This document shows, piece after piece, positions 1-64,000 of a stretch of 64,000 nt of DNA. The notes beneath the pieces were generated by a model, which saw only the letters and a list, made by a program, of their open reading frames with translations, did not search any database and was not told the origin of the DNA. The DNA is from Actinernus sp. WN-2022. Lineage: Eukaryota > Cnidaria > Anthozoa > Actiniaria > Actinernidae. The stretch spans positions 100,791,321 through 100,855,320 of the forward strand of contig JAOWCC010001634.1 in assembly GCA_030867875.1 (NCBI GenBank), in the 5' to 3' direction. The position numbers were made by a program, and so were the translations under genes. Positions within the stretch are counted from its first letter, which is position 1; each line of letters starts with the position of its first letter.

Positions 1-419
1 ACACTTTGTCTTGAACAGGGTATGGAAATTTGAGTTTTTTTGTCTTAAACAGGGTAAGGGTTTCAGAGCCCCAGCGGCACACCCCTACCCAACTTTAGGT
101 AGAGTACCCCCCCCCCCGGGGACCCCCGGGGTTTGACCTCGGCGAGTTGGCGTTTGTACTAGTAGAGGTATTTTAGGGTCTCGCCGTTGTCTTGAACAGC
201 AATCTCCGATCGTAGACAAGCTCAACGCCGAAGCCAAATCGTTGGCCACGTGGTCCGTCATTTGTTAAGGCAACCGAAAGAGAGTACAGCAGATTGTCAC
301 AGTATTAATTTCGTGATGATAGTTGAACTTTGAGACGACAGATACGTTAACACAATATCGAGGCTTAAGTTAAATATTACACCGACACTGAACTAAATTT
401 ACAATCGCGCAAACAATTC

Positions 420-620
420 AAATTATATGATTCAATGGTTTCTTTCATATAATGGCTTTATATGATCATATAATGGATTTATGTGATCATATAATGAGAT
501 TTATATCATATAAAGTATTTATATCATATAATGGATTTATATCAATAAAGGATTTATATCATATAATGAATTTATATCATATAATCTATTATATCAAATA
601 ATGGATTATAGCAAAATTGA
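420..620. repeat. AT-rich degenerate palindromic tandem repeat
   Basis: About 22-25 bp units built on TCATATAATGGATTTATA recur imperfectly. Each unit is partly self-complementary (ATCATATAAT, TATGATCATA). No coding signal is visible. Confidence 0.7.
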
Positions 621-656
621 AGCATTAACTTGTTTGAAATAACGAATTTGGCTTAG

Positions 657-845
657 GATCATGGTTTCATATAATTCATAAAGCAGTGTTGCATTATTTG
701 AAATAATAGATAACGGATGACGATCATGGTTTCATATAATTTAAAACGCAGTCTTGCATTATATGAAATAATAGATAATGAATGGCGATCATGGTTTCAT
801 TTTATGCGAAAGGCAGTGTTGCATTATATGAAACAATGAAATAAC
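657..845. repeat. 65-bp tandem repeat, three copies
   Basis: Three consecutive units each begin GATCATGGTTTCAT and contain GCAGT(G/C)TTGCATTAT followed by GAAA(T/C)AAT. The last copy is the most divergent. The repeat shares the CATATAAT motif with the array just upstream, so both may belong to one repeat cluster. Confidence 0.75.
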
Positions 846-3800
846 AACACGAACATTATTTGAAATAATGAACTCAGGAGGAAAAGAAAAACGATTATAT
901 ATATAATTTCCATATAATTTTCATATAATTGTGACATATAATTTTTGGATACTTCGCACTCCATATTGAGCTTTAACTCCGACCTTGCCTGGCGACCCAA
1001 AATTCTACTTGGACGATTGTTCGTGAATTACGGTGTAGTATGATAGCTACTCCATATTTCCACACACAGTAATACGCGAGTAACACATGTACACTCTTGC
1101 ACTCTGCATGAACACAAATGAACGTATAATACAATATAGCTCTGTAGTGATAAAGGAAAAAAAATTGGCTTCTGCATGCATACAGTAATAAATCATTAAA
1201 TTTATGCGTAGTGCGTCATTAGTTTGGAAGATGGAATGTTAACTAAGAAAAATAGGACAAGAATCTGAATAATACTTAACTCTCACGATCGAGAAAGTAA
1301 ATAACATCTGTGGTGCAATGATTTCAACTTGATTATGGAAGACGAATTTATATATTTGTTAATTATGAGTTGTTCAGTTCCGGTTGTGATTATGTTGGCT
1401 GATGTGTTGGCAGTTTCTATGTGCACTCTTCAGTAACGATCAAGACATCATCAAGTCTTACCTATAACGCCACCAAGAAGCGGCTCCGTCAAATCCACAG
1501 CATCTTCCATGTCGCCGATAATCTAACGACGAATTCGAGTTGCTTCCTAGTACAATTCCAACTCTGTCAGTGGACTGTATATTTCCGGGGCTCTGTATCT
1601 GAATTTAGGTTATGCAAATCGCTGAAGCAAGCAGTAAAATGATGAAATGTTTTCTTAGAGCAGCGATGGAGACGTGTACACCTATGTTAGCCTACAGAAT
1701 CGTAAGGGAAATGGCAACTGGCTCACAATGGCTTCTGTTGAGTTATAAATGTTTTGTGAACGCTCTAGATACACGAGTAAGGGACTTTCCCCACCCACTG
1801 TTATTCATTGTTAGTTGGAATGACTTCCGCTTTCACAATAACGCAACCAATGATGACCTTGTGATCCCGGCAGTGTTTGTGAATAGTGGTAGATATTTAC
1901 CTCGCCGAAGCGGCTCGGTAATTTTTTTTTTTTTTTACTCATCAACTTTATTTAAAAACACGGAGAATTCTAACAGATACAATCTGATTTCCATAGAAGC
2001 CGTGTGGTCAAGAATATTCTAATTACAAAATTGCGATATATCTAGGCTAAGCTAATATATTAAAATTATTTTTATTTACAATTTTTCTGGGTCATAAAAA
2101 GATTTAAGTAATTATAAAAGGTATCCTATCAAATGATAACTACTAGATGAATAAATGAATAATTGCATTAATCGCTAAGGAGAGTGGTGGTCGCAACTTG
2201 TTTCTTAAAAGAAACAAGAGCCCATCTGGGCTTTCACTCGGGCCACATGAGATTGAAGATGAAATACACTTTCATTTGAAATCCTCTTAGTATCAAGTCG
2301 TGCTTTAATTCGCCAGTGAGAACGTCAAAAAAACAGACTGGTCTATTAATCGCTTTTATGGCATGACTATGATAACGCAGGATTCGAACAACAGAATACT
2401 GGCAATTCAAGTGTATAAATGCAATACAATGACATATTCAGACTTTGAATTTGATTGACAATAGATCAAAAACTCGAGGAAATGTCCGGCTAAAACTGTA
2501 TGAATAAATGTGAAATGAAACATAAATTTCATAGCAAGAAAAAAAATTGTAATTCCTATAAATGAGAAAGCTCTTCTATTAAGCCGCTTCTCATATACAC
2601 AGACTGTTTCACAAAAAACATTTGCGCTTATCGACACAAGAATTCAGTTGACCTTTCAAATAATTTATTCTGAGGTACGCACACTCTAAATCACAGATGT
2701 TAAATAAAGCGATAATTAGAAGAAAAAGTACATTAACAGACAAACTGAGAGGAAATTTATTCAAATCAAAAAGAGTTTACTTACAGTACTTACGTAACTG
2801 AACTTTCGTTTTGGATCTTTTGGTAGTGATGTTGACAGCACCCACCTTCGTGCACATATGCACTGAATCGGAATGAAAGTCGAAGCCTACCTCGAACTTA
2901 ACTTTCAGCTAACCTGTTTCCTTTCATTCCACAATGAATAATAATCTCATAAAGTAAGCCCGTAGCTTTCAATAAATTTGCCAGTGTCTGAATGAAACAG
3001 CTAGATCTTTTCCAATTTCTCTCACGAGTCACGGCAGAAGACAGTCTGAAGCTACAAAACTTGAATTTTGATCCTCTTCACAGTAACGTAATTTAACGTC
3101 TCAGATATTATATATATGCCCTATTTCAGCTAGCGCTGTGCATTTCAAATACTTTTTCCTCTCTCTTTGCTGGCAGTTCATGCTTCTTGTTCGTGTAGTT
3201 GCCGCATTTCAGTTGGCATACACTGAAAACATCTGCTTAACTAAGATTTGTAAAAATCTTAGCGGATCATGTAACTATTCCGCTTGGCTCAATTGAGGGT
3301 TTCTGCCGTCAAAGTTCATTTTTTGTTTCAGTTTTCCCCATATTAGCCGACATGTATAATGTCTCGAGCTCTCAATCCAGTAGAAAGACTCTGGTTATTC
3401 TGTCGTAAAACATGCCTTAGCTGTACAAGACCGCCCACGATGGAATAGATTTCCGACAATGACTCATTGAAAGTGATATCTCCTTGTCTCGCCTTGTCTG
3501 AGAGCTTTGAACTTTCTTATCTGAGCGCGCCTGACGAGATCTAACCTTTGATGATAATTCGATACCCGTTGATATCCAAACGTGTTTGGATATTGTATTT
3601 CGCTTACGTTTCTAAATGTACATTGGATCTGTCCAAACAGCGCTGATCGAATGTATTCCGGCTCCTGGTTGTTCATGTATTTTTATGGTCAACAAGAGCG
3701 CCAGTTGAAATATCCTGAGCCTGTTGGAAGGCTTTCGCCCTCGCGGGTCGACCATTTTGATTTACTGTATTCACTTATGTAAATACATTTAACCTGGCGA

Positions 3801-3879
3801 TTGTTGCGTGACCAGCACAGTGCAATCTGATTGGTTTGAATTTGACCTTTAACGCATGCGCAGAAGCCGTCTGACATGG
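846..3879. other. Intergenic DNA without a recognised gene
   Basis: Short open frames exist (for example 1421-1642, 1612-2022 and 2407-2637), but none has a recognisable domain, plausible codon use or splice context. A segment near 1878-1925 (GTGAATAGTGGTAGATATTTAC then AAGCGGCTCGGTAA) resembles sequence at 22830-22860, so it is probably a fragment of the same dispersed repeat. Confidence 0.5.
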
Positions 3880-6160
3880 ATTAAAAAAAAAAAAACAACG
3901 ACTTGCATTTTAAGACTCGGCGCTGCCACAGGCAGCCCGAGTAACAAGAGACTTTGTTTCGCGTAGTTTGGCTGGAAGCCCATTCCATATTTTTGCACCA
4001 TTGTATGATAAACATTTTTTCAGGAATTCAGTTCTTGGTTGAGGGAGGCAAAGTTTTGTGTCAGATCCTCTTAAATTATAATGAGTCGAGTTTCCAACTG
4101 TTGTAAATAACTCGGTAAGGCCAGTTGGCGCGAAATTATTTCGGATTTTGTGCATAGTGACCGCTTTGCGTTTAGCCCTTCGTTCATCTAGTTTATCCCA
4201 TCCTAGGGTATCTAAAAGTAACCTGGAGCTCGTATTATAGTCTGCTCTAAGAATGAGTCTAGCGGCTCTATTTTGAAAAAAATGTAGTTTATCTGAGAGG
4301 AATTTTCCAAAATTGTCCCAAACTTCGCAACAATAATCCATGTGCGTCTGAATAAGGGAATCGTAAATTTTCACAAGTATATCTTGAGATACGAATGGTC
4401 TTATCCTTTTTAGAGCCCCTAGACCAGAGACTATCTTTTTTGTTATATATGTAATTAATATGTTCTTCCCATCTTAGATTTTCGTCTACCACGACTCCAA
4501 CTGTTTTACTTTCGGTTACTCTTTTTATTGATCTATTTCCAATTTTTAATCTGGGCATCTTATCTAGATCAGATAAGCGTTGTCTCGAGCCGATTATGAA
4601 TTCAGTTTTGGCGACATTCAAGTGTAATTTATTGGCTTTAAGTCAATTGTTAACATTTTGAAGTTCACGATTTGCTCTTGATTCGACATCACTTGTATTT
4701 GAGCCACATATTGTTACATTTGTATCGTCGGCAAACAGACATGGTGTCGATGTTTCTAGACAATTTGGTAAGTCATTTATATAAATGAGAAACAACAGGG
4801 GGGCAACGATTGTACCTTGAGGCACTCCAAATGTGACTAATCTCTCATTTGACTTAATATTTTGAACCGAACATGACTGCATTCTGTCTGATAAATAAGA
4901 TTGTAATAAACTAATTGACCTATATTTGATTCCATAAAGTTTTAGTTTGTCTAGTAACAATCCGTGATCAACAGTATCGAATGCTTTTTTGAGGTCGAGG
5001 AAGATAACGATATTAAAAAGACCTCGATCCATGTTTACTAACCACGAATTAGTGGAATTTAATAAGGCTGTCATTGTTGAATACAGTCGTCTAAAACCAA
5101 ATTGCTTGTTTATTAATAAATTTTGCATAGTAAGATAATTGTATAATTGATCGTATAATATTCTTTCAAATACTTTACTCATTACAGGGAGAATTGATAT
5201 GGGTCTATAGTTGTCCATGTCATTTCGTGGGCCATTTTTATGCAATGGGATGACTCGGGCCTTCTCAAGCATGTTAAGGCATGGTTTGAACATGAAAACG
5301 AGGCTACAGCTATTTTGTTGAATAGAGTCACTTGAATTTGCTCAAATCCTAGAACAATGGTCGTTATAACTAATCTCAGCGTTTTTAGTCGTCCTAATAT
5401 AAAATTTTGGTTAAACGTGTATCACGTGACCAACCATGTGATCACAAAAAGTTGAAAATTAAATTAAAAACGGGGTGGTGCATTGCATATTTTAAGTAAC
5501 GATTTTTTGTTTATCTGATTACACTTGTGGTTGACTTTAAAGATCAGTTCGGAATGGTTGACCCTGATAGACTGTTAAGGTGAAAATATACAAAACAGGT
5601 CACGTGACCTATTCTTCGAACCATTTTTCGCGATTTATATCGTCTTCAGTGATAAAAAGTCAACCATTCCGGACACAGTCTCATTTCCCATAACAAGCTT
5701 AACATTTCCAACCGAAAATCTGAAACAAAACAATAACTTCCGCCACCCCATTTTGATTTCGTTGTTTTACCAGCCTTGAGGTCACGTGACCTTGAAAACA
5801 CCAAAATACCGATACTTAAATGTTAAGACACACGATTACCATATTATTCCAAAGTTATAGGGTATTTCATACCTAAATAACAAAGATAGCGAATTATTAA
5901 TGTTTTATCAGAACTGCTCCAAAACCATGCCTTAACATGCTTGAGTTTTCCCAGTCAGTGGGAAATAAACCTGATTCGATAACTTCATTAAAGAGGAACG
6001 TCAGGGATTCAGAAATGACTGGTCCAGCAGCTTTTATAATTTTAGCAGATATTCCATCAAGACCCGTTGCCTTCTTAGAGGATAGTTTATTAATAAGTTT
6101 GAGTACTCTTGATTCACTTGCTGAGATTTTGTATACATATAGTGATTCTGGCTGACCAAT
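3880..6160 (-). pseudogene. Non-LTR retrotransposon (LINE) reverse transcriptase, broken
   Basis: Read on the minus strand, this is the reverse transcriptase and C-terminal part of a Jockey/CR1-like LINE. The 5' part (6160-5946) reads KKATGLDGIS, a typical RT block. After a nested insertion it resumes at 5263 with KARVIPLHKNG, NYRPISILP, DLKKAFDTVDH, FGVPQGTIVAPLLF and the catalytic FADD box. A frameshift near 4625-4645 moves the frame to 4621-4289, and another near 4375 moves it to 4374-3910, which ends with the usual AKIWNGLP tail. The element ends at an A-rich run (T-run reversed, about 3884-3897), read as its poly(A) tail. The endonuclease part is absent or not recognisable. Frameshifts and the insertion make it inactive. 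Confidence 0.88.
5264..5945. mobile_element. TIR element inserted into the LINE
   Basis: The ends are perfect 24-bp inverted repeats (5264-5287 and 5922-5945) that start CTCAAGCATGTTAAGGCATG. The insertion splits the RT between the codons for TDWE and KARVI; removing 682 bp plus a 2-bp AA/TT duplication restores the reading frame. No transposase ORF is visible inside, so it is non-autonomous. The superfamily is not identified. Confidence 0.82.
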
Positions 6161-6649
6161 AATTTGAATGTTTGATTTCTGGCTGTCTGCTGAAGTTTGA
6201 AGTATTACGTATACTGCCAGTACTGGCAGTTGCTAGCCGTCTTCACAGGCATATCTTACTATTCAGTGAGGCAGTATTTATTATTAATCATTCTATGCAT
6301 CTGCAGGCGTCGAACATACATTTTCCTTGCGAGAAAAACAAAGAAAAGAAAACCAAATTCTTGTCGACCACGACTAAGATCCAGATTCGTTGAATTCTAC
6401 CAAGGTTTCTCAATGAATTTGAAGTTACAGTGATCTATCACGACCTGTGATTGGGTAAGGGGAATACATTGGGACCTAATTATGACCTACTAATCTATCA
6501 CTTGCTGCGATTGGTCGAGTGCAAACAGAATTCATCTATCGTGATTTGTGATTGGTTTAAATACTGCTACGGAGAACATGGCTTGTTTTTCGCCATGTAG
6601 ATTAGCGTTGCTCGCCCTGAGGGGATCGCAAAAACAGTTCTTAGATTAC

Positions 6650-6773
6650 ACGGTGGTTTGAAGATATGAAGTTTATCCTCTCGCGGTCCAAAACATTTCA
6701 CTCGTTCACTGCGCTCACTCGTGCGGAAATGTTTTCGACTGTCGAGGGTAAACTTCATGTCTTCGCACCACCA
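6650..6773. mobile_element. Foldback MITE
   Basis: Two arms of about 50 bp are inverted around a short loop near 6711-6718. The left arm has GGTGGTTTGAAGATATGAAG and the right arm reversed has GGTGGTGCGAAGACATGAAG, both followed by TTTA(T/C)CCTC. A related arm occurs near 57668-57720. Confidence 0.75.
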
Positions 6774-7684
6774 TTTAATATCCTCTATATAATTTCTTTT
6801 GATTCTTAAGTTTATGTAACTCCATTATTTGTTTAATAAAAACACTACTTGCTTCAGTATGCAGGTATTAGGTTCTATAGGAGTCTGGGACCGATATAAC
6901 AACGGTGAACCACATGTTCACATAGTTTGTTATATCTTTCTCTTTCATGCCTTTACATACTCAGTAACTTTAATATAACAGATCTACAGTGATCCTATGT
7001 GAATGTGGCTGATTACACTTAGTTAGAATACTCTTTGCTGCCTTACTATTTGCATTCATAATGCCGCCTCCTAATTTGCATAATTTGGAAGATGGAAACT
7101 AATGCTACCATATGAAAGATAATTTACAACTAGTAATTCAGGCATACATCACTCAGCCAGGGACGGGTCAACGCTGAGTTAGGTTCTACGATTATAAGGG
7201 ACCGGTCATCAAGTTGGAGCCGGGCCGGAAAATGGAGAGGGGAGGGGAAAAGGAGAGGGAATAAACGAGTCTTGCAATGTCGACTTTATTGTGAACGATA
7301 AACTGAATGTACCAACACAATGATGATGATGTTTTTAATGCTTTAACGAATTCCTCTCCATCACTTCAAAGGATGTCAGTATAAAGGTTGATGCCGGTAT
7401 CCGGCTTTGAATTGAATTGGAGTAGGTAATGATTATGTAGAAGTTAAACCGTATTTCCAGTTCTGAGTTTTCTTAGACTCATCTTCCAACGCTAACACTT
7501 GCATAGTTTATACAGGGGTGTGCCGTGGAGATATCTAAACCCTGATCCTATCATGATCAGTTAAGGGTGAAAAACCGAAAAAGTGCTACCTTTCCAAGGC
7601 CAGAAACTGACATGTGAAGCCCTATTGATTTGAAACATTCGGATCAGAGCCTGATCAGAGCCAGAGTGACAGAAGTACAAACAA

Positions 7685-8345
7685 TAGGACTCAAGGTCCT
7701 TTCTATAGGCCTGCCTCCGTCAGTGGACCTACGATTTTACATCCTTATCCGAGAAGACGTGAAGGAGGGGCTGAATGGGGTTAACTGATAACTGAGAAAT
7801 GGCCAAAAAATATTACTGTTAACTGAGAATTTTACCTTTTTTTAGCTGTTAGCTGATATTTGTGAGATAGCTGTTACCTGATATTTCATTATTTTTTATT
7901 AAAATGACGTAACGTCACATGCTATTATTGGCTTTTCGGATGGTTTTCGACAGATTTGATCCAGTTGATAATAGTCAAATATTAAACATGACACATCAGA
8001 GTTATCTGATACTAGAAAAATCTATTGAATAGACAAAATGTAGTGTTTGATGTTGAATTAGCGGTTATTATTCATTTCATACCAGCAAATATGTATTCAA
8101 ATCAGGTTAGGGTAGTCTTTTTATATAACTTAACTGATAACAGCAAAATTTAACTGATAACCGATAAATAGCTAAAAATTTAGCTGTTAACTGATATTGG
8201 TACCCCCCCATTCAGCCCCTCGTGAAAGTCTAACCATTTACAGTTATTTCACAAACTTAAGGCAGTACCTTCTACTACTTCTACTCAGTTATGTGTTGGT
8301 CCGGCCGGGGTTTGAACTCGGGGTTTGAACTCTGAGTAATCTCAC
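7685..8345 (-). mobile_element. tRNA-derived SINE (family B), interrupted
   Basis: The left part (7700-7765) and right part (8221-8345) together match the reverse of the SINE at 46569-46800. Shared blocks are the tail 'ccttatccgagaagacgtga' and the head-proximal 'gtccggccgg'. The copy is split by the MITE at 7766-8220. The A-box end of the tRNA head is missing or truncated. Confidence 0.75.
7766..8220. mobile_element. hAT-like MITE nested in a SINE
   Basis: The ends are 15-bp perfect inverted repeats (AGGGGCTGAATGGGG at 7766-7780, its complement at 8206-8220). The flanks are CGTGAAGG (7758-7765) and CGTGAAAG (8221-8228), an 8-bp target duplication with one mismatch. Other SINE copies show the uninterrupted sequence. 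The 455-bp element has no transposase; its interior repeats TTAACTGATAAC-type words. The 8-bp duplication suggests hAT, an inference. Confidence 0.8.
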
Positions 8346-8349
8346 AAAA

Positions 8350-8470
8350 ATGTGCTCTCATTAATACAGTCAGAACTCTGATTTTTTTTAACGCGATCCC
8401 GCTGAAACAAGCTGATCAAAGCCAGGACTCGGCTAAACCACAGATCGAATTGGAACTATAAATTAAAGGT
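8350..8470 (-). mobile_element. SINE (family C) 3' fragment
   Basis: The sequence with GCTGATCAAAGCCAGGACTC, then GGCTAA, then ATCGAATTGGAA matches the reverse of the 3' part of the SINE at 25720-25948 and the fragment at 46805-46930. The tRNA-like head is not present here. Confidence 0.6.
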
Positions 8471-8855
8471 AAAAGAACCTCCCCTTTCTCCCCTTTGGAT
8501 TCAACATTTTAAATTCAATTCAGAACAATTAAAGCAAGTAACTAAATTGCTGCCGCTGAAAATTAAAATAAGACAAAAAAGTAAACAGCAGGAATCTAGT
8601 TGCTCAGTTATATATGCCTGCCAATAGTGTTTTAGAAGCCGTTTACAAACTATTTAGTGTTATATATTTTAAACTTTCAACATTCGAGTGTTTGATTTGA
8701 ATTTCGCGCGATAACAAAATGTCAGAGATCGCTCCAGCGGAGCATCACATATTGTATGCAGAGCTTTGAATAGAGATATTCATTTAACAAAGGCTGAGTG
8801 ACAACTGAAGGTTTGAGCATGCCTGGCAGAGACCTTTTATAGTGCGGGACCTTGT

Positions 8856-9166
8856 TTAAGTAATGGTTCGCCAAAGAACAGGAGCAAGAGAAAATAGGGT
8901 GCGGCAATGAGCAATTCCCAAAAACGATTTTGCTTGAATATGCCTTAAAGCGCTGTATGTCTATAGTCAAAGTTATAAACTGAAAATAAAGGAAACTGTA
9001 CGCTGTTGGTCATTTTTGCTGTGAAAACTGAAACTTATATAAAATATATTGCCTTGCTGGTTTTCTATTGAATATACCAACCAATGAAATTACGAGGAAG
9101 AAGAATAGAAAATAACACCTTTTTATATCGCTCAGCGCTCCTGTTCTTAGCCGGAGCATTACTTAA
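8856..9166. mobile_element. MITE with TTAAGTAATG inverted ends, copy 1
   Basis: The ends are imperfect 24-bp inverted repeats: TTAAGTAATGGTTCG at the left, TTAAGTAATGCTCCG at the right when reversed, each followed by an AAGAAC block. The interior matches the second copy at 29280-29750 (for example ACCAATGAAATTACGAG). No ORF of note. Confidence 0.8.
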
Positions 9167-9598
9167 TATCTACGTATTTCAAAAAAAAAAAATTCTGCGG
9201 GAGAATTATTTGAACAGATCCATGTATCAGAGATCCCTCTTACTTACGATTTCGTGATTTTATGATTTCAAGTTTTACAGCAAATAGTGCTAAATAGAAC
9301 TCAAATCCTTTGTTTTCTGTTGTTTAATTAGTGCTATTTAGTACTATTAGTTAAGAAATATAATGACTGCACTCTAAACTGGAACATTATTTTTTCATTT
9401 TCACTGTTCTGAATATCTTTTTTATGACCCTAGTATACGTGTGCGATGGTTGAAATCAACGTAAATGTGCAAAAATAACAAACTGTGCGTAGATCTAGTC
9501 TTCAAGGAAAATATTGCGTATATCATTAAGGGAGGGGAACTGTTTGAAGCCAATTAAAAACCCCAATTGAACATTGATTCCAGACATGCGCAAAACCA

Positions 9599-11188
9599 TG
9601 ACACAGCGCCTTTAATAGATGACACATCGCCTTTAATAGATGACAAGAAGCCTTTAATAGATGACAAGAAGCCTTTAATAGATGACAAGAAGCCTTTAAT
9701 AGATGACAAGAAGCCTTTAATAGATGACAAGAAGCCTTTAATAGATGACAAGAAGCCTTTAATAGATGACACAGCGCCTTTAATAGATGACAAGAAGCCT
9801 TTAATAGATGACAAGAAGCCTTTAATAGATGACAAGAAGCCTTTAATAGATGACAAGAAGCCTTTAATAGATGACAAGAAGCTTTAATAGATGACAAGAA
9901 GCCTTTAATAGATGACAAGAAGCCTTTAATAGATGACAAGAAGCCTTTAATAGATGACAAGAAGCCTTTAATAGATGACAAGAAGCCTTTAATAGATGAC
10001 AAGAAGCCTTTAATAGATGACAAGAAGCCTTTAATAGATGACAAGAAGCCTTTAATAGATGACAAGAAGCCTTTAATAGATGACAAGAAGCCTTTAATAG
10101 ATGACACAGCGCCTTAAATAGATGACAAGAAGCCTTTAATAGATGACAAGAAGCCTTTAATAGATGACAAGAAGCCTTTAATAGATGACAAGAAGCCTTT
10201 AATAGATGACAAGAAGCCTTTAATAGATGACACAGCGCCTTTAATAGATGACACAGCGCCTTTAATAGATGGCAAGAAGCCTTTAATAGATGACAAGAAG
10301 CCTTTAATAGATGACAAGAAGCCTTTAATAGATGACAAGAAGCCTTTAATAGATGACAAGAAGCCTTTAATAGATGACAAGAAGCCTTTAATAGATGACA
10401 AGAAGCCTTTAATAGATGACAAGAAGCCTTTAATAGATGACACAGCGCCTTTAATAGATGACAAGAAGCCTTTAATAGATGACAAGAAGCCTTTAATAGA
10501 TGACAAGAAGCCTTTAATAGATGACAAGAAGCCTTTAATAGATGACACAGCGCCTTTAATAGATGACAAGAAGCCTTTAATAGATGACAAGAAGCCTTTA
10601 ATAGATGACAAGAAGCCTTTAATAGATGACAAGAAGCCTTTAATAGATGACACAGCGCCTTTAATAGATGACAAGAAGCCTTTAATAGATGACAAGAAGC
10701 CTTTAATAGATGACAAGAAGCCTTTAATAGATGACAAGAAGCCTTTAATAGATGACAAGAAGCCTTTAATAGATGACACAGCGCCTTTAATAGATGGCAA
10801 GAAGCCTTTAATAGATGACAAGAAGCCTTTAATAGATGACAAGAAGCCTTTAATAGATGACAAGAAGCCTTTAATAGATGACAAGAAGCCTTTAATAGAT
10901 GACAAGAAGCCTTTAATAGATGACAAGAAGCCTTTAATAGATGACAAGAAGCCTTTAATAGATGACAAGAAGCCTTTAATAGATGACAAGAAGCCTTTAA
11001 TAGATGACAAGAAGCCTTTAATAGATGACAAGAAGCCTTTAATAGATGACAAGAAGCCTTTAATAGATGACACAGCGCCTTTAATAGATGACAAGAAGCC
11101 TTTAATAGCTGACAAGAAGCCTTTAATAGATGACAAGAAGCCTTTAATAGATGACAAGAAGCCTTTAATAGATGACAAGAAGCCTTTA
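9599..11188. repeat. 21-bp minisatellite, about 75 copies
   Basis: The unit is GACAAGAAGCCTTTAATAGAT. A minor variant has ACACAGCGCC in place of ACAAGAAGCC and recurs at 9601, 9768, 10105, 10232, 10253, 10441, 10546, 10651, 10777 and 11072. Several spacings are 5 units, which indicates higher-order amplification. Because 21 is a multiple of 3 and the unit lacks stops in three frames (one plus, two minus), it produces long spurious open frames of DKKPLID, SIKGFLS and LLKASCH repeats. One unit near 9878 has lost a base. Nothing supports translation. Confidence 0.95.
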
Positions 11189-11933
11189 GTATGCATTTAG
11201 GTGTCAATCATACTTTAACAGCTTCCGTCTGACCTATTTTTATTTTTCTCTCCAATTTAATCTTATCCTTCCGTTGTTTTGCTCTGTGAGAGGGCTTGAA
11301 AATATTTAAAACACAATATTCTAATATCAAGAGCAACTCATCTCAGATTGCTCATTTGTACCAGTATTTGCCTTTCGCTGTACTACTGGGACTAGGCGAT
11401 GCACCCTTCTGGTAGTTTCTAATTTAAGAATCTTCGGCCAAATTTGAATACTAAACACGTGCTCCTGGTTGCTGAAAGTGGTCAAACGACGAAACATTGC
11501 TGCTGGTAATATTTCTAGGGTGAGCAAACGAGCGGGAAACAAGAACATGTTTCGCTGCCTGGCTGAGCAAACCAAGAAACATCTCACGAGAAACAAATGC
11601 TGGCGCATGCGCCTTAATCACACTAGTAAATATGCGCATGCGCAACATATGTAGTGCAGCCCTGGGATCTAGTCAACATTGTCTATTGTTGTTTTACAAT
11701 AACCTGCTTCATGTTATGATAGTTATAAGATCCTTAATTCAATGAAACCGGTGTTTATTCCCCGACTTTGGGTTCTACACTTTCGTGCTCTAGTTCTTAC
11801 AATGCAGTCCCGTCCCCTGCTCTAGTGCGCATGACTGTAACACAATATAGTGCCACGCAAGGACACTACAATTGTGTACTATAACATGAGTTGCCACGAT
11901 TATTAAGCAATAATACACGCAAGAGAAACACTG
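11189..11933. other. Intergenic DNA, nothing recognised
   Basis: Short overlapping open frames on both strands (11327-11654) carry no recognisable domain. A small imperfect inverted repeat, GCATGCGC...GCGCATGC, lies at about 11605-11642. Confidence 0.4.
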
Positions 11934-12270
11934 CCGGGTTAGCTCAGTTGGTAGAGCAGGGACGTGTATAAGACGTTGGCGGCCTTGTCTCCTTTAACTT
12001 CTAATCAGTATTTGAAGGGGACGTGAAGGAAACTGTCTGTTTCTACTCGAAAAAGATCAGGGGATTGTCACCCGGTACATCAGCCTGGCCATTGCACTAA
12101 CCATACACTCTACATTGTAAACTGCGTGGCAGCTATTAACGCCGTAAGCAGTCTGATAAAAATTACTCACGAGATATGTCAGTAAATAAATATGTAAATC
12201 GCCATGAGACTGGTGATATGGCGCTAAATAAATATGGCCATTATTATTTATTACTATTAGTATTATTATT
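11934..12270 (+). mobile_element. tRNA-derived SINE (family A), near full length
   Basis: The head has a pol III A-box-like stretch, GTTAGCTCAGTTGGTAGAGC, at about 11938-11957. The body contains GGGGATTGTCACCCGGTACA and the tail has GATATGGCGCTAAATAAATA followed by an ATT-rich run. The B box is degraded. The body and tail match 15013-15230. The GCGCTA(T/A)ATAAAT tail resembles that of L2-type LINEs, so L2 machinery may have mobilised it. It is not a functional tRNA gene. Confidence 0.8.
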
Positions 12271-12330
12271 GCGGTGATATTGCGCAAGAGAAAATGGTGT
12301 GAGATAGCTGTGATGAGGGAAGATCTTTTC

Positions 12331-14406
12331 CTACCGTGTGAAATACGAAAACTTTTCGTCGTATTGCTTTTCCAGTTCCCTATCTATATCAACCATTTCA
12401 TTATTTTCCAACAAAGAAATCTCTTTCCCCTGTCCTATGATCTGAAAGGATCCTCGGAAATATCGTTCTACGAACCCACGAATTGTCTCCAAGCCAACGG
12501 ACTCGTAATTATTGTATGCATAGACATAGAGTAAGTCCATTAAGTACGAGCGCCTTTCCTTGTACAGGATAGCTTCGTTCTGTCGCTTCTTTTCCTCTAT
12601 CACCCTTATTAAGTCGTTCTTGGTGATGTTGCTAAGCTTGAGGTCTGTTAGAATCCTCAACAGTTCCTCAACGTCTCGAATCAAAGCATCTTGTTTCCCC
12701 GCATCGAGAAATTTCATCAGAAAAAGGTTGTAATTAGGAATGAAAAAGCTTTGAAGATTAGATGCTCTAATACAAATAGAGAGTTCATTTAGTGCTTCCA
12801 TAATTCTCTCGCTCAATTGTCCATTTATCCACATCGAAGGCTCATTTTCGTACTTCTTGAACTGAAAGTACATTATAGTCTTAAACCAGTACGTTGAAAT
12901 CAACGGCATGAGCTCCAAAGCTTTCTCATCAAACTTCTTCGTCGACAGCGCATTCCTGAGATATTTGAGTAGACGAAGGCATCTATTCTGTCCACTTCCC
13001 AAAGGATACTGCCTCATGATTTCTTGCTCTTTGAGGGAAAATGAAATCCTGCAAGTCTTGTAATCTCGCAACAGGGCGTAATAAACTTCAACTGCATCTG
13101 GCAACACCACTTCGTTGCTAGACGCTCCCAAGTAGATCCTCCTGCCTAATTCCCAAATGGGGTACTTTCGAAGTGGTACAGCAAATGCAATATCGATGCT
13201 GACAAAGAGGTTGTGGAATTCCTTGCCATGCCATTCCAGGACTGGAGTGAAGGCCATTCGTGGAATAAGCTGTCTACCAGCAGAGAGTTTAGGGTCCAAG
13301 ATGAAGGCCCATCCTGGAAGTAACAAAGACGGCAATTTATCATTTATTGCGGCTTCCGCAGCATCAAGAACACCGGACATGAACTGTTCGAGGTTTTCAT
13401 CTTCACTGACTTGAAAAATATCCTCAAATAAAGCAAAATTGTTCACGCGGTAGCTAACTAATTCTGCATGAATATCAGTCAAGCATTGGTAAAATTCGAG
13501 GGCTTTTTCATCTGCGAGGGCCGGTAATTCAATCATAAAGTCAAACTCGTCAGGTTCACCAATCTTCAGTTGCTCATAGGTGCTGCCTGTTTTGAGAAGT
13601 TTGCAATCTGTGAACATTCTGTAGCTCTGTCTCAAGTAGTCACACACTCCTGAAATCATCGTTTCAACATCCTCGCGAATGTTTTTGCTCTCCGGTGAGA
13701 TCGGATACTCCGCTTCCGTTTCAGAAAGTTCGATCAGCAAATCCTCGAGCTCATTTGATGCTATATTTTCACTTAAAGAAACCGCATGTTTGGAGTCTTT
13801 TTCGGCTCTATTCATATTCAAGAAGCCACCATTTTCACTTTTATACTCCCTTTGAAGTACCGTATCGCTTATATAGTCTGAGATATGCACATTTTCAACT
13901 GTGCTAGATAAAGACGGAGAGGCATGGGGTAGATTTTCTTCTTGTACAGCCACTGACAAGTTGTGCTGTTCCGTTCCACTTACTGTTTGTACACTACTAT
14001 TCGTTTGCAAGCCTTCCTCTTCGAAATGTCCACGGTCGTTATCACTTATCTGCATCTCCTTGTAACTGACGAGGCTTTCATCTCCAAGCACCAAGTTCTT
14101 CCGTGGCATGTACATAGGAAGCCTTTGGATTCCACTAAACTCCTTAGGCTGCAGCTTTGTAGTAAAGGCAGGTGCACTGGAACCAAATTCCCACCGATTA
14201 GAAGGAACTTCCGGTCGCTGATATCCACTCATGAATGATAACCCCAATGCAGTCATCGACTGGTCGTAGACGGTCACGTTTTCTAAGCAACTCACTGCTC
14301 CTTGAACAGTTCTTGCGAAAACACAACTTTGAGATGCCCCTCCGGTTTTGGAACCCGAAGGAACTTCTTTGTACTTTTGGTCGAGGTGGGAATGTTCTGC
14401 TGCCAT
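12331..14406 (-). CDS. cGAS-like receptor / Mab-21 nucleotidyltransferase
   Basis: This single-exon 691-residue protein belongs to the Mab-21/cGAS family, whose active members sense nucleic acids and make cyclic dinucleotide-type messengers for STING. Residues 1-240 are an unrecognised, Ser/Glu-rich and probably disordered extension. The nucleotidyltransferase core starts near 245: G274-S275 forms the GS motif, E287 and D289 sit in DEFDFMIE, and D405 in FVSIDIAF is the third metal-binding acid. The C-terminal helical lobe follows (SFSLKEQEI at 455, STYWFKTIMYFQF at 504). The cGAS zinc ribbon is not seen. The acids are intact, so activity is plausible, but ligand and product are unknown. A TTTCATCTAG acceptor-like stretch ends 2 bp before the ATG, so a 5' UTR exon may lie upstream. 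The only nearby AATAAA on this strand (12247-12252) lies in the downstream SINE tail. Many Mab-21 proteins are not sensors. Confidence 0.9.
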   Translation of the reverse strand: MAAEHSHLDQKYKEVPSGSKTGGASQSCVFARTVQGAVSCLENVTVYDQSMTALGLSFMSGYQRPEVPSNRWEFGSSAPAFTTKLQPKEFSGIQRLPMYMPRKNLVLGDESLVSYKEMQISDNDRGHFEEEGLQTNSSVQTVSGTEQHNLSVAVQEENLPHASPSLSSTVENVHISDYISDTVLQREYKSENGGFLNMNRAEKDSKHAVSLSENIASNELEDLLIELSETEAEYPISPESKNIREDVETMISGVCDYLRQSYRMFTDCKLLKTGSTYEQLKIGEPDEFDFMIELPALADEKALEFYQCLTDIHAELVSYRVNNFALFEDIFQVSEDENLEQFMSGVLDAAEAAINDKLPSLLLPGWAFILDPKLSAGRQLIPRMAFTPVLEWHGKEFHNLFVSIDIAFAVPLRKYPIWELGRRIYLGASSNEVVLPDAVEVYYALLRDYKTCRISFSLKEQEIMRQYPLGSGQNRCLRLLKYLRNALSTKKFDEKALELMPLISTYWFKTIMYFQFKKYENEPSMWINGQLSERIMEALNELSICIRASNLQSFFIPNYNLFLMKFLDAGKQDALIRDVEELLRILTDLKLSNITKNDLIRVIEEKKRQNEAILYKERRSYLMDLLYVYAYNNYESVGLETIRGFVERYFRGSFQIIGQGKEISLLENNEMVDIDRELEKQYDEKFSYFTR

Positions 14407-15012
14407 TACTAGATGAAAGTTAAACCAGCACGGTTTGCCGAGGTCGGATCTAATAAACGGAAAAAATATTACAGACAGGTTATATTGAATGCGGTATAAA
14501 TTTACAATAATGGCGTGGTTGATATAATTGTCTTCTTTATGAAGTTCAGTATAAACTTACGATCAGCCGAGATATAGATTTGCAAGTATGAATGACTTTA
14601 ACATCTGACAGCTTGTGGGGTCGTGTATGTACGAATCGCAGTCGACGAGGAGGCAAATCGTATTTGAACGCACGGGTAATCGATTAACTCAACCGCTCGG
14701 CTCCACGCCGCCTCCTCTGACAGACAGACAGACATATTTTTTTATTGGCACCTTGTAAAGTACAGCCTTACATCAGTGTTGTTCCAATAAGTGTTAAAAC
14801 AAAAGGTAACTAGTATACCTAACAGGTAGTGAGTGCTGCTCCGCTCAGTTAAGGAAGTGTATAAGAAGAGAACCTGCAGTAGCACTTAGGCAGAAAAAAT
14901 AGATTACTGAATCATGTTTGAGTTGTGGTGTGTAACTCAAAAGTTGTCGCGAATTATTTTCATTTTGTCCCGACATATCAACGATCTCCCAGTAAATTCC
15001 CTGAGCCTACCA
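14407..15012. other. Intergenic DNA between cGLR and SINE fragment
   Basis: It presumably holds the cGLR 5' region, but no TATA box or initiator can be defended. A weak degenerate tRNA-like stretch (CGATTAACTCAACCGCTCGG) occurs near 14680-14700, and a CAGA microsatellite at 14721-14732. Confidence 0.4.
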
Positions 15013-15230
15013 ATTCCCAGGGGATTGTCACCCGGTACAGCAGCCTGGCCATTGCACTAGCCACACACTCAACATTGTAAACTGCGTGGCAGCTATTAGT
15101 GCCGTGAAGCAGTCCGAAATAATTCACTGACGGGATATGTCAGTCATATGTAAAGCGCCATGAAACTGTGGTTGATATGGCGCTATATAAATATGGCCAT
15201 TATTATTATTATTATTATATTATATTCTTC
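15013..15230 (+). mobile_element. SINE (family A) 3' part
   Basis: It matches the body and tail of the SINE at 11934-12270 from GGGGATTGTCACCCGGTACA through GATATGGCGCTATATAAATA to an ATT run. The tRNA-like head is missing. Confidence 0.8.
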
Positions 15231-15236
15231 TTCTTC

Positions 15237-15530
15237 TTAAGATTCCCGGCACAACAAACTGATGTTCTCCTCGGTGAAGTTTAAATACCGGTGTCACAGC
15301 GATCCCCCCCCCCCCCCCCCCCCCACACCCCCAACATGGTACACCAACATGGTACACCAACATGGTACACCAACATGGTACACCAACATGGTACACCAAC
15401 ATGGTACACCAACATGGTACACCAACATGGCCGCCGTGACGTCATGTGCAAACCATCTATCCCCGACATTTTCTTAAGGTTCCCGGCACAACAAACTGCT
15501 GTTCTCCCCGGTGAAGTTTAAACACCGGAA
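15237..15530. repeat. Direct repeat pair flanking a 13-bp minisatellite
   Basis: Two copies of a ~55-bp sequence (15237-15291 and 15474-15528; both have TTCCCGGCACAACAAACTG and a GGTGAAGTTTAAA block) flank a poly-C run (about 15303-15324) and 7-8 copies of the 13-bp unit AACATGGTACACC (15333-15430). The minisatellite runs into AACATGGCCGCCGTGACGTC, a motif also seen at 21205-21290. Short Pro-rich or Trp/Met-rich frames here are artefacts of the repeats. Confidence 0.8.
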
Positions 15531-16047
15531 ATCAACTGTAATTGAGAATGTATTTGTAAATGCTAATTGTATTTTGAACCGGATGCTTGACTTTATCGAA
15601 GCCAATAGAAGGAAATTAATTGCTGTTCACCATTTTGATAACAGGAGAGATCTTGCTCTTTGGAAACTGATAGTTCACACAGAGTTCGCCTACATGTCTA
15701 GACGTCAACAAATTCATGATTATACAAGGATCGCATACACAAAAATGCATTAAAGAACGGTAGGGAGCCAACGGTCGAACGTAGTTAGCTCCAACAATGC
15801 AGATCCCACCTCGTTTAATGTCACGTGACGATCAGATCCGTGCAAAGCAGTGTGGTAAAAAAAGACAATAGAAGTGATGCATTGTGGTTAAAAAAAAGAA
15901 ATCTAGATTTGGACCAGCTTACAGATTAGAACTGCTGCCTTGCTCGCTCGCTTCAGGCTTGCTCGCTGCGGCAGCAATTAATAAAACGTGTCTAATTAAC
16001 AACTTCTATAGTAGAATGATGTAGTTTCTAACAGTTTATCTGAAATG
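15531..16047. other. Unrecognised stretch with one short ORF
   Basis: A plus-strand open frame of 80 codons (15511-15753) has ordinary composition but no domain I recognise, and it begins inside the direct repeat. I do not call it a gene. The rest holds nothing recognisable. Confidence 0.35.
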
Positions 16048-16740
16048 TTATTCTATTTTTGTAGATCTTCGCTCAAAGCAGTCGTACATGTATTTTGCAG
16101 CCATCCGAGCTACCTTCACAGGGGGATTTATAACGAAATTAAAAATTTCGTTTCGAGACATATTGAAAGGCTTTAATATATTTTGTGTATTAAGAGCTTG
16201 AAAAATTGCATGTTGGACAAACTCCTGCTTTTGTGTAAGTCCATGTATGTCTTCCTTTTTCAATCTGCAAACTGTGACTACTTATTCTAAGTCGTGTCAT
16301 GGAAATTCTGTGTTCTATGAGTGTAACGACTTTCAGATATTTTTCAAGATCATAATTTGTTTTAAATAATCTAAATGTCCTCAGTTTATTACGTTCCTGA
16401 TTGTTTTTTTTTGTTACCATTAAAAATATCACTAAGCCAGTTCTGATATTCAATGTCCTTAAATCTTAATTTACAATCACTTAAGAATTTATTTAAGTCT
16501 ATTGATTCATTTTGAGATAACCAAATGAAGCCGAATCCTAGGCTAAATATTTTTTGTCTTATTTTCTCAGACCAGTATGCGGGTTTTGGGTTATTTATAC
16601 AGTCTATAAATACGAATTTGGGAAATGTAGTGTTATCCTTTACGAGTAATCTTGTCCAGTATTTAATGCTTCTAAACGTTGAGTCAAGTTTAATGGGATA
16701 CCTTCCAAGTTCACCTCTACACGCATTATTAACTGATGTT
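16048..16740 (-). pseudogene. LINE C-terminal fragment (CR1-like)
   Basis: The minus strand encodes, in shifted frames, the extreme C-terminal region of a cnidarian CR1-like reverse transcriptase. Recognisable blocks are CRGELGRYPIKLDS near 16720-16680, NPKPAYWSEKIRQKIF near 16600-16550, and IEHRISMTRLRISSHSLQIE (16310-16250). The last block continues as KGRHTWTYTKAGVCPTC. Frameshifts near 16405 and 16260 break it. The 5' end stops at a poly-C run (16741-16760). Confidence 0.75.
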
Positions 16741-16760
16741 TACCCCCCCCCCCCCCCCCC

Positions 16761-18850
16761 ACCAAACTCGAAATTTCGCTCCGCCGTCGATCCCTGATTT
16801 ACATTTAATAGTCAACAACATGACGAATTCAGGAATACTTACCAGTTCAGTGCTTGGATATTATTTCAGTACTTATCATTTTGCTAGGGAAAAATTCAAA
16901 TATGACAAGAAGACCCTTTCAGCTCCCCCGGCCCCTCTCCAGTGCTCACATTAATTTACTCCGGTGATACGGTCTATTTTTATAATCCTTTTACACCCAC
17001 GCAAAAGTTAAGATTCCCTTCTCCCCTCTAACATCCTCATATCCCTGCTTGTCATATTAAAAATACAAGCAGCGATAAGAAAACTCTCTAAACGTTCGGT
17101 AACTGAAATGTCGTAACATAAAATGATCTATAGTGAATATATTCGTCATGTCACGTCGGCCACGCTGGAAATTATGAATGCGGAATTCTCGTTCCTATTT
17201 TAATTTGACTACGGTTACTTTAAATTCATCAATATGGTCAATTTCCCCTTCTCGAAAGCGCTTATTTCCTTCAACAACTGTTTCACACTCACGGAGGAAT
17301 TGTCACACTCATCATTAAACAATCATGACGAGTATAAACGCATAGTATTCTTAACTTAAATTAGCCGAAGATTTCAGACTGATTTTGTCCAGCATCATAT
17401 CATCGATCAAGTGGATCCACAGACCTTCAATTCATTCGCCCATTTGGGCCTCCGTTATGTTGCTGAACAGCCAGGCTGCAGTTAGGGGGTAATTACATAG
17501 ATGTTAAATAGATTCAGATTATTATAAAGTTCACCGGTCTAAACTCAGCCGAAAAGCGAGGGCTTTGGAGTTATACTCCGCCTGAGCTGAAACGACAACA
17601 CCTCCATGCTCCAATCTTTTGCGGTTGTACTAAAATCCTAAAACACATTCCTTGTGGAACAGCCCATAACAGATAAACTACCAGAGAATTATAGATGCCT
17701 TACCAGAGTCGTTTGCTATAAATTGACAACGAAGATCGCCTCCTCAGTTATTTGCCACAACACATCGCTTGCCTTGGCCTTGCCACTACCAGTATATACA
17801 ATGTCACGCCGGTTTGCGCTAGATGTCACGGTGATGATGACATCACGGAAAGCGAGGGGATAGGCAGGGGAGGGGAGGGTGGAGGTTTTATCTGATGGCC
17901 AGTTTCTTTACCGACCTTTTTACATTTGACGCAATGCTTTCCCATTTCAAGTCAGTTAGACTGATTATTTCTGCTCCAGTTGGGCAGTTTGCTATTTATT
18001 TATTTTCAACAGGATGGTCTGATCGTTACGAGCGATAACAGAGTATTAGTAGTACAAGCAGAAGGAAATCAGATTCACCGAGTATTTAAAATCTCTTTAA
18101 TTCCGCGCCCTTGTAAATAACTTACAATGATAAGCAAATATACTGAGGAAGCCACGATATATATGGCAGATTTACTATTAGCGATATATTGGTGACCGTT
18201 AGCGGAAACAATTGCTGTTTAAAAGGTCTATTGCCCAATTTAGCTTGTACATTATTTTGTTGTCCCAATTCAGGTCACTTGATTTTTCCCTTGAGTAAAG
18301 TTTTTTCAGTTTTTCTGAATCCCAAGAGGAAATGTATGAATTTCTCTAATTGAAAAACAAAGCACTGAAGCATCTGGAGAGCTGAAACATTTCCAGCAAT
18401 TGCTGCAATAGAACAGTCGGGAAAGGGAAGTTACAGAATTCGAGGTCTACGGTTCGAATCCAGGTAAGTGCTACAAAAAATGTTAGATGTTAGTTTGTTC
18501 CCGTCTTTGTTTTCAAGACTAAAGTCATAAATTATATATACTGTTCCTGGGTGTTATGTATCATCCCAGGGTTGATATATAATGTGTGCATGGGTTTATT
18601 CTATAAGACACTGGATGTTCGGGGTAATTTGGGGTACGTAATTCAGGGTAATTCAGCTGTCCAATGGATGACCGCGGCACATCAAAGATAACCGACTCTG
18701 TTAAGACCACTTTACTTTATTAACGACTCATCAAGAAAATCTCTATAGACGTTACTATAAAATAGTACATGTGATGCGAATCAAAACGAGTGTAACAGTT
18801 GATTCACTGATACCACAATAATAGCACTATAAGATTAGTAATATAGCTAA
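16761..18850. other. Intergenic DNA, nothing recognised
   Basis: Only short frames without domains are found (for example 17654-17863). There is a purine-rich block near 17850-17885 and no convincing tRNA, SINE or exon. Confidence 0.4.
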
Positions 18851-19071
18851 GGGTGCGTTCGATTGACCGTATTCCGGAATAGGAATACACAGAATGATAA
18901 CTACAAATCGCTTATTTCGGGAATTTTTAGTCCATGGAATACAAGATGTATCCTGAATATCATATTTCAGCAAACTTTAGTAGCTTACAGTGCAAAATGC
19001 ACCTGAACAAGTGATTTCCAGAGATTATTCCATCTATTCTTATTCCGGAATACGGTCAATCGAACGCGCCC
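18851..19071. mobile_element. PIF/Harbinger-like MITE, 221 bp
   Basis: Inverted ends of about 30 bp start GGG(T/C)GCGTTCGATTGACCG and continue into TATTCCGGAATA. The 3-bp flanks are TAA on both sides (18848-18850 and 19072-19074). A TWA 3-bp duplication suggests PIF/Harbinger or ISL2EU. No coding capacity. Confidence 0.82.
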
Positions 19072-19807
19072 TAAGTTTGATTGAGAATGCATAAAATGGT
19101 ATTAAAGTGCCCTAGCCCTAGCCAGTTATCTTTGATTTAAAAGTCAAACTGGAAAATAAAATGATCGACATAGGAAATAACCTAAATATAGATCCTTTTG
19201 CTCTCTTTTTATGTCTGTTCCACTTATTAACAAATCATTATCTAAGATTGTAAGTATCACATGTCTGACATCTGAAAAACAACTAAAATTCATTTGCATA
19301 ACGTAGAGGTTTATATGAAACTATGACACTGCTTTGTCTAACTAGCTTCGTATTCATGTCCCAGCAGAACACGGGAAGATTACAAAGAGCGCAAAATGTT
19401 TTATAATTATTATTTTTACGTCGAAGATACAGGGAGCCGTTACCGAGTCTCCCAAGCCATAGGCTCCGACGAACTCCAGGTCGAATTGGAATCTAAGTTT
19501 TCGTTCTGCAATGTGATTGAACAGAAACCACCTAATCTGTGATTTGTACGTATTTCAGGAAAAACAATATTTCTTCAATGAGCAGTCGAGTCAGGCTTAA
19601 CGTAAATAAAACATTTGGAGCCTAAAACATTATCTCAAAATGTATAACTCGACAGGAGCTAGATTCTACAGAATACCCAAAACGATTTGCTACACAACAT
19701 ATCGTTCAACATGTACACAACATATCGTTTCTTGAAATGCTTTCACCACGTAACTAATTTGTTCTAAATATTTAACTGATCTTAACTCATCTAGTACTGA
19801 GGTACGT

Positions 19808-19936
19808 TTACTTAATTTCACTTTCAACAGACAAAGCTACTAAGTTCCATTGCTGGAGTTCCTTGTGTATTTTCAATGCTGTGTTGTACTTTGCTGCCGT
19901 TGTGGCCACAAAACAGCCCTTTATGAAACTGTGAAT
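19808..19936 (-). CDS. Receptor last exon: kinase C-lobe end and stop
   Basis: After a TTTTGTCATCAG acceptor the exon reads 42 codons and TAA (19808-19810). IHSFIKGCFV followed by ALKIHKELQQW fits the kinase alpha-H/alpha-I region (usually li..C...dP..RPt...l..L), though the RP signature is lost. Phase 0 matches the donor at 23446. Distance from alpha-F to alpha-H is about 25 residues shorter than in typical kinases, so either alpha-G is lost or an exon in the 3.5-kb intron was missed. Confidence 0.65.
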   Translation of the reverse strand: MHSFIKGCFVATTAAKYNTALKIHKELQQWNLVALSVESEIK

Positions 19937-22900
19937 CTGATGACAAAAAGCATAAAGGTTCTTTAAAGTGTGACTACTGTAACCTGGGCCATTTAGGCAG
20001 ATTCAGATTTGTTTTTATTTCGCACTATTTCATTATTTACAATTTCGTACTCAGTAAAACAAGAAATAAAAGGGCAACAAAGAAATGGAGAACTACATTT
20101 TTAGAAAAGTGCGTTAGTGGTCAAAGAAGGCTTTCGAGTTGACCACTATCACGAGAAAACTAAATGAGGAAGGAAAAGAAAACTAAACACACTGCAAACG
20201 AAAATAAAGCATTCAACTTACAAATCCTAGCATATCCACGCAATTTTCTTCATTAAAATGACCTCGACTTCAGAACGAGTCCACACAATGTGCCTTTTAC
20301 TGGATCGAAGCTCGAGCAAGTTGAAATGCTTTTGTCTTGTACTCGACACTGATTGGCTCAAGTAACCGTAAGTTGGAATGCTATTGTCTTGTACTCGACA
20401 CTGATTGGCTCAAGTAACCGTAAGTTAAAATGCTATTGTCTTGTACTCGACCCTGATTGGCTCAAATAACCGTAAGTTGGAATGCTTTGTTTGTGTTCTG
20501 CAATGTGATTGGTTGTCGTTGTCTAAGTGGCCCAGGTTACAGTAGTCGCACAGTAATAATTTACTTGTGTTACGATTCTTTTCGCCATAAGATCGGGACT
20601 CTTTTAACTTGTTGCTTTTACGTCCAAGTGTGGACAAGGTATAGCTAAAGTACCTTACAATATCAAAACTACTAAAATTATGAATGAGATTGGTTGCCAT
20701 AGCAACACAACGGCCTCGCAAACCTTACCCACTAATTATATTTTAAAAATTATGCATCAAATTCTGCGAGGTGAAATTCTACTAAAAAGCTAAACATGAA
20801 AGTTTTATACCATATCTTTAATCTGAGAAGAAACTGTCCTTTTGAAACTGTTAAGGTCGGCACACACGAAGGGACAAGTCCCTTGTTGCGTACACACGAA
20901 GGGACAAGTCCCCTCGTGTCAACTAGGACAAATCTTGTCAGTTTGTCCCTGGGACTTGTCCCCTCAATTCAAACCATCTCACGTTTGCAGGTTTCGTTAC
21001 TATGCCCGCGCGGTCAGAAAAAAACCTTTTCTAGTCTCCTTGGACTTAGCCTGCTGTGCAGACGTATTTTTCACTCTCATAAATTCGAATAAAAAAGTAA
21101 CGTCTGCTTACCCGAGCGCTTAATTAGTTTCCAATATGCAAGCATGACGTCAGCAGGTTTGTTTTATTTTTCTGCCCAATCAAAGCAATTGCTGGCTTTC
21201 ACGTGACGTCATGGCCGCCATGTTGGTGTACCTTTAACAATAGATTCCTCGTTAGCTTCTTTTGTTAGGTACACCAACATGGCCGCCATGCCCTTTGTCA
21301 TTGGAATCTCTGGGGATTGAGTGAAAGCCAGCAATTGTTAGAATTTTAGTGAATTGGCGCGCCAGTGAACACTCTCCTATGATTGGTCAATGGCAAATGT
21401 ATTATCTGAATTCCTTTTAAATGTAACATTACCTCACTTTCCAGGATATGGAAGGTAAAATCTGATTGGTCCATAACACAATAAGGTGTGCATATTGGAA
21501 ACTAATTAAGCGCTCGGGTAAGCAGACGTTACTTTTTTCTTCGAATTTATGAGTGAAAAAATACGTCTCCATAGCAGGCTACCTTAGACTCTAAATCCTT
21601 TACTTTCGAATAATGATGGTTCAATGGGTAAAAAAGATTTTATTGTAAAATCCTGCCTCCTGGTTATAAGCCCCCTCCTCCCTATCAACTCGTTACAAAG
21701 GAAACTTCAATTACCACGTTCACAAGATAAGTATCTAGTCCACTTTTTTCACTGTGTTGATGAAGCACTATGACATTTTGTATGGAAAGTTAAACACTAT
21801 CCAAAGTATAGTCCTTTTCAAAATCACGCGACTTTGATCGCCACCAGCCAATTACAACCTAACGATATTACAATTCCAAGTTCACTAAAACTCAGTTACC
21901 AAGTCACCGATTGCATGCGCCTTCAACTCAAATCCCATGTCAGTGACTCATCCTCATCAGTCCAAAAGAAGAACTAGGTTCATCATTGTTGACCCGGCAC
22001 AAGTGACTCACTCAATATCCTGCACTATTCATTGTTTTCGGTCTCGCGCGCGAAGAATTCACCGATTTGCACTTTTTAAACTAATATGAGCCTGGTTCCT
22101 TCACTGGTGTGGTCCAGTATAGTTCACCACAAAATTTTGGCGCGCGCTTATTGGCTAAAAGCGATCACGTGACGTGATAGTTGTCGTCCGCGGGTGCAAA
22201 CTATCAGGTGTTATAGTTCACCACAAAATTCTCTCCGATTCTGATTCGATGAAATTGATCACGTGACGTGTTAGTTGTCGTCGGCGGAGGCAAACTATCA
22301 GGCGATAGTGCCCGCTGAGAGCGAATGACAATTTTGTGATGAACAATAACGGCAAATAGACTGTGTTTGTCTCGGAACTATCGGCTGATAGTTTCTTAAA
22401 ACTAGCATATAAGCCCTCGAACTTCGTTCTCGGGCTTATATTTGTTTTAAGAACATCAAATTTCCGCGGGCAACTATCAGCCGATAGTTCCTCGACGGAC
22501 ACAGTCTATTTGTATATTATAGTTCACCACAAAATTTTGGCGCGCGCTCATTGGCTAAAATTGATCACGTGACGTGATAGTTGTCGTCCGCGGAGGCAAA
22601 CTATCAGGCGATAGTGCCCGCTGAGAGCGGAAGACAATTTTGTGATGAACAATAACGACAAATATAATAGACTGTGTTTGTCTCGGAACTATTATACAAA
22701 TAGACTGTGTCCGTCGAGGAACTATCGGCTGATAGTTTCCCTTGGAAATTTGACGTTCTTAAAACTAGCATATAGAGCAGAAGACAATTTTGTGATGAAA
22801 AATAATTAACAATTATTCATCGAAGTGAAGGTGAATAGTGGTGGATATTTACCGAGCCGCTTTTAGTATATACCACACTGCAGGTGAATAGCCAGCACCA

Positions 22901-25900
22901 AATAGTTATTTTATTTTCTGTCAAATGGACAAAAACTCGCGCGAGGTGATCGCTGCTTCGCTCGGAGGTGAATATGAAATCATATTCACTGTTTGAGTAG
23001 GCAATCAGAGCGCGCGAAAAGTGATATTCACTGGTGTGGTATATACTAACGACAAATAGACTGTGTTTGTCTCGGAACTATCGGCTGATAGTTTCCTTGG
23101 AAATTTGATGTTCTTAAAACTAGCATATACTGATAAGCCCCTAACTGCGTTCTCGGCCGCTTATATTTGTTTTAAGAACATCAAGTTTCCACGGGCAACT
23201 ATCAGCCGATAGTTCTTCGACGGACACAGTCTATTTGTAACATTCCTTGTCACAATAACTGGCTTCCATCACGATCATATTACTATTTTACTATCATTCG
23301 AATTAATTATGGTCTCTTTAGTATTAGCCGATTTATCGGTGCCAGAGTATAGAATACCATTAAGAAAGCCAAAAGGGGAAAAAAAAGGTCTGCTAATAAA
23401 AAATATATACTAATAGAAAAAAAAAGATATGTTGTTAATAATTACCTCGCCTGCTTCTTCATTTCTGTAGTGGTTCACCATGAATTCTACCAATGACAAC
23501 ATATCTTCGAGGTCTTCTGTCTCACCGGATGCTGTACCTTCAACTTCACTGCTAGCGCTAGTGTTGATTACTGCATTCCCGAAATCTCCGATAACAGCTT
23601 TGAATGGTGGAATCTAGAGGGGGAAAATAAACTTATTAAACTTGATAAACTCATAGATTAATGTATTGGAAGAACAACAGAGAATAGAGAATACTACATT
23701 GGTCAGTGCACGGAGATAAGGAATTGATCCACCGCGTTTAACGCGAGTATGTTGGTTAAGCAACCTTATTTACCATTGGTAACTCGTGACAGTCTGGTGA
23801 GACTGTTAAACTTCAGGCCGACGTGGAACCCACGATTTTGTGTCCTTATTCGAGAAGACATGACAGTCTAGCCATTTACAGTTCCAGAACGAGATTGTTT
23901 CACAAAGGTAGCACCCTCTACTCAGTTATTTTAAGACTCTGAGTGTTGGTCGGGCCAGGTTTTTGAACTTTCGACCTCCCGCACATCATACCGGAGCTTA
24001 ACCACTGAGCTAACCGGGAGGGACTGGAACTTAACCACTGAGCTAACCGGGAGGGACTGGAACTTAACCACTGAGCTAACCGGGAGGGACTGGAACTTAA
24101 CCACTGAGCTAACCGGGAGGGACTGGAACTTAACCACTGAGCTAATCGAGAGGATATATATACACATCTCGCCTGTTATACTATGTGTATTTTACCAGAC
24201 ATCAAAACATCAGCAAAAACGTACATACCCCGCAAGACTCTTCAATCAGGATGCTTCTTTCGTTGATATTCTTGTGTAATATACCGTTGTCATGGAGATA
24301 TTCGAGACCGCTGATGACGTCAAATGTCACGTGAAAGATGATGTCATGGGCTGACAGAGTACCCGTGTTTTCGAGGAACGTCTCTAGGGTGATCGAGGAG
24401 CTGAAGGTATAGCAGATGAACCTAAATGAGATGATAAGGACAGACTGCATTATTACAGGGCGGAAAGGTGTAAAGATGTACAAGGGAGACACCAAGGATC
24501 GACTATCATCGTCATCATCATCGCCAAATTCATCATCATCATCATCATCACCAATTTCAATTTATTTAGAAACGGTTGACTCTCCAATAAAAACGCTCTT
24601 CCAGAAAGCTTGTACAAAGTTATCAGTATTACAAGTGAAACTAATAGTTAACTAACACAAGCTCATCCATATATCGGAATTCTTAAACCAAGAATAACCC
24701 GGGTGTCCTCTAGAAGTCGTTATAAATAATTCAACAGATCCGAAACTACCCTACAAGAACTATATCGTGCTGGTAACTTACAGAATGTTTTCTTTTAGAA
24801 ACAATGTCTCGTCATTCATTTGAATAAGTGTTGAGGAATTTGCTGAAAAAAATATTAACGTTTTCATTAAAACATGCACCTGTACAAAATACTTACCACG
24901 TTTTCACACAAGTTAGAACTATTCATTCAGGAACACGAAAAATAGGGTTATACATGCAATATATGTTCGTGTGTTGTAAAAAACGTCTCAGTGGTGCTTA
25001 AGCTCTATTTGTATCTTTGGTCCGGCAAGAGAAAGTTAGTCTATCTGGGATTGACAGTACACACTAGTGACCCCTTAAAGTAATGACAGCTTACTCTGGT
25101 ACGATTGAATTATTATTCTACAAAGAGTACTTTACCTCCATCGTCACTCCATTGATACGCAATGACATTGTTATGACAACCAGACTGTATCAGCCTGGTC
25201 TGTACGGCAACTTCTCTCTCCCAAGCCTCTACATCGTCTCTCTCGAAGTACTTTAGTAAGATCCGATCATTGGACTCAGTCTCAGCCAACATGAAACCCT
25301 ACGAAAAGATGGAAACTAGTAAAATAGTTGGAGGTTTCTCGGTTAGGCACGTTATTAAAGGTGCTACGTCAACCCACACATGATTAACTTTCTCATGACG
25401 AAAGTAAATAATAATAATTATTATTATAGGTTTTTATGGCGCATTTAAAAATCTCAATGCGCTTACATGGAGTATGAGAAGACTATATTAAAAAGTAGAA
25501 AATAGTAAAAATAACTATAACTATAGTAAAAATAACTATACCTATATTATAAAATATATATATATATATATTAATATAAGAAGTAATGTAAAATATATAT
25601 ACATAAACAGAGACTGATATACATATACATACACATATATGTATACATGTAGAGATATATATAACAGAAAATATATACATATAACATAATATAATTTAAA
25701 AAAAACTGGGACCTGAAACAATCATAAGCGGCTGGTCAAAGCCAAGATCCGGCTAACTCACAAATCGAATTGGAATTTAGCGTGTTCGTTTTTGTGGAGG
25801 GAGGAAAACCGGAGAATCCGGAGAAAAATCCTCGGAGCAAGGGAGAGATACCAACAAACTCAACTGACATATGGCGCCACGTCCGGGGATCGAACCTGGG

Positions 25901-28900
25901 CCACAGAGGTGAGAGGAGAAGCGCTTAACCACTGCGCCACCCCGGCTCCCCAGTTTAGCAGACTATGCTTTCCAGAGACTGGAGAATATTTGAGATAATT
26001 TTGATGAAGGAATGGATGAAAGATATTGTTTTAAGAGAAATTTAGAGCAACTTGAAATCGGCTGACTGTTACTGACATTAAGTTTATAGAATATGGGACC
26101 GTTCATTAATTATGGGAGATTTCATTTTTTTCTTCTTTTTTTTTTGGGGGGGGGGGGGGGGGCGATGAGTGCCCCCCAAGGACATGCCTTTTTTAATGAC
26201 TCTTCTGCCTCTTCTGACATTGCCCCTCGTTTAAATTGTACATTCCTAATCATAGATGCATTAGGTATTCTTGGGTAAAGCCGAGTTAAGGCTCTAAACC
26301 CTAAACTGAAACTATATTTAAAAAAGAAAAAAAACATAGGAACTTCAAGAAATTAGTTGACGATCATTCCTTACAAAATGTTTTACAACTCACAACTGAA
26401 TTTGGCATGGCTTCATCCTTGAACAAGTGTAGCTCTTCTTTTATGTTCAGTCGATTGTTCCGTGGACGTATGTGCTCCATGGCTATACCGGACCCAACTT
26501 CATTGCCATTTTGGTTATCTGTAACTGAAAAGATGACAGGTTTATAAGGACTGCTATCATGAACTTTTAAAAGAGCTATAATGGCCTGTAATGATTGCAG
26601 GATCTGACTTCATTTATTTAAAGAGATCGGTAGTGTTATTAGCATAACCTGAGTGTCTGTAAATGCTATTTTCCACCTCCAATCGATTGTCAATCTTTCT
26701 AAAACTGCGTTTTTGAAGATTTTTTGCCCTCCAGTAAAGCCTTTCCCATGGGATCACGAGTGCAATTCATTCGTTATAGAAGTGATATATCAGCACGTGA
26801 CTTTCATGCAAAAGGTCTGTTGTTGCTATGTAGTTAACGTGCCGATAAGCCCAAATTTGTTTATAAGTAATATCGATTCTACATCAAGCGAATAAGTGAA
26901 TAGTTAAATATTTCTTGTTGTTTCATAGCCATAAGTTTTCCAGACACAACGCCGCACGCTTGCATTGGCTGATTCAAGGTCACGTGGCAGTCATTAAAAT
27001 CCAATGTTTCCCGCGCGGGCAACAATTGATGCCACGTGATCACATCGTGACAGAAAATGGCGCCACTGGCTAGCTAAAACCCGTAAAGGCGGGAAATATT
27101 TCTTTACCAAAATGTTTAAATCTTCATCAAAAGCTGACCATTTTTCGTCGAAAGAAAGCATTCAAAATGGAACCAGCTCAAAAGAAACAGTTTACATATT
27201 TATCAAGCGGAAGAGAGAGAAATTGGTAGCTAAAAAAGGATGCAAGAAAGACACAAATCAATGCTAAAAATGCTGTAGCGACGCTGGCAGCGTTTTGAGT
27301 TGAAAAGCAGCTACCCGAAGAGAAGACGACAAACCTCGCTCATATCAGGTAATAAAACTTATGTCTATATAACAAATCACTTAATGACTGTCCCTTCTGG
27401 AATCACCGAGTTTTGTTTCCCCTCGACTCTGTCTCGGGGAACATCGAGGATCTCGGGGGAAACAAAAGTCACTGATTCCCTCGGGGCCAGTCATTAAGAG
27501 ATTAATGTAATTGTTGCGTCTATGAGTCATAAAGATGTCTACTTCCAATATGCTAATGAGTAACGTCATACGAGGCGTCATTTATTATACAAAAACATGC
27601 TGGCAGAGATAAATGACCTTTTATACATATCCATGGTATCTTTGGGCCTTATATCAGTAATTTTACCAACTATTTTGTATAAATCAGAAATAGTTTCATT
27701 CACAAGGAGAACGAAATGTCTGTAAATCGGCCTCCTATCATAGACGCAACACTCAAATCAAGAAATATTGTAATATTCAACTATTTATTTGATGTAGAAT
27801 CGATATCAATAATTAGAAAATTGGGCTAATATGCACTTTAACAAATAAAAGATGGTTTGCTGTTCTATTTAACAAATTAAGAGGCCTTAGCCATGTATTA
27901 TAGACCCATTCGAAAAATGGCGTCCAATTTAATTAACTATTGTTTAGTACTGACTAGCCTCGCTTACACGTTCAAAAGCTTTTGTGTGTACTGACTAGCC
28001 TCGTGTTCACGTTACCAGGACAATAGCTTTTTAAATTGGACGCCATTTTTCGAATGGGTCTATACTGTACATAAAACGCGACGGACATTTCATTTGAGAA
28101 CACCATGAAGATAAATGTTGAATGCATAAGCCGACAGCGTGTGCTATTAACTGGAGTGTTCTCAAATGACTGGTGTTTTTATGACAGTGCAATATATGGC
28201 TAAGACTTCTTTACTTGCTTTATGATATAGATGGAAGCGCGCGATGAAAGAAATCAAATATTTAAAAACAATAAAACACGCTCACGTATGTTATATACTC
28301 TGGTAAAACACGTGTTTAGCCAATCAGAGCGCGTGTCATATTATATTGTGGCTATGGTGTAAAAAAGATATATGCACGTTCGAACACGAGAAAGAACATC
28401 TTGCACTCTGAGCTTGTCTTTGAGCCAATGAAATCGTGCGTTCTTAGGTTGCTCCCGTAATTTTTGGGGCTATTTTTAGGTCCTAAGAGCTTACCAACAT
28501 GCACCCCACACCGCGGCAAAACGTCACGCGCATGCGTATTTGCTATTTCTTGTCCGCGCGCAGCCTCCCCCAGTTTCCCGCGAAAACTGAAATGAAACAA
28601 CAGGCACATGCCGTGATTTTAACGTTTCTGCTTAAAAGTATTCATTTGTGAACTGTTTTGTCAAAAACTAAGAAAACTACTTAAAAGCTAAGCCTAAGAC
28701 TTTAACAGGTTGAAGTTTCCTTAATTTGTAATTCATTGTGAGTTTACTAAGTTATAAAATTATTTACTAAAAAAGTTGAAACCCTCGGTAATTTGTATTT
28801 GAGAGCAGAGCCTTCGTTCTTTTGGCCAGCGGAGCATACCGTTTTGCCGCGGTGTGCATGCACCAACACCGCGGAAAAACCTCACGCGCATGCGCTTTTG

Positions 28901-31900
28901 ATGAGCCGGTCGCGCGCGCGTCTCCAGTTTCCCAAAACTAAAAGAAAACAGAGGCAATCACCCCTGTTTCTAATTTTAAATATGTACGTGAAATGTTTCA
29001 CGAAAAACAAGAAAACCACTTAAAATTTAACAGGTTGAAGTTTTCTTAATTTGTAATTCACTGTGAGTTTACTAAGTTATAAAAATAATAAACTAAGTTA
29101 TAAAAATAATTACTAAAAAGTTTAAGCCCTCGGTAATTTGTATTGAAACCAGAGCCTTCGTTATTTCGGCCAGCGGAGCATAGCGTTTTGCCCGGTGTGA
29201 CATGCACAGTTAAGGTAAGTTAAGTTAAGTTCAGAGACAGTGTTATGTAGTTGATTTATTATAATTACTGGGAGCAGTTTTAAGTAATGGTCCGCGTAAG
29301 AACTATAGTAAAAACAATAGAGCCGTGGCAATGAGCATTCCTCACGGTCGATTTTGCGTGAATATGACTTAAGTGCTGTATGAGATGTCTACAGTCCAAA
29401 CTACACACAGAACTAAAATAAAGTAGTTTGTTATGGGCTAGTTTTACTGTGAAAACTCAAAGAAACCACCATCCAGCCAATCGGAAAGGGAGAAAACAAA
29501 AGATCTTTCAATCGCAAATTTGATAACTTTCCCCACGGTCGATATTCTTCGAAATTAAACCATAGTCATTTTGATCAAAAATAAATTGAAACCTCAAAAA
29601 ATATCATATAAAAATGTATTATTTCGATGGTTTTCTATTGAATTTATGAGTATCAACCAATGAAATTACGAGAGAGAAGAATAGAAAATTAGCACCTTTT
29701 TCCATTCCTTGCCGTTCAGTGCTATCGTTCTTAGCCGGACCACTACTTAATAACCCTTTTGCAGGAAACAGTCACGTGCTGACATAATACTTCGTTAACG
29801 AATGAAATGAGCTCGTGATCCCCATGGGAAAGGCTTTACTGGATGCATGATCTTCAAAAACGCAGTATTTTTTTTTTGTATTTAAGCTATATTTTATTTC
29901 AGATGTTTTATCTTTTTTTACAATTTTTGTGCACGATTTTTATGAGAACACATGGATGCTGGATGGCAAGCTATCTTTAACTGAAAACGCTGTTTTAGAA
30001 AGATCGACAATCGATTGGAGGTGGAAAATAGAATTTACAAACAGGTTTTGCTAATAACACTCCCGATCTCGTACAAGTACATTTTGATAAATGAAGTCAG
30101 ATTTTTTTTGCTGTCCAGTACAACCACATGATTGCATTCCTGCAAAAGGTCCATTTCTTGTGTCATTCACGCATGCGTGGCATATTTTAGACAGTCACTC
30201 AAAAGAAATGAAGAGAAATAACTTCACGGATGAAGTTATACTTCCTACTAAATCACTTGTTCGTCATTGATACAGAAACCTGAAGAAGCTTTTTTGGAAA
30301 AATGAACATACCTGTTTCCCTGCGAATTGGGTTACTCTTGTTTTGGCTCTTGAACAGCAGTCTCACCTTCTTCTTTACGTATTCGGTAGAAAATGTGTAC
30401 AGGACTGGATTGATTGAGGAATTCACCGGAAGGATAAACACAGCAATCCATACATAAATACTCCCCTCGAGACCAGAAAGCTTACCAGAGATGGCCAGGA
30501 GTGCAAGTATTATCACAGGAATCCAACAGCAGAAATCGGTAAATACGATGAAGAAAAGTCGGACGGCTTTTGCTGATTCTTTTTTCATGTGCTTACTTGC
30601 AGACGATCGAGTGAGACGCCAGACGGTCCAGAATATGGCAACATATGAAGCTAGAATGAAGATAAAAGCTGCACAGTTCAGAGCGATAACAAACGTCAAT
30701 GAGTACTCCCATCCTCGAGAGAAATGTGATGATAGCTGAAGGGGAAGGCAGACGCTTGAATGGCCATAGAATCCAAAATCTGCGTCCTTATCTGCAAAGT
30801 AAGATATGTTGGAGACCGGAAGAAAGGAAATCAGACAGCAGAAGGCCCAGATGAGTATGCATATCATATAGGTTCCCCTTAGAGGTAGTCTCTGTACTCT
30901 GAAGGCGAATACCACGCACACAAGCCGATCAGCTGTGATGACAGTTAATGTGAGCACTGATGACTCGCTAGACAGCATCGATAGCGCACCGGCCAGTTTA
31001 CAAATTAAGCTACGTCGCCATTCAACATCGTGCTCGAAGTATTTCCCTTTGTATTGGGTATCCTGTATAGCAATAATAAGCATATATACTCCCATTAAGA
31101 AGTCTGCAATGGCTAGGTTCGTCAGGAGTACAGATTGGACCTTGTTCTCGTCGCGAATCGCTAGCCGCCAAATTATAACCAACAGGTTGCCAACGAATGC
31201 CAGTATGCCAAGTATCCACAAGCACGCACGTGTGGCGGGGTTCTTTATCATGTCTTCACAGCTCGAGAACGTGTTGTTATTGGGCGATTGACAGCTCAGA
31301 GACTCGAGTGACTTCTCTGCGTAGCAACATAGTATGAAGCTGTCCAATTTTCTAGAAACAAAGACGTACATTTTAATAAACTGCAGTAAGGCTGTCACGC
31401 ATGTCACACAACACCGTATCAGCCAAACTTTTTTTAACCACAATCCTTTGCACGCAAAAAGCACACCATTTGTATGTGTATACCGTAAACTTTCGAAAAT
31501 AAGCCCAGGGCTTATATTTCTTCAAAGGACTTTTTGAGGGCTTATTTTCGGGGAGGGCTTATATTCGGGGGAGGGATTATTATTAGATGTTATTTTTCGT
31601 CTGAAATAAGTCGCGTAGTAACTCTTTAGACAACAATATAGAACACAACATGAGCTTCAGTGCAACATATTGAAAATCTTGTGCTTATCTTTGGGGGAGA
31701 GGTGGGGGGGGCTTATTATGAGAAGGGTTTATGCGTCTAATACTTAGGGGGATAATTTGGGAGGCTTATTTTACGGTATACTAATCTTAGCATCCTGAAG
31801 ATAACATTGAACTATTATCTTTTACCGCCTCCCGGTTAGCTCAGTGGTAGAGTAGGTCGCGGGTTCGGATCCCGTTGGCCTTGTCTCCTTCCTTTACTTA

Positions 31901-34108
31901 TCTATATATGTGAGGGAGACGAATGAACCTGTTGTGTGATATTGTGAAAACGTAAGGGGCCGGATAGTCTCCCGTTACAACAGGCTGTATTGTTACATGA
32001 TTGTTACATAGCCTAATCAGATACTCAATAAAATGTCTCGATTCTGATTGATGAGAGCAGTGCAATTTATCCCAAATTGCACTGTTTGGTTGAAATTGCA
32101 CTCCAAATCAGGAATTTGACAATCTATAAATCGAAAACAAAAGCTTCAGAATGAAATCGAAGTACACAAAGTTGTTCACAGTCATGTTTTGGTAAAGGGA
32201 TTTTTCCGATGATTTTCGAAATTTCCGAAGTGTTTCCGAACATTTCCGAATGCTTAAAACTGACTATGCTGCGCTGTGGTTACGGCAAAAACACGTCTAA
32301 TCATGTAAATTCATTTGACAGTACTAAACATTAACATTTCAGATGATGTAGCATTACTTCATAAACGGTGCTTTAATTGTTCCAATATTTCCTAAGATCG
32401 TCCGAAGATTCAAGTAAATTTGTAGAGTATATATATATATATATATATATATGATTAAAATGAAATCATATGGTATTCTCGTGCAATTCGCGATATATAA
32501 ATTCGAACTTGTTTTCAAAGAGCTCAAATTGCACTGGCCCCGCAGGCTCGTGCAATTTTGATACTGTTTGAAAACTCACTCGTTCAAATTTATCCCGAAT
32601 TGCACTCGAAACCATATGATTTCCTATACATAACCTTTCCAGACACAACGCACGCTCTCATTGGTTGAACCGGGGTCATGATCACGTGGTAGTCATCAAA
32701 ATCCAATGTATCCCGCCACGTGATCACACTGGAAAAACTGGGCCTCTTCCATGGGATGGAAGTTCGTTGTAAAATAGTTGGAAGTTGGAATTTCCATGGT
32801 TTTGCACACTTCCAACGGATGCTAATATGTTGGAAATACCTTGGAACTATTGTTGGAAATTTGTTGGAAAATAGTTGGAAAATAGTTGGAATTTCCATGG
32901 TTTTGCACACTTCCAACGGATGCCAATATGTTGGAAAACCTTGGAACTATTGTTGGAAATTTGTTGTAAAATAGTTGGAAGTTGGAAGTTCCATGGTTTT
33001 CACACTTCCAATGGATACCAATATGTTGTTAACACCTTGGAAATGTTAAGTGTTGGAAACTCTAATTTGCAAGAAATTTCCATCCATTTGGAAGATGTAG
33101 TTTTTCCAGTGGCACATCGTGACATCAGATGGCGTGATGTGTCGCGTGCGTCACTGGCTAGCTTAAAGGTGGGGAAAATGTGTACCAAAACGCAGGGAAA
33201 ACGAATTTTATAATTGCTGCTATAGACTGAACAAATCACTTTTTTTTAAATGACTAGCCCCTCGTGAAGCAGTGAGTTTTGTTTCCCTCGATCCTCGCTG
33301 TTCCACTCGACTCCGTCTCGGGAAACATCGAGGATCTTGGAGAAACAAAACTCACTGTTTTCCCTCAGGACCAGTCATTAAGTGTTAATTGCACAATGCG
33401 CCACAACTGCAGTCCGTATCTCAAGACCTCCCTTGTGAAGGGGATTTGTTCTTTAATGGTCCGGTAAATCGCCGTATGACCGGTCGGTGTCAGTGGTTTT
33501 GGACCACTGCGAGACTTTTAGTGAGTCATGACTGTATGATTAGTTCATGCCTTCATTACATCTAAACTTGACTCATGTAATAGCATTTTGTATGGTTTAC
33601 CGGCATGTCGGAACTTGATAAACTACAGCGTGTGCAGAATACGGCTGCGAGACTTGTAACTCGAGCTGGGAAGTTTGACCATATTTTCCCTATCTTATAT
33701 AAACTTCACTGGCTGCCAGTTAGAGATAGAATTACTTTTAAAATAATTTTAATTACTTTTAAGGCTCTCCATGGCCAAGCTTCCAAATATATAAGCAAAT
33801 TGCTCAGACCTTACAGACCTTCTCGTTCACTCAGATCGAGTTCACATAATTTACTGTCAGTTCCTCGTTGTAATACTGTAACCTATGGCGACAGATCATT
33901 CTATGTCGCTGCAGCTAAACTGTGGAACTCTCTTCCAGATTATATTCGAAGTATTGATTCATTAACTAGGTTTAAATCAAGTTTGAAGACCTTTCTTTTT
34001 TAGATGCTTTTAGCTAGTTACTTGATACATTTTATATATTCAGGTAATTTTATTTCGATTAGGTATAATATGTAAGAGCATCGAGACTCTGTAGGATGCT
34101 CCTAATAC

Positions 34109-34140
<32 letters not shown>

Positions 34141-37100
34141 GAGAAACGCGAAACGGCAATAGCTAGCTAGGGGTGACGAATTCGTGGCAAGAAAAACGGA
34201 GGGTCTCGCAAAAAGTCGGTAAAGTCTGTATAGGTCGGGTCTCGGAGTCTTGATTTTTCTTTATTTTGCCCGAACGTCTCGGATTTTTTGGAGAGGGTCT
34301 CGGAGTCTCGGATGTTTTTTGGAGAGGGTCTCGGAGTCGCGCCTTTTAACCCTTTTTTTTTGGCGGCTCTGCATGGGTTTTATAAGGTATGCGAACCACA
34401 GCTAATTGGCTGAGTGGTGAACTCCTCACCTGGCGTGATGAAAAGTACTGGATATTTCGTCATAATAACTACAATAACAACAGTCTCGGGCTCGGATTTT
34501 CAAATCGCTTAAAAGTGATGAGTCTGCGGAGGTTTAACTCATCCAAAGTTTATTCTTCAGTTTTCTCCCCTCTCTAACCTTTTCCTCTTTACAACTTTTT
34601 TAACTAATGTTTTGCACTGATTTACAATCCTTTGTTCAGAATTCACCACAAAGAGTTTAGGTCCTGACAAAGCCTATTCAGTCCAGGAATATCTGAGAAA
34701 GGAACATCTGTGAAACATATGTTTTCTGAAAGGTATCTGGGCAGATCTACTATTTCTACCCAGGTAATTTTCTTATAAACCCGGTGTATTTTATGTAAAT
34801 CGGAAGTTCTCTTGTGTACGTTTATCGTAGGTGCTTTTGTTACGAGTACATGAAAGGAATACTCGCTAAATATATAGGTCTTTGTTTGGCCTTCTTTCTT
34901 TGTTATGATATAACTCTTTGTTTGCTTGTGCCAGATCATTTCTGTTTTTTTTTTAGTACAAAGGCTAAGTTATAAAATTTAGTAAATTTCTTTTAACTTT
35001 CTAGCATGCTTCTAAATTACCCCAAAAGTTTCCCCGTATCAAACGTCTCGGGCTCGGATTTTGGAAACGCAAGTCTCGGCGTCTCGCAAAGTCTCGAATT
35101 TACCATTCGCCACCCCTATAGCTAAAATGGCAACAAAAAATACGCGACCTTAACTCAAGACATTTCAGAAAAGTAAGGTTAGAAGGTCAGAATTAGAAGG
35201 CAAGGCAAATATGGAAAAAATCTTGACCGGCTATTGACCAAACAGAATGCAAGAAATGGCAGAGCCATTAATAATAATTATCATTATTATAGTGAATATT
35301 AATATCGTAGACAGCAACTTACAGTTCTTGTAAGTTTTTTAGGTTACTGAACACGTCTGTGGGCATGTCTTTCTCCGACAGCGGATTCTTTTGAAGATAT
35401 CTTGAATGACAAAAATTCACCATAAATGAGTATTGAAGTTCTCAGGATCAGCTACGAAATGGTCCCATCTAGTAATATAGTAAGGTGACCCAAATACCTG
35501 ACGGAGAATTGTCTTCATTTTTCATTTCTATTGTATAATATTTTATCATGTAATATATAAAGAACGAGAGCTAGTGTTTACCAGGGTATCCAAACACCGA
35601 GAAAGATGAAAGCACGAGGCCGCTTCGGCCGATTATAGACTACAAGGGTTGTGACTGTTATTTTCTCATGGTGATTTCAACAAACGGACTGATAGCGTCA
35701 GGTAGTGGGCAAGACAGCGGACAAGTAGTGAAGATCAGCCATGAGGTGATGGTTCGAGTCACACTGAACACCAATTTTTATTTCCGTCTTCTCCTTCACT
35801 TCTCCATGTAAAGTCATACTTATGCTGTAATCCTAGTAGCTTAATTAGGTCCATCACATGCATGAATCTTGATACCCAATGAGAGCACAATCTAGTGTTT
35901 CATTGGGTATCCAAACTCATCCACCTGGCCAAATGCAGTCCTCTGATTGACTAAAAAGCTCAGGAATTATTAATGAGTTTGAGAAGTAATTTTCAAACAC
36001 GTAGGAAGGCCAGAGGTTTGTTGCATTCGTATTGCGCGCAATCTTTAATATTATTATTATCGTCGTCGTCGTCATCACCACGACCACCATCATCATCATC
36101 ATCGTTATCATTCACATTGTTGTAATAAATATGATGATGATTATATTTAGTAATAACATTTTCAATTACAGAAACTGAAGTGACTTGAGTCCCGTGAAGA
36201 TATCGCTTGATAATCTCCTTAGTTTATTATGATTAAGGTACCTGAAATGAAACAAAGTACAGCGTTAACATTGCGCAACACAACATGGCTAACATTACAT
36301 CGTGCAAGAAACGTGTCACACTCATCAAACAGGTCCATGTCAGAATCATTGGCAATATATCAGTGACAGTAATGCAAGGACCACTCGGAGTGGTCATTTA
36401 CTCTTCACAAATGGATGATTGAATGTCGTGCATCAAAAGCATCCAATTTACAAATGTAACATCCTTTCTTCTTATCAATATCGCGTAAATTTCACAACTG
36501 ATTTTCAATGTTAATTTCTTGATATGGACCGGCATTTTACTTTCAGACTGAAATGTATCACATCAGACCAAGAATACAATTAAAGTTTCAATGCAATGAC
36601 ACTAATTACTCGTGTTTTAGTTGTTGTCCCAGTCCTTTTTGCACGACGCTGCCCTGGTTTATTTCATAGAAACATTGTAATTAAAAAGGAAAAGCCGATT
36701 ATTAAATTGACTGATGGATAGTCCAAGAGAGATGATGGGTAAAAGTGTCAAAAATACAGTTATTGTTGTTACTTTATTTAGTTGCTGTGACTACAGAATT
36801 CCTTAGATAAACTGGGATAAATTATGATAAGAATTAGGATGATACTTACAAGTGAGTTAAAGATGTTGTGTCTACGAATGTTCCTCCTTCCAAAGTTTCA
36901 ATTTCATTCGACTGCAGACTCCTGACAAGATATACCACAGTTACCCATCATCATTATTTGTTATTATTATTATCTTTATTATTTTTATGGCATCATCAGC
37001 ATCATTATTATTATATTTAGTATTTTTTTTTGTAATTACAGAATCTGAAGTGACTTGAGACCCGTGAAGACATCGCTTGATAACCTCCTTAGTTTATTAT

Positions 37101-40100
37101 CATTGAGGTACCTGAATGAAACAAAGTACAGCGTTAACATTGAGCAGTAAAACGTGGCTCATATTATATCATGCAACAAGTCCACATATCAATGAAAGTA
37201 AGAACGGTATGCAAGGACCACTCGGAGTTTAAAAACTGAAAACTTACATTTACTCTTCACCGCCAACACAAATGAATTAATGTTGTGCATCAAAATCATC
37301 CCCTGTTATTGCACTTCTTATTGTCATCATATTTGAATTCGAGCGTTCCTATCAATATCACGTAAGTTTCACAACTGATTTTCAATGTCAATTTCTTGAA
37401 ATGGACATTTTACTTTAACACTGAAATGTAGCACATCAGACCAATCTGTTAGTACAAAAACAATCACGAGAATTACTTGGGTTGGTTGTTTTCCCAGTCC
37501 TTTTTGCATGACGTTACCCTGGTTTATTTCATAGAAGAAGTGTATTTAAGAAGGACAACTGCCGGTCGTTAAATTGATTGATGGGTAGTTCAAGAAACGT
37601 TATGGATAAAAGTTAGTTGATGTGACTAAAGATTCTTTAGATAAACTGGGATAAATTCTGATAAGAATTAGAATGTTACTTACAAGTGAGTTAAATATGT
37701 TGCGTTTGTAAATGTTCCTCCTTCTAAAGTTTTAATTTTATTCGACCGTAGACTCCTGACAAAGTATAACCAAAGGTTTCCATTCGGTGACTCAATTGAC
37801 AAGTGATGTATTAATAACCTAACATCATATCTTACTGATGGATTACAATGGTGTACTCACAAGACGAGTAGATACAACTAAATGTACCCATTGGGTGACT
37901 CACTCAATTGACAAGTGATGTATTAATAACCTAACTAACGTCTCTAACATCACACTGATGTGTCACTATGATGTACTCACAAGACAAAGACTCCTGACAA
38001 ATATAACCAAAGGTACCCATGGGGTGACTCACTCAATTGACAAGTGATGTATTGATAACCTACCTAACGTCTCTAACATCACACTGATGTGTCACTATGG
38101 TGTACTCACAAGACAAATAGACTCCTGACAAATATAACCAAAGGTACGTCTCTAACATCACATATTACTGATGCGTTACAATAGTGTGTATACTCCTGAC
38201 AAAACATAATCAAAGGTACCCACTTGGTGCCTTATTTAATTGACAAGTGATGTATTAATAACCTAACTAACGCCTCTAACATCACATATTACTGATGCGT
38301 TACAATAGTGTGTATACTCCTGACAAAACATAACCAAAGGTACCCACTTGGTGCCTTATTTAATTGACAAGTGATGTATTAATAACCTAACTAACGTCTC
38401 TAACATCACATCTTACTGATGCGTTACAATAGTGTGTAGACTCCTGACAAAATATAACTAAAGGTACCCACTGGCCGACTCACTCAATTGACAAGTGAAG
38501 TATTAATAACCTAACTAACGTCTCTAACAGCACATCTTACTGATGCATTACAATGGTGCACTCACAAGACGAGTAGATTCTGAAGATTCTCGAAAGCAGT
38601 TCTTGATATTGTACTCAGTAGATTTTCACCAAGATCGCTGCAAAAACAGAAGTACGCACAGAACAAGCTATTATCGGTGAGCTTATCTTGCATGTTAATC
38701 AGTTGAGCAATGTAAGGTCCAGTTCACTATATTCTTGAAAGGAAACTCTAGAGCTTAGGGACCCGACATTATTTAGCGTTTGGGGGGGGGGGGCTACTAG
38801 ATTTGTAGGGGGGTCACGATTTTTTATGTTCCCATTTAGGGGGATCAAATTTTTATATGCTCCTCTTTTATAGGTTATATATATTTATAGGCTTATCTAA
38901 GGGGAGGGTCATTATTTTGGGAGACCAGAGAACTGCAGGGTCACAATGTTTTGGGCACGCCACAATGCAGATCTAATAGACCCCCCCCCCCCCCCCCCTA
39001 CCTCTAAATAATGTCCGGTCCCTTACTCTTTATAAAAACTTACAGTAACTCCATATTTGGAAGGTTTTGAAGTAATGGAAGCTTTCGAATGAAATTCCCA
39101 TTTAGTCTTCTGTTCCGAGACAAAGAGAAACCATTGTTACTGTAGCTTAGACTGGAATAGCTGTTGGTTTTTAACAACTTGAATATAGCTGGTAACGCCA
39201 AATGAGAGAATTCAAGGTAGAGCGTAAAGTACTACCGTTTTGACTAGCTTGTTTTTAAATCGTATACGCGAAAAATCTTACATTACATCACGATCTATTA
39301 AAATTTGGATATCAACTTTCTCTTTCTTCGAGTTTGAATGAGGTTGGAACTGGCAAATTTAGCGATTTTAGGGGAGCTCTTCAATGGCAGACAGTGACGT
39401 CACCGATTTATAGCTCAAAGTAAATTGTTCGATATAACTCATCCTAAAAGAAATTGATTTTGTGAGTACGCTTGACTTGATCTTTAGATTCTATAATTAT
39501 TTTGAGTTGACACGGCTGGTGGATCCAAATTGAAAGTTTTTTTCTTTTTAATGTGAAATAACCGTATTATATGTTGAGTAAACTAGTTTAATGGTGATCC
39601 AGAACCAAATGATTATAGCATCTCAACCTACATGACTTTGACCTGTGACAGATCGGAGAATGCGTAGTTTTTATTCTTTTTAATGTGAAATAACCGTATT
39701 ATATGTTGAATAAACTAGTTTAATGGTGATCCAGAACCAAATGATTATAGCATCTCAACCTACATGACTTTGACCTGTGACAGATCGGAGAAGGCGTAGT
39801 TTTTATTATTTTTAATGTGAAATAACTGTATTATATATTGAGTAAACTAGTTTAATGGTGATCCAGAACCAAATGATCATAGCATCTCAACCTACATGAC
39901 TTTGACCTGTGACAGATCGGAGAAGGCGTAGTTTTTATTCTTTTTAATGTGAAATAACCGTATTATATGTTGAGTAAACTAGTTTAATGGTGATCCAGAA
40001 CCAAATGATTACAGCATCTCAACCTACATGACTTTGACCTGTGACAGATTGAAGAAGGCGTAGTTTTCTATGTTAATGATGACATTTCTACTTAAATCTC

Positions 40101-43100
40101 TGCAAGAAAGAAAAACAGATAACTCAATCAAGAAAACAAAATCATATCGTAGCCCCTTTTATCGCTAATTGTCCTGTAAAACAAATACATGTCGTTCTGC
40201 CTTAGGTGTGTCCTCTTTAGATGCACAGATGACAACAAAATACGAAGAGAATATCAGTGACGCCACTCGGCTGCGTCACCTGACGTCCTTCTTTGTTCTC
40301 GTCACGTTATGACGTCATCTGTGTATCTATAAGAGAAGAGACGCACGGCAGAATGAAATCTATTAGTGAAACAGATCAATACTATGTTGGTATTTACCTA
40401 CTATTTAATTTTTGTTCCAGCCACGAATTGGTCGTAAGAACAAATGTGCAGACTGAAGTGCGCAATAAAACTAAGCTAATAAAATTATTTCATCAGTTTA
40501 TGTTCCAGTCTCGAATTGGCTCAATGCAGAAACTTTACTTACATGTATTTTAAGCCTGAAATGATTGAAAAGTTTGACTCTGCCGTAACTCTGCTGATTT
40601 TGTTTCCACCAAAAAATCTGCAAACAGACAAGATCGATGTTTATGTTTAGGAGGATGGCGTTATAATTGCTGAGGGGGTATTCAGGGGTTAAAAGATGGG
40701 TCAGAATCCACCTTTTCCTAAATCGAGCACTCCTTTCTGTCGATCCCCCCTTCCTCTCCCTCTCTATAATAAAGTAAAACAAAGAAGTCCCCCCAACTCC
40801 CCTCGGCAGAGAATCCTGGATCCGTCCCAGAATTCACAAATTAAAGACATATACGTGATCAAACTTTCTAACCGTCTCTTCCATCTTCAAATTAAAGCTG
40901 CATTAGTATCCAGTTGCTTCGTCGGCAGCATTTAGACACAACATTCAAATGAAAGATTGTTGCCAGATGGATTATGTTGTAATAATAATAATAATTTATT
41001 GTATTTGTAAGAAAAGCACAATTTTTACATGAAAATCAATAAAGAAAATCCGAAGCCAGAGGCAAAGGGTCAGGGTGCTGTTATGTATAAATATAGATAA
41101 CGAAACAGTATTAAAAGATGGACACGCAGTTTTAAGTGTTACAGTACTAGCTACATACAAAACAAATACTAGTTTACAGGATTATAAGTTGACAAGTTAC
41201 ACAGCAAAAAAAGAATATATAGCTATATATATATATAATTAATTAAACATATATTGCACACATACAGAAAGGCAGTTCATCAATTACTTATATAACTAGT
41301 TATTAATAAGACAAGAAGTGATATTTTAATTTCATTTTATAATTAAAAGGTTTTAGTGATTCACGGAAAGATGTTGGTAGACCATTCCAGATTTTGGGTC
41401 CTTGTGAACGGATTGAGAATTTATATATATAAAAAAGGTAATGTAGATTAGATCTATGTCTTGTAAAGTGATCATGGATTTCTAAATTAAATTTGAAAAG
41501 GGCAGATAGAGAATCAGGTAAGAGGTTATTGATGTGAGAAAAAACAAAGTACGAAATCTGGGACTTATGAATATCATGGATGGTTAGTATTTTGAGCTTA
41601 TCGAATAAAGGTTTAGTGTGAGTACGAGGGGGGGAATGAGTAATGATATGAATTACCTTTTTCTGCAATAAAAAGAAATTTTCAATATGTGTGGGATAAG
41701 TAGAAGCCCAAATAAGGGTACAATATTGTAGGTATGGTAAAATAAGTTAATTATATAAAACTTTGAGAGAATTAAAAGCCAAAAATTTACGTGATTTAGT
41801 AACTATACCAATGGCTTTGGAAATCTTATTAGTAATGGCATAAATGTGGGATTTCCATTATAAGTTTTGATGGATAATCACTCCTAAGAATTTAGTACAT
41901 TCAGTTCTATTAATTGTATTACCATTGATAGAAATAATGATGTCATTAAAGGGGCTATGTCATGGTACTGCGCATGTATCTAGTAATCGCTCGTTTAGTG
42001 GTTGTTATTTGGATAGAAACAGTTAAACTTCCCTCCCTCAATGCTCGATTGAAAGGATTTTCAATATTTTCCCTGGAGACTGTTTATATGCACTGTTTGT
42101 TAGTCATTTTTGCATATTTGCTTTCATTTTAAGCATCCCACATGGCCGAGAGGTTCGTTAGTTCATATCAAAATCGGTGGAAATAGCACTTTCCGGCCCG
42201 GAAAAACGAATGTAAAGTCTTACCGTGACACAGCCCCTTTAAAATTTACTTTCTTTTTAGTAGAAAAAAATATTATGAACTTGGTCTTATCAGGGTGAAG
42301 GGTTAATTTCTTAGCATTAAACCAAGATGCAACATGGATAAGGTCATTGTTTAAGATATTCACTAGATTGGCAATGTTTTTGTGACTGTAAAAAATATTG
42401 GTATCGTCAGCAAAGAGAACAAATGATAAATGTTTGGAGCTGTGGAATAAGTCGTTTATATATAAAAGAAAAAGAAGGGGGCCTAACACTGAACCTTGAT
42501 GTACTCCACAACTAATGTTCATGAGTGGAGAGTCAAAGTTATTAATTACAACATACTGTTGTCTATTACTCAGATAACGTTTGACCCAGTTTAAAGGTGT
42601 ACCTCTAATTCCATAAAATTCAAGCTTATTTAACCCTTTCCCTCCTGCACCGCCCGTAACCGCCCAACATGAAGCATGTACCTGGAGAAAATTATTGCAT
42701 CAAACCTAGACATGCTGGAAATACGATGTTGTGATATTATTTCAAGGGATGAATGACTTCGAAGCCACAGCTGTAACGGGGATCACTTGACTCTCCCACT
42801 TTGGAGAAAAAACGTATTTGTTTTGGAGATTGTTGTTCATTTCTTCGCTTTTCACGAATTTTGAGGAGCTGAAAATCGGCTCAAAAAACCCTTCCCATTC
42901 ACACTTGAAATCAAAAGCAAATACAAAATCACCACTCAGTCGTTACAGTACCTTGTTTAATCTTTCCAACCAGCAGGTTTGTTTGCATAAAATGCACCAA
43001 ACGACTGTGAACCACGCCGATGTTTACACTGCATTTCACTCGACCACATTTACCTGCTCCCACCTCCAACTGCATGCTGGGTAATCAACAAAAAATTCAC

Positions 43101-46100
43101 AAGGGGTCTCCCCCTCTGGGACTCCGGTAGTTTTTTTTATAATTATTTTACCCTACAACCAAGAGCGGTGATTTGGACTCAAGCCGTTGCTTTAAAGTGA
43201 CAAAAATACATCCTAATTGGTTGAGCAGGGGGAAAAGACAACCAACTGCAAAATTTCAAGGATTTCAGTGAAGAATTATTTCATGTGTCTCAAAGCAGAA
43301 ACACAACAGAAAAATCCTGTGAAACCCCTCACAAGGCCTACTAAAAGCAAACCAAGTACTTTTCAGCCATCCTCACACTTAATGATGTCCTCTAGCTCTC
43401 TTGCAGTGGCTTTTTTCTCCCAAATTAGAGCACATTTCATTGGAAACCCTACCGAAGCAGCCATACCTACCGCTAACGAGTGCACAGAATTCTCCCAAAT
43501 GGCATTGTGGGAAACGTTTGAGCCCTCGGCTTAAAAAGTCAGCAGTATTTAACTGCCCCGGGCTAGCCAAACTTGAACCGAGGAGGGAGGGTTGAGTTAG
43601 CACTCAGGATTTCACCAACTGAGCCAAACAGTAGGGAAAGGGTTAATAAAATAGTGTGATCCACAGTGTCAAATGCCTTTTTAAGGTCGATAAAAATACC
43701 TATTGTAAATTCATTATTTTCGAAGGCTTGATGAATTTGATCAACTAATTCAAGCATAGCCATATATGTTGAATGCTTTTTTCTAAAGCCATATTGGTGA
43801 GAATTCAAGACACTAAATTTAGTAAGAAAGTCGATAGTCTAACATAGACAACCTTTTCCAGAATTTTGGAAAAAGTAGATAAAATAGAGATAACTTACTT
43901 CATCATTTTTATAGATAGGTATTACTTTGGCGATCTTAAGTTTATCAGGGAATTCACCACTACAAAGAGATGAATTACACATTTCAGATAAAGGAGATGC
44001 AAGTAAGTCAATTGAAAATTTGATAAGTTCAATACAAATGTGAGTTTTGTGTCATGGTTTGACCTACAGTATAGTGCTTACAGTACTGATGTTTGTTGAA
44101 ATGAAGGATTGTTGCCCTTTGGGTGTTGTGAGTTTTGTGTCATGGTTTGACTTACAGTTAGTGCTGATGTTTGTTGAAATGAAGGATTGTTGCCGTTTGG
44201 GTGTTGTGTGTTTCGAGGGTTTGACCTACAATATATAGTGCTTACAGTGCTGATGTTTGTTGAAATGAAGGATTGTTGCCGTTTGGGTGTTGTGAGTTTT
44301 GTGTCAAGGATAATGGACCTACAGTATAGCGCTTACAGTGCTGATGTTTGTTGTGGAATGTTGTTAGGAACCGTCTCTAGGTCTTTTCCTTCCACGATAT
44401 AAGTGTTCTTTGACTCAGTTGTCCAGTAACATTTACATCTGGATGGACAATCTAGAAATATGTATTAAATGAGTATAATATAACGATATAAGCTTTAACT
44501 AGTTTTCGTTTACACCGGTCTTACACCACTTGAACCCCAACTCTTCAGCTTGTTTCATCGCGCTAAGGTAAGGCTTTTTGCACTCACAATCGTACCATCT
44601 ATAATTTTGACACTGTTTCCGGAACGTACATATGCATACACTAATCTTATTGTTGAACTTAAATATTCAAATCGAGATTAAATAAATATAATAGTCTTTA
44701 TATGCACAGTTAGTGAAAAGTAGCATAACGTCCTAGTTAGCCTGCCGTGTGAAGAGGACAGATTAAGGCTGAACTGCTAACGAAAGAATCAAAGAAGAAA
44801 AATGATATTATCATTAATCACAGGATACATTCCAAAGAGATAAGTTATATATAACAAATAGTTGAAGTTAGAGAAAGATCAGTTTGTGAGAATAGCTGAA
44901 CAAAGGTTTTGGTAGTTAGCTTTATCGCAGTTATTCAATCAGACAAAAAAGATAAATATCCTGGTTCCAGAGGTTTTCTCAGCGAGGAGAGAATAGAGAG
45001 AAACCTCTTTAATATCACAAGATCAATTAACAAGCAACCAATCAGGACACACCTCCCACGTGCCGTTTTGGTCTTGGGATAGTAGGAATGGAAAAGTGGT
45101 AGTCGTAAATAATACTTAACCAGGGAGTAGAAAGAAAATATCTTCAACACCAACAAGCGCTTCAACATGGTTCATTTCTGCTCTTTGACCCAAAGATATC
45201 AGTCACGGACGATCTTCTGCAGGCTTTCGTATGGACCCTACTTATTCTACAATACTGTTTAAGATTCCACTTTATGGGCTTTATCTAGATGAGGTGTTAG
45301 GCGATCCTTCACATTTACTCATTCCTAGGTCCTGCATGCATGCAAAATTATTAAGCTTTTGACCTCATGTCATAACTTATGCCTGACTTTCTAGAGTTTG
45401 GAATGAATTTGGAGAAAGCTGAGAAGCAGCATTGTTGATTACGAGCGGCTTATGAAAAGTCCGTTCAATTTCGATTCAACTAGAAGAATATAAAGGTGAA
45501 CGACAAGCCCGGTCCCAGAGCTGAGGTTTTGATCCGATTGCATGCGCATACAGAGAAGAGAACATATAATTTTCCCAGCTGTTGATTTGCTCCAACTCTG
45601 CCGATGCCTGTCTTTTGATAAACCTTTCTGATATGACCTTCACTGCCTTCAAATGCGATCGTGGTGACAATTTATTTTCATATTTTGTTATTAGTGAATT
45701 ATTTAGTTTAATTTAATTTTTTTATTTTTATTTTATATATTCGCAGTTGATGGTATATACCTTTGCGAATTATCATAAATTAATAAATTAATTAATTAAT
45801 AAATGAATGAATAAATGAATGCATGCATGCCATTGTCAAGCCGGGATATTCGACAGTCATAAATCTCTTCGTTAAATTGTTTAAGAAACAACCATAGACT
45901 TTCTCGCTTTTCGATGTCGGGGCGACAAACTGACGTTCACTTTTCTACTTATCCCATGCACTCCCGTTGATTGCAATTTTCTAACTCAACCCCTCTCCCC
46001 TGTCAGTAAACAGCAGCCAATCGGAGAACACTATAAGGCAATTAGATATTCCTCCAATCAGGAAGGAGGGACAAATCTTGTCCCTAGTTCAAATCTATTG

Positions 46101-49100
46101 GCGCGGTACGATCAGTCGACTGAAGTCCGATGCAAGAGGTTCTCTCTCTCTTCCCTCCTCACCGCTTCACGGCTCGCTGATCGCCTCTTTGCGGCTCTCT
46201 CTAATCAACGGAGAAAACCTCTGGGACCAGGGTAAAAGAACAATTAACTGGAAATTATTAACTGATTTCAGCTAATTTCAGCTAATATTAAAAATAAATG
46301 TAAATAAAGGACTTCACTGGTTAGCTCAGTTGATAGAGCACGGTGAGTGCGGGAGGTTAGGGGTTCGAATCCCGGCCGCGTCCTTGGTCGATCCTTGGGC
46401 AGGGCCGTACAAGCCTTTGGCCTTGTCTTCTTCCTCTTCTAATCTATACGAGGGGGACGTGAAAGAACCTGTTGTGTTATTTCGAGAAAGAGTAGGGATT
46501 GTCTCCCGACACGACAGCCTGGTATTCTGAGGTACGAACTCATGACTGTAAACTGCACGTTAGCACGCACCGCCTCCCGGATAGCTCAGTGGTTAAGCTC
46601 CGGTATGTCGAGCGGGAGGTCGCGGGTTCAAACTCCGGCCGGACCAACACTCAAGGTCTTACATGTAAATTAACTGAGTAGAAGGTGCTGCCTTTACATA
46701 ATACAGTAAACGGTTAGACCTTCACGTCTTCTCGGATAAGGACGTAAAATCGTAGGACTAGTGTCCCCAATTAGCTGCAAAGCTAAATACATTGACACTT
46801 AAATAAAGTCACTTACTTACTTTCCACCCTCCGCAAAAACCAACACGCTAAATTCCAATTCGATCTGTGGATTAGCCGGAACCTGGCTTTGATCAGCCCC
46901 CATGGTTGTTTCAGGTCTCGTTAGAAATTCAGAGTTAGGACAATGCAGTCCGTATATATCACAAAAATAACCTTGTGAAGCGAATTTGAATATATTAATA
47001 TATAATTTGCGCTATGAATACCTTTTTTACCTTTACTTACCTTCAATTGAAAGACAAGTGTCATATTGTTCATCAACTGTTGAAAGTAAGTCAATTTAGA
47101 AGAGGTCTTGATAATAAGCTGAGCTTACATGTAAAACCGACTCAAGGTTCACTCCATTGCTAGCATTACTATTGTAGGACCTGTTCATAGAAGGAAGCGT
47201 TCATCTATGTCAAAAAACATCTGCTATAAAACCTGCCACGAAATGATGAATCCACCTTATTCACGCGGTGAACCTGCATATTTGTGTGCTGAAACTCGTT
47301 CTGAACCCTTCAGTGTGAATAAGGTGTGTTGCGCTGCTAACGTTAAACTTTGAGTTATAATTAGCAAAGATACTGCACAATGTTTCTGGGGAGTCTTGAT
47401 AAAACAGCAACAAACCTTCCAGGTTGTGCGCACTGGACAAATATTTTTCAGAATTTTCCGTCGATTAAAGATCTAACTGGAAACCCAAGGTCCTTAATAT
47501 CTTGTTTACTGGAAAGTTAAACACGAGGTAAAGAGTGCTAATAAGGAATTCAAAGCTCACCTTGCTTCATAACGTACTCTAGTTGGAAGCCAGTTTTAAG
47601 AACATCGCTGTTTGAATAAAAAGTTATCTTCATTTCCCTCTTTGTGGATTCAAGAACAAGGGGGTAGCTGTCACCACAATACCGACCAATCAGAACGTCT
47701 CCTTCCCTTATTTCTAAGTAGTCATTTTCACACCGACTGTGATACTCCAACTGGAAGGCCAGGAAGCGTAGCCTAATGACGTGATTAACGGGGGCACTTA
47801 TTCTCCAGACGCACGTGGTATTTGCGGGGTAATATCCCGGATGCTGAGGTGACGTCACGAATCGGTAAGAATCCGTAATGATAAGGTTCTCACTGCATCC
47901 TGTCAAAACATCAGTTAGCAGAAAAATACATGTACATGTTATAATCAATATTACTGAGACCTTCATATATATATATGTCTAAACATGTGTATTGGAAACA
48001 TTTTAAACTCTTAACCTGAATATAACGGGAACAGGTTCATTGTTCTACAGGCAGCCCAAACTCACGATTTGTGGCTCTTACAAATCCTACGGTAGATTAC
48101 GTGATCACTCGCGCAAGATTGATTGCGTGACAGCGCGCGCTCGAGTCACCGTTTTCTCCGGAAATTTTCCTTGTCTTCTCACTAATAGAGTTTGTATTGA
48201 TTTCTTATCGTGGTAAAAATAAAGGTAATGAAATAACATTTTGCAATAAATGTACCTTGAGTGTCCTTTTCTTTAGTCCACCACGTGACGACGACCAACC
48301 AATCAGAGCACATTTGCCATCCGCCGGACGTCCCGCTGTCTCGGGACTAAGGTAAAAGCACAGGGAGTCCCTAACCGATACTAGAATATTGGAAGATTGG
48401 ATTTGATGCGTGTGGGTTACCTGTGGTTTCTTTGCCGCACGAGAGTGGTTGTGAATTTATCGTAGTCTGTTTGTTTTTATCCCAAAATTGTTCATTCGCA
48501 GCCTAAAATTCGGGCAATAAAGTTATCTGGCTGTAAAATGAACCAGCTAAATGTGTAGCTTATTTATTATTCTGTAGTTTGCATTAGTTTTAAGACACCG
48601 GATAATGTTTTGAGCGAGATTTAAGCGTTTGAGTTCACCGATACCTGTTCGCTCATTTTCGCTGCTGATCGCCTTGCTATAAAGTATTGAAAGGGAAGAC
48701 ACAGCGTTCAGAAAACCGACCAGAAGTCCTTTGCAAATTTCATAATCTCTAATTTAATTCACATATGTGAGTTTTTTAAATATTTTCTCACTCCTGGTGT
48801 GACTTTTTTGGCAAGCCATTTTATTTTCGTTTTTGTGAGCCGAGGTATTTACTTTTTCGCTGCAACGTTGTTGACAAAAAAACGACTCAGTATGGGAGGT
48901 ACTAGGAACATTTAGTTTGACAAAAAAATCCCTTCGGGGTTGCTAAGGGTTGAGTCGTTATGAGTCACGAAAAATGTCACGTGACGTATCTCCCTTCTAT
49001 GATATGGTAAGGCATGTCCCGTCGCTCCCCGTGTGGTTATACGTTGCAGTCAAAAAGTAAACACCTCGGCTCACCGTGTCTTCCCTTTCTAATACTTATA

Positions 49101-52100
49101 CAGTAGTGAAAATGAGCGAACAGGTGTCCGTGAACTCAAACGCTTAAATCTCGTTCAAAACGTTCTCCAATGTCTTCACGCTAATACAGGCTACAGAATA
49201 ATAAATAAGCTACACATTCAGTGGGTTTGTTTTACAGCTAGATAACTTTATTGTCCATTTTTCGGATGAGAAAGTACAATTTTTTGATCAATAGCGAAAA
49301 TCAGCGAACAGTTATCGGTGAACTCAAACCGCTTAAATCTCGCTCAAAACATTATCCGGTGTCTTAAAACTAATGCAAACTACAGACTAATAAATAAGAT
49401 ACACATTTAGCTGGTTCATTTTACAGCCAGATAACTTTATTGTCCGAATTTTAGGCTGCGAATGAACAATTTTGGGATAAAAACAAACAGACTACGATAA
49501 ATTCACTACCACTCTCGCGCGGCAAAGAAACCACAGTAACCCACACGCATCAAATCCAATCTTCCAATATTCTAGTATCGGTTAGGGACTCCTTGTGAGA
49601 AGTGAGAAGACAAGGAAAATGTCCGGGGAAAACGGTGACTCGAGCGCGCGCTGCACGCAATCAATCTTGCGCGAGCCAGGCCACTGACACCTTCAGTTGT
49701 CACTCAGGCCCTTGTGCCTTCGTGGAGTAAACATCTCTGTGATGCTCCGCTTGAGTGCTCCCTACTGATTGCTTATCGCGCAAAATTCAGATCAAACACA
49801 TAAGTACTTAAATTAAGTAAGGGCTACAGAGTTCGTAAATAATATTCTCATACTACATTAGATATTCATGGCATATCGGCCAATGGGGATGCTTGCTCGA
49901 GGTCACGTGGAGATACTTTGAAACCCAGGATAGAACGACAAACTAAATTATACAAGTAGGCGGGCTTTGAAGCTGAGGGAAATTTAGGGGTGAAACAATG
50001 ACCATTTTCATATTTACCGTATCTAGAAATCATTTCTCAATACAAAAAATATGCAAATGACCCGCAACTGTATTGAGAAACGATTTCTAGATACGGTAAA
50101 TATGGAAATGAGTCATTGTTTCACCCCTAAACGTCCCTCAGCTTCAAAACTAATTCAACGAAAATATAAGCCTCTTTGCATTAATTCAGTTTGCTGTACT
50201 AACCTTTTTCATAGTATCTCCATTGTGATAAGTAGATGCATTCGACGATAATCTATAAAACAAGACAGTACAAAAAGACGAAAAACATCATTTTACTATT
50301 CTCAGCGGTCTTACCCAAGTACGAATAAGAGGGCACAACCTACAGAATCACCTCACCATTTGAGCGAGGTCGCCAAACCTTCGACATCTGGTAGTCCTCT
50401 CGTCTGTGGTATTATGGCCAAGCAAGTTTTCCACCCACCATAACATCCATTTATGAATGTCTTGGCTCCCCAAGTACAAACCGAAGACACTCCACCGGCT
50501 CAAGCTAACCCAGGTGTTAAACTATTTCCATTCGTGTTTCTTTATTTTGTCGCCGTTCTCGCGTTTATCGGCTTCTTGTGTGCATATGTTATGTGAGCGG
50601 TCTCGGCAAAAAATGTTTCTAAGCCGCTCTTCTCGTATAAGTCATGGGATGTGTTTGGCTATTTGTTCCCTCATGGCTGTTATTGGCATGCTTATTGTAA
50701 TGCATGTGTTATGTGAGCGGTCTCGGCGAAAAATGTTTCTAAGCCGCTCTTCTCGTATAAGTCATGGGATGTGTTTGGCTATTTGTTCCCTCATGGCTGT
50801 TATTGGCATGCTTATTGTAATGCATGTGTTATGTGAGCGGTCTCGGCGAAAATGTTTCTAACCCGCTCTTCTCGTATAAGTCATGGGATGTGTTTGGCTA
50901 TTTGTTCCCTCATGGCTGTTATTGGCATGCTTATTGTAATGCATGTGTTATGTGAGCGGTCTCGGCGAAAATATTTCTAAGCCGCTCTTCTCGTATAAGT
51001 CATGGGATGTGTTTGGCTATTTGTTCCCTCATGGCTGTTATTGGCATGCTTATTGTAATGCATGTGTTATGTGAGCGGTCTCGGCGAAAATATTTCTAAC
51101 CCGCTCTTCTCGTATAAGTCATGGGATGTGTTTGGCTATTTGTTCCCTCATGGCTGTTATTGGCATGCTTATTGTAATGCATGTGTTATGTGAGCGGTCT
51201 CGGCGAAAGTTTTCAACGCCGCTCTTGTATAAGTCATGGGATGTGTTTGGCTATTTGTTCCCTCATGGCTGTTATTAGCATGCTTATTGTAATGCATGTG
51301 TTATGTGAGCGGTCTCGGCGAAAATATTTCTAACCCGCTCTTCTCGTATAAGTCATGGGATGTGTTTGGCTATTTGTTCCCTCATGGCTGTTATTGGCAT
51401 GCTTATTGTAATGCATGTGTTATGTGAGCGGTCTCGGCGAAAATATTTCTAACCCGCTCTTCTCGTATAAGTCATGGGATGTGTTTGGCTATTTGTTCCC
51501 TCATGGCTGTTATTAGCATGCTTATTGTAATGCATGTGTTATGTGAGCGGTCTCGGCGAAAAATGTTTCTAAGCCGCTCTTCTCGTATAAATCATTAGAT
51601 GTGTTGGGCTATTTGTTCCCTCATTACTGTTATTGGCATACTTATTGTATTGCATGTGTTATGTGAGCGGTCTCGGCGAAAATGTTTCTAAGCCGCTCTT
51701 CTCCGCCGTATAAGTCATGGGATGTGTTCGCCTATTTGTTTCCTCAGGGTTGTTACTGGCATGCTTATTGTAATGCATGTGTTAGGTGAGCGGTCTCGGT
51801 AAAAATTTGCTAAGCCGCTCTTGTCGTATCAATCATTAGATGTGTTGGGCTATTTGTTCCCTCCTTACTGTTATTGGCATACTGTATTGTAATGCATGTG
51901 TTCATATGTGAGTGGTCTCGGCGAAAGTTTTCTACGCCGTTCTTCTCGTATAAATCATTATATGCATTGAGCTATTTGTTCCCTCATTACTATTTTTAGG
52001 CATGCTGTATTTTAGTGCATGTGTTATATGAGCGGTCTCGGTAGTTTTTCTACGCCGCACTTTTTGTTTTAGTCATGGGGTGTGTTGGGCTATTTGTTCC

Positions 52101-55100
52101 CTCATTACTATTATGGGCATATTGTATTTTAGTGCATGTATTATGTGAGCGCTTTTTGCGAAATATGTTTCCACTGCGCTCTTTCCGTGCAGATCGTATA
52201 TCGATTTGACTCATTGTTCCTTCATTTGGCAGTTCGTTGCCCCTTTCCGCGTGCGTCGTGGTACACTCTTGGTTTATTTGGCTTGTTCATAACAACAGTT
52301 TCAATTATTGTGCATTGGTCAAGTACCTCTCGCTAATTGGGTATTATCTTGCTTTCCATTGCAATTATCCTCACTGGTTGTCCCGCTCAGTGTTCCTGTT
52401 GTGCCCTGGCCTGGCATTCATTTGTTTATTACCGTTTATTACCATTGTTTTAGCTGTGTTTCAGCTTATATTGTTTCTCCTGCCTTTTTTGGTAATACTA
52501 CTCCGCATTCCTCAATTTTTGGGTTACCTCATTTGCTTTCGCCACGCCTTTTCATTTTCTCGCTCGAGAGTGACAGCTTTAAAAGGGGAGTCTAATTCCC
52601 TCTCGGATTACCGTGGTTTAAGGCTGTCATCCTCTGGGCTGCGCTATTTTTTACTCGCTTGTTTCTTTTCCCAGCGATCATCTAAGCGTTTCAAGCCAAG
52701 CTCGCTCTTTCATCACTGGGAACTAACTCAGGGGTTCGACCCTACTCGCGTTACCGACCGTTTTCTCGCCTGGATTCGCCATGACGGCAACGCCTTTACG
52801 CACGCGCCGCCCAGGGGTTGGCAGCTGGTAACACCCACATCCCTAGATTTCCTCAGTTCTATGCTTAGGGGCCACGATGTGTCTATGCTGGCCTTCAGGG
52901 ACCCCAATAGTTTTGTCACCGGAGGTTCTCAACCTTTTTAGCCGTTTTTAGTTCTGGGCCTCTGTGGGTCTCGGAGGTTTGAGGTTTGAGTGTTGGGTTG
53001 TCCGGCTTTGCGGGGTTTAGGTTATATAACCATGTTATGATCGTTGGCATTCTAAGATTACTGTGGCCGCCGGATATCCGTAACTCAATGAGTACGGGTG
53101 AGACCGATGAGAATAGGATACTATTCTCAGCGGTCTTACCCAAGTACGAATAAGAGGGCACAACCTACAGAATCACCTCACCATTTGAGCGAGGTGGCCG
53201 TATTCGGCACGGAGTTCGCCAGCCTCTATATCCTTTTCTCATCTCCCCTCATCCTACTCCATATGGCGGCTGCTTCCGGTCCTTTCCCTTCCCACCCACC
53301 CTATTGGGTGACTCCTTCTCCTGCATTCAAGGACTGGGAGCGGCCGCCGGATATCCGTAACTCAATGAGTACGGGTGAGACCGATGAGAATAGGATACTA
53401 ATCTCATTGAATATTGCTACATTCCCCAGCGCGTCTTATATTCTGTAGTCCGGGGCACAGCTCTTCTTGAATTCTCTAGCGTTTCCTCAACGCTTAAAGG
53501 TGACCGGAATCTTTTTGGTGGAGGTCCACCTTCAGGATACCGATCCATGCTGCTCGGCGCCGCTGAAGAAATAGCGCCTAACATGTGTTTCTGCAAGGTT
53601 TTCTATTAAAGGAATGTTCAACTTGAAACCCTAGGACTGCAAAAAAGCATGCATTCTCAACTAACACAAAAGACAATTATGATAGGTCTCTTGTCATTGG
53701 CCTCTGTGCCATGAATATCTAAAGTACAATGAGAAGTAATTTCTAATCCTCGTAATTTCTAAGTAATTTCTAATCCTCCTTCTAGATCCGGCTCCGCCTC
53801 GGCATTGTTTCTTGGCACGCGGATCTAGAAACCGTGTCCAACAAACTGGCGAGGATTAGAACTATTACTTCTAAAACTCATTAATAATTCATGCCGGAAA
53901 AAAACAAAAGAAATGTATGTTTAATGATGTTTATAAATATGTTACAGAACTGGTTCACTTACATAAACTTTGATTTTCTCGGCCAAAATAAGTCGTATCA
54001 CCAAAATAACTGAACAACATGACTCTACATCTAGAAGTTTTAGAAGTAAATTATAAAATTCGAGTCCGTGTTGTATCAGAGATATAGAAGCGGCTTGGAT
54101 CTATATCTACCGATACAACATGTTTTGTCTTATGTAATTGTTGCTGCTTCAGTGCTTTCTTCGCTGCTCTACAATTTGGATTTCAAATTTCGAGTTCCAA
54201 AGGCATGAAAAGAGGAGGGGCTAACGCCCATAACGGAACTTCATGTTTAAGGCATATTTTAATATTCGAAGGCCTCGCCATAGTAGCATGCATTGCAAAG
54301 ATCATAGCGCGGAATGTTATTTTCATCTCTAAAGCCCGGTTTCCAAATAGCCTTACACGAGGCTACTGGGATGTTTAATACTTCGTCATGTCATGTATGG
54401 TTGAAAACATATTACAACTTGGTATATGCCAGGGGCGTAGCTGCCTTCAAGCCATTAAGCCCGGGCTTAACAGGAATTTGGTGATTTTTTTTGCTGCAGC
54501 AGTGAATTCTTTTTCGCTTTTTGTATAACTTTTATTAGAAACTCAACTCTAGCCCTTGAGTGAGCACGGCGAATACGCTATCTACTGCATTGAAGACGCT
54601 GGAAATAGCGTTTCAGAGCTTGTAAATCTCAAAAGTTTCATGGAAAGGCCCCCAGATCCCCCTAGGAGCTCGCGCTTTCGTCGCTCGTTTGTCTTGTACC
54701 TTCGACGCTTAACACTAACTCAGGTTCAAGGTAAAAGAATAATTTTTCAAACATATAGCGGTAACTGTCGTGTTCAATCGAATAAAAAGAGGGTCATTAA
54801 AGTACTACTAAGAGATGAACTAAACGTTTTAATGTTCAAATTGCCTTACCTGCACATTCTTGTGGCTCTGTGTTGCAGTACCCAGGAACAAAGTAAAATG
54901 CTGCAACAGCAATGTATCCCGTGTCGTTAGTGTTGAATTCCCCTTCAATGATTATCTGCAAAATAGATATACATATGAAACTAAGTATTTACTTGGATTG
55001 GTTAATATTTTGCTTGTTTGACTAATTAACTGGAAAGTATCACAAAGAACCCTGAGTCAGAGTGTACCTCGGCCTTCGACTAAGGACGCTTTCGCTTATC

Positions 55101-58100
55101 TGGCCAGTTAGGACTGAGCGCAATGTACAAAAGGAAAGGTCCGCTCTCTTTTAAATTAATACTGAGCGTTTTCACATTGTTGTTTTTTTGCAGCAAAGTG
55201 TTAACGACTGCTTGTATTTCACGTGCAGCTATTGTATTTTTTAAATAAGACTATTATGGTTTTATGACACGGTCTTAAATGTGGCCGTCGTGGTTTCTTG
55301 ATAGGTCCCTAATTGTATGCGTTATAGGATAGAACTGGCTAGTTCTTCTCCCTGAGTAATTGCCAGTCTGTCCCGAACCAGTTTCTGACTTGTTCCATTT
55401 GAGAACTGATTCGGTCAGATCAGTCGGTTCATGAAAATGGAAAGCGCCCTAATTTTCCATATGAGAACAACATGAAAACTTTCTCATCTGATATTTTTTA
55501 GAGCACCACAAATGTCTCTGTATTATCATGATCAGACCAGACAGGACTCGCGCGGTGACAGGTAGTATGCCGGTGAAGAACCTGAGATCTCTCGCCCCAG
55601 GTCCATACACAATATAACGAAACCTTACCTGATATGTCTCTACAGAACCCACTGACACCTGACCATAACGCCACAATGTCTCTGTATTATCATAATCAGA
55701 CCAGACAGGACTCGCGCGGTGACTGGTACTGTACTGGTGAAGAACCCTGAGACCTCTCGCCCCAGGCCCATACACAATATATCGAAATCTGATGCATGTG
55801 GTGTGGGCTGTCGCTGACCGGTCGTACCACGGGCTCGACGTGGTTGAGATACTATTTTCTCTGCTAGCGCCGATAATGATATGAGAATCTGAAGAAAGAG
55901 ATGTATACATGGGCTGTTCAATAAAGACTTGAACCATGTACGAGACAATTAATAAGGTCATTGTCAGAATACACTTGAGTACTTAGTTCTTCGTAAATGA
56001 TTTCCTTCAATAATTTGTTGATAAAGATTCCCTTAAAAGAAATGAAACAAAAAGATCGTGTTCGTCTATGAAATGTCCTCTGTCCTTAAAAGTGAATGTT
56101 CCTAATGTTCTAGAAAGTTGAGATAACCAGAAATTAACAAACGAAATGTACACAAGTGTGAATACCTCCAGCATGAGTGCAAGTGGCCAGAGCAGTTTTC
56201 CATCCTGCTTGATGAAAAGCTTTTTTCAGGTCATTCCAGTTGATAAAATCTCCATACTCACGTCCGCATCCTATTGACATGAGCAATACCTCATACTGAT
56301 CCATCTCACGTGACCAAATGTTGAATCCACTTATCCTGCCTGATTTTTTATTTGGAGTCCAGTCACTTGCGTTGGACCGAAACCCAATTGACAACTTGCC
56401 ATTACCTTTGATGTGATATAAGAAAATTAACTTACTCAAAAAGGATACTTACTGTAAATAATAGTCAGTCCTATCCTTACAAGAGACTACCATGTTTGAA
56501 TGCAAATCAGTTTTATTTTACATTCACACTGTACCTGGAATATGAACTCCGTCAACAGAGTCAAAGTTTTGTCGTCCAACTACACGTCCATCTCTGTATA
56601 CTCTTATCACACCACCAGCAGAATGCCACGTCACACACACATGGTGCCAGTCCTCTCTCAGAACGGAGAAACGAGGAAGCCTAGGATGAAGGTATCCAAT
56701 TAAAATACACAAAGATTTGATGTCTTTATTATATTTGAAGAAATAGTACCTCGCACCCCACTTCCTCCCCAAAACCAGGATAGATTTGCATCTTACTATA
56801 GGATGCATGTTACACCGATGTCATTTTATAATTATATAGAGACGGTGCAGGTCTGAATTCCCAAATCAAATAAAGTACTCTTTGCAGGTTTGCTTCATTT
56901 GTTTTTATAAGAGGTAAAGCTAGCTATCTTACCATGATATCCCCTTAATAACTATTTTCATTTCAGCTTCGAAGAACAGCCCCAGACCCACAGACATTTT
57001 ACATCCATCCATAACCTCGTACAATATCTTTAAACCAGGTACAGTGGATCGCAGCCACAGACACATAGTGATCGCCTTCAGATCACGTTTGGTTGCTTTC
57101 TTTACAGTTACGTTGCCAGTTTTGGAGTGGGACCAAAGGGTTCCTGTACAAGTAAAATGATATTTAATTGCGGATAATTAAATGGCAACCACTACACCAT
57201 CAGGACGACCACGCTGGTAACGCAGCCGACTGATGGTTTTGTGGTTAACGTTACCGTGAGTTATCCCAGGCCTTTCTCTATCGGGTTCGGGATGGAAAAG
57301 CCCATAACTTTCAACCTAAGGATCATTACTGATTCACAGCTGGCACATATGTTCAACATAGGAATCGCTTTAATAGCCAGAAGGATCCGAATGGGAAGCT
57401 TAGTTCCGAAGTTATGGACTTTCTCATCCCGAACCCGAAAGAGAAATGCCCGGGAAAACTTACGGTACCACAAAAACCAATAAGTCGGCTGCGTTGCCAG
57501 CGTGGTCATCCTGATGGTGTAGTGGTTAACACGTCGGACTAGTATACCGAGGCCGTGGGTTCGAATCCCGCTCAGGGCATATTTCTCTTTCACCTTTATT
57601 CTGACGATATAGGAGATATGGAGATATGAAATATGAATATGACATATGATATATATAGAGTATATTACACGGTGGTGAGAATATATGAAGTTTATCATTG
57701 AGAGTTGAAAACATTTCACGAGTGGGATGGTTAAAATCAAAACAAATATGCAACAATGACCAACAAACAATGTGTAGATCGAAAAAACTATTGTACATCA
57801 TTTCAAACAAGTATTGAGGGAAGAGGCTGTTTGTAACAATTAACAGCCACGCTAATCTAACAATGACTCTAGACATGCGCAACACCATGACTTAGTTCCT
57901 TTAATTGACAAAATTATTACTCAACGTAGTTATCGTTAAATGCACTAAGTTATCATTTAAGACTGAAATACCTACCAATCTAATTACCAAAGTACTAAAG
58001 TTTAACAGTAGCATTGCACAGACTCGACATTTTAAATCAGACGGAAGTCCCACCTGTGTAATGACCAGATGGCTTTCTCTGGTCGTTCGTGTGCATCATT

Positions 58101-60363
58101 CCCTTTTCGAGTTCAGAGCCGTTGACAACTCTCCAGTTCAATGGATCTTTTCTCCAGCGACACAACTCTTCTGGATACTCACAACCATCTGGTGATAAAA
58201 GCATGAGTTGAGCATAGTCAAAGAAATCGTAATAACGATAACGGGTTACCCCCACTGAGCCATTTGATGAGAAACGAGTTAGCACATAGTAAAGATATTG
58301 TAATAACGATAACGGGTTACCCCCAGCCATTAGATGAGAAACAAGTTAGCATATAGTAAATATATTGTAATAACAATAATGGGTTACCCCCAGCCATTAG
58401 ATGAGAAACAAGTTAGCATATAGTAAATATATTGTAATAACGATAATGGGTTACCCCCAGCCATTAGATGAGAAACAAGTTAGCATATAGTAAAGATATT
58501 GTAATAACGATAATGGGTTACCCCCAGCCATTAGATGAGAAACAAGTTAGCATATAGTAAATATATTGTAATAACAATAATGGGTTACCCCCAGCCATTA
58601 GATGAGAAACAAGTTAGCATATAGTAAATATATTGTAATAACAATAATGGGTTACCCCCAGCCATTAGATGAGAAACAAGTTAGCATATAGTAAATATAT
58701 TGTAATAACGATAATGGGTTACCCCCAGCCATTAGATGAGAAACAAGTTAGCATATAGTAAAGATATTGTAATAACAATAATGGGTTACCCCCAGCCATT
58801 AGATGAGAAACAAGTTAGCATATAGTAAATATATTGTAATAACGATAATGGGTTACCCCCAGCCATTAGATGAGAAACAAGTTAGCATATAGTAAATATA
58901 TTGTAATAACAATAATGGGTTACCCCCAGCCATTAGATGAGAAACAAGTTAGCATATAGTAAATATATTGTAATAACGATAATGGGTTACCCCCAGCCAT
59001 TAGATGAGAAACAAGTTAGCATATAGTAAAGATATTGTAATAACGATAATGGGTTACCCCCAGCCATTAGATGAGAAACAAGTTAGCATATAGCAAAGAT
59101 ATTGTAATAACGATAATGGGTTACCCCCAGCCATTAGATGAGAAACAACAGTTTTCAGTGAGTGCTGTATAATGACCTGGATCAAATTGGTTCCTTAGGA
59201 TTGTATCTTTTAATTTTGTTCTCGGATTCCTCAGATCGGATCATAATGTTAGCATATAGTAAAGATATTGTAATAACGATAACGGGTTACCCCCAGCCAT
59301 TTGATGAGAAACAAGTTAGCATATAGTAAATATATTGTAATAACGATAATGGGTTACCCCCAGTCATTAGATGAGAAACGAGTTAGCATATAGTAAAGAT
59401 ATTGTAATAACGATAACGGGTTACCCCCAGCCATTAGATGAGAAACAAGTTAGCATATAGTAAAGATATCGTAATAACGATAATGGTTTACCCCCAGCCA
59501 TTAGATGAGAAACAATTTAGGATATAGTAAAGATATTGTAATAACGATAATGGGTTACCCCCAGCCATTAGATGAGAAACAAGTTAGCATATAGTAAAGA
59601 TATTGTAATAACGATAATGGGTTACCCCCAGCCATTAGATGAGAAACGAGTTAGCATATAGTCAAAGAAATTGTATTAACGATAACGGGTTACCCCCAGC
59701 CATTTGATGAGAAACAAGTTAGCACATAGTAAAGATATTGTAATAACGATAACGGGTTACCCCCAGCCATTAGATGAGAAACGAGTTAGCATATAGTCAA
59801 AGAAATTGTAATAACGATAACGGGTTATACCCCCAGCCATTTGATGTGAAACGAGTTAGTATATAGTCAAAGAAATTGTAATAACAATAATATATACCCA
59901 AAACCATTTGGTGAGACGCAATTTAGCATATAGTCAAAGAAATCAGTAACAACGATAACGCCAATGCTAACGATATGATAATAATGGTGGTGGTGGTGAT
60001 GGCATTTCATTATAATAAGTAATTGAAAAGGGGAAATAAAAAAATATATAACTCATTTCAGTAATTATCAAATGAATTAATTTATCTATCTCGAGAGCTT
60101 ATCTAACTCTTTGACTCATTTCACTTTTACGTATTTGTATAAATTTTGTACCTTGACGGCTTTTCTTACTCTTTGACTCATTTCACCTTCATGTATAAAT
60201 TGTATAAATTATGTACCTTGACAGTATCCCCATGACCCAGTGTAGTCCGTCTTGCACCATGATTTTGTCTCCCCTACAGTTATGCACGATGTGTAGGTTA
60301 CGTTTCTGTATTGAAATGGGAACAAACAACACTTCCCCTCTTTCGTCTTCCATGAGCAAGGAC
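19808..60363 (-). CDS. FN2-MAM(pentraxin)-CUB-LRR-7TM receptor with C-terminal pseudokinase (24 exons, 5' partial)
   Basis: Joined minus-strand exons: 60363-60217, 58188-58054, 57143-56933, 56680-56535, 56405-56166, 55888-55629, 54955-54850, 47899-47561, 44451-44337, 40099-40028, 39151-39044, 38637-38566, 37755-37684, 37111-37040, 36921-36850, 36241-36170, 35400-35323, 31351-30312, 26518-26394, 25298-25136, 24842-24782, 24421-24229, 23613-23446, 19936-19808. Each join has AG/GT sites and matching phase. The sum, 4,196 nt, gives 1,397 residues plus a stop with no internal stop. It would be a surface receptor: adhesive/recognition ectodomain, LRR horseshoe, class A 7TM, and a cytoplasmic kinase fold that probably scaffolds or regulates rather than phosphorylates. 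FN2 enters in phase 1, so upstream exons, including the signal peptide, lie beyond the window. Transcripts could show two or more genes, a missing exon in the kinase C-lobe, or skipping of the pentraxin exons. Confidence 0.75.
20318..20505. repeat. 52-bp tandem repeat, about 3.4 copies
   Basis: The unit contains TGTCTTGTACTCGACACTGA and TTGGCTCAAGTAACCGTAAG. Copies begin at about 20318, 20371 and 20424, with a partial fourth. It lies in the last intron of the receptor gene. Confidence 0.85.
21047..21581. mobile_element. Mutator-like MITE with ~95-bp inverted ends
   Basis: Long inverted repeats start TAGCCTGCT and share AAGTAACGTCTGCTTACCCG and GCGCTTAATTAGTTTCCAAT. The flanks are CCTTGGACT (21038-21046) and CCTTAGACT (21582-21590), a 9-bp target duplication with one mismatch, typical of Mutator-type elements. 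Inside there is a second inverted pair around GGTACACCAACATGGCCGCC, which suggests a nested older foldback. No transposase ORF. Confidence 0.82.
22110..23245. mobile_element. Cluster of nested foldback MITEs
   Basis: Two families are interleaved. One starts TAGTTCACCACAAAATT (22115, 22212, 22518) and ends AATTTTGTGATGAACAATAA (about 22330-22350 and 22632-22652). The other has arms with ACTATCGGCTGATAGTT and is bounded by CAAATAGACTGTGT (22353-22516, a partial copy near 22665-22790, and 23050-23240). The last copy is interrupted by the MITE at 22863-23049. All lie in the last intron of the receptor gene. Confidence 0.75.
22863..23049. mobile_element. MITE with TTAGTATATACCACAC ends
   Basis: Inverted ends TTAGTATATACCACAC at 22863 and GTGTGGTATATACTAA ending at 23049 extend imperfectly into TATTCAC-type words. 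The 187-bp element has no coding capacity and is nested in older foldback sequence. Confidence 0.8.
23446..23613 (-). CDS. Receptor exon: pseudokinase DFG and alpha-F
   Basis: The exon is 56 codons, phase 0 to 0, between CCCCCTCTAG and GTAATT. KAVIGDFGNAVIN is the DFG region, with the metal-binding Asp retained (about residue 1309 of the joined protein). The next stretch, rich in Ser/Glu (SASSEVEGTASGETED), is a short acidic activation segment without an APE motif, followed by an alpha-F-like DLEDMLSLVEFMV. Confidence 0.78.
23790..24145 (-). mobile_element. SINE (family B) with amplified tRNA head
   Basis: The reverse strand matches the SINE at 46569-46800. Its head is duplicated in tandem: a 34-bp unit containing the A-box core GGTTAGCTCAGTGGTTAAG occurs about five times between 24145 and 23995, joined by TTCCAGTCCCTCCC. 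The B-box-like part (GGTTCAAA counterpart) lies at about 23960-23975, next to the innermost copy. Confidence 0.82.
24229..24421 (-). CDS. Receptor exon: pseudokinase hinge and catalytic loop
   Basis: The 193-bp exon lies between AATTTAG-type acceptor sequence and GTATGT. ILLFICYTF is the hinge strand region, VISGLEYLHDNGILHKN is alpha-E and the catalytic loop. HRDLKPENIL of active kinases is replaced by HKNINERSIL: the catalytic Asp is Asn (about residue 1286) and the metal-binding Asn is Ser. This argues for a pseudokinase. Confidence 0.85.
24782..24842 (-). CDS. Receptor exon: pseudokinase beta4-beta5 region
   Basis: This 61-bp exon (phase 1 to 2) lies between TTTTTTTCAG and GTAAG and encodes ANSSTLIQMNDETLFLKENI. 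It has no signature motif; the call rests on phase continuity with its neighbours and on its position between the N-lobe and hinge exons. Confidence 0.65.
25136..25298 (-). CDS. Receptor exon: pseudokinase N-lobe
   Basis: The 163-bp exon (phase 0 to 1) encodes DRILLKYFERDDVEAWEREV, in which ILLKYF fits the beta-3 VAIK motif (Lys about residue 1176) and WEREV the alpha-C helix with its Glu. HNNVIAYQWSDDG fits the beta-4 entry (usually HPNIV). A canonical Gly-rich loop is not evident just upstream. Confidence 0.8.
25440..25700. repeat. AT-rich low-complexity tract
   Basis: The tract is dominated by TATATA and ATATACATA words with short ACTATA repeats. It lies in an intron of the receptor gene. 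The short open frame on the reverse strand is a composition artefact. Confidence 0.7.
25720..25948 (-). mobile_element. tRNA-derived SINE (family C)
   Basis: Reading from 25948 down: the head GGAGCCGGGGTGGCGCAGTG continues as GTTAAGCGC, giving an A box, and a B box GGTTCGATCCCCGG follows. The body has CTCCGGATTCTCCGGTTTTC and ends near CCAATTCGATTTGTG. Both pol III boxes look intact. Tail fragments of the same family occur at 8350-8470 and 46805-46930. Confidence 0.85.
26394..26518 (-). CDS. Receptor exon: 7TM-to-kinase linker
   Basis: The 125-bp exon (phase 1 to 0) joins the 7TM exon donor (AAACAG|GTATGT) through a TTCAGTTACAG acceptor. It encodes about 42 hydrophilic residues, including HIRPRNNRLNIKEELHLF, then enters the kinase N-lobe. 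A single 1-nt phase carried from the 7TM exon gives Asp at the join. This exon is the key physical link between receptor and kinase. Confidence 0.75.
26600..26885 (+). repeat. Inverted partner of 29770-30125
   Basis: It contains AATCGATTGTCAATCTTTCT, AAAACTGCGTTTTTGAAGAT and CCCATGGGATCACGAG-like words that recur reversed at 29770-30125. The two arms lie about 3 kb apart in the same intron. Confidence 0.75.
26935..27515. mobile_element. Composite foldback repeat, copy 1
   Basis: It starts with TTTTCCAGACACAACGC, includes CACGTGATCACATCGTGACA and CACTGGCTAGCT, and ends with a palindromic block (27383-27500) with GAGTTTTGTTTCCCCTCGAC and GGGGGAAACAAAAGTCACTG arms. A second copy lies at 32636-33385. 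This copy has the empty site for the insertion seen in the second. Confidence 0.7.
27901..28062. mobile_element. Mariner-like MITE, 162 bp
   Basis: Perfect 32-bp inverted ends (27901-27932 and 28031-28062) start TAGACCCATTCGAAAAATGG. TA is present on both flanks, as expected for Tc1/mariner target duplication. The interior repeats TGTACTGACTAGCCTCG-type words. Confidence 0.85.
28480..29200. repeat. ~355-bp tandem repeat, two copies
   Basis: Both units include CACGCGCATGCG, CAGTTTCCC, TTAACAGGTTGAAGTTT, TTTACTAAGTTATAAAA, CCCTCGGTAATTTGTATT and GGCCAGCGGAGCATA in the same order. Units start at about 28490 and 28845; the second has a small internal duplication (29075-29105). Confidence 0.85.
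29280..29750. mobile_element. MITE with TTAAGTAATG inverted ends, copy 2
   Basis: Ends TTAAGTAATGGTCCGCGTAA and GGCTAAGAAC-type inverted sequence match copy 1 at 8856-9166, as does the interior ACCAATGAAATTACGAGAG. It lies in the 7TM-linker intron. Confidence 0.8.
29770..30125 (-). repeat. Inverted partner of 26600-26885
   Basis: CATGGGAAAGGCTTTACTGG, TCTTCAAAAACGCAGT and CGACAATCGATTGGAGGTGG are reverse complements of words at 26640-26770. It is interrupted by an A/T-rich expansion near 29860-29930. Confidence 0.75.
30312..31351 (-). CDS. Receptor exon: hinge and seven-transmembrane domain
   Basis: This 1,040-bp exon encodes the LGR-type hinge (FSSCEDMIKNPATRACLW) and the complete rhodopsin-class bundle. 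TM1 has GNLLVIIW, TM2 LTNLAIADFLMGVYM, TM3 CKLAGALSMLSSESS and a DRL in place of DRY, TM4 MICILIWAFCCLISFLP, ECL2 a Cys (SVCLPLQL), TM5 SLTFVIALNCAAFIFILASY, TM6 FFIVFTDFCCWIPVIILALL, TM7 FILPVNSSINPVLYTF with NPVLY for NPxxY. The pattern is that of relaxin-receptor/GRL101-type LRR GPCRs, which couple to heterotrimeric G proteins. The acceptor TTTGTTTCTAG and the donor GTATGT at 30310-30311 set the ends. The open frame runs on at both sides, but those extensions are intronic. Confidence 0.92.
31478..31781. mobile_element. MITE with GTATACCGTAAA ends
   Basis: Inverted ends GTATACCGTAAA and TTTACGGTATAC bound sequence rich in GGCTTATATTCGGGG and its complement (AAATAAGCC). No ORF. It lies just upstream of the 7TM exon. 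Confidence 0.78.
31826..32000 (+). mobile_element. tRNA-derived SINE (family A)
   Basis: The head CGGTTAGCTCAGTGGTAGAG gives an A box and GGTTCGGATCCCG a B box, with the anticodon region deleted. The body CTTGTCTCCTTCCTTTACTT and ACCTGTTGTGTGATATTGTG parallels the copy at 46312-46530. Confidence 0.82.
32636..33385. mobile_element. Composite foldback repeat, copy 2, interrupted
   Basis: It matches 26935-27515 (CCAGACACAACGC, TAGTCATCAAAATCCAATGT, CACTGGCTAGCTTAAA) and ends in the same palindromic GAGTTTTGTTTCCCTCGA block (33267-33380). It is split by the TIR element at 32727-33111. Confidence 0.72.
32727..33111. mobile_element. TIR element with CACTGGAAAAACT ends
   Basis: The 13-bp ends CACTGGAAAAACT (32727-32739) and AGTTTTTCCAGTG (33099-33111) bound a 385-bp insertion. 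It holds about three copies of a ~105-bp unit containing TTCCATGGTTTTGCACACTT and CCAACGGATGCCAATATGTT. The related copy at 26935-27515 shows the uninterrupted site. Confidence 0.8.
33555..34140 (+). pseudogene. LINE 3' end (L2/CR1-like), frameshifted
   Basis: From 33565 one frame reads CNSILYGLPACRNL, then a frameshift near 33620 moves to KLQRVQNTAARLVTRAGKFD, LHWLPVRDRITFKI and AAAKLWNSLPDYIRS, the standard C-terminal tail of L2-type reverse transcriptases. The stop at 34001-34003 is followed by a short 3' UTR and an ATT microsatellite (34109-34140) that serves as the tail. Confidence 0.88.
34167..35123. mobile_element. TIR element, about 960 bp
   Basis: Left end TAGGGGTGACGAATTCG and right end reversed TAGGGGTGGCGAATGGTAAA are similar, with TAGCTA on both sides as a likely target duplication. 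The interior repeats GTCTCGGAGTC words near both ends. No transposase is seen. Confidence 0.6.
35323..35400 (-). CDS. Receptor exon: LRR 8 (26-residue repeat)
   Basis: It encodes YLQKNPLSEKDMPTDVFSNL then KNLQEL, phase 2 to 2, with donor GTAAGT. At 78 bp it is 6 bp longer than the 72-bp repeat exons, due to an inserted KD-type pair in the turn. It is the last LRR before the hinge. Confidence 0.85.
36170..36241 (-). CDS. Receptor exon: LRR 7
   Basis: It encodes YLNHNKLRRLSSDIFTGLKS then LQFL. Exactly 72 bp and phase 2 to 2, as usual for LGR-type repeats. It is nearly identical to LRR 5 at 37040-37111. Confidence 0.9.
36850..36921 (-). CDS. Receptor exon: LRR 6
   Basis: It encodes SLQSNEIETLEGGTFVDTTS then LTHL, 72 bp, phase 2 to 2. 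It is a close duplicate of LRR 4 at 37684-37755. Confidence 0.9.
37040..37111 (-). CDS. Receptor exon: LRR 5
   Basis: It encodes YLNDNKLRRLSSDVFTGLKS then LQIL, 72 bp, phase 2 to 2. It differs from LRR 7 by only a few residues. Confidence 0.9.
37684..37755 (-). CDS. Receptor exon: LRR 4
   Basis: It encodes SLRSNKIKTLEGGTFTNATY then LTHL, 72 bp, phase 2 to 2. Its acceptor edge (reverse of GACTCCTGACAAA) is copied into the minisatellite next to it. Confidence 0.9.
37756..38565. repeat. Intronic minisatellite (~110-130 bp units) carrying exon edges
   Basis: About six units contain GACAAGTGATGTATTAATAA. Several also contain the acceptor edge of LRR 4 (GACTCCTGACAAA) and the donor edge of LRR 3 (ACTCACAAGACGAGTAGA or shorter). 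The array fills the whole LRR 3 to LRR 4 intron. Confidence 0.9.
38566..38637 (-). CDS. Receptor exon: LRR 3
   Basis: It encodes DLGENLLSTISRTAFENLQN then LLVL, 72 bp, phase 2 to 2, with donor GTGAGT and acceptor TTTTTGCAG. Confidence 0.88.
38758..39022. mobile_element. PIF/Harbinger-like MITE with poly-G/poly-C interior
   Basis: Inverted ends GGGACCCGACATTATTTAG and reversed GGGACCGGACATTATTTAG are flanked by TTA on both sides (38755-38757 and 39023-39025). A G-run (38781-38792) and a C-run (38981-38998) lie symmetrically inside the ends. Confidence 0.8.
39044..39151 (-). CDS. Receptor exon: LRR 2 (36 residues)
   Basis: At 108 bp this exon is one and a half repeats long: LSYSNNGFSLSRNRRLNGNF then IRKLPLLQNLPNMELL. 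Phase 2 to 2, acceptor AGCTATTCCAG, donor GTAAGT. An alternative acceptor 9 bp upstream (CCAACAG) would add three residues. Confidence 0.78.
39545..40072. repeat. 132-bp tandem repeat carrying an LRR exon end
   Basis: Four units of 132 bp (CTAGTTTAATGGTGATCCAG at about 39583, 39715, 39847 and 39979). Each includes CTCAACCTACATGACTTTGA and CCTGTGACAGAT, which is the 3' half of the LRR 1 exon with its donor GTAGGT on the minus strand. Only the last copy adjoins the real exon. Confidence 0.92.
40028..40099 (-). CDS. Receptor exon: LRR 1
   Basis: It encodes DLSRNVIINIENYAFFNLSQ then VKVM, 72 bp, phase 2 to 2, with acceptor TTTCTTTCTTGCAG and donor GTAGGT. Its 3' half is repeated three more times downstream (39545-40000) as decoy donors without acceptors. 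Confidence 0.87.
41949..42239. mobile_element. Mariner-like MITE nested in the LINE, 291 bp
   Basis: Ends AAGGGGCTATGTCATGGTA and reversed AAGGGGCTGTGTCACGGTA are inverted repeats flanked by TA on both sides (41947-41948, 42240-42241). Removing the element rejoins the RT codons KVNF and NDII. Confidence 0.85.
42634..43642. mobile_element. piggyBac-like non-autonomous element nested in the LINE
   Basis: The 14-bp ends CCCTTTCCCTCCTG and reversed CCCTTTCCCTACTG are flanked by TTAA on both sides (42630-42633 and 43643-43646), the piggyBac hallmark. Removing it restores the RT sequence DHTILLNKLEFYG. No transposase ORF is evident in 1,009 bp. Confidence 0.9.
44040..44336. repeat. ~80-88-bp tandem repeat carrying the LRRNT exon donor
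   Basis: Three and a half units contain GTGCT(TACAGTGCT)GATGTTTGTTG and AAGGATTGTTGCC(G/C)TTTGGG. The shared part includes, on the minus strand, the end of the LRRNT exon plus its GTAAGC donor (copies near 44078 and 44238). Confidence 0.88.
44337..44451 (-). CDS. Receptor exon: LRR N-terminal cap (LRRNT)
   Basis: The 115-bp exon (phase 1 to 2) encodes DCPSRCKCYWTTESKNTYIV then EGKDLETVPNNIPQQTSAL. The Cys pattern CPxxCxC and the L..VP.NIP motif are those of an LRRNT cap. Its phase-1 entry matches the CUB exon donor, and its phase-2 exit the LRR exons. Confidence 0.88.
44958..46229. mobile_element. Possible TIR element, about 1.27 kb
   Basis: Left end CCTGGTTCCAGAGGTTTTCTC and right end reversed CCTGGTCCCAGAGGTTTTCTC are near-identical inverted repeats, and both are followed by GAGAGA-rich sequence on their inner sides. 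The target duplication is unclear. No transposase. Confidence 0.6.
46312..46530 (+). mobile_element. tRNA-derived SINE (family A) with intact pol III boxes
   Basis: A box GTTAGCTCAGTTGATAGAGC at 46321 and B box GGTTCGAATCCCGG at 46362, then body GGCCTTGTCTTCTTCCTCTT and ACCTGTTGTGTTATTTCGAG. It is followed almost directly by a second SINE of another family. Confidence 0.85.
46569..46800 (+). mobile_element. tRNA-derived SINE (family B) reference copy
   Basis: The head CCTCCCGGATAGCTCAGTGG gives the A box and GGGTTCAAACTCCGGCCGGA the B box. The body has ACTGAGTAGAAGGTGCTGCC and the tail CTTCTCGGATAAGGACGTAA. Both interrupted or rearranged copies (7685-8345 and 23790-24145) align to it. Confidence 0.85.
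46805..46930 (+). mobile_element. SINE (family C) 3' fragment
   Basis: ACGCTAAATTCCAATTCGAT and GCTTTGATCAGCCCCCATGG followed by GTTGTTTCAGGTC match the 3' part of the SINE at 25720-25948. It lacks a head and abuts the preceding SINE. Confidence 0.7.
47561..47899 (-). CDS. Receptor exon: CUB domain
   Basis: The 339-bp exon (phase 1 to 1, 113 codons) holds one CUB domain: CSENLIITDSYRFVTSPQHP then GYYPANTTCVWRISAP, RLRFLAFQLE, CENDYLEIREG, IGRYCGDSYP and FYSNSDVLKTGFQLEY. Four Cys and the calcium-site type D-Y are present. The acceptor CTAACTGATGTTTTGACAG joins in phase 1 to the MAM donor at 54849. The open frame continues upstream to an ATG at 47966 and would give a signal-peptide-like MKVSVILIITCTCIFLLTDV, so an alternative first exon is possible. 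Confidence 0.88.
48105..49677. mobile_element. Long foldback element with ~500-bp arms
   Basis: The left arm (about 48105-48670) contains CGCGCAAGATTGATTGCGTG, CGCGCGCTCGAGTCACCG, ACTACGATAA-type complement and TTCACCGATACCTGTTCGCT. The right arm (about 49300-49677) is its reverse complement. A second partial right-arm copy lies at 49080-49260. A further pair, GTGAGCCGAGGTATTTACTT (48836) and AAAAAGTAAACACCTCGGCT (49053), extends the hairpin inward. The left arm has an extra ~140 bp near 48210-48350. No ORF. Confidence 0.82.
49964..50147. mobile_element. Foldback MITE, about 184 bp
   Basis: Arms of about 75 bp, GAGGGAAATTTAGGGGTGAA with ACAATGACCATTTTCATATT and their complement, flank a ~30-bp loop near 50043-50070. 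Ends are GCTTTGAAGCTGAGG and CCTCAGCTTCAAAAC. Confidence 0.82.
50585..52160. repeat. 121-bp tandem repeat, about 13 copies
   Basis: Unit landmarks are ATGTGTTATGTGAGCGGTCT, CATGGGATGTGTTTGGCTAT and TTGTTCCCTCATGGCTGTTA. Copies are nearly identical on the left (50585-51540) and decay progressively to the right (51541-52160). The array lies inside the DIRS-like element. Confidence 0.93.
52237..52941 (+). other. 234-codon ORF inside the DIRS-like element, unassigned
   Basis: The first half is hydrophobic (several membrane-like stretches, for example IVLAVFQLILFLLPFLVILL), the second half has RVTDRFLAWIRHDGNAFTHA and STSLDFLSSML-like segments. I recognise no domain and see no polymerase or recombinase motif. 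It is retained because it is long, falls in the right place for an element-encoded ORF, and ends shortly before B1. It may be chance. Confidence 0.3.
53401..54849. other. Intronic DNA with no recognised element
   Basis: An imperfect hairpin lies near 53750-53850 (ATTTCTAATCCTC...GAGGATTAGAA). The plus-strand open frame 54556-54930 overlaps the true MAM exon on the other strand and is a shadow or chance frame. Confidence 0.4.
54850..54955 (-). CDS. Receptor exon: MAM domain C-terminus
   Basis: The 106-bp exon (phase 0 to 1) encodes IIIEGEFNTNDTGYIAVAAF then YFVPGYCNTEPQECAG. The IEG...GYIAV...C pattern is the conserved end of MAM domains (usually EG....GdIAlDDi....C), though the DD pair is replaced by AA. 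Confidence 0.88.
55497..55628 (-). pseudogene. Partial duplicate of the MAM exon
   Basis: This is a copy of the middle of the neighbouring exon (about 55668-55797), starting directly after the true donor GTAAGG with TTTCGTTATATTGTGTATGG. It keeps RFRYIVYGPGARDLR in frame with the exon but is then frameshifted. It has no acceptor of its own. Confidence 0.85.
55629..55888 (-). CDS. Receptor exon: MAM domain middle
   Basis: The 260-bp exon (phase 1 to 0) encodes DSHIIIGASRENSISTTSSP then WYDRSATAHTTCIRFRYIVY, GPGARGLRVLHQYS and ETLWRYGQVSVGSVETYQ. The core C.RF.Y.vyG...g.L.V matches the MAM beta-sandwich centre. Confidence 0.88.
56166..56405 (-). CDS. Receptor exon: pentraxin/LamG C-terminal part
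   Basis: The 240-bp exon (phase 1 to 1) encodes GNGKLSIGFRSNASDWTPNK, then GRISGFNIWSREMDQYEVLL and GDFINWNDLKKAF. The G.isgfNiWsr motif and GdfinW are hallmarks of the pentraxin fold. Confidence 0.87.
56535..56680 (-). CDS. Receptor exon: pentraxin/LamG middle
   Basis: The 146-bp exon (phase 2 to 1) encodes REDWHHVCVTWHSAGGVIRV then YRDGRVVGRQNF. W-hh-C-v-TW....g...vy.DG is the central pentraxin/LamG signature. Confidence 0.9.
56933..57143 (-). CDS. Receptor exon: pentraxin/LamG N-terminal part
   Basis: The 211-bp exon (phase 1 to 2) encodes SKTGNVTVKKATKRDLKAIT then MCLWLRSTVPGLKILYEV. L.aiT.ClWlRS is the N-terminal pentraxin signature and its Cys would pair with the Cys of the next exon. 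Confidence 0.88.
57187..57590. mobile_element. Inverted tRNA-like SINE heads forming a hairpin
   Basis: The right arm contains a tRNA-like head (about 57510-57578): A box TGGTGTAGTGGTTAAC and B box GGGTTCGAATCCCG, with imperfect acceptor pairing. The left arm is the reverse complement of its 5' end and ~110 bp upstream: CCATCAGGACGACCACGCTG against CAGCGTGGTCATCCTGATGG, and ATCGGGTTCGGGATG against CATCCCGAACCCGAAAG. Likely a SINE-derived foldback in the MAM-pentraxin intron. Confidence 0.75.
58054..58188 (-). CDS. Receptor exon: MAM domain N-terminus
   Basis: The 135-bp exon (phase 1 to 1) encodes DGCEYPEELCRWRKDPLNWR then VVNGSELEKGMMHTNDQRKP and SGHYTG. C.yp..lC.W..d..nW and the final GHY match the start of MAM domains (C.FE..lC.W....d...W...GhY). 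The rest of the domain is 2.2 kb away, beyond the pentraxin exons. Confidence 0.87.
58214..59935. repeat. ~67-bp intronic tandem repeat, about 25 copies
   Basis: The unit contains ATATTGTAATAACGATAATG, GGTTACCCCCAGCCATTAGA and TGAGAAACAAGTTAGCATAT. One unit near 59149-59249 is interrupted by ~90 bp of unrelated sequence (CAGTTTTCAGTGAGTGCTGT onward). Units near both ends are more diverged than those in the middle. Confidence 0.95.
60217..60363 (-). CDS. Receptor exon: fibronectin type II domain
   Basis: The 147-bp exon (phase 1 to 1, 49 codons) encodes CSWKTKEGKCCLFPFQYRNV then TYTSCITVGETKSWCKTDYT and GSWGYCQ. C.FPF.Y....Y.sCt..g....WC.t.....WGyC is the FN2 consensus, with all four disulfide Cys present. 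Acceptor TTGTTCTTCTCAG, donor GTACAT. It is the most 5' exon of the gene seen here. Confidence 0.93.
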
Positions 60364-60394
60364 CTGAGAAGAACAAATAATATATTAAATATAA

Positions 60395-63300
60395 TAATAT
60401 AAATTACTATCCCGCTACACGGTCGTACAATGTTGGTCTGCATACTCTTGGTTATAAATTACTATCTCGCTACACGGTCGTACAATGTTGGTCTGCATAC
60501 TCTTGGTTATAAATTACTATCTCGCTACACGGTCGTACAATGTTGGTCTGCATACTCTTGGTTATAAATTACTATCTCGCTACACGGTCGTACAATGTTG
60601 GTCTGCATACTCTTGGTTATAAATTATTATCCCGCTACACGGTCGTACAATGTTGGTCTGCATACTCTTGGTTATAAATTACTCTCCCGCTACACGGTCG
60701 TACAATGTTGGTCTGCATACTCTTGGTTATAAATTACTCTCCCGCTACACGGTCGTTCATTGTTGGTCTGCATACTCTTGGTTATAAATTACGGTCGTAC
60801 GCTGTTGGTCTGCATACTAGCTCTTGGTTATAAACTACTATCTCGCTACACGGTCGTACAATGTTGGTCTGCATACTCTTGGTTATAAATTACTATCTCG
60901 CTACACGGTCGTTCATTGTTGGTCTGCATACTCTTGGTTATAAATTACTATCTCGCTACACGGTCGTACAATGTTGGTCTGCATACTCTTGGTTATAAAT
61001 GACTATCTCGCTACACGGTCGTACAATGTTGGTCTGCATACTCTTGGTTATAAATTACTATCTCGCTACACGGTCGTTCATTGTTGGTCTGCATACTCTT
61101 GGTTATAAATTACTATCTCGCTACACGGTCGTTCATTGTTGGTCTGCATACTCTTGGTTATAAATTACTCTCCCGCTACACGGTCGTACAATGTTGGTCT
61201 GAATACTCTTGGTTATAAATTACTATCTCCCTACACGGTCGTACAATGTTGGACTGCATACTCTTGGTTATAAATTACTATCTCGCTACACGGTCGTACA
61301 ATGTTGGTCTGCATACTCTTGGTTATAAATTACTATGTCGCTTAACACGGTCGTACAATGTTGGTCTGCATACTCTTGGTTATAAATTACTATCTCGCTA
61401 CACGGTCGTACAATGTTGGTCTGCATACTCTTGGTTATAAATTACTATCTCGCTACACGGTCGTACAATGTTGGTCTGCATACTCTTGGTTATAAATTAC
61501 TATCTCGCTACACGGTCGTTCATTGTTGGTCTGCATACTCTTGGTTATAAATTACTATCTCGCTACACGGTCGTACAATGTTGGTCTGCATACTCTTGGT
61601 TATAAATTACTCTCCCGCTACACGGTCGTACAATGTTGGTCTGCATACTCTTGGTTATAAATTACTATCTCGCTACACGGTCGTACAATGTTGGTCTGCA
61701 TACTCTTGGTTATAAATTACTATCTCGCTACACGGTCGTTCATTGTTGGTCTGCATACTCTTGGTTATAAATTACTATCTCGCTACACGGTCGTACAATG
61801 TTGGTCTGCATACTCTTGGTTATAAATTACTCTCCCGCTACACGGTCGTACAATGTTGGTCTGCATACTCTTGGTTATAAATTACTATCTCGCTACACGG
61901 TCGTACAATGTTGGTCTGCATACTCTTGGTTATAAATTACGGTCGTACGCTGTTGGTCTGCATACTAGCTCTTGGTTATAAACTACTATCTCGCTACACG
62001 GTCGTACGATGTTGGTCTGCATACTCTTGGTTATAAATTACTCTCCCGCTACACGGTCGTTCAATGTTGGTCTGCATACTCTTGGTTATAAACTACTATC
62101 TCGCTACACGGTCGTACAATGTTGGTCTGCATACTCTTGGTTATAAATTACTCTCCCGCTACACGGTCGTACAATGTTGGTCTGCATACTCTTGGTTATA
62201 AATTACTATCTCGCTACACGGTCGTACAATGTTGGTCTGCATACTCTTGGTTATAAATTACTATCTCGCTACACGGTCGTACAATGTTGGTCTGCATACT
62301 CTTGGTTATAAATTACGGTCGTACGCTGTTGGTCTGCATACTAGCTCTTGGTTATAAACTACTATCTCGCTACACGGTCGTACGATGTTGGTCTGCATAC
62401 TCTTGGTTATAAATTACTCTCCCGCTACACGGTCGTTCAATGTTGGTCTGCATACTCTTGGTTATAAATTACTCTCTCGCTACACGGTCGTACAATGTTG
62501 GTCTGCATACTCTTGGTTATAAATTACTATCTCGCTACACGGTCGTACGATGTTGGTCTGCATACTCTTGGTTATAAATTACTATCTCGCTACACGGTCG
62601 TACAATGTTGGTCTGCATACTCTTGGTTATAAATGGCTCTCCCGCTACACGGTCGTACAATGTTGGTGTGCATACTCTTGGTTATAAATTACTATCTCGC
62701 TACACGGTCGTACAATGTTGGTCTGCATACTCTTGGTTATAAATGGCTCTCCCGCTACACGGTCGTACAATGTTGGTGTGCATACTCTTGGTTATAAATT
62801 ACTATCTCGCTACACGGTCGTACAATGTTGGTCTGCATACTCTTGGTTATAAATGGCTCTCCCGCTACACGGTCGTACAATGTTGGTCTGCATACTCTTG
62901 GTTATAAATTACTATCTCGCTACACGGTCGTACAATGTTGGTCTGCATACTCTTGGTTATAAATTACTATCTCGCTACACGGTCGTACAATGTTGGTCTG
63001 CATACTCTTGGTTATAAATTACTATCTCGCTACACGGTCGTTCATTGTTGGTCTGCATACTCTTGGTTATAAATTACTATCTCGCTACACGGTCGTACAA
63101 TGTTGGTCTGCATACTCTTGGTTATAAATTACTATCTCGCTACACGGTCGTACAATGTTGGTCTGCATACTCTTGGTTATAAATTACTATCTCGCTACAC
63201 GGTCGTTCATTGTTGGTCTGCATACTCTTGGTTATAAATTACTATCTCGCTACACGGTCGTACAATGTTGGTCTGCATACTCTTGGTTATAAATTACTCT

Positions 63301-63990
63301 CCCGCTACACGGTCGTACAATGTTGGTCTGCATACTCTTGGTTATAAATTACTATCTCGCTACACGGTCGTACAATGTTGGTCTGCATACTCTTGGTTAT
63401 AAATTACTATCTTGCTACACGGTCGTACAATGTTGGTCTGCATACTCTTGGTTATAAATTACTATCTCGCTACACGGTCGTTCATTGTTGGTCTGCATAC
63501 TCTTGGTTATAAATTACGGTCGTACGCTGTTGGTCTGCATACTAGCTCTTGGTTATAAATTACTCTCTCGCTACACGGTCGTACAATGTTGGTCTGCATA
63601 CTCTTGGTTATAAATTACTCTCCCGCTACACGGTCGTTCAATGTTGGTCTGCATACTCTTGGTTATAAATTACTCTCCCGCTACACGGTCGTTCAATGTT
63701 GGTCTGCATACTCTTGGTTATAAATTACTGTCCCGCTTCACGGTCGTACAATGTTGGCCTGCATACTCTTGGTTATAAATTACTATCCCGCTACACCGTC
63801 GTACAATGTTGGTCTGCATACTGTTGGTTATAAATGGCTCTCCCGCTACACGGTTGTACAATGTTAGTCTGCATATTCTTGGTTATAAATTACTCTCCCG
63901 CTACACGGTCGTACATTATGTTGGTCCGCTGCATACTCTTGGTTATAAAGCGTACAATCGCTACACGGTCGTATAATTTCGTAATCACTC
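60395..63990. repeat. 55-bp satellite array, about 65 copies
   Basis: The unit contains CTATCTCGCTACACGGTCGT, ACAATGTTGGTCTGCATACT and CTTGGTTATAAATTA. A variant unit with ACGCTGTTGGTCTGCATACT followed by AGCTCTTGG recurs near 60790, 61940, 62310 and 63515. CTCTCCCGC and TTCATTG variants are interspersed. The last units (63780 onward) are degraded, so the array edge may be close to the window end. It lies in the intron upstream of the FN2 exon. Confidence 0.95.
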
Positions 63991-64000
63991 GTAAGATTTC

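Follow-up and report, generated by a model that had tools for sequence, protein, structure and literature searches.

Whether a class A GPCR with an LRR ectodomain can carry a kinase-type domain on its own tail is the question raised by a minus-strand gene in the window, the 64,000-nucleotide stretch of the Actinernus sp. WN-2022 genome that was analysed. A preliminary description of this DNA had proposed a 7TM exon ending at a phase 1 donor and six downstream exons, five of them related to a kinase fold, all joined in phase without a stop and ending in a pseudokinase.

The exon chain and the receptor half

All the exons named in that description are present, with GT-AG sites and matching phases at their joins (Table 1). 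From 40617 to 35323 the chain runs through nine LRR exons; a single 7TM exon follows (31351-30312), and then the six exons of the tail (26524-19808). It has no internal stop over its whole length; as proposed, the joined 7TM and tail exons form a single, uninterrupted frame of 627 aa. Exon B is a linker outside the kinase fold, separated from the 7TM exon by an intron of 3787 bp. The 5′ end of the gene was not found, and the gene reaches at least 40617. An ORF at 33584-34003 was considered as a reverse transcriptase and discarded, having no Pfam match.

Table 1. Exons of the window gene, in order of transcription
Feature	Position	Strand	Details
LRR exon 1 seen	40543..40617	-	AG/GT, phase 2; FFGGNKISRVTAESNFSIISGLKY
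LRR exon 2	40028..40099	-	72 nt, AG/GT, phase 2-2
LRR exon 3	39044..39109	-	66 nt, AG/GT
LRR exon 4	38566..38637	-	72 nt
LRR exon 5	37684..37755	-	72 nt
LRR exon 6	37040..37111	-	72 nt
LRR exon 7 (near-copy of LRR exon 5)	36850..36921	-	72 nt
LRR exon 8 (near-copy of LRR exon 6)	36170..36241	-	72 nt
LRR exon 9	35323..35400	-	78 nt; in-phase join to 7TM exon
LGR-type hinge and 7TM exon	30312..31351	-	donor phase 1; 7tm_1 7.9e-30; relaxin receptor 1 E 1.6e-60
Tail exon B, linker	26394..26524	-	phase 1 in, 0 out; FKDE
Tail exon C, kinase N-lobe	25136..25298	-	beta3 Lys, alphaC Glu; ILLKYF, WEREV
Tail exon D	24782..24842	-	61 nt; incoming phase 1, outgoing phase 2
Tail exon E, alphaE and catalytic loop HKN	24229..24421	-	Pkinase match; HRD Asp absent
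Tail exon F, DFG region and alphaF	23446..23613	-	GDFGNA; alignment of the family profile with TYK2 extends to alphaF
Tail exon G, with the alphaH/alphaI region and the stop codon	19808..19936	-	IHSFIKGCF signature

The 7TM exon belongs to class A (Pfam 7tm_1, E 7.9e-30), and among solved structures it matches relaxin receptor 1 best (RXFP1; E 1.6e-60, 208 bits), followed by LHCGR (143 bits) and LGR4 (63 bits); a search of NCBIfam with the same exon gave no match. For the relative P0004, TSHR and RXFP1 are about equal as fold matches. The LRR ectodomain, nine exons in phase, is joined via a cysteine hinge that was read in the sequence as CCYA. A pattern scan for LDLa and LRRNT found no match in a sequence that begins after the 5′ end of the gene; the Oculina relative P0001 has a CUB domain, and its MAM match lies under Pfam's cut-off.

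Exon G is the least certain exon of the window gene. The signature IHSFIKGCF, composed after inspecting the family's last exons, occurs five times in 264 kb scanned on both strands, made up of the window and 20 fetched loci but not L039, a second and near-identical copy; all five occurrences are last exons of the tail family; this confinement supports the window's exon G. A second copy of the window gene (L010) is 99.9% identical to the window over 21442-18311 and about 99.6% identical for the gene. A chance or repeat origin of exon G was also considered, as a p20.49 peptide resembling its end sits in a repeat, and was set aside; a better last exon of p20.49 was located elsewhere. Around exon G, near 20551, 19999 and 19519, there are short repeats with relatives at other loci, and a mobile element may have contributed to the end of this exon.

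A kinase fold with degraded catalytic residues

The tail alone scores 34.1 bits against Pfam Pkinase, whose cut-off is 31.7 bits, and the joined protein scores exactly 31.7 bits, consistent with the proposed kinase-like C-terminal domain on an LRR-GPCR. The top solved match of the family profile is a TYK2 construct, to which two stretches (HGN-type and catalytic) align. Fold prediction of the tail, recommended in the preliminary description, gave a complete bilobal kinase fold in models of relatives: the modelled Orbicella chain matches LGRs and tyrosine kinases alike (RXFP1 at 32% identity), and the P0065 model has only kinases among the VIA-align matches listed.

Catalytic residues were compared in 23 rows, 16 from other anthozoans and seven from this genome, the latter counted without p2.82, which nearly duplicates p0.16, and without the window gene's second copy. 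The HRD Asp is present in none of the seven own rows, the window reading HKN, and in two of the 16 others; the DFG Asp is present in two own rows (the window, GDFG, and p5.84) and in one of the others (P0035). The tail is probably inactive, and the term pseudokinase, used for it from the start, is supported. The tail might instead be an active unconventional kinase that signals directly, a reading favoured by the complete fold predicted for relatives, by the beta3 Lys and alphaC Glu of exon C (invariant across the own-genome rows and mostly conserved overall), by P0012 and P0013, which keep the HRD Asp together with the loop Asn (HND..N), and by the window's GDFG; we consider it unlikely, since none of the 23 rows combines the HRD Asp with the DFG Asp, a glycine-rich loop is not visible in the aligned rows, and the activation segment, in an alignment read by eye, is short and has no visible APE motif. 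Strictly, some kinase activity might still be conceivable, given the HRD Asp in P0012 and P0013 and the DFG Asp in the window, p5.84 and P0035. For the pseudokinase that we prefer, conservation of the beta3 Lys and alphaC Glu suggests an N-lobe that may bind nucleotide or be switchable, without phosphotransfer.

A class I PDZ ligand-like end is found in 16 of 19 readable C-termini, a set that leaves out P0007 (truncated) and p36.16, p20.78 and p5.84, for which exon G was not found within the stretches fetched. As a weak control, an [ST]-x-[LIVF] end occurs in four of 104 tail-less listed proteins, many of which are 7TM-length fragments. The window copy, which ends in ESEIK, is not among the 16, and its tail shares only 24-30% identity with those of its paralogs; together these features suggest that it may be diverging in role.

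Conservation of the fusion within and beyond the genome

In all seven paralogous tail loci an LGR 7TM exon lies upstream on the same strand, and this constancy of order and strand places the arrangement beyond chance. The tail-exon phases of the paralogs are those of the window gene, with agreement in 8/8 loci that is partly built in, since phase was among the criteria by which exon B acceptors were chosen. Exon B has a length of 2 mod 3 in all eight loci and carries the motif ILQD[ED] in five of the seven paralogs, VFQDE in p20.18 and FKDE in the window, while p5.84 has no motif of this type; a counterpart of exon D, 58-61 nt long with the same phases, is present in every paralog. The p20.18 donor was taken as GTAAGT, in phase 1 like the first pick GTACAA, and the linker exon of p0.16 was identified by eye.

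The fusion is also conserved in other anthozoans, where the preliminary description had advised looking for both domains in one protein. An alignment search, in which 7996 candidates were scored, found the tail behind a 7TM in 16 of the best 120 of 319 homologues (P0121-P0123 left out), from stony corals, Nematostella (P0009), Exaiptasia (P0035) and the gorgonian Paramuricea; database entries for such proteins exist, some of them named GRL101-like. A single-sequence search with the window tail returned no homologue at E 0.001. A tail-only search yielded six proteins, only three with 7tm_1, the other three being read as broken gene models; P0122 combines MAM domains with the tail and has no 7TM. 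In the tree, where several deep nodes are weakly supported, the copies of this genome adjoin the stony-coral proteins but fall outside them, a placement that makes a hexacorallian source likely.

Alternative splicing or polyadenylation could yield a plain LGR beside the tailed one, the tail then tuning only trafficking or desensitisation. The introns that separate exon B from the 7TM exon (434 to 3503 bp in the paralogs, 3787 bp in the window), the tail-less LGR P0097 and Stylophora model P0050, and the isoform labels of several Acropora entries, though the tail is present in all those examined, are consistent with such a pair of products; the endings are not conserved, however, as reading on past the 7TM donor gives short peptides of 3 to 35 residues that vary from paralog to paralog, except p0.16/p2.82, and we judge this explanation improbable. 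That the locus holds two adjacent, co-duplicated genes, an ordinary LGR ending after the 7TM exon and a pseudokinase gene downstream, would fit at least one Met in exon B of the seven tabulated own rows (p2.82 not among these) and the same tail-less models, but is rejected as very improbable because of the paralog loci, with their agreeing phases and dissimilar read-through peptides, because both parts lie on one chain in the 16 annotated proteins, and because the exon B frame is open upstream of the first Met in models.

A probable receptor-borne pseudokinase and its relatives

The best overall explanation, which we regard as probable, is one gene encoding a class A LGR akin to relaxin receptors and GRL101, with a complete but catalytically crippled TK/TKL-type kinase tail, a pseudokinase that would act as a docking scaffold. 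No description of an LGR-pseudokinase fusion was found in the literature searched. Type C LGRs (RXFP1/2, GRL101) share the LRR ectodomain, hinge and class A 7TM, whereas the anthozoan family has a complete pseudokinase after the 7TM. With a kinase-type domain C-terminal to a 7TM on one chain, the family joins the GPCR-kinase fusions already known elsewhere, and those mentioned at the outset, from choanoflagellates and oomycetes, do appear in the available text of PMC12716839 and PMC5784254. Choanoflagellate GPCR-TKL/K and sponge/choanoflagellate GPCR-TK likewise place a C-terminal TK/TKL-type domain behind a 7TM; in the portions available, the TKL/K 7TMs of choanoflagellates group with no other GPCR family, GPCR-tyrosine-kinase fusions among animals are reported only from sponges, and the job of the kinase domain on a GPCR is called unknown (PMC12716839). 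Compared by description with choanoflagellate GPCR-TKL/K, the anthozoan proteins differ in their LGR-type 7TM and in a kinase that has lost catalytic residues.

The 7TM of oomycete and amoebozoan GPCR-TKL bigrams is also of a type other than LGR. Their domain order is identical and some carry DEP, and metazoan GPCR extensions are stated, in the part of the source available, to "not contain catalytic domains" (PMC5784254). A pseudokinase tail is not strictly an exception to this statement. Degenerate kinase domains are kept for allostery under the receptor in JAK JH2, HER3 and receptor guanylyl cyclases, which resemble the anthozoan tail as degenerate, receptor-linked kinase domains, TYK2 being the source of the profile's top solved match; to our knowledge none of these pseudokinases sits on a 7TM protein.

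By analogy, we infer that a receptor-borne scaffold is the likely role of the tail. The LRR ectodomain would bind a ligand and thereby switch the 7TM, and the pseudokinase, kept near helix 8 by the linker, would serve as a conformational docking platform for a partner, either a second kinase or an adaptor, which it would recruit or activate allosterically. Where the C-terminus reads T-x-L/V/I, as it does in most of the members seen, it would tether the receptor to PDZ scaffolds, and G-protein coupling probably persists in parallel. More tentatively, these LGRs with a pseudokinase and mostly a PDZ-type end may form an ancient anthozoan class, older than the hexacoral-octocoral split, that signals at least partly via its scaffold instead of G proteins; if this is true, such a receptor would in effect be a GPCR working like a pseudokinase receptor. 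As a multigene family of stony corals, sea anemones and a gorgonian, the LGR-pseudokinases add Cnidaria and class A LGRs to the range of GPCR-kinase fusions, and Nematostella (P0009) and Exaiptasia (P0035) offer laboratory animals in which a kinase domain on a GPCR can be studied. Corals, sea anemones and a gorgonian thus appear to own receptors with a built-in signalling scaffold.

Structure of the receptor gene

In the preliminary description, a minus-strand class A LRR-GPCR continues by in-frame splicing into a C-terminal kinase-like tail, and an exon-by-exon rebuild bore this out. The 7TM exon and six downstream exons (linker, two N-lobe, catalytic-loop, DFG-region and last exon) are joined at GT-AG sites with compatible phases into a single 627-aa frame with no internal stops. 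Upstream, nine LRR exons join the 7TM exon in phase, giving a partial protein of 844 aa; the 5' end of the gene was not found upstream of these exons. Two near-copy pairs among the LRR exons, SLRSNKIKTLEGGTF/YLNDNKLRRLSSDVF and SLQSNEIETLEGGTF/YLNHNKLRRLSSDIF, probably reflect tandem duplication within the ectodomain. Around the last exon lie short repeats related to copies in three other fetched stretches (L028, L029 and L021), and the window copy may owe the present form of its end to a small mobile element. By eye, the unit of the tandem repeat before the DFG-region exon has a tRNA-like appearance.

Features of the window and of contig C888
Feature	Position	Strand	Remark
7TM exon	31351-30312	-	
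Nine LRR exons	40617 to 35323	-	
Near-copy LRR exon pairs	37755-36170	-	
Short repeats around last exon	20551-19500	-	
Tandem repeat	23993-24153		33-base unit, 4.9 copies; intron before DFG-region exon
Candidate LINE reverse-transcriptase remnant	42640-41300	-	reading frame, by eye
Candidate LINE reverse-transcriptase remnant	33584-34003	+	reading frame, by eye; no Pfam match at E 0.01
tRNA-Thr (AGT)	57508-57579	+	ARAGORN and Rfam
Near-identical receptor gene copies (~95-99%)	C888:142001-172000 (L029-L031); C888:2813001-2843000 (L026-L028)		opposite orientation, ~2.7 Mb apart; either recent duplication or assembly artefact

Paralogs and fused homologues

A tail search of the 1.39 Gb genome gave 19 matches: six at the window locus, six in a second copy of the gene (~99.6% identical, introns included) and seven at seven paralogous loci. 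In the first-fetched stretches, six of these seven loci have an LGR 7TM exon upstream on the same strand (identity 53-59%), and 10 kb more sequence revealed that of the seventh (51.5%). All seven models contain the linker, two N-lobe, catalytic-loop and DFG-region exons in identical phases, and the last exon was located in four of them as well as in the window. The linker motif ILQD[ED] occurs in five paralogs and as VFQDE in p20.18, while no motif of this type was found in the p5.84 linker. Trees of the 7TM and tail regions (seven rows) differ only in where one paralog is placed. For the sole pair that is unsaturated in the 7TM as well as in the tail, dS is 0.40 (7TM) and 0.43 (tail) and dN/dS is 0.17 and 0.39, respectively; thus, judged from this one pair, the tail is as old as the 7TM region and is constrained, though more loosely.

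The 7TM exon matches 7tm_1 in Pfam (E 7.9e-30). Among solved sequences it most resembles relaxin receptor 1 (1.6e-60, 208 bits); the glycoprotein hormone receptors (at most 143 bits) and LGR4 (63 bits) score lower. The window tail alone scores 34.1 bits against Pkinase (cut-off 31.7) and 32 against the tyrosine/Ser-Thr kinase family (cut-off 23.1), whereas the joined protein scores exactly at the Pkinase cut-off. Single-member scans at E <= 0.1 detected PK_Tyr_Ser-Thr in all seven own-genome tails (window and paralogs, leaving out near-copies) and Pkinase in six. A profile built from these tails matched 333 distinct solved sequences at E <= 0.001; the 60 top matches displayed are kinases, TYK2 first, with the alphaF region also aligned.

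A search with the 7TM and tail alignment returned 319 proteins, and among the best 120, many of whose tail-less members are 7TM-length fragments, the profile identified the tail in 16, so that at least 16 proteins carry it. The carriers come from Acropora (6), Oculina (2) and, one each, Porites, Orbicella, Nematostella, Desmophyllum, Stylophora, Exaiptasia, Pocillopora and the gorgonian Paramuricea. Each of the 16 has 7tm_1 and 12 have Pfam PK_Tyr_Ser-Thr; the remaining four were identified by the family profile, and three of these four (P0009, P0014 and P0035) match Pfam kinase models only below cut-offs. The Oculina tail alone, used as query, retrieved six proteins, three with 7tm_1. The other three are probably faulty gene models: P0121 has the tail in frame with LRRs, hinge and the beginning of TM1 and lacks the middle of the 7TM; P0122 combines MAM domains with the tail without a 7TM; and P0123 (Stylophora, named GRL101), probably a chimera, begins in TM6, includes the pseudokinase and continues into a region that weakly matches reverse transcriptase, below the Pfam cut-off.

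In a joint tree, the same-genome copies fall into three groups, each adjoining stony-coral sequences. One unites p20.18 with those of Porites and Acropora (support 100). In the second, p5.84 clusters with Desmophyllum and Stylophora (94), beside the window copy. The p0.16 group forms the third together with Oculina, Orbicella and Pocillopora (82), with Exaiptasia inside at 44. Hence several paralogs seem older than the split from stony corals, deep nodes being weak (44-70).

Catalytic residues and C-terminal ending

Residues were counted in 23 rows, seven from the same genome and 16 from other species. The beta3 Lys (7/7 own, 14/16 external), alphaC Glu (7/7, 15/16) and HRD His (7/7, 15/16) are largely kept; the HRD Asp is present in 0/7 and 2/16, and the DFG Asp in 2/7 and 1/16. 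The two keepers of the HRD Asp, P0012 and P0013, have NFD instead of DFG, and the keepers of the DFG Asp (window, p5.84 and P0035) lack the HRD Asp. Since none of the 23 rows has both, the tail is classed as a pseudokinase in which the Lys-Glu pair is mostly conserved, and the sequences are compatible with residual or unusual kinase activity.

The C-terminus could be read in 19 rows, and in 16 of them it has the form T-x-L/V/I (WDTYL, WDTFL, DTPV, DTSV, ETRV, ETRL, DTIL, TTAI), as in class I PDZ ligands; P0002, P0003 and the window copy end differently. Among the tail-less proteins of the best 120 of 319, many of them fragments, 4/104 end in [ST]-x-[LIVF], including the LGR P0097 (YDTRL). Endings of this kind are frequent in the family's LGRs with a tail (P0012, P0013, P0001 and others) and were seen once without it (P0097).

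Novelty and proposed mechanism

The first reading as a whole, an LRR-GPCR with a kinase-like tail, describes a real finding and its interpretation is sound. A 2025 survey (PMC12716839) names sponges as the only animals with GPCR-tyrosine-kinase fusions. According to the other sources, metazoan GPCR extensions are without catalytic domains (PMC5784254); Nematostella has 13 LGRs, of which nine belong to none of the types A, B and C, in passages that make no mention of "kinase" (PMC9545775); cnidarians have type C1 and GRL101-like LGRs, with "kinase" used once, for growth-factor receptors (PMC4079206); and other novel cnidarian domain combinations are given (PMC5094078). No description of an LGR-kinase fusion was recognised in the full-text literature searched, most subscription papers and bioRxiv lying outside its scope. 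GPCR-kinase fusion is a known kind; as far as that literature goes, the receptor class and the animal phylum are new for such proteins.

The results show a single gene encoding a single chain, relatives whose tails have the kinase fold, the loss of catalytic residues and a conserved C-terminal end. The best-supported mechanism would be a ligand-gated LGR whose tail serves as an allosteric docking platform, with the PDZ ligand anchoring most members. The LRRs would bind the ligand, receptor and tail might be coupled through conformation, and the tail might recruit a partner. G-protein coupling may persist, since the receptor retains its DR and NPxxY-type motifs.
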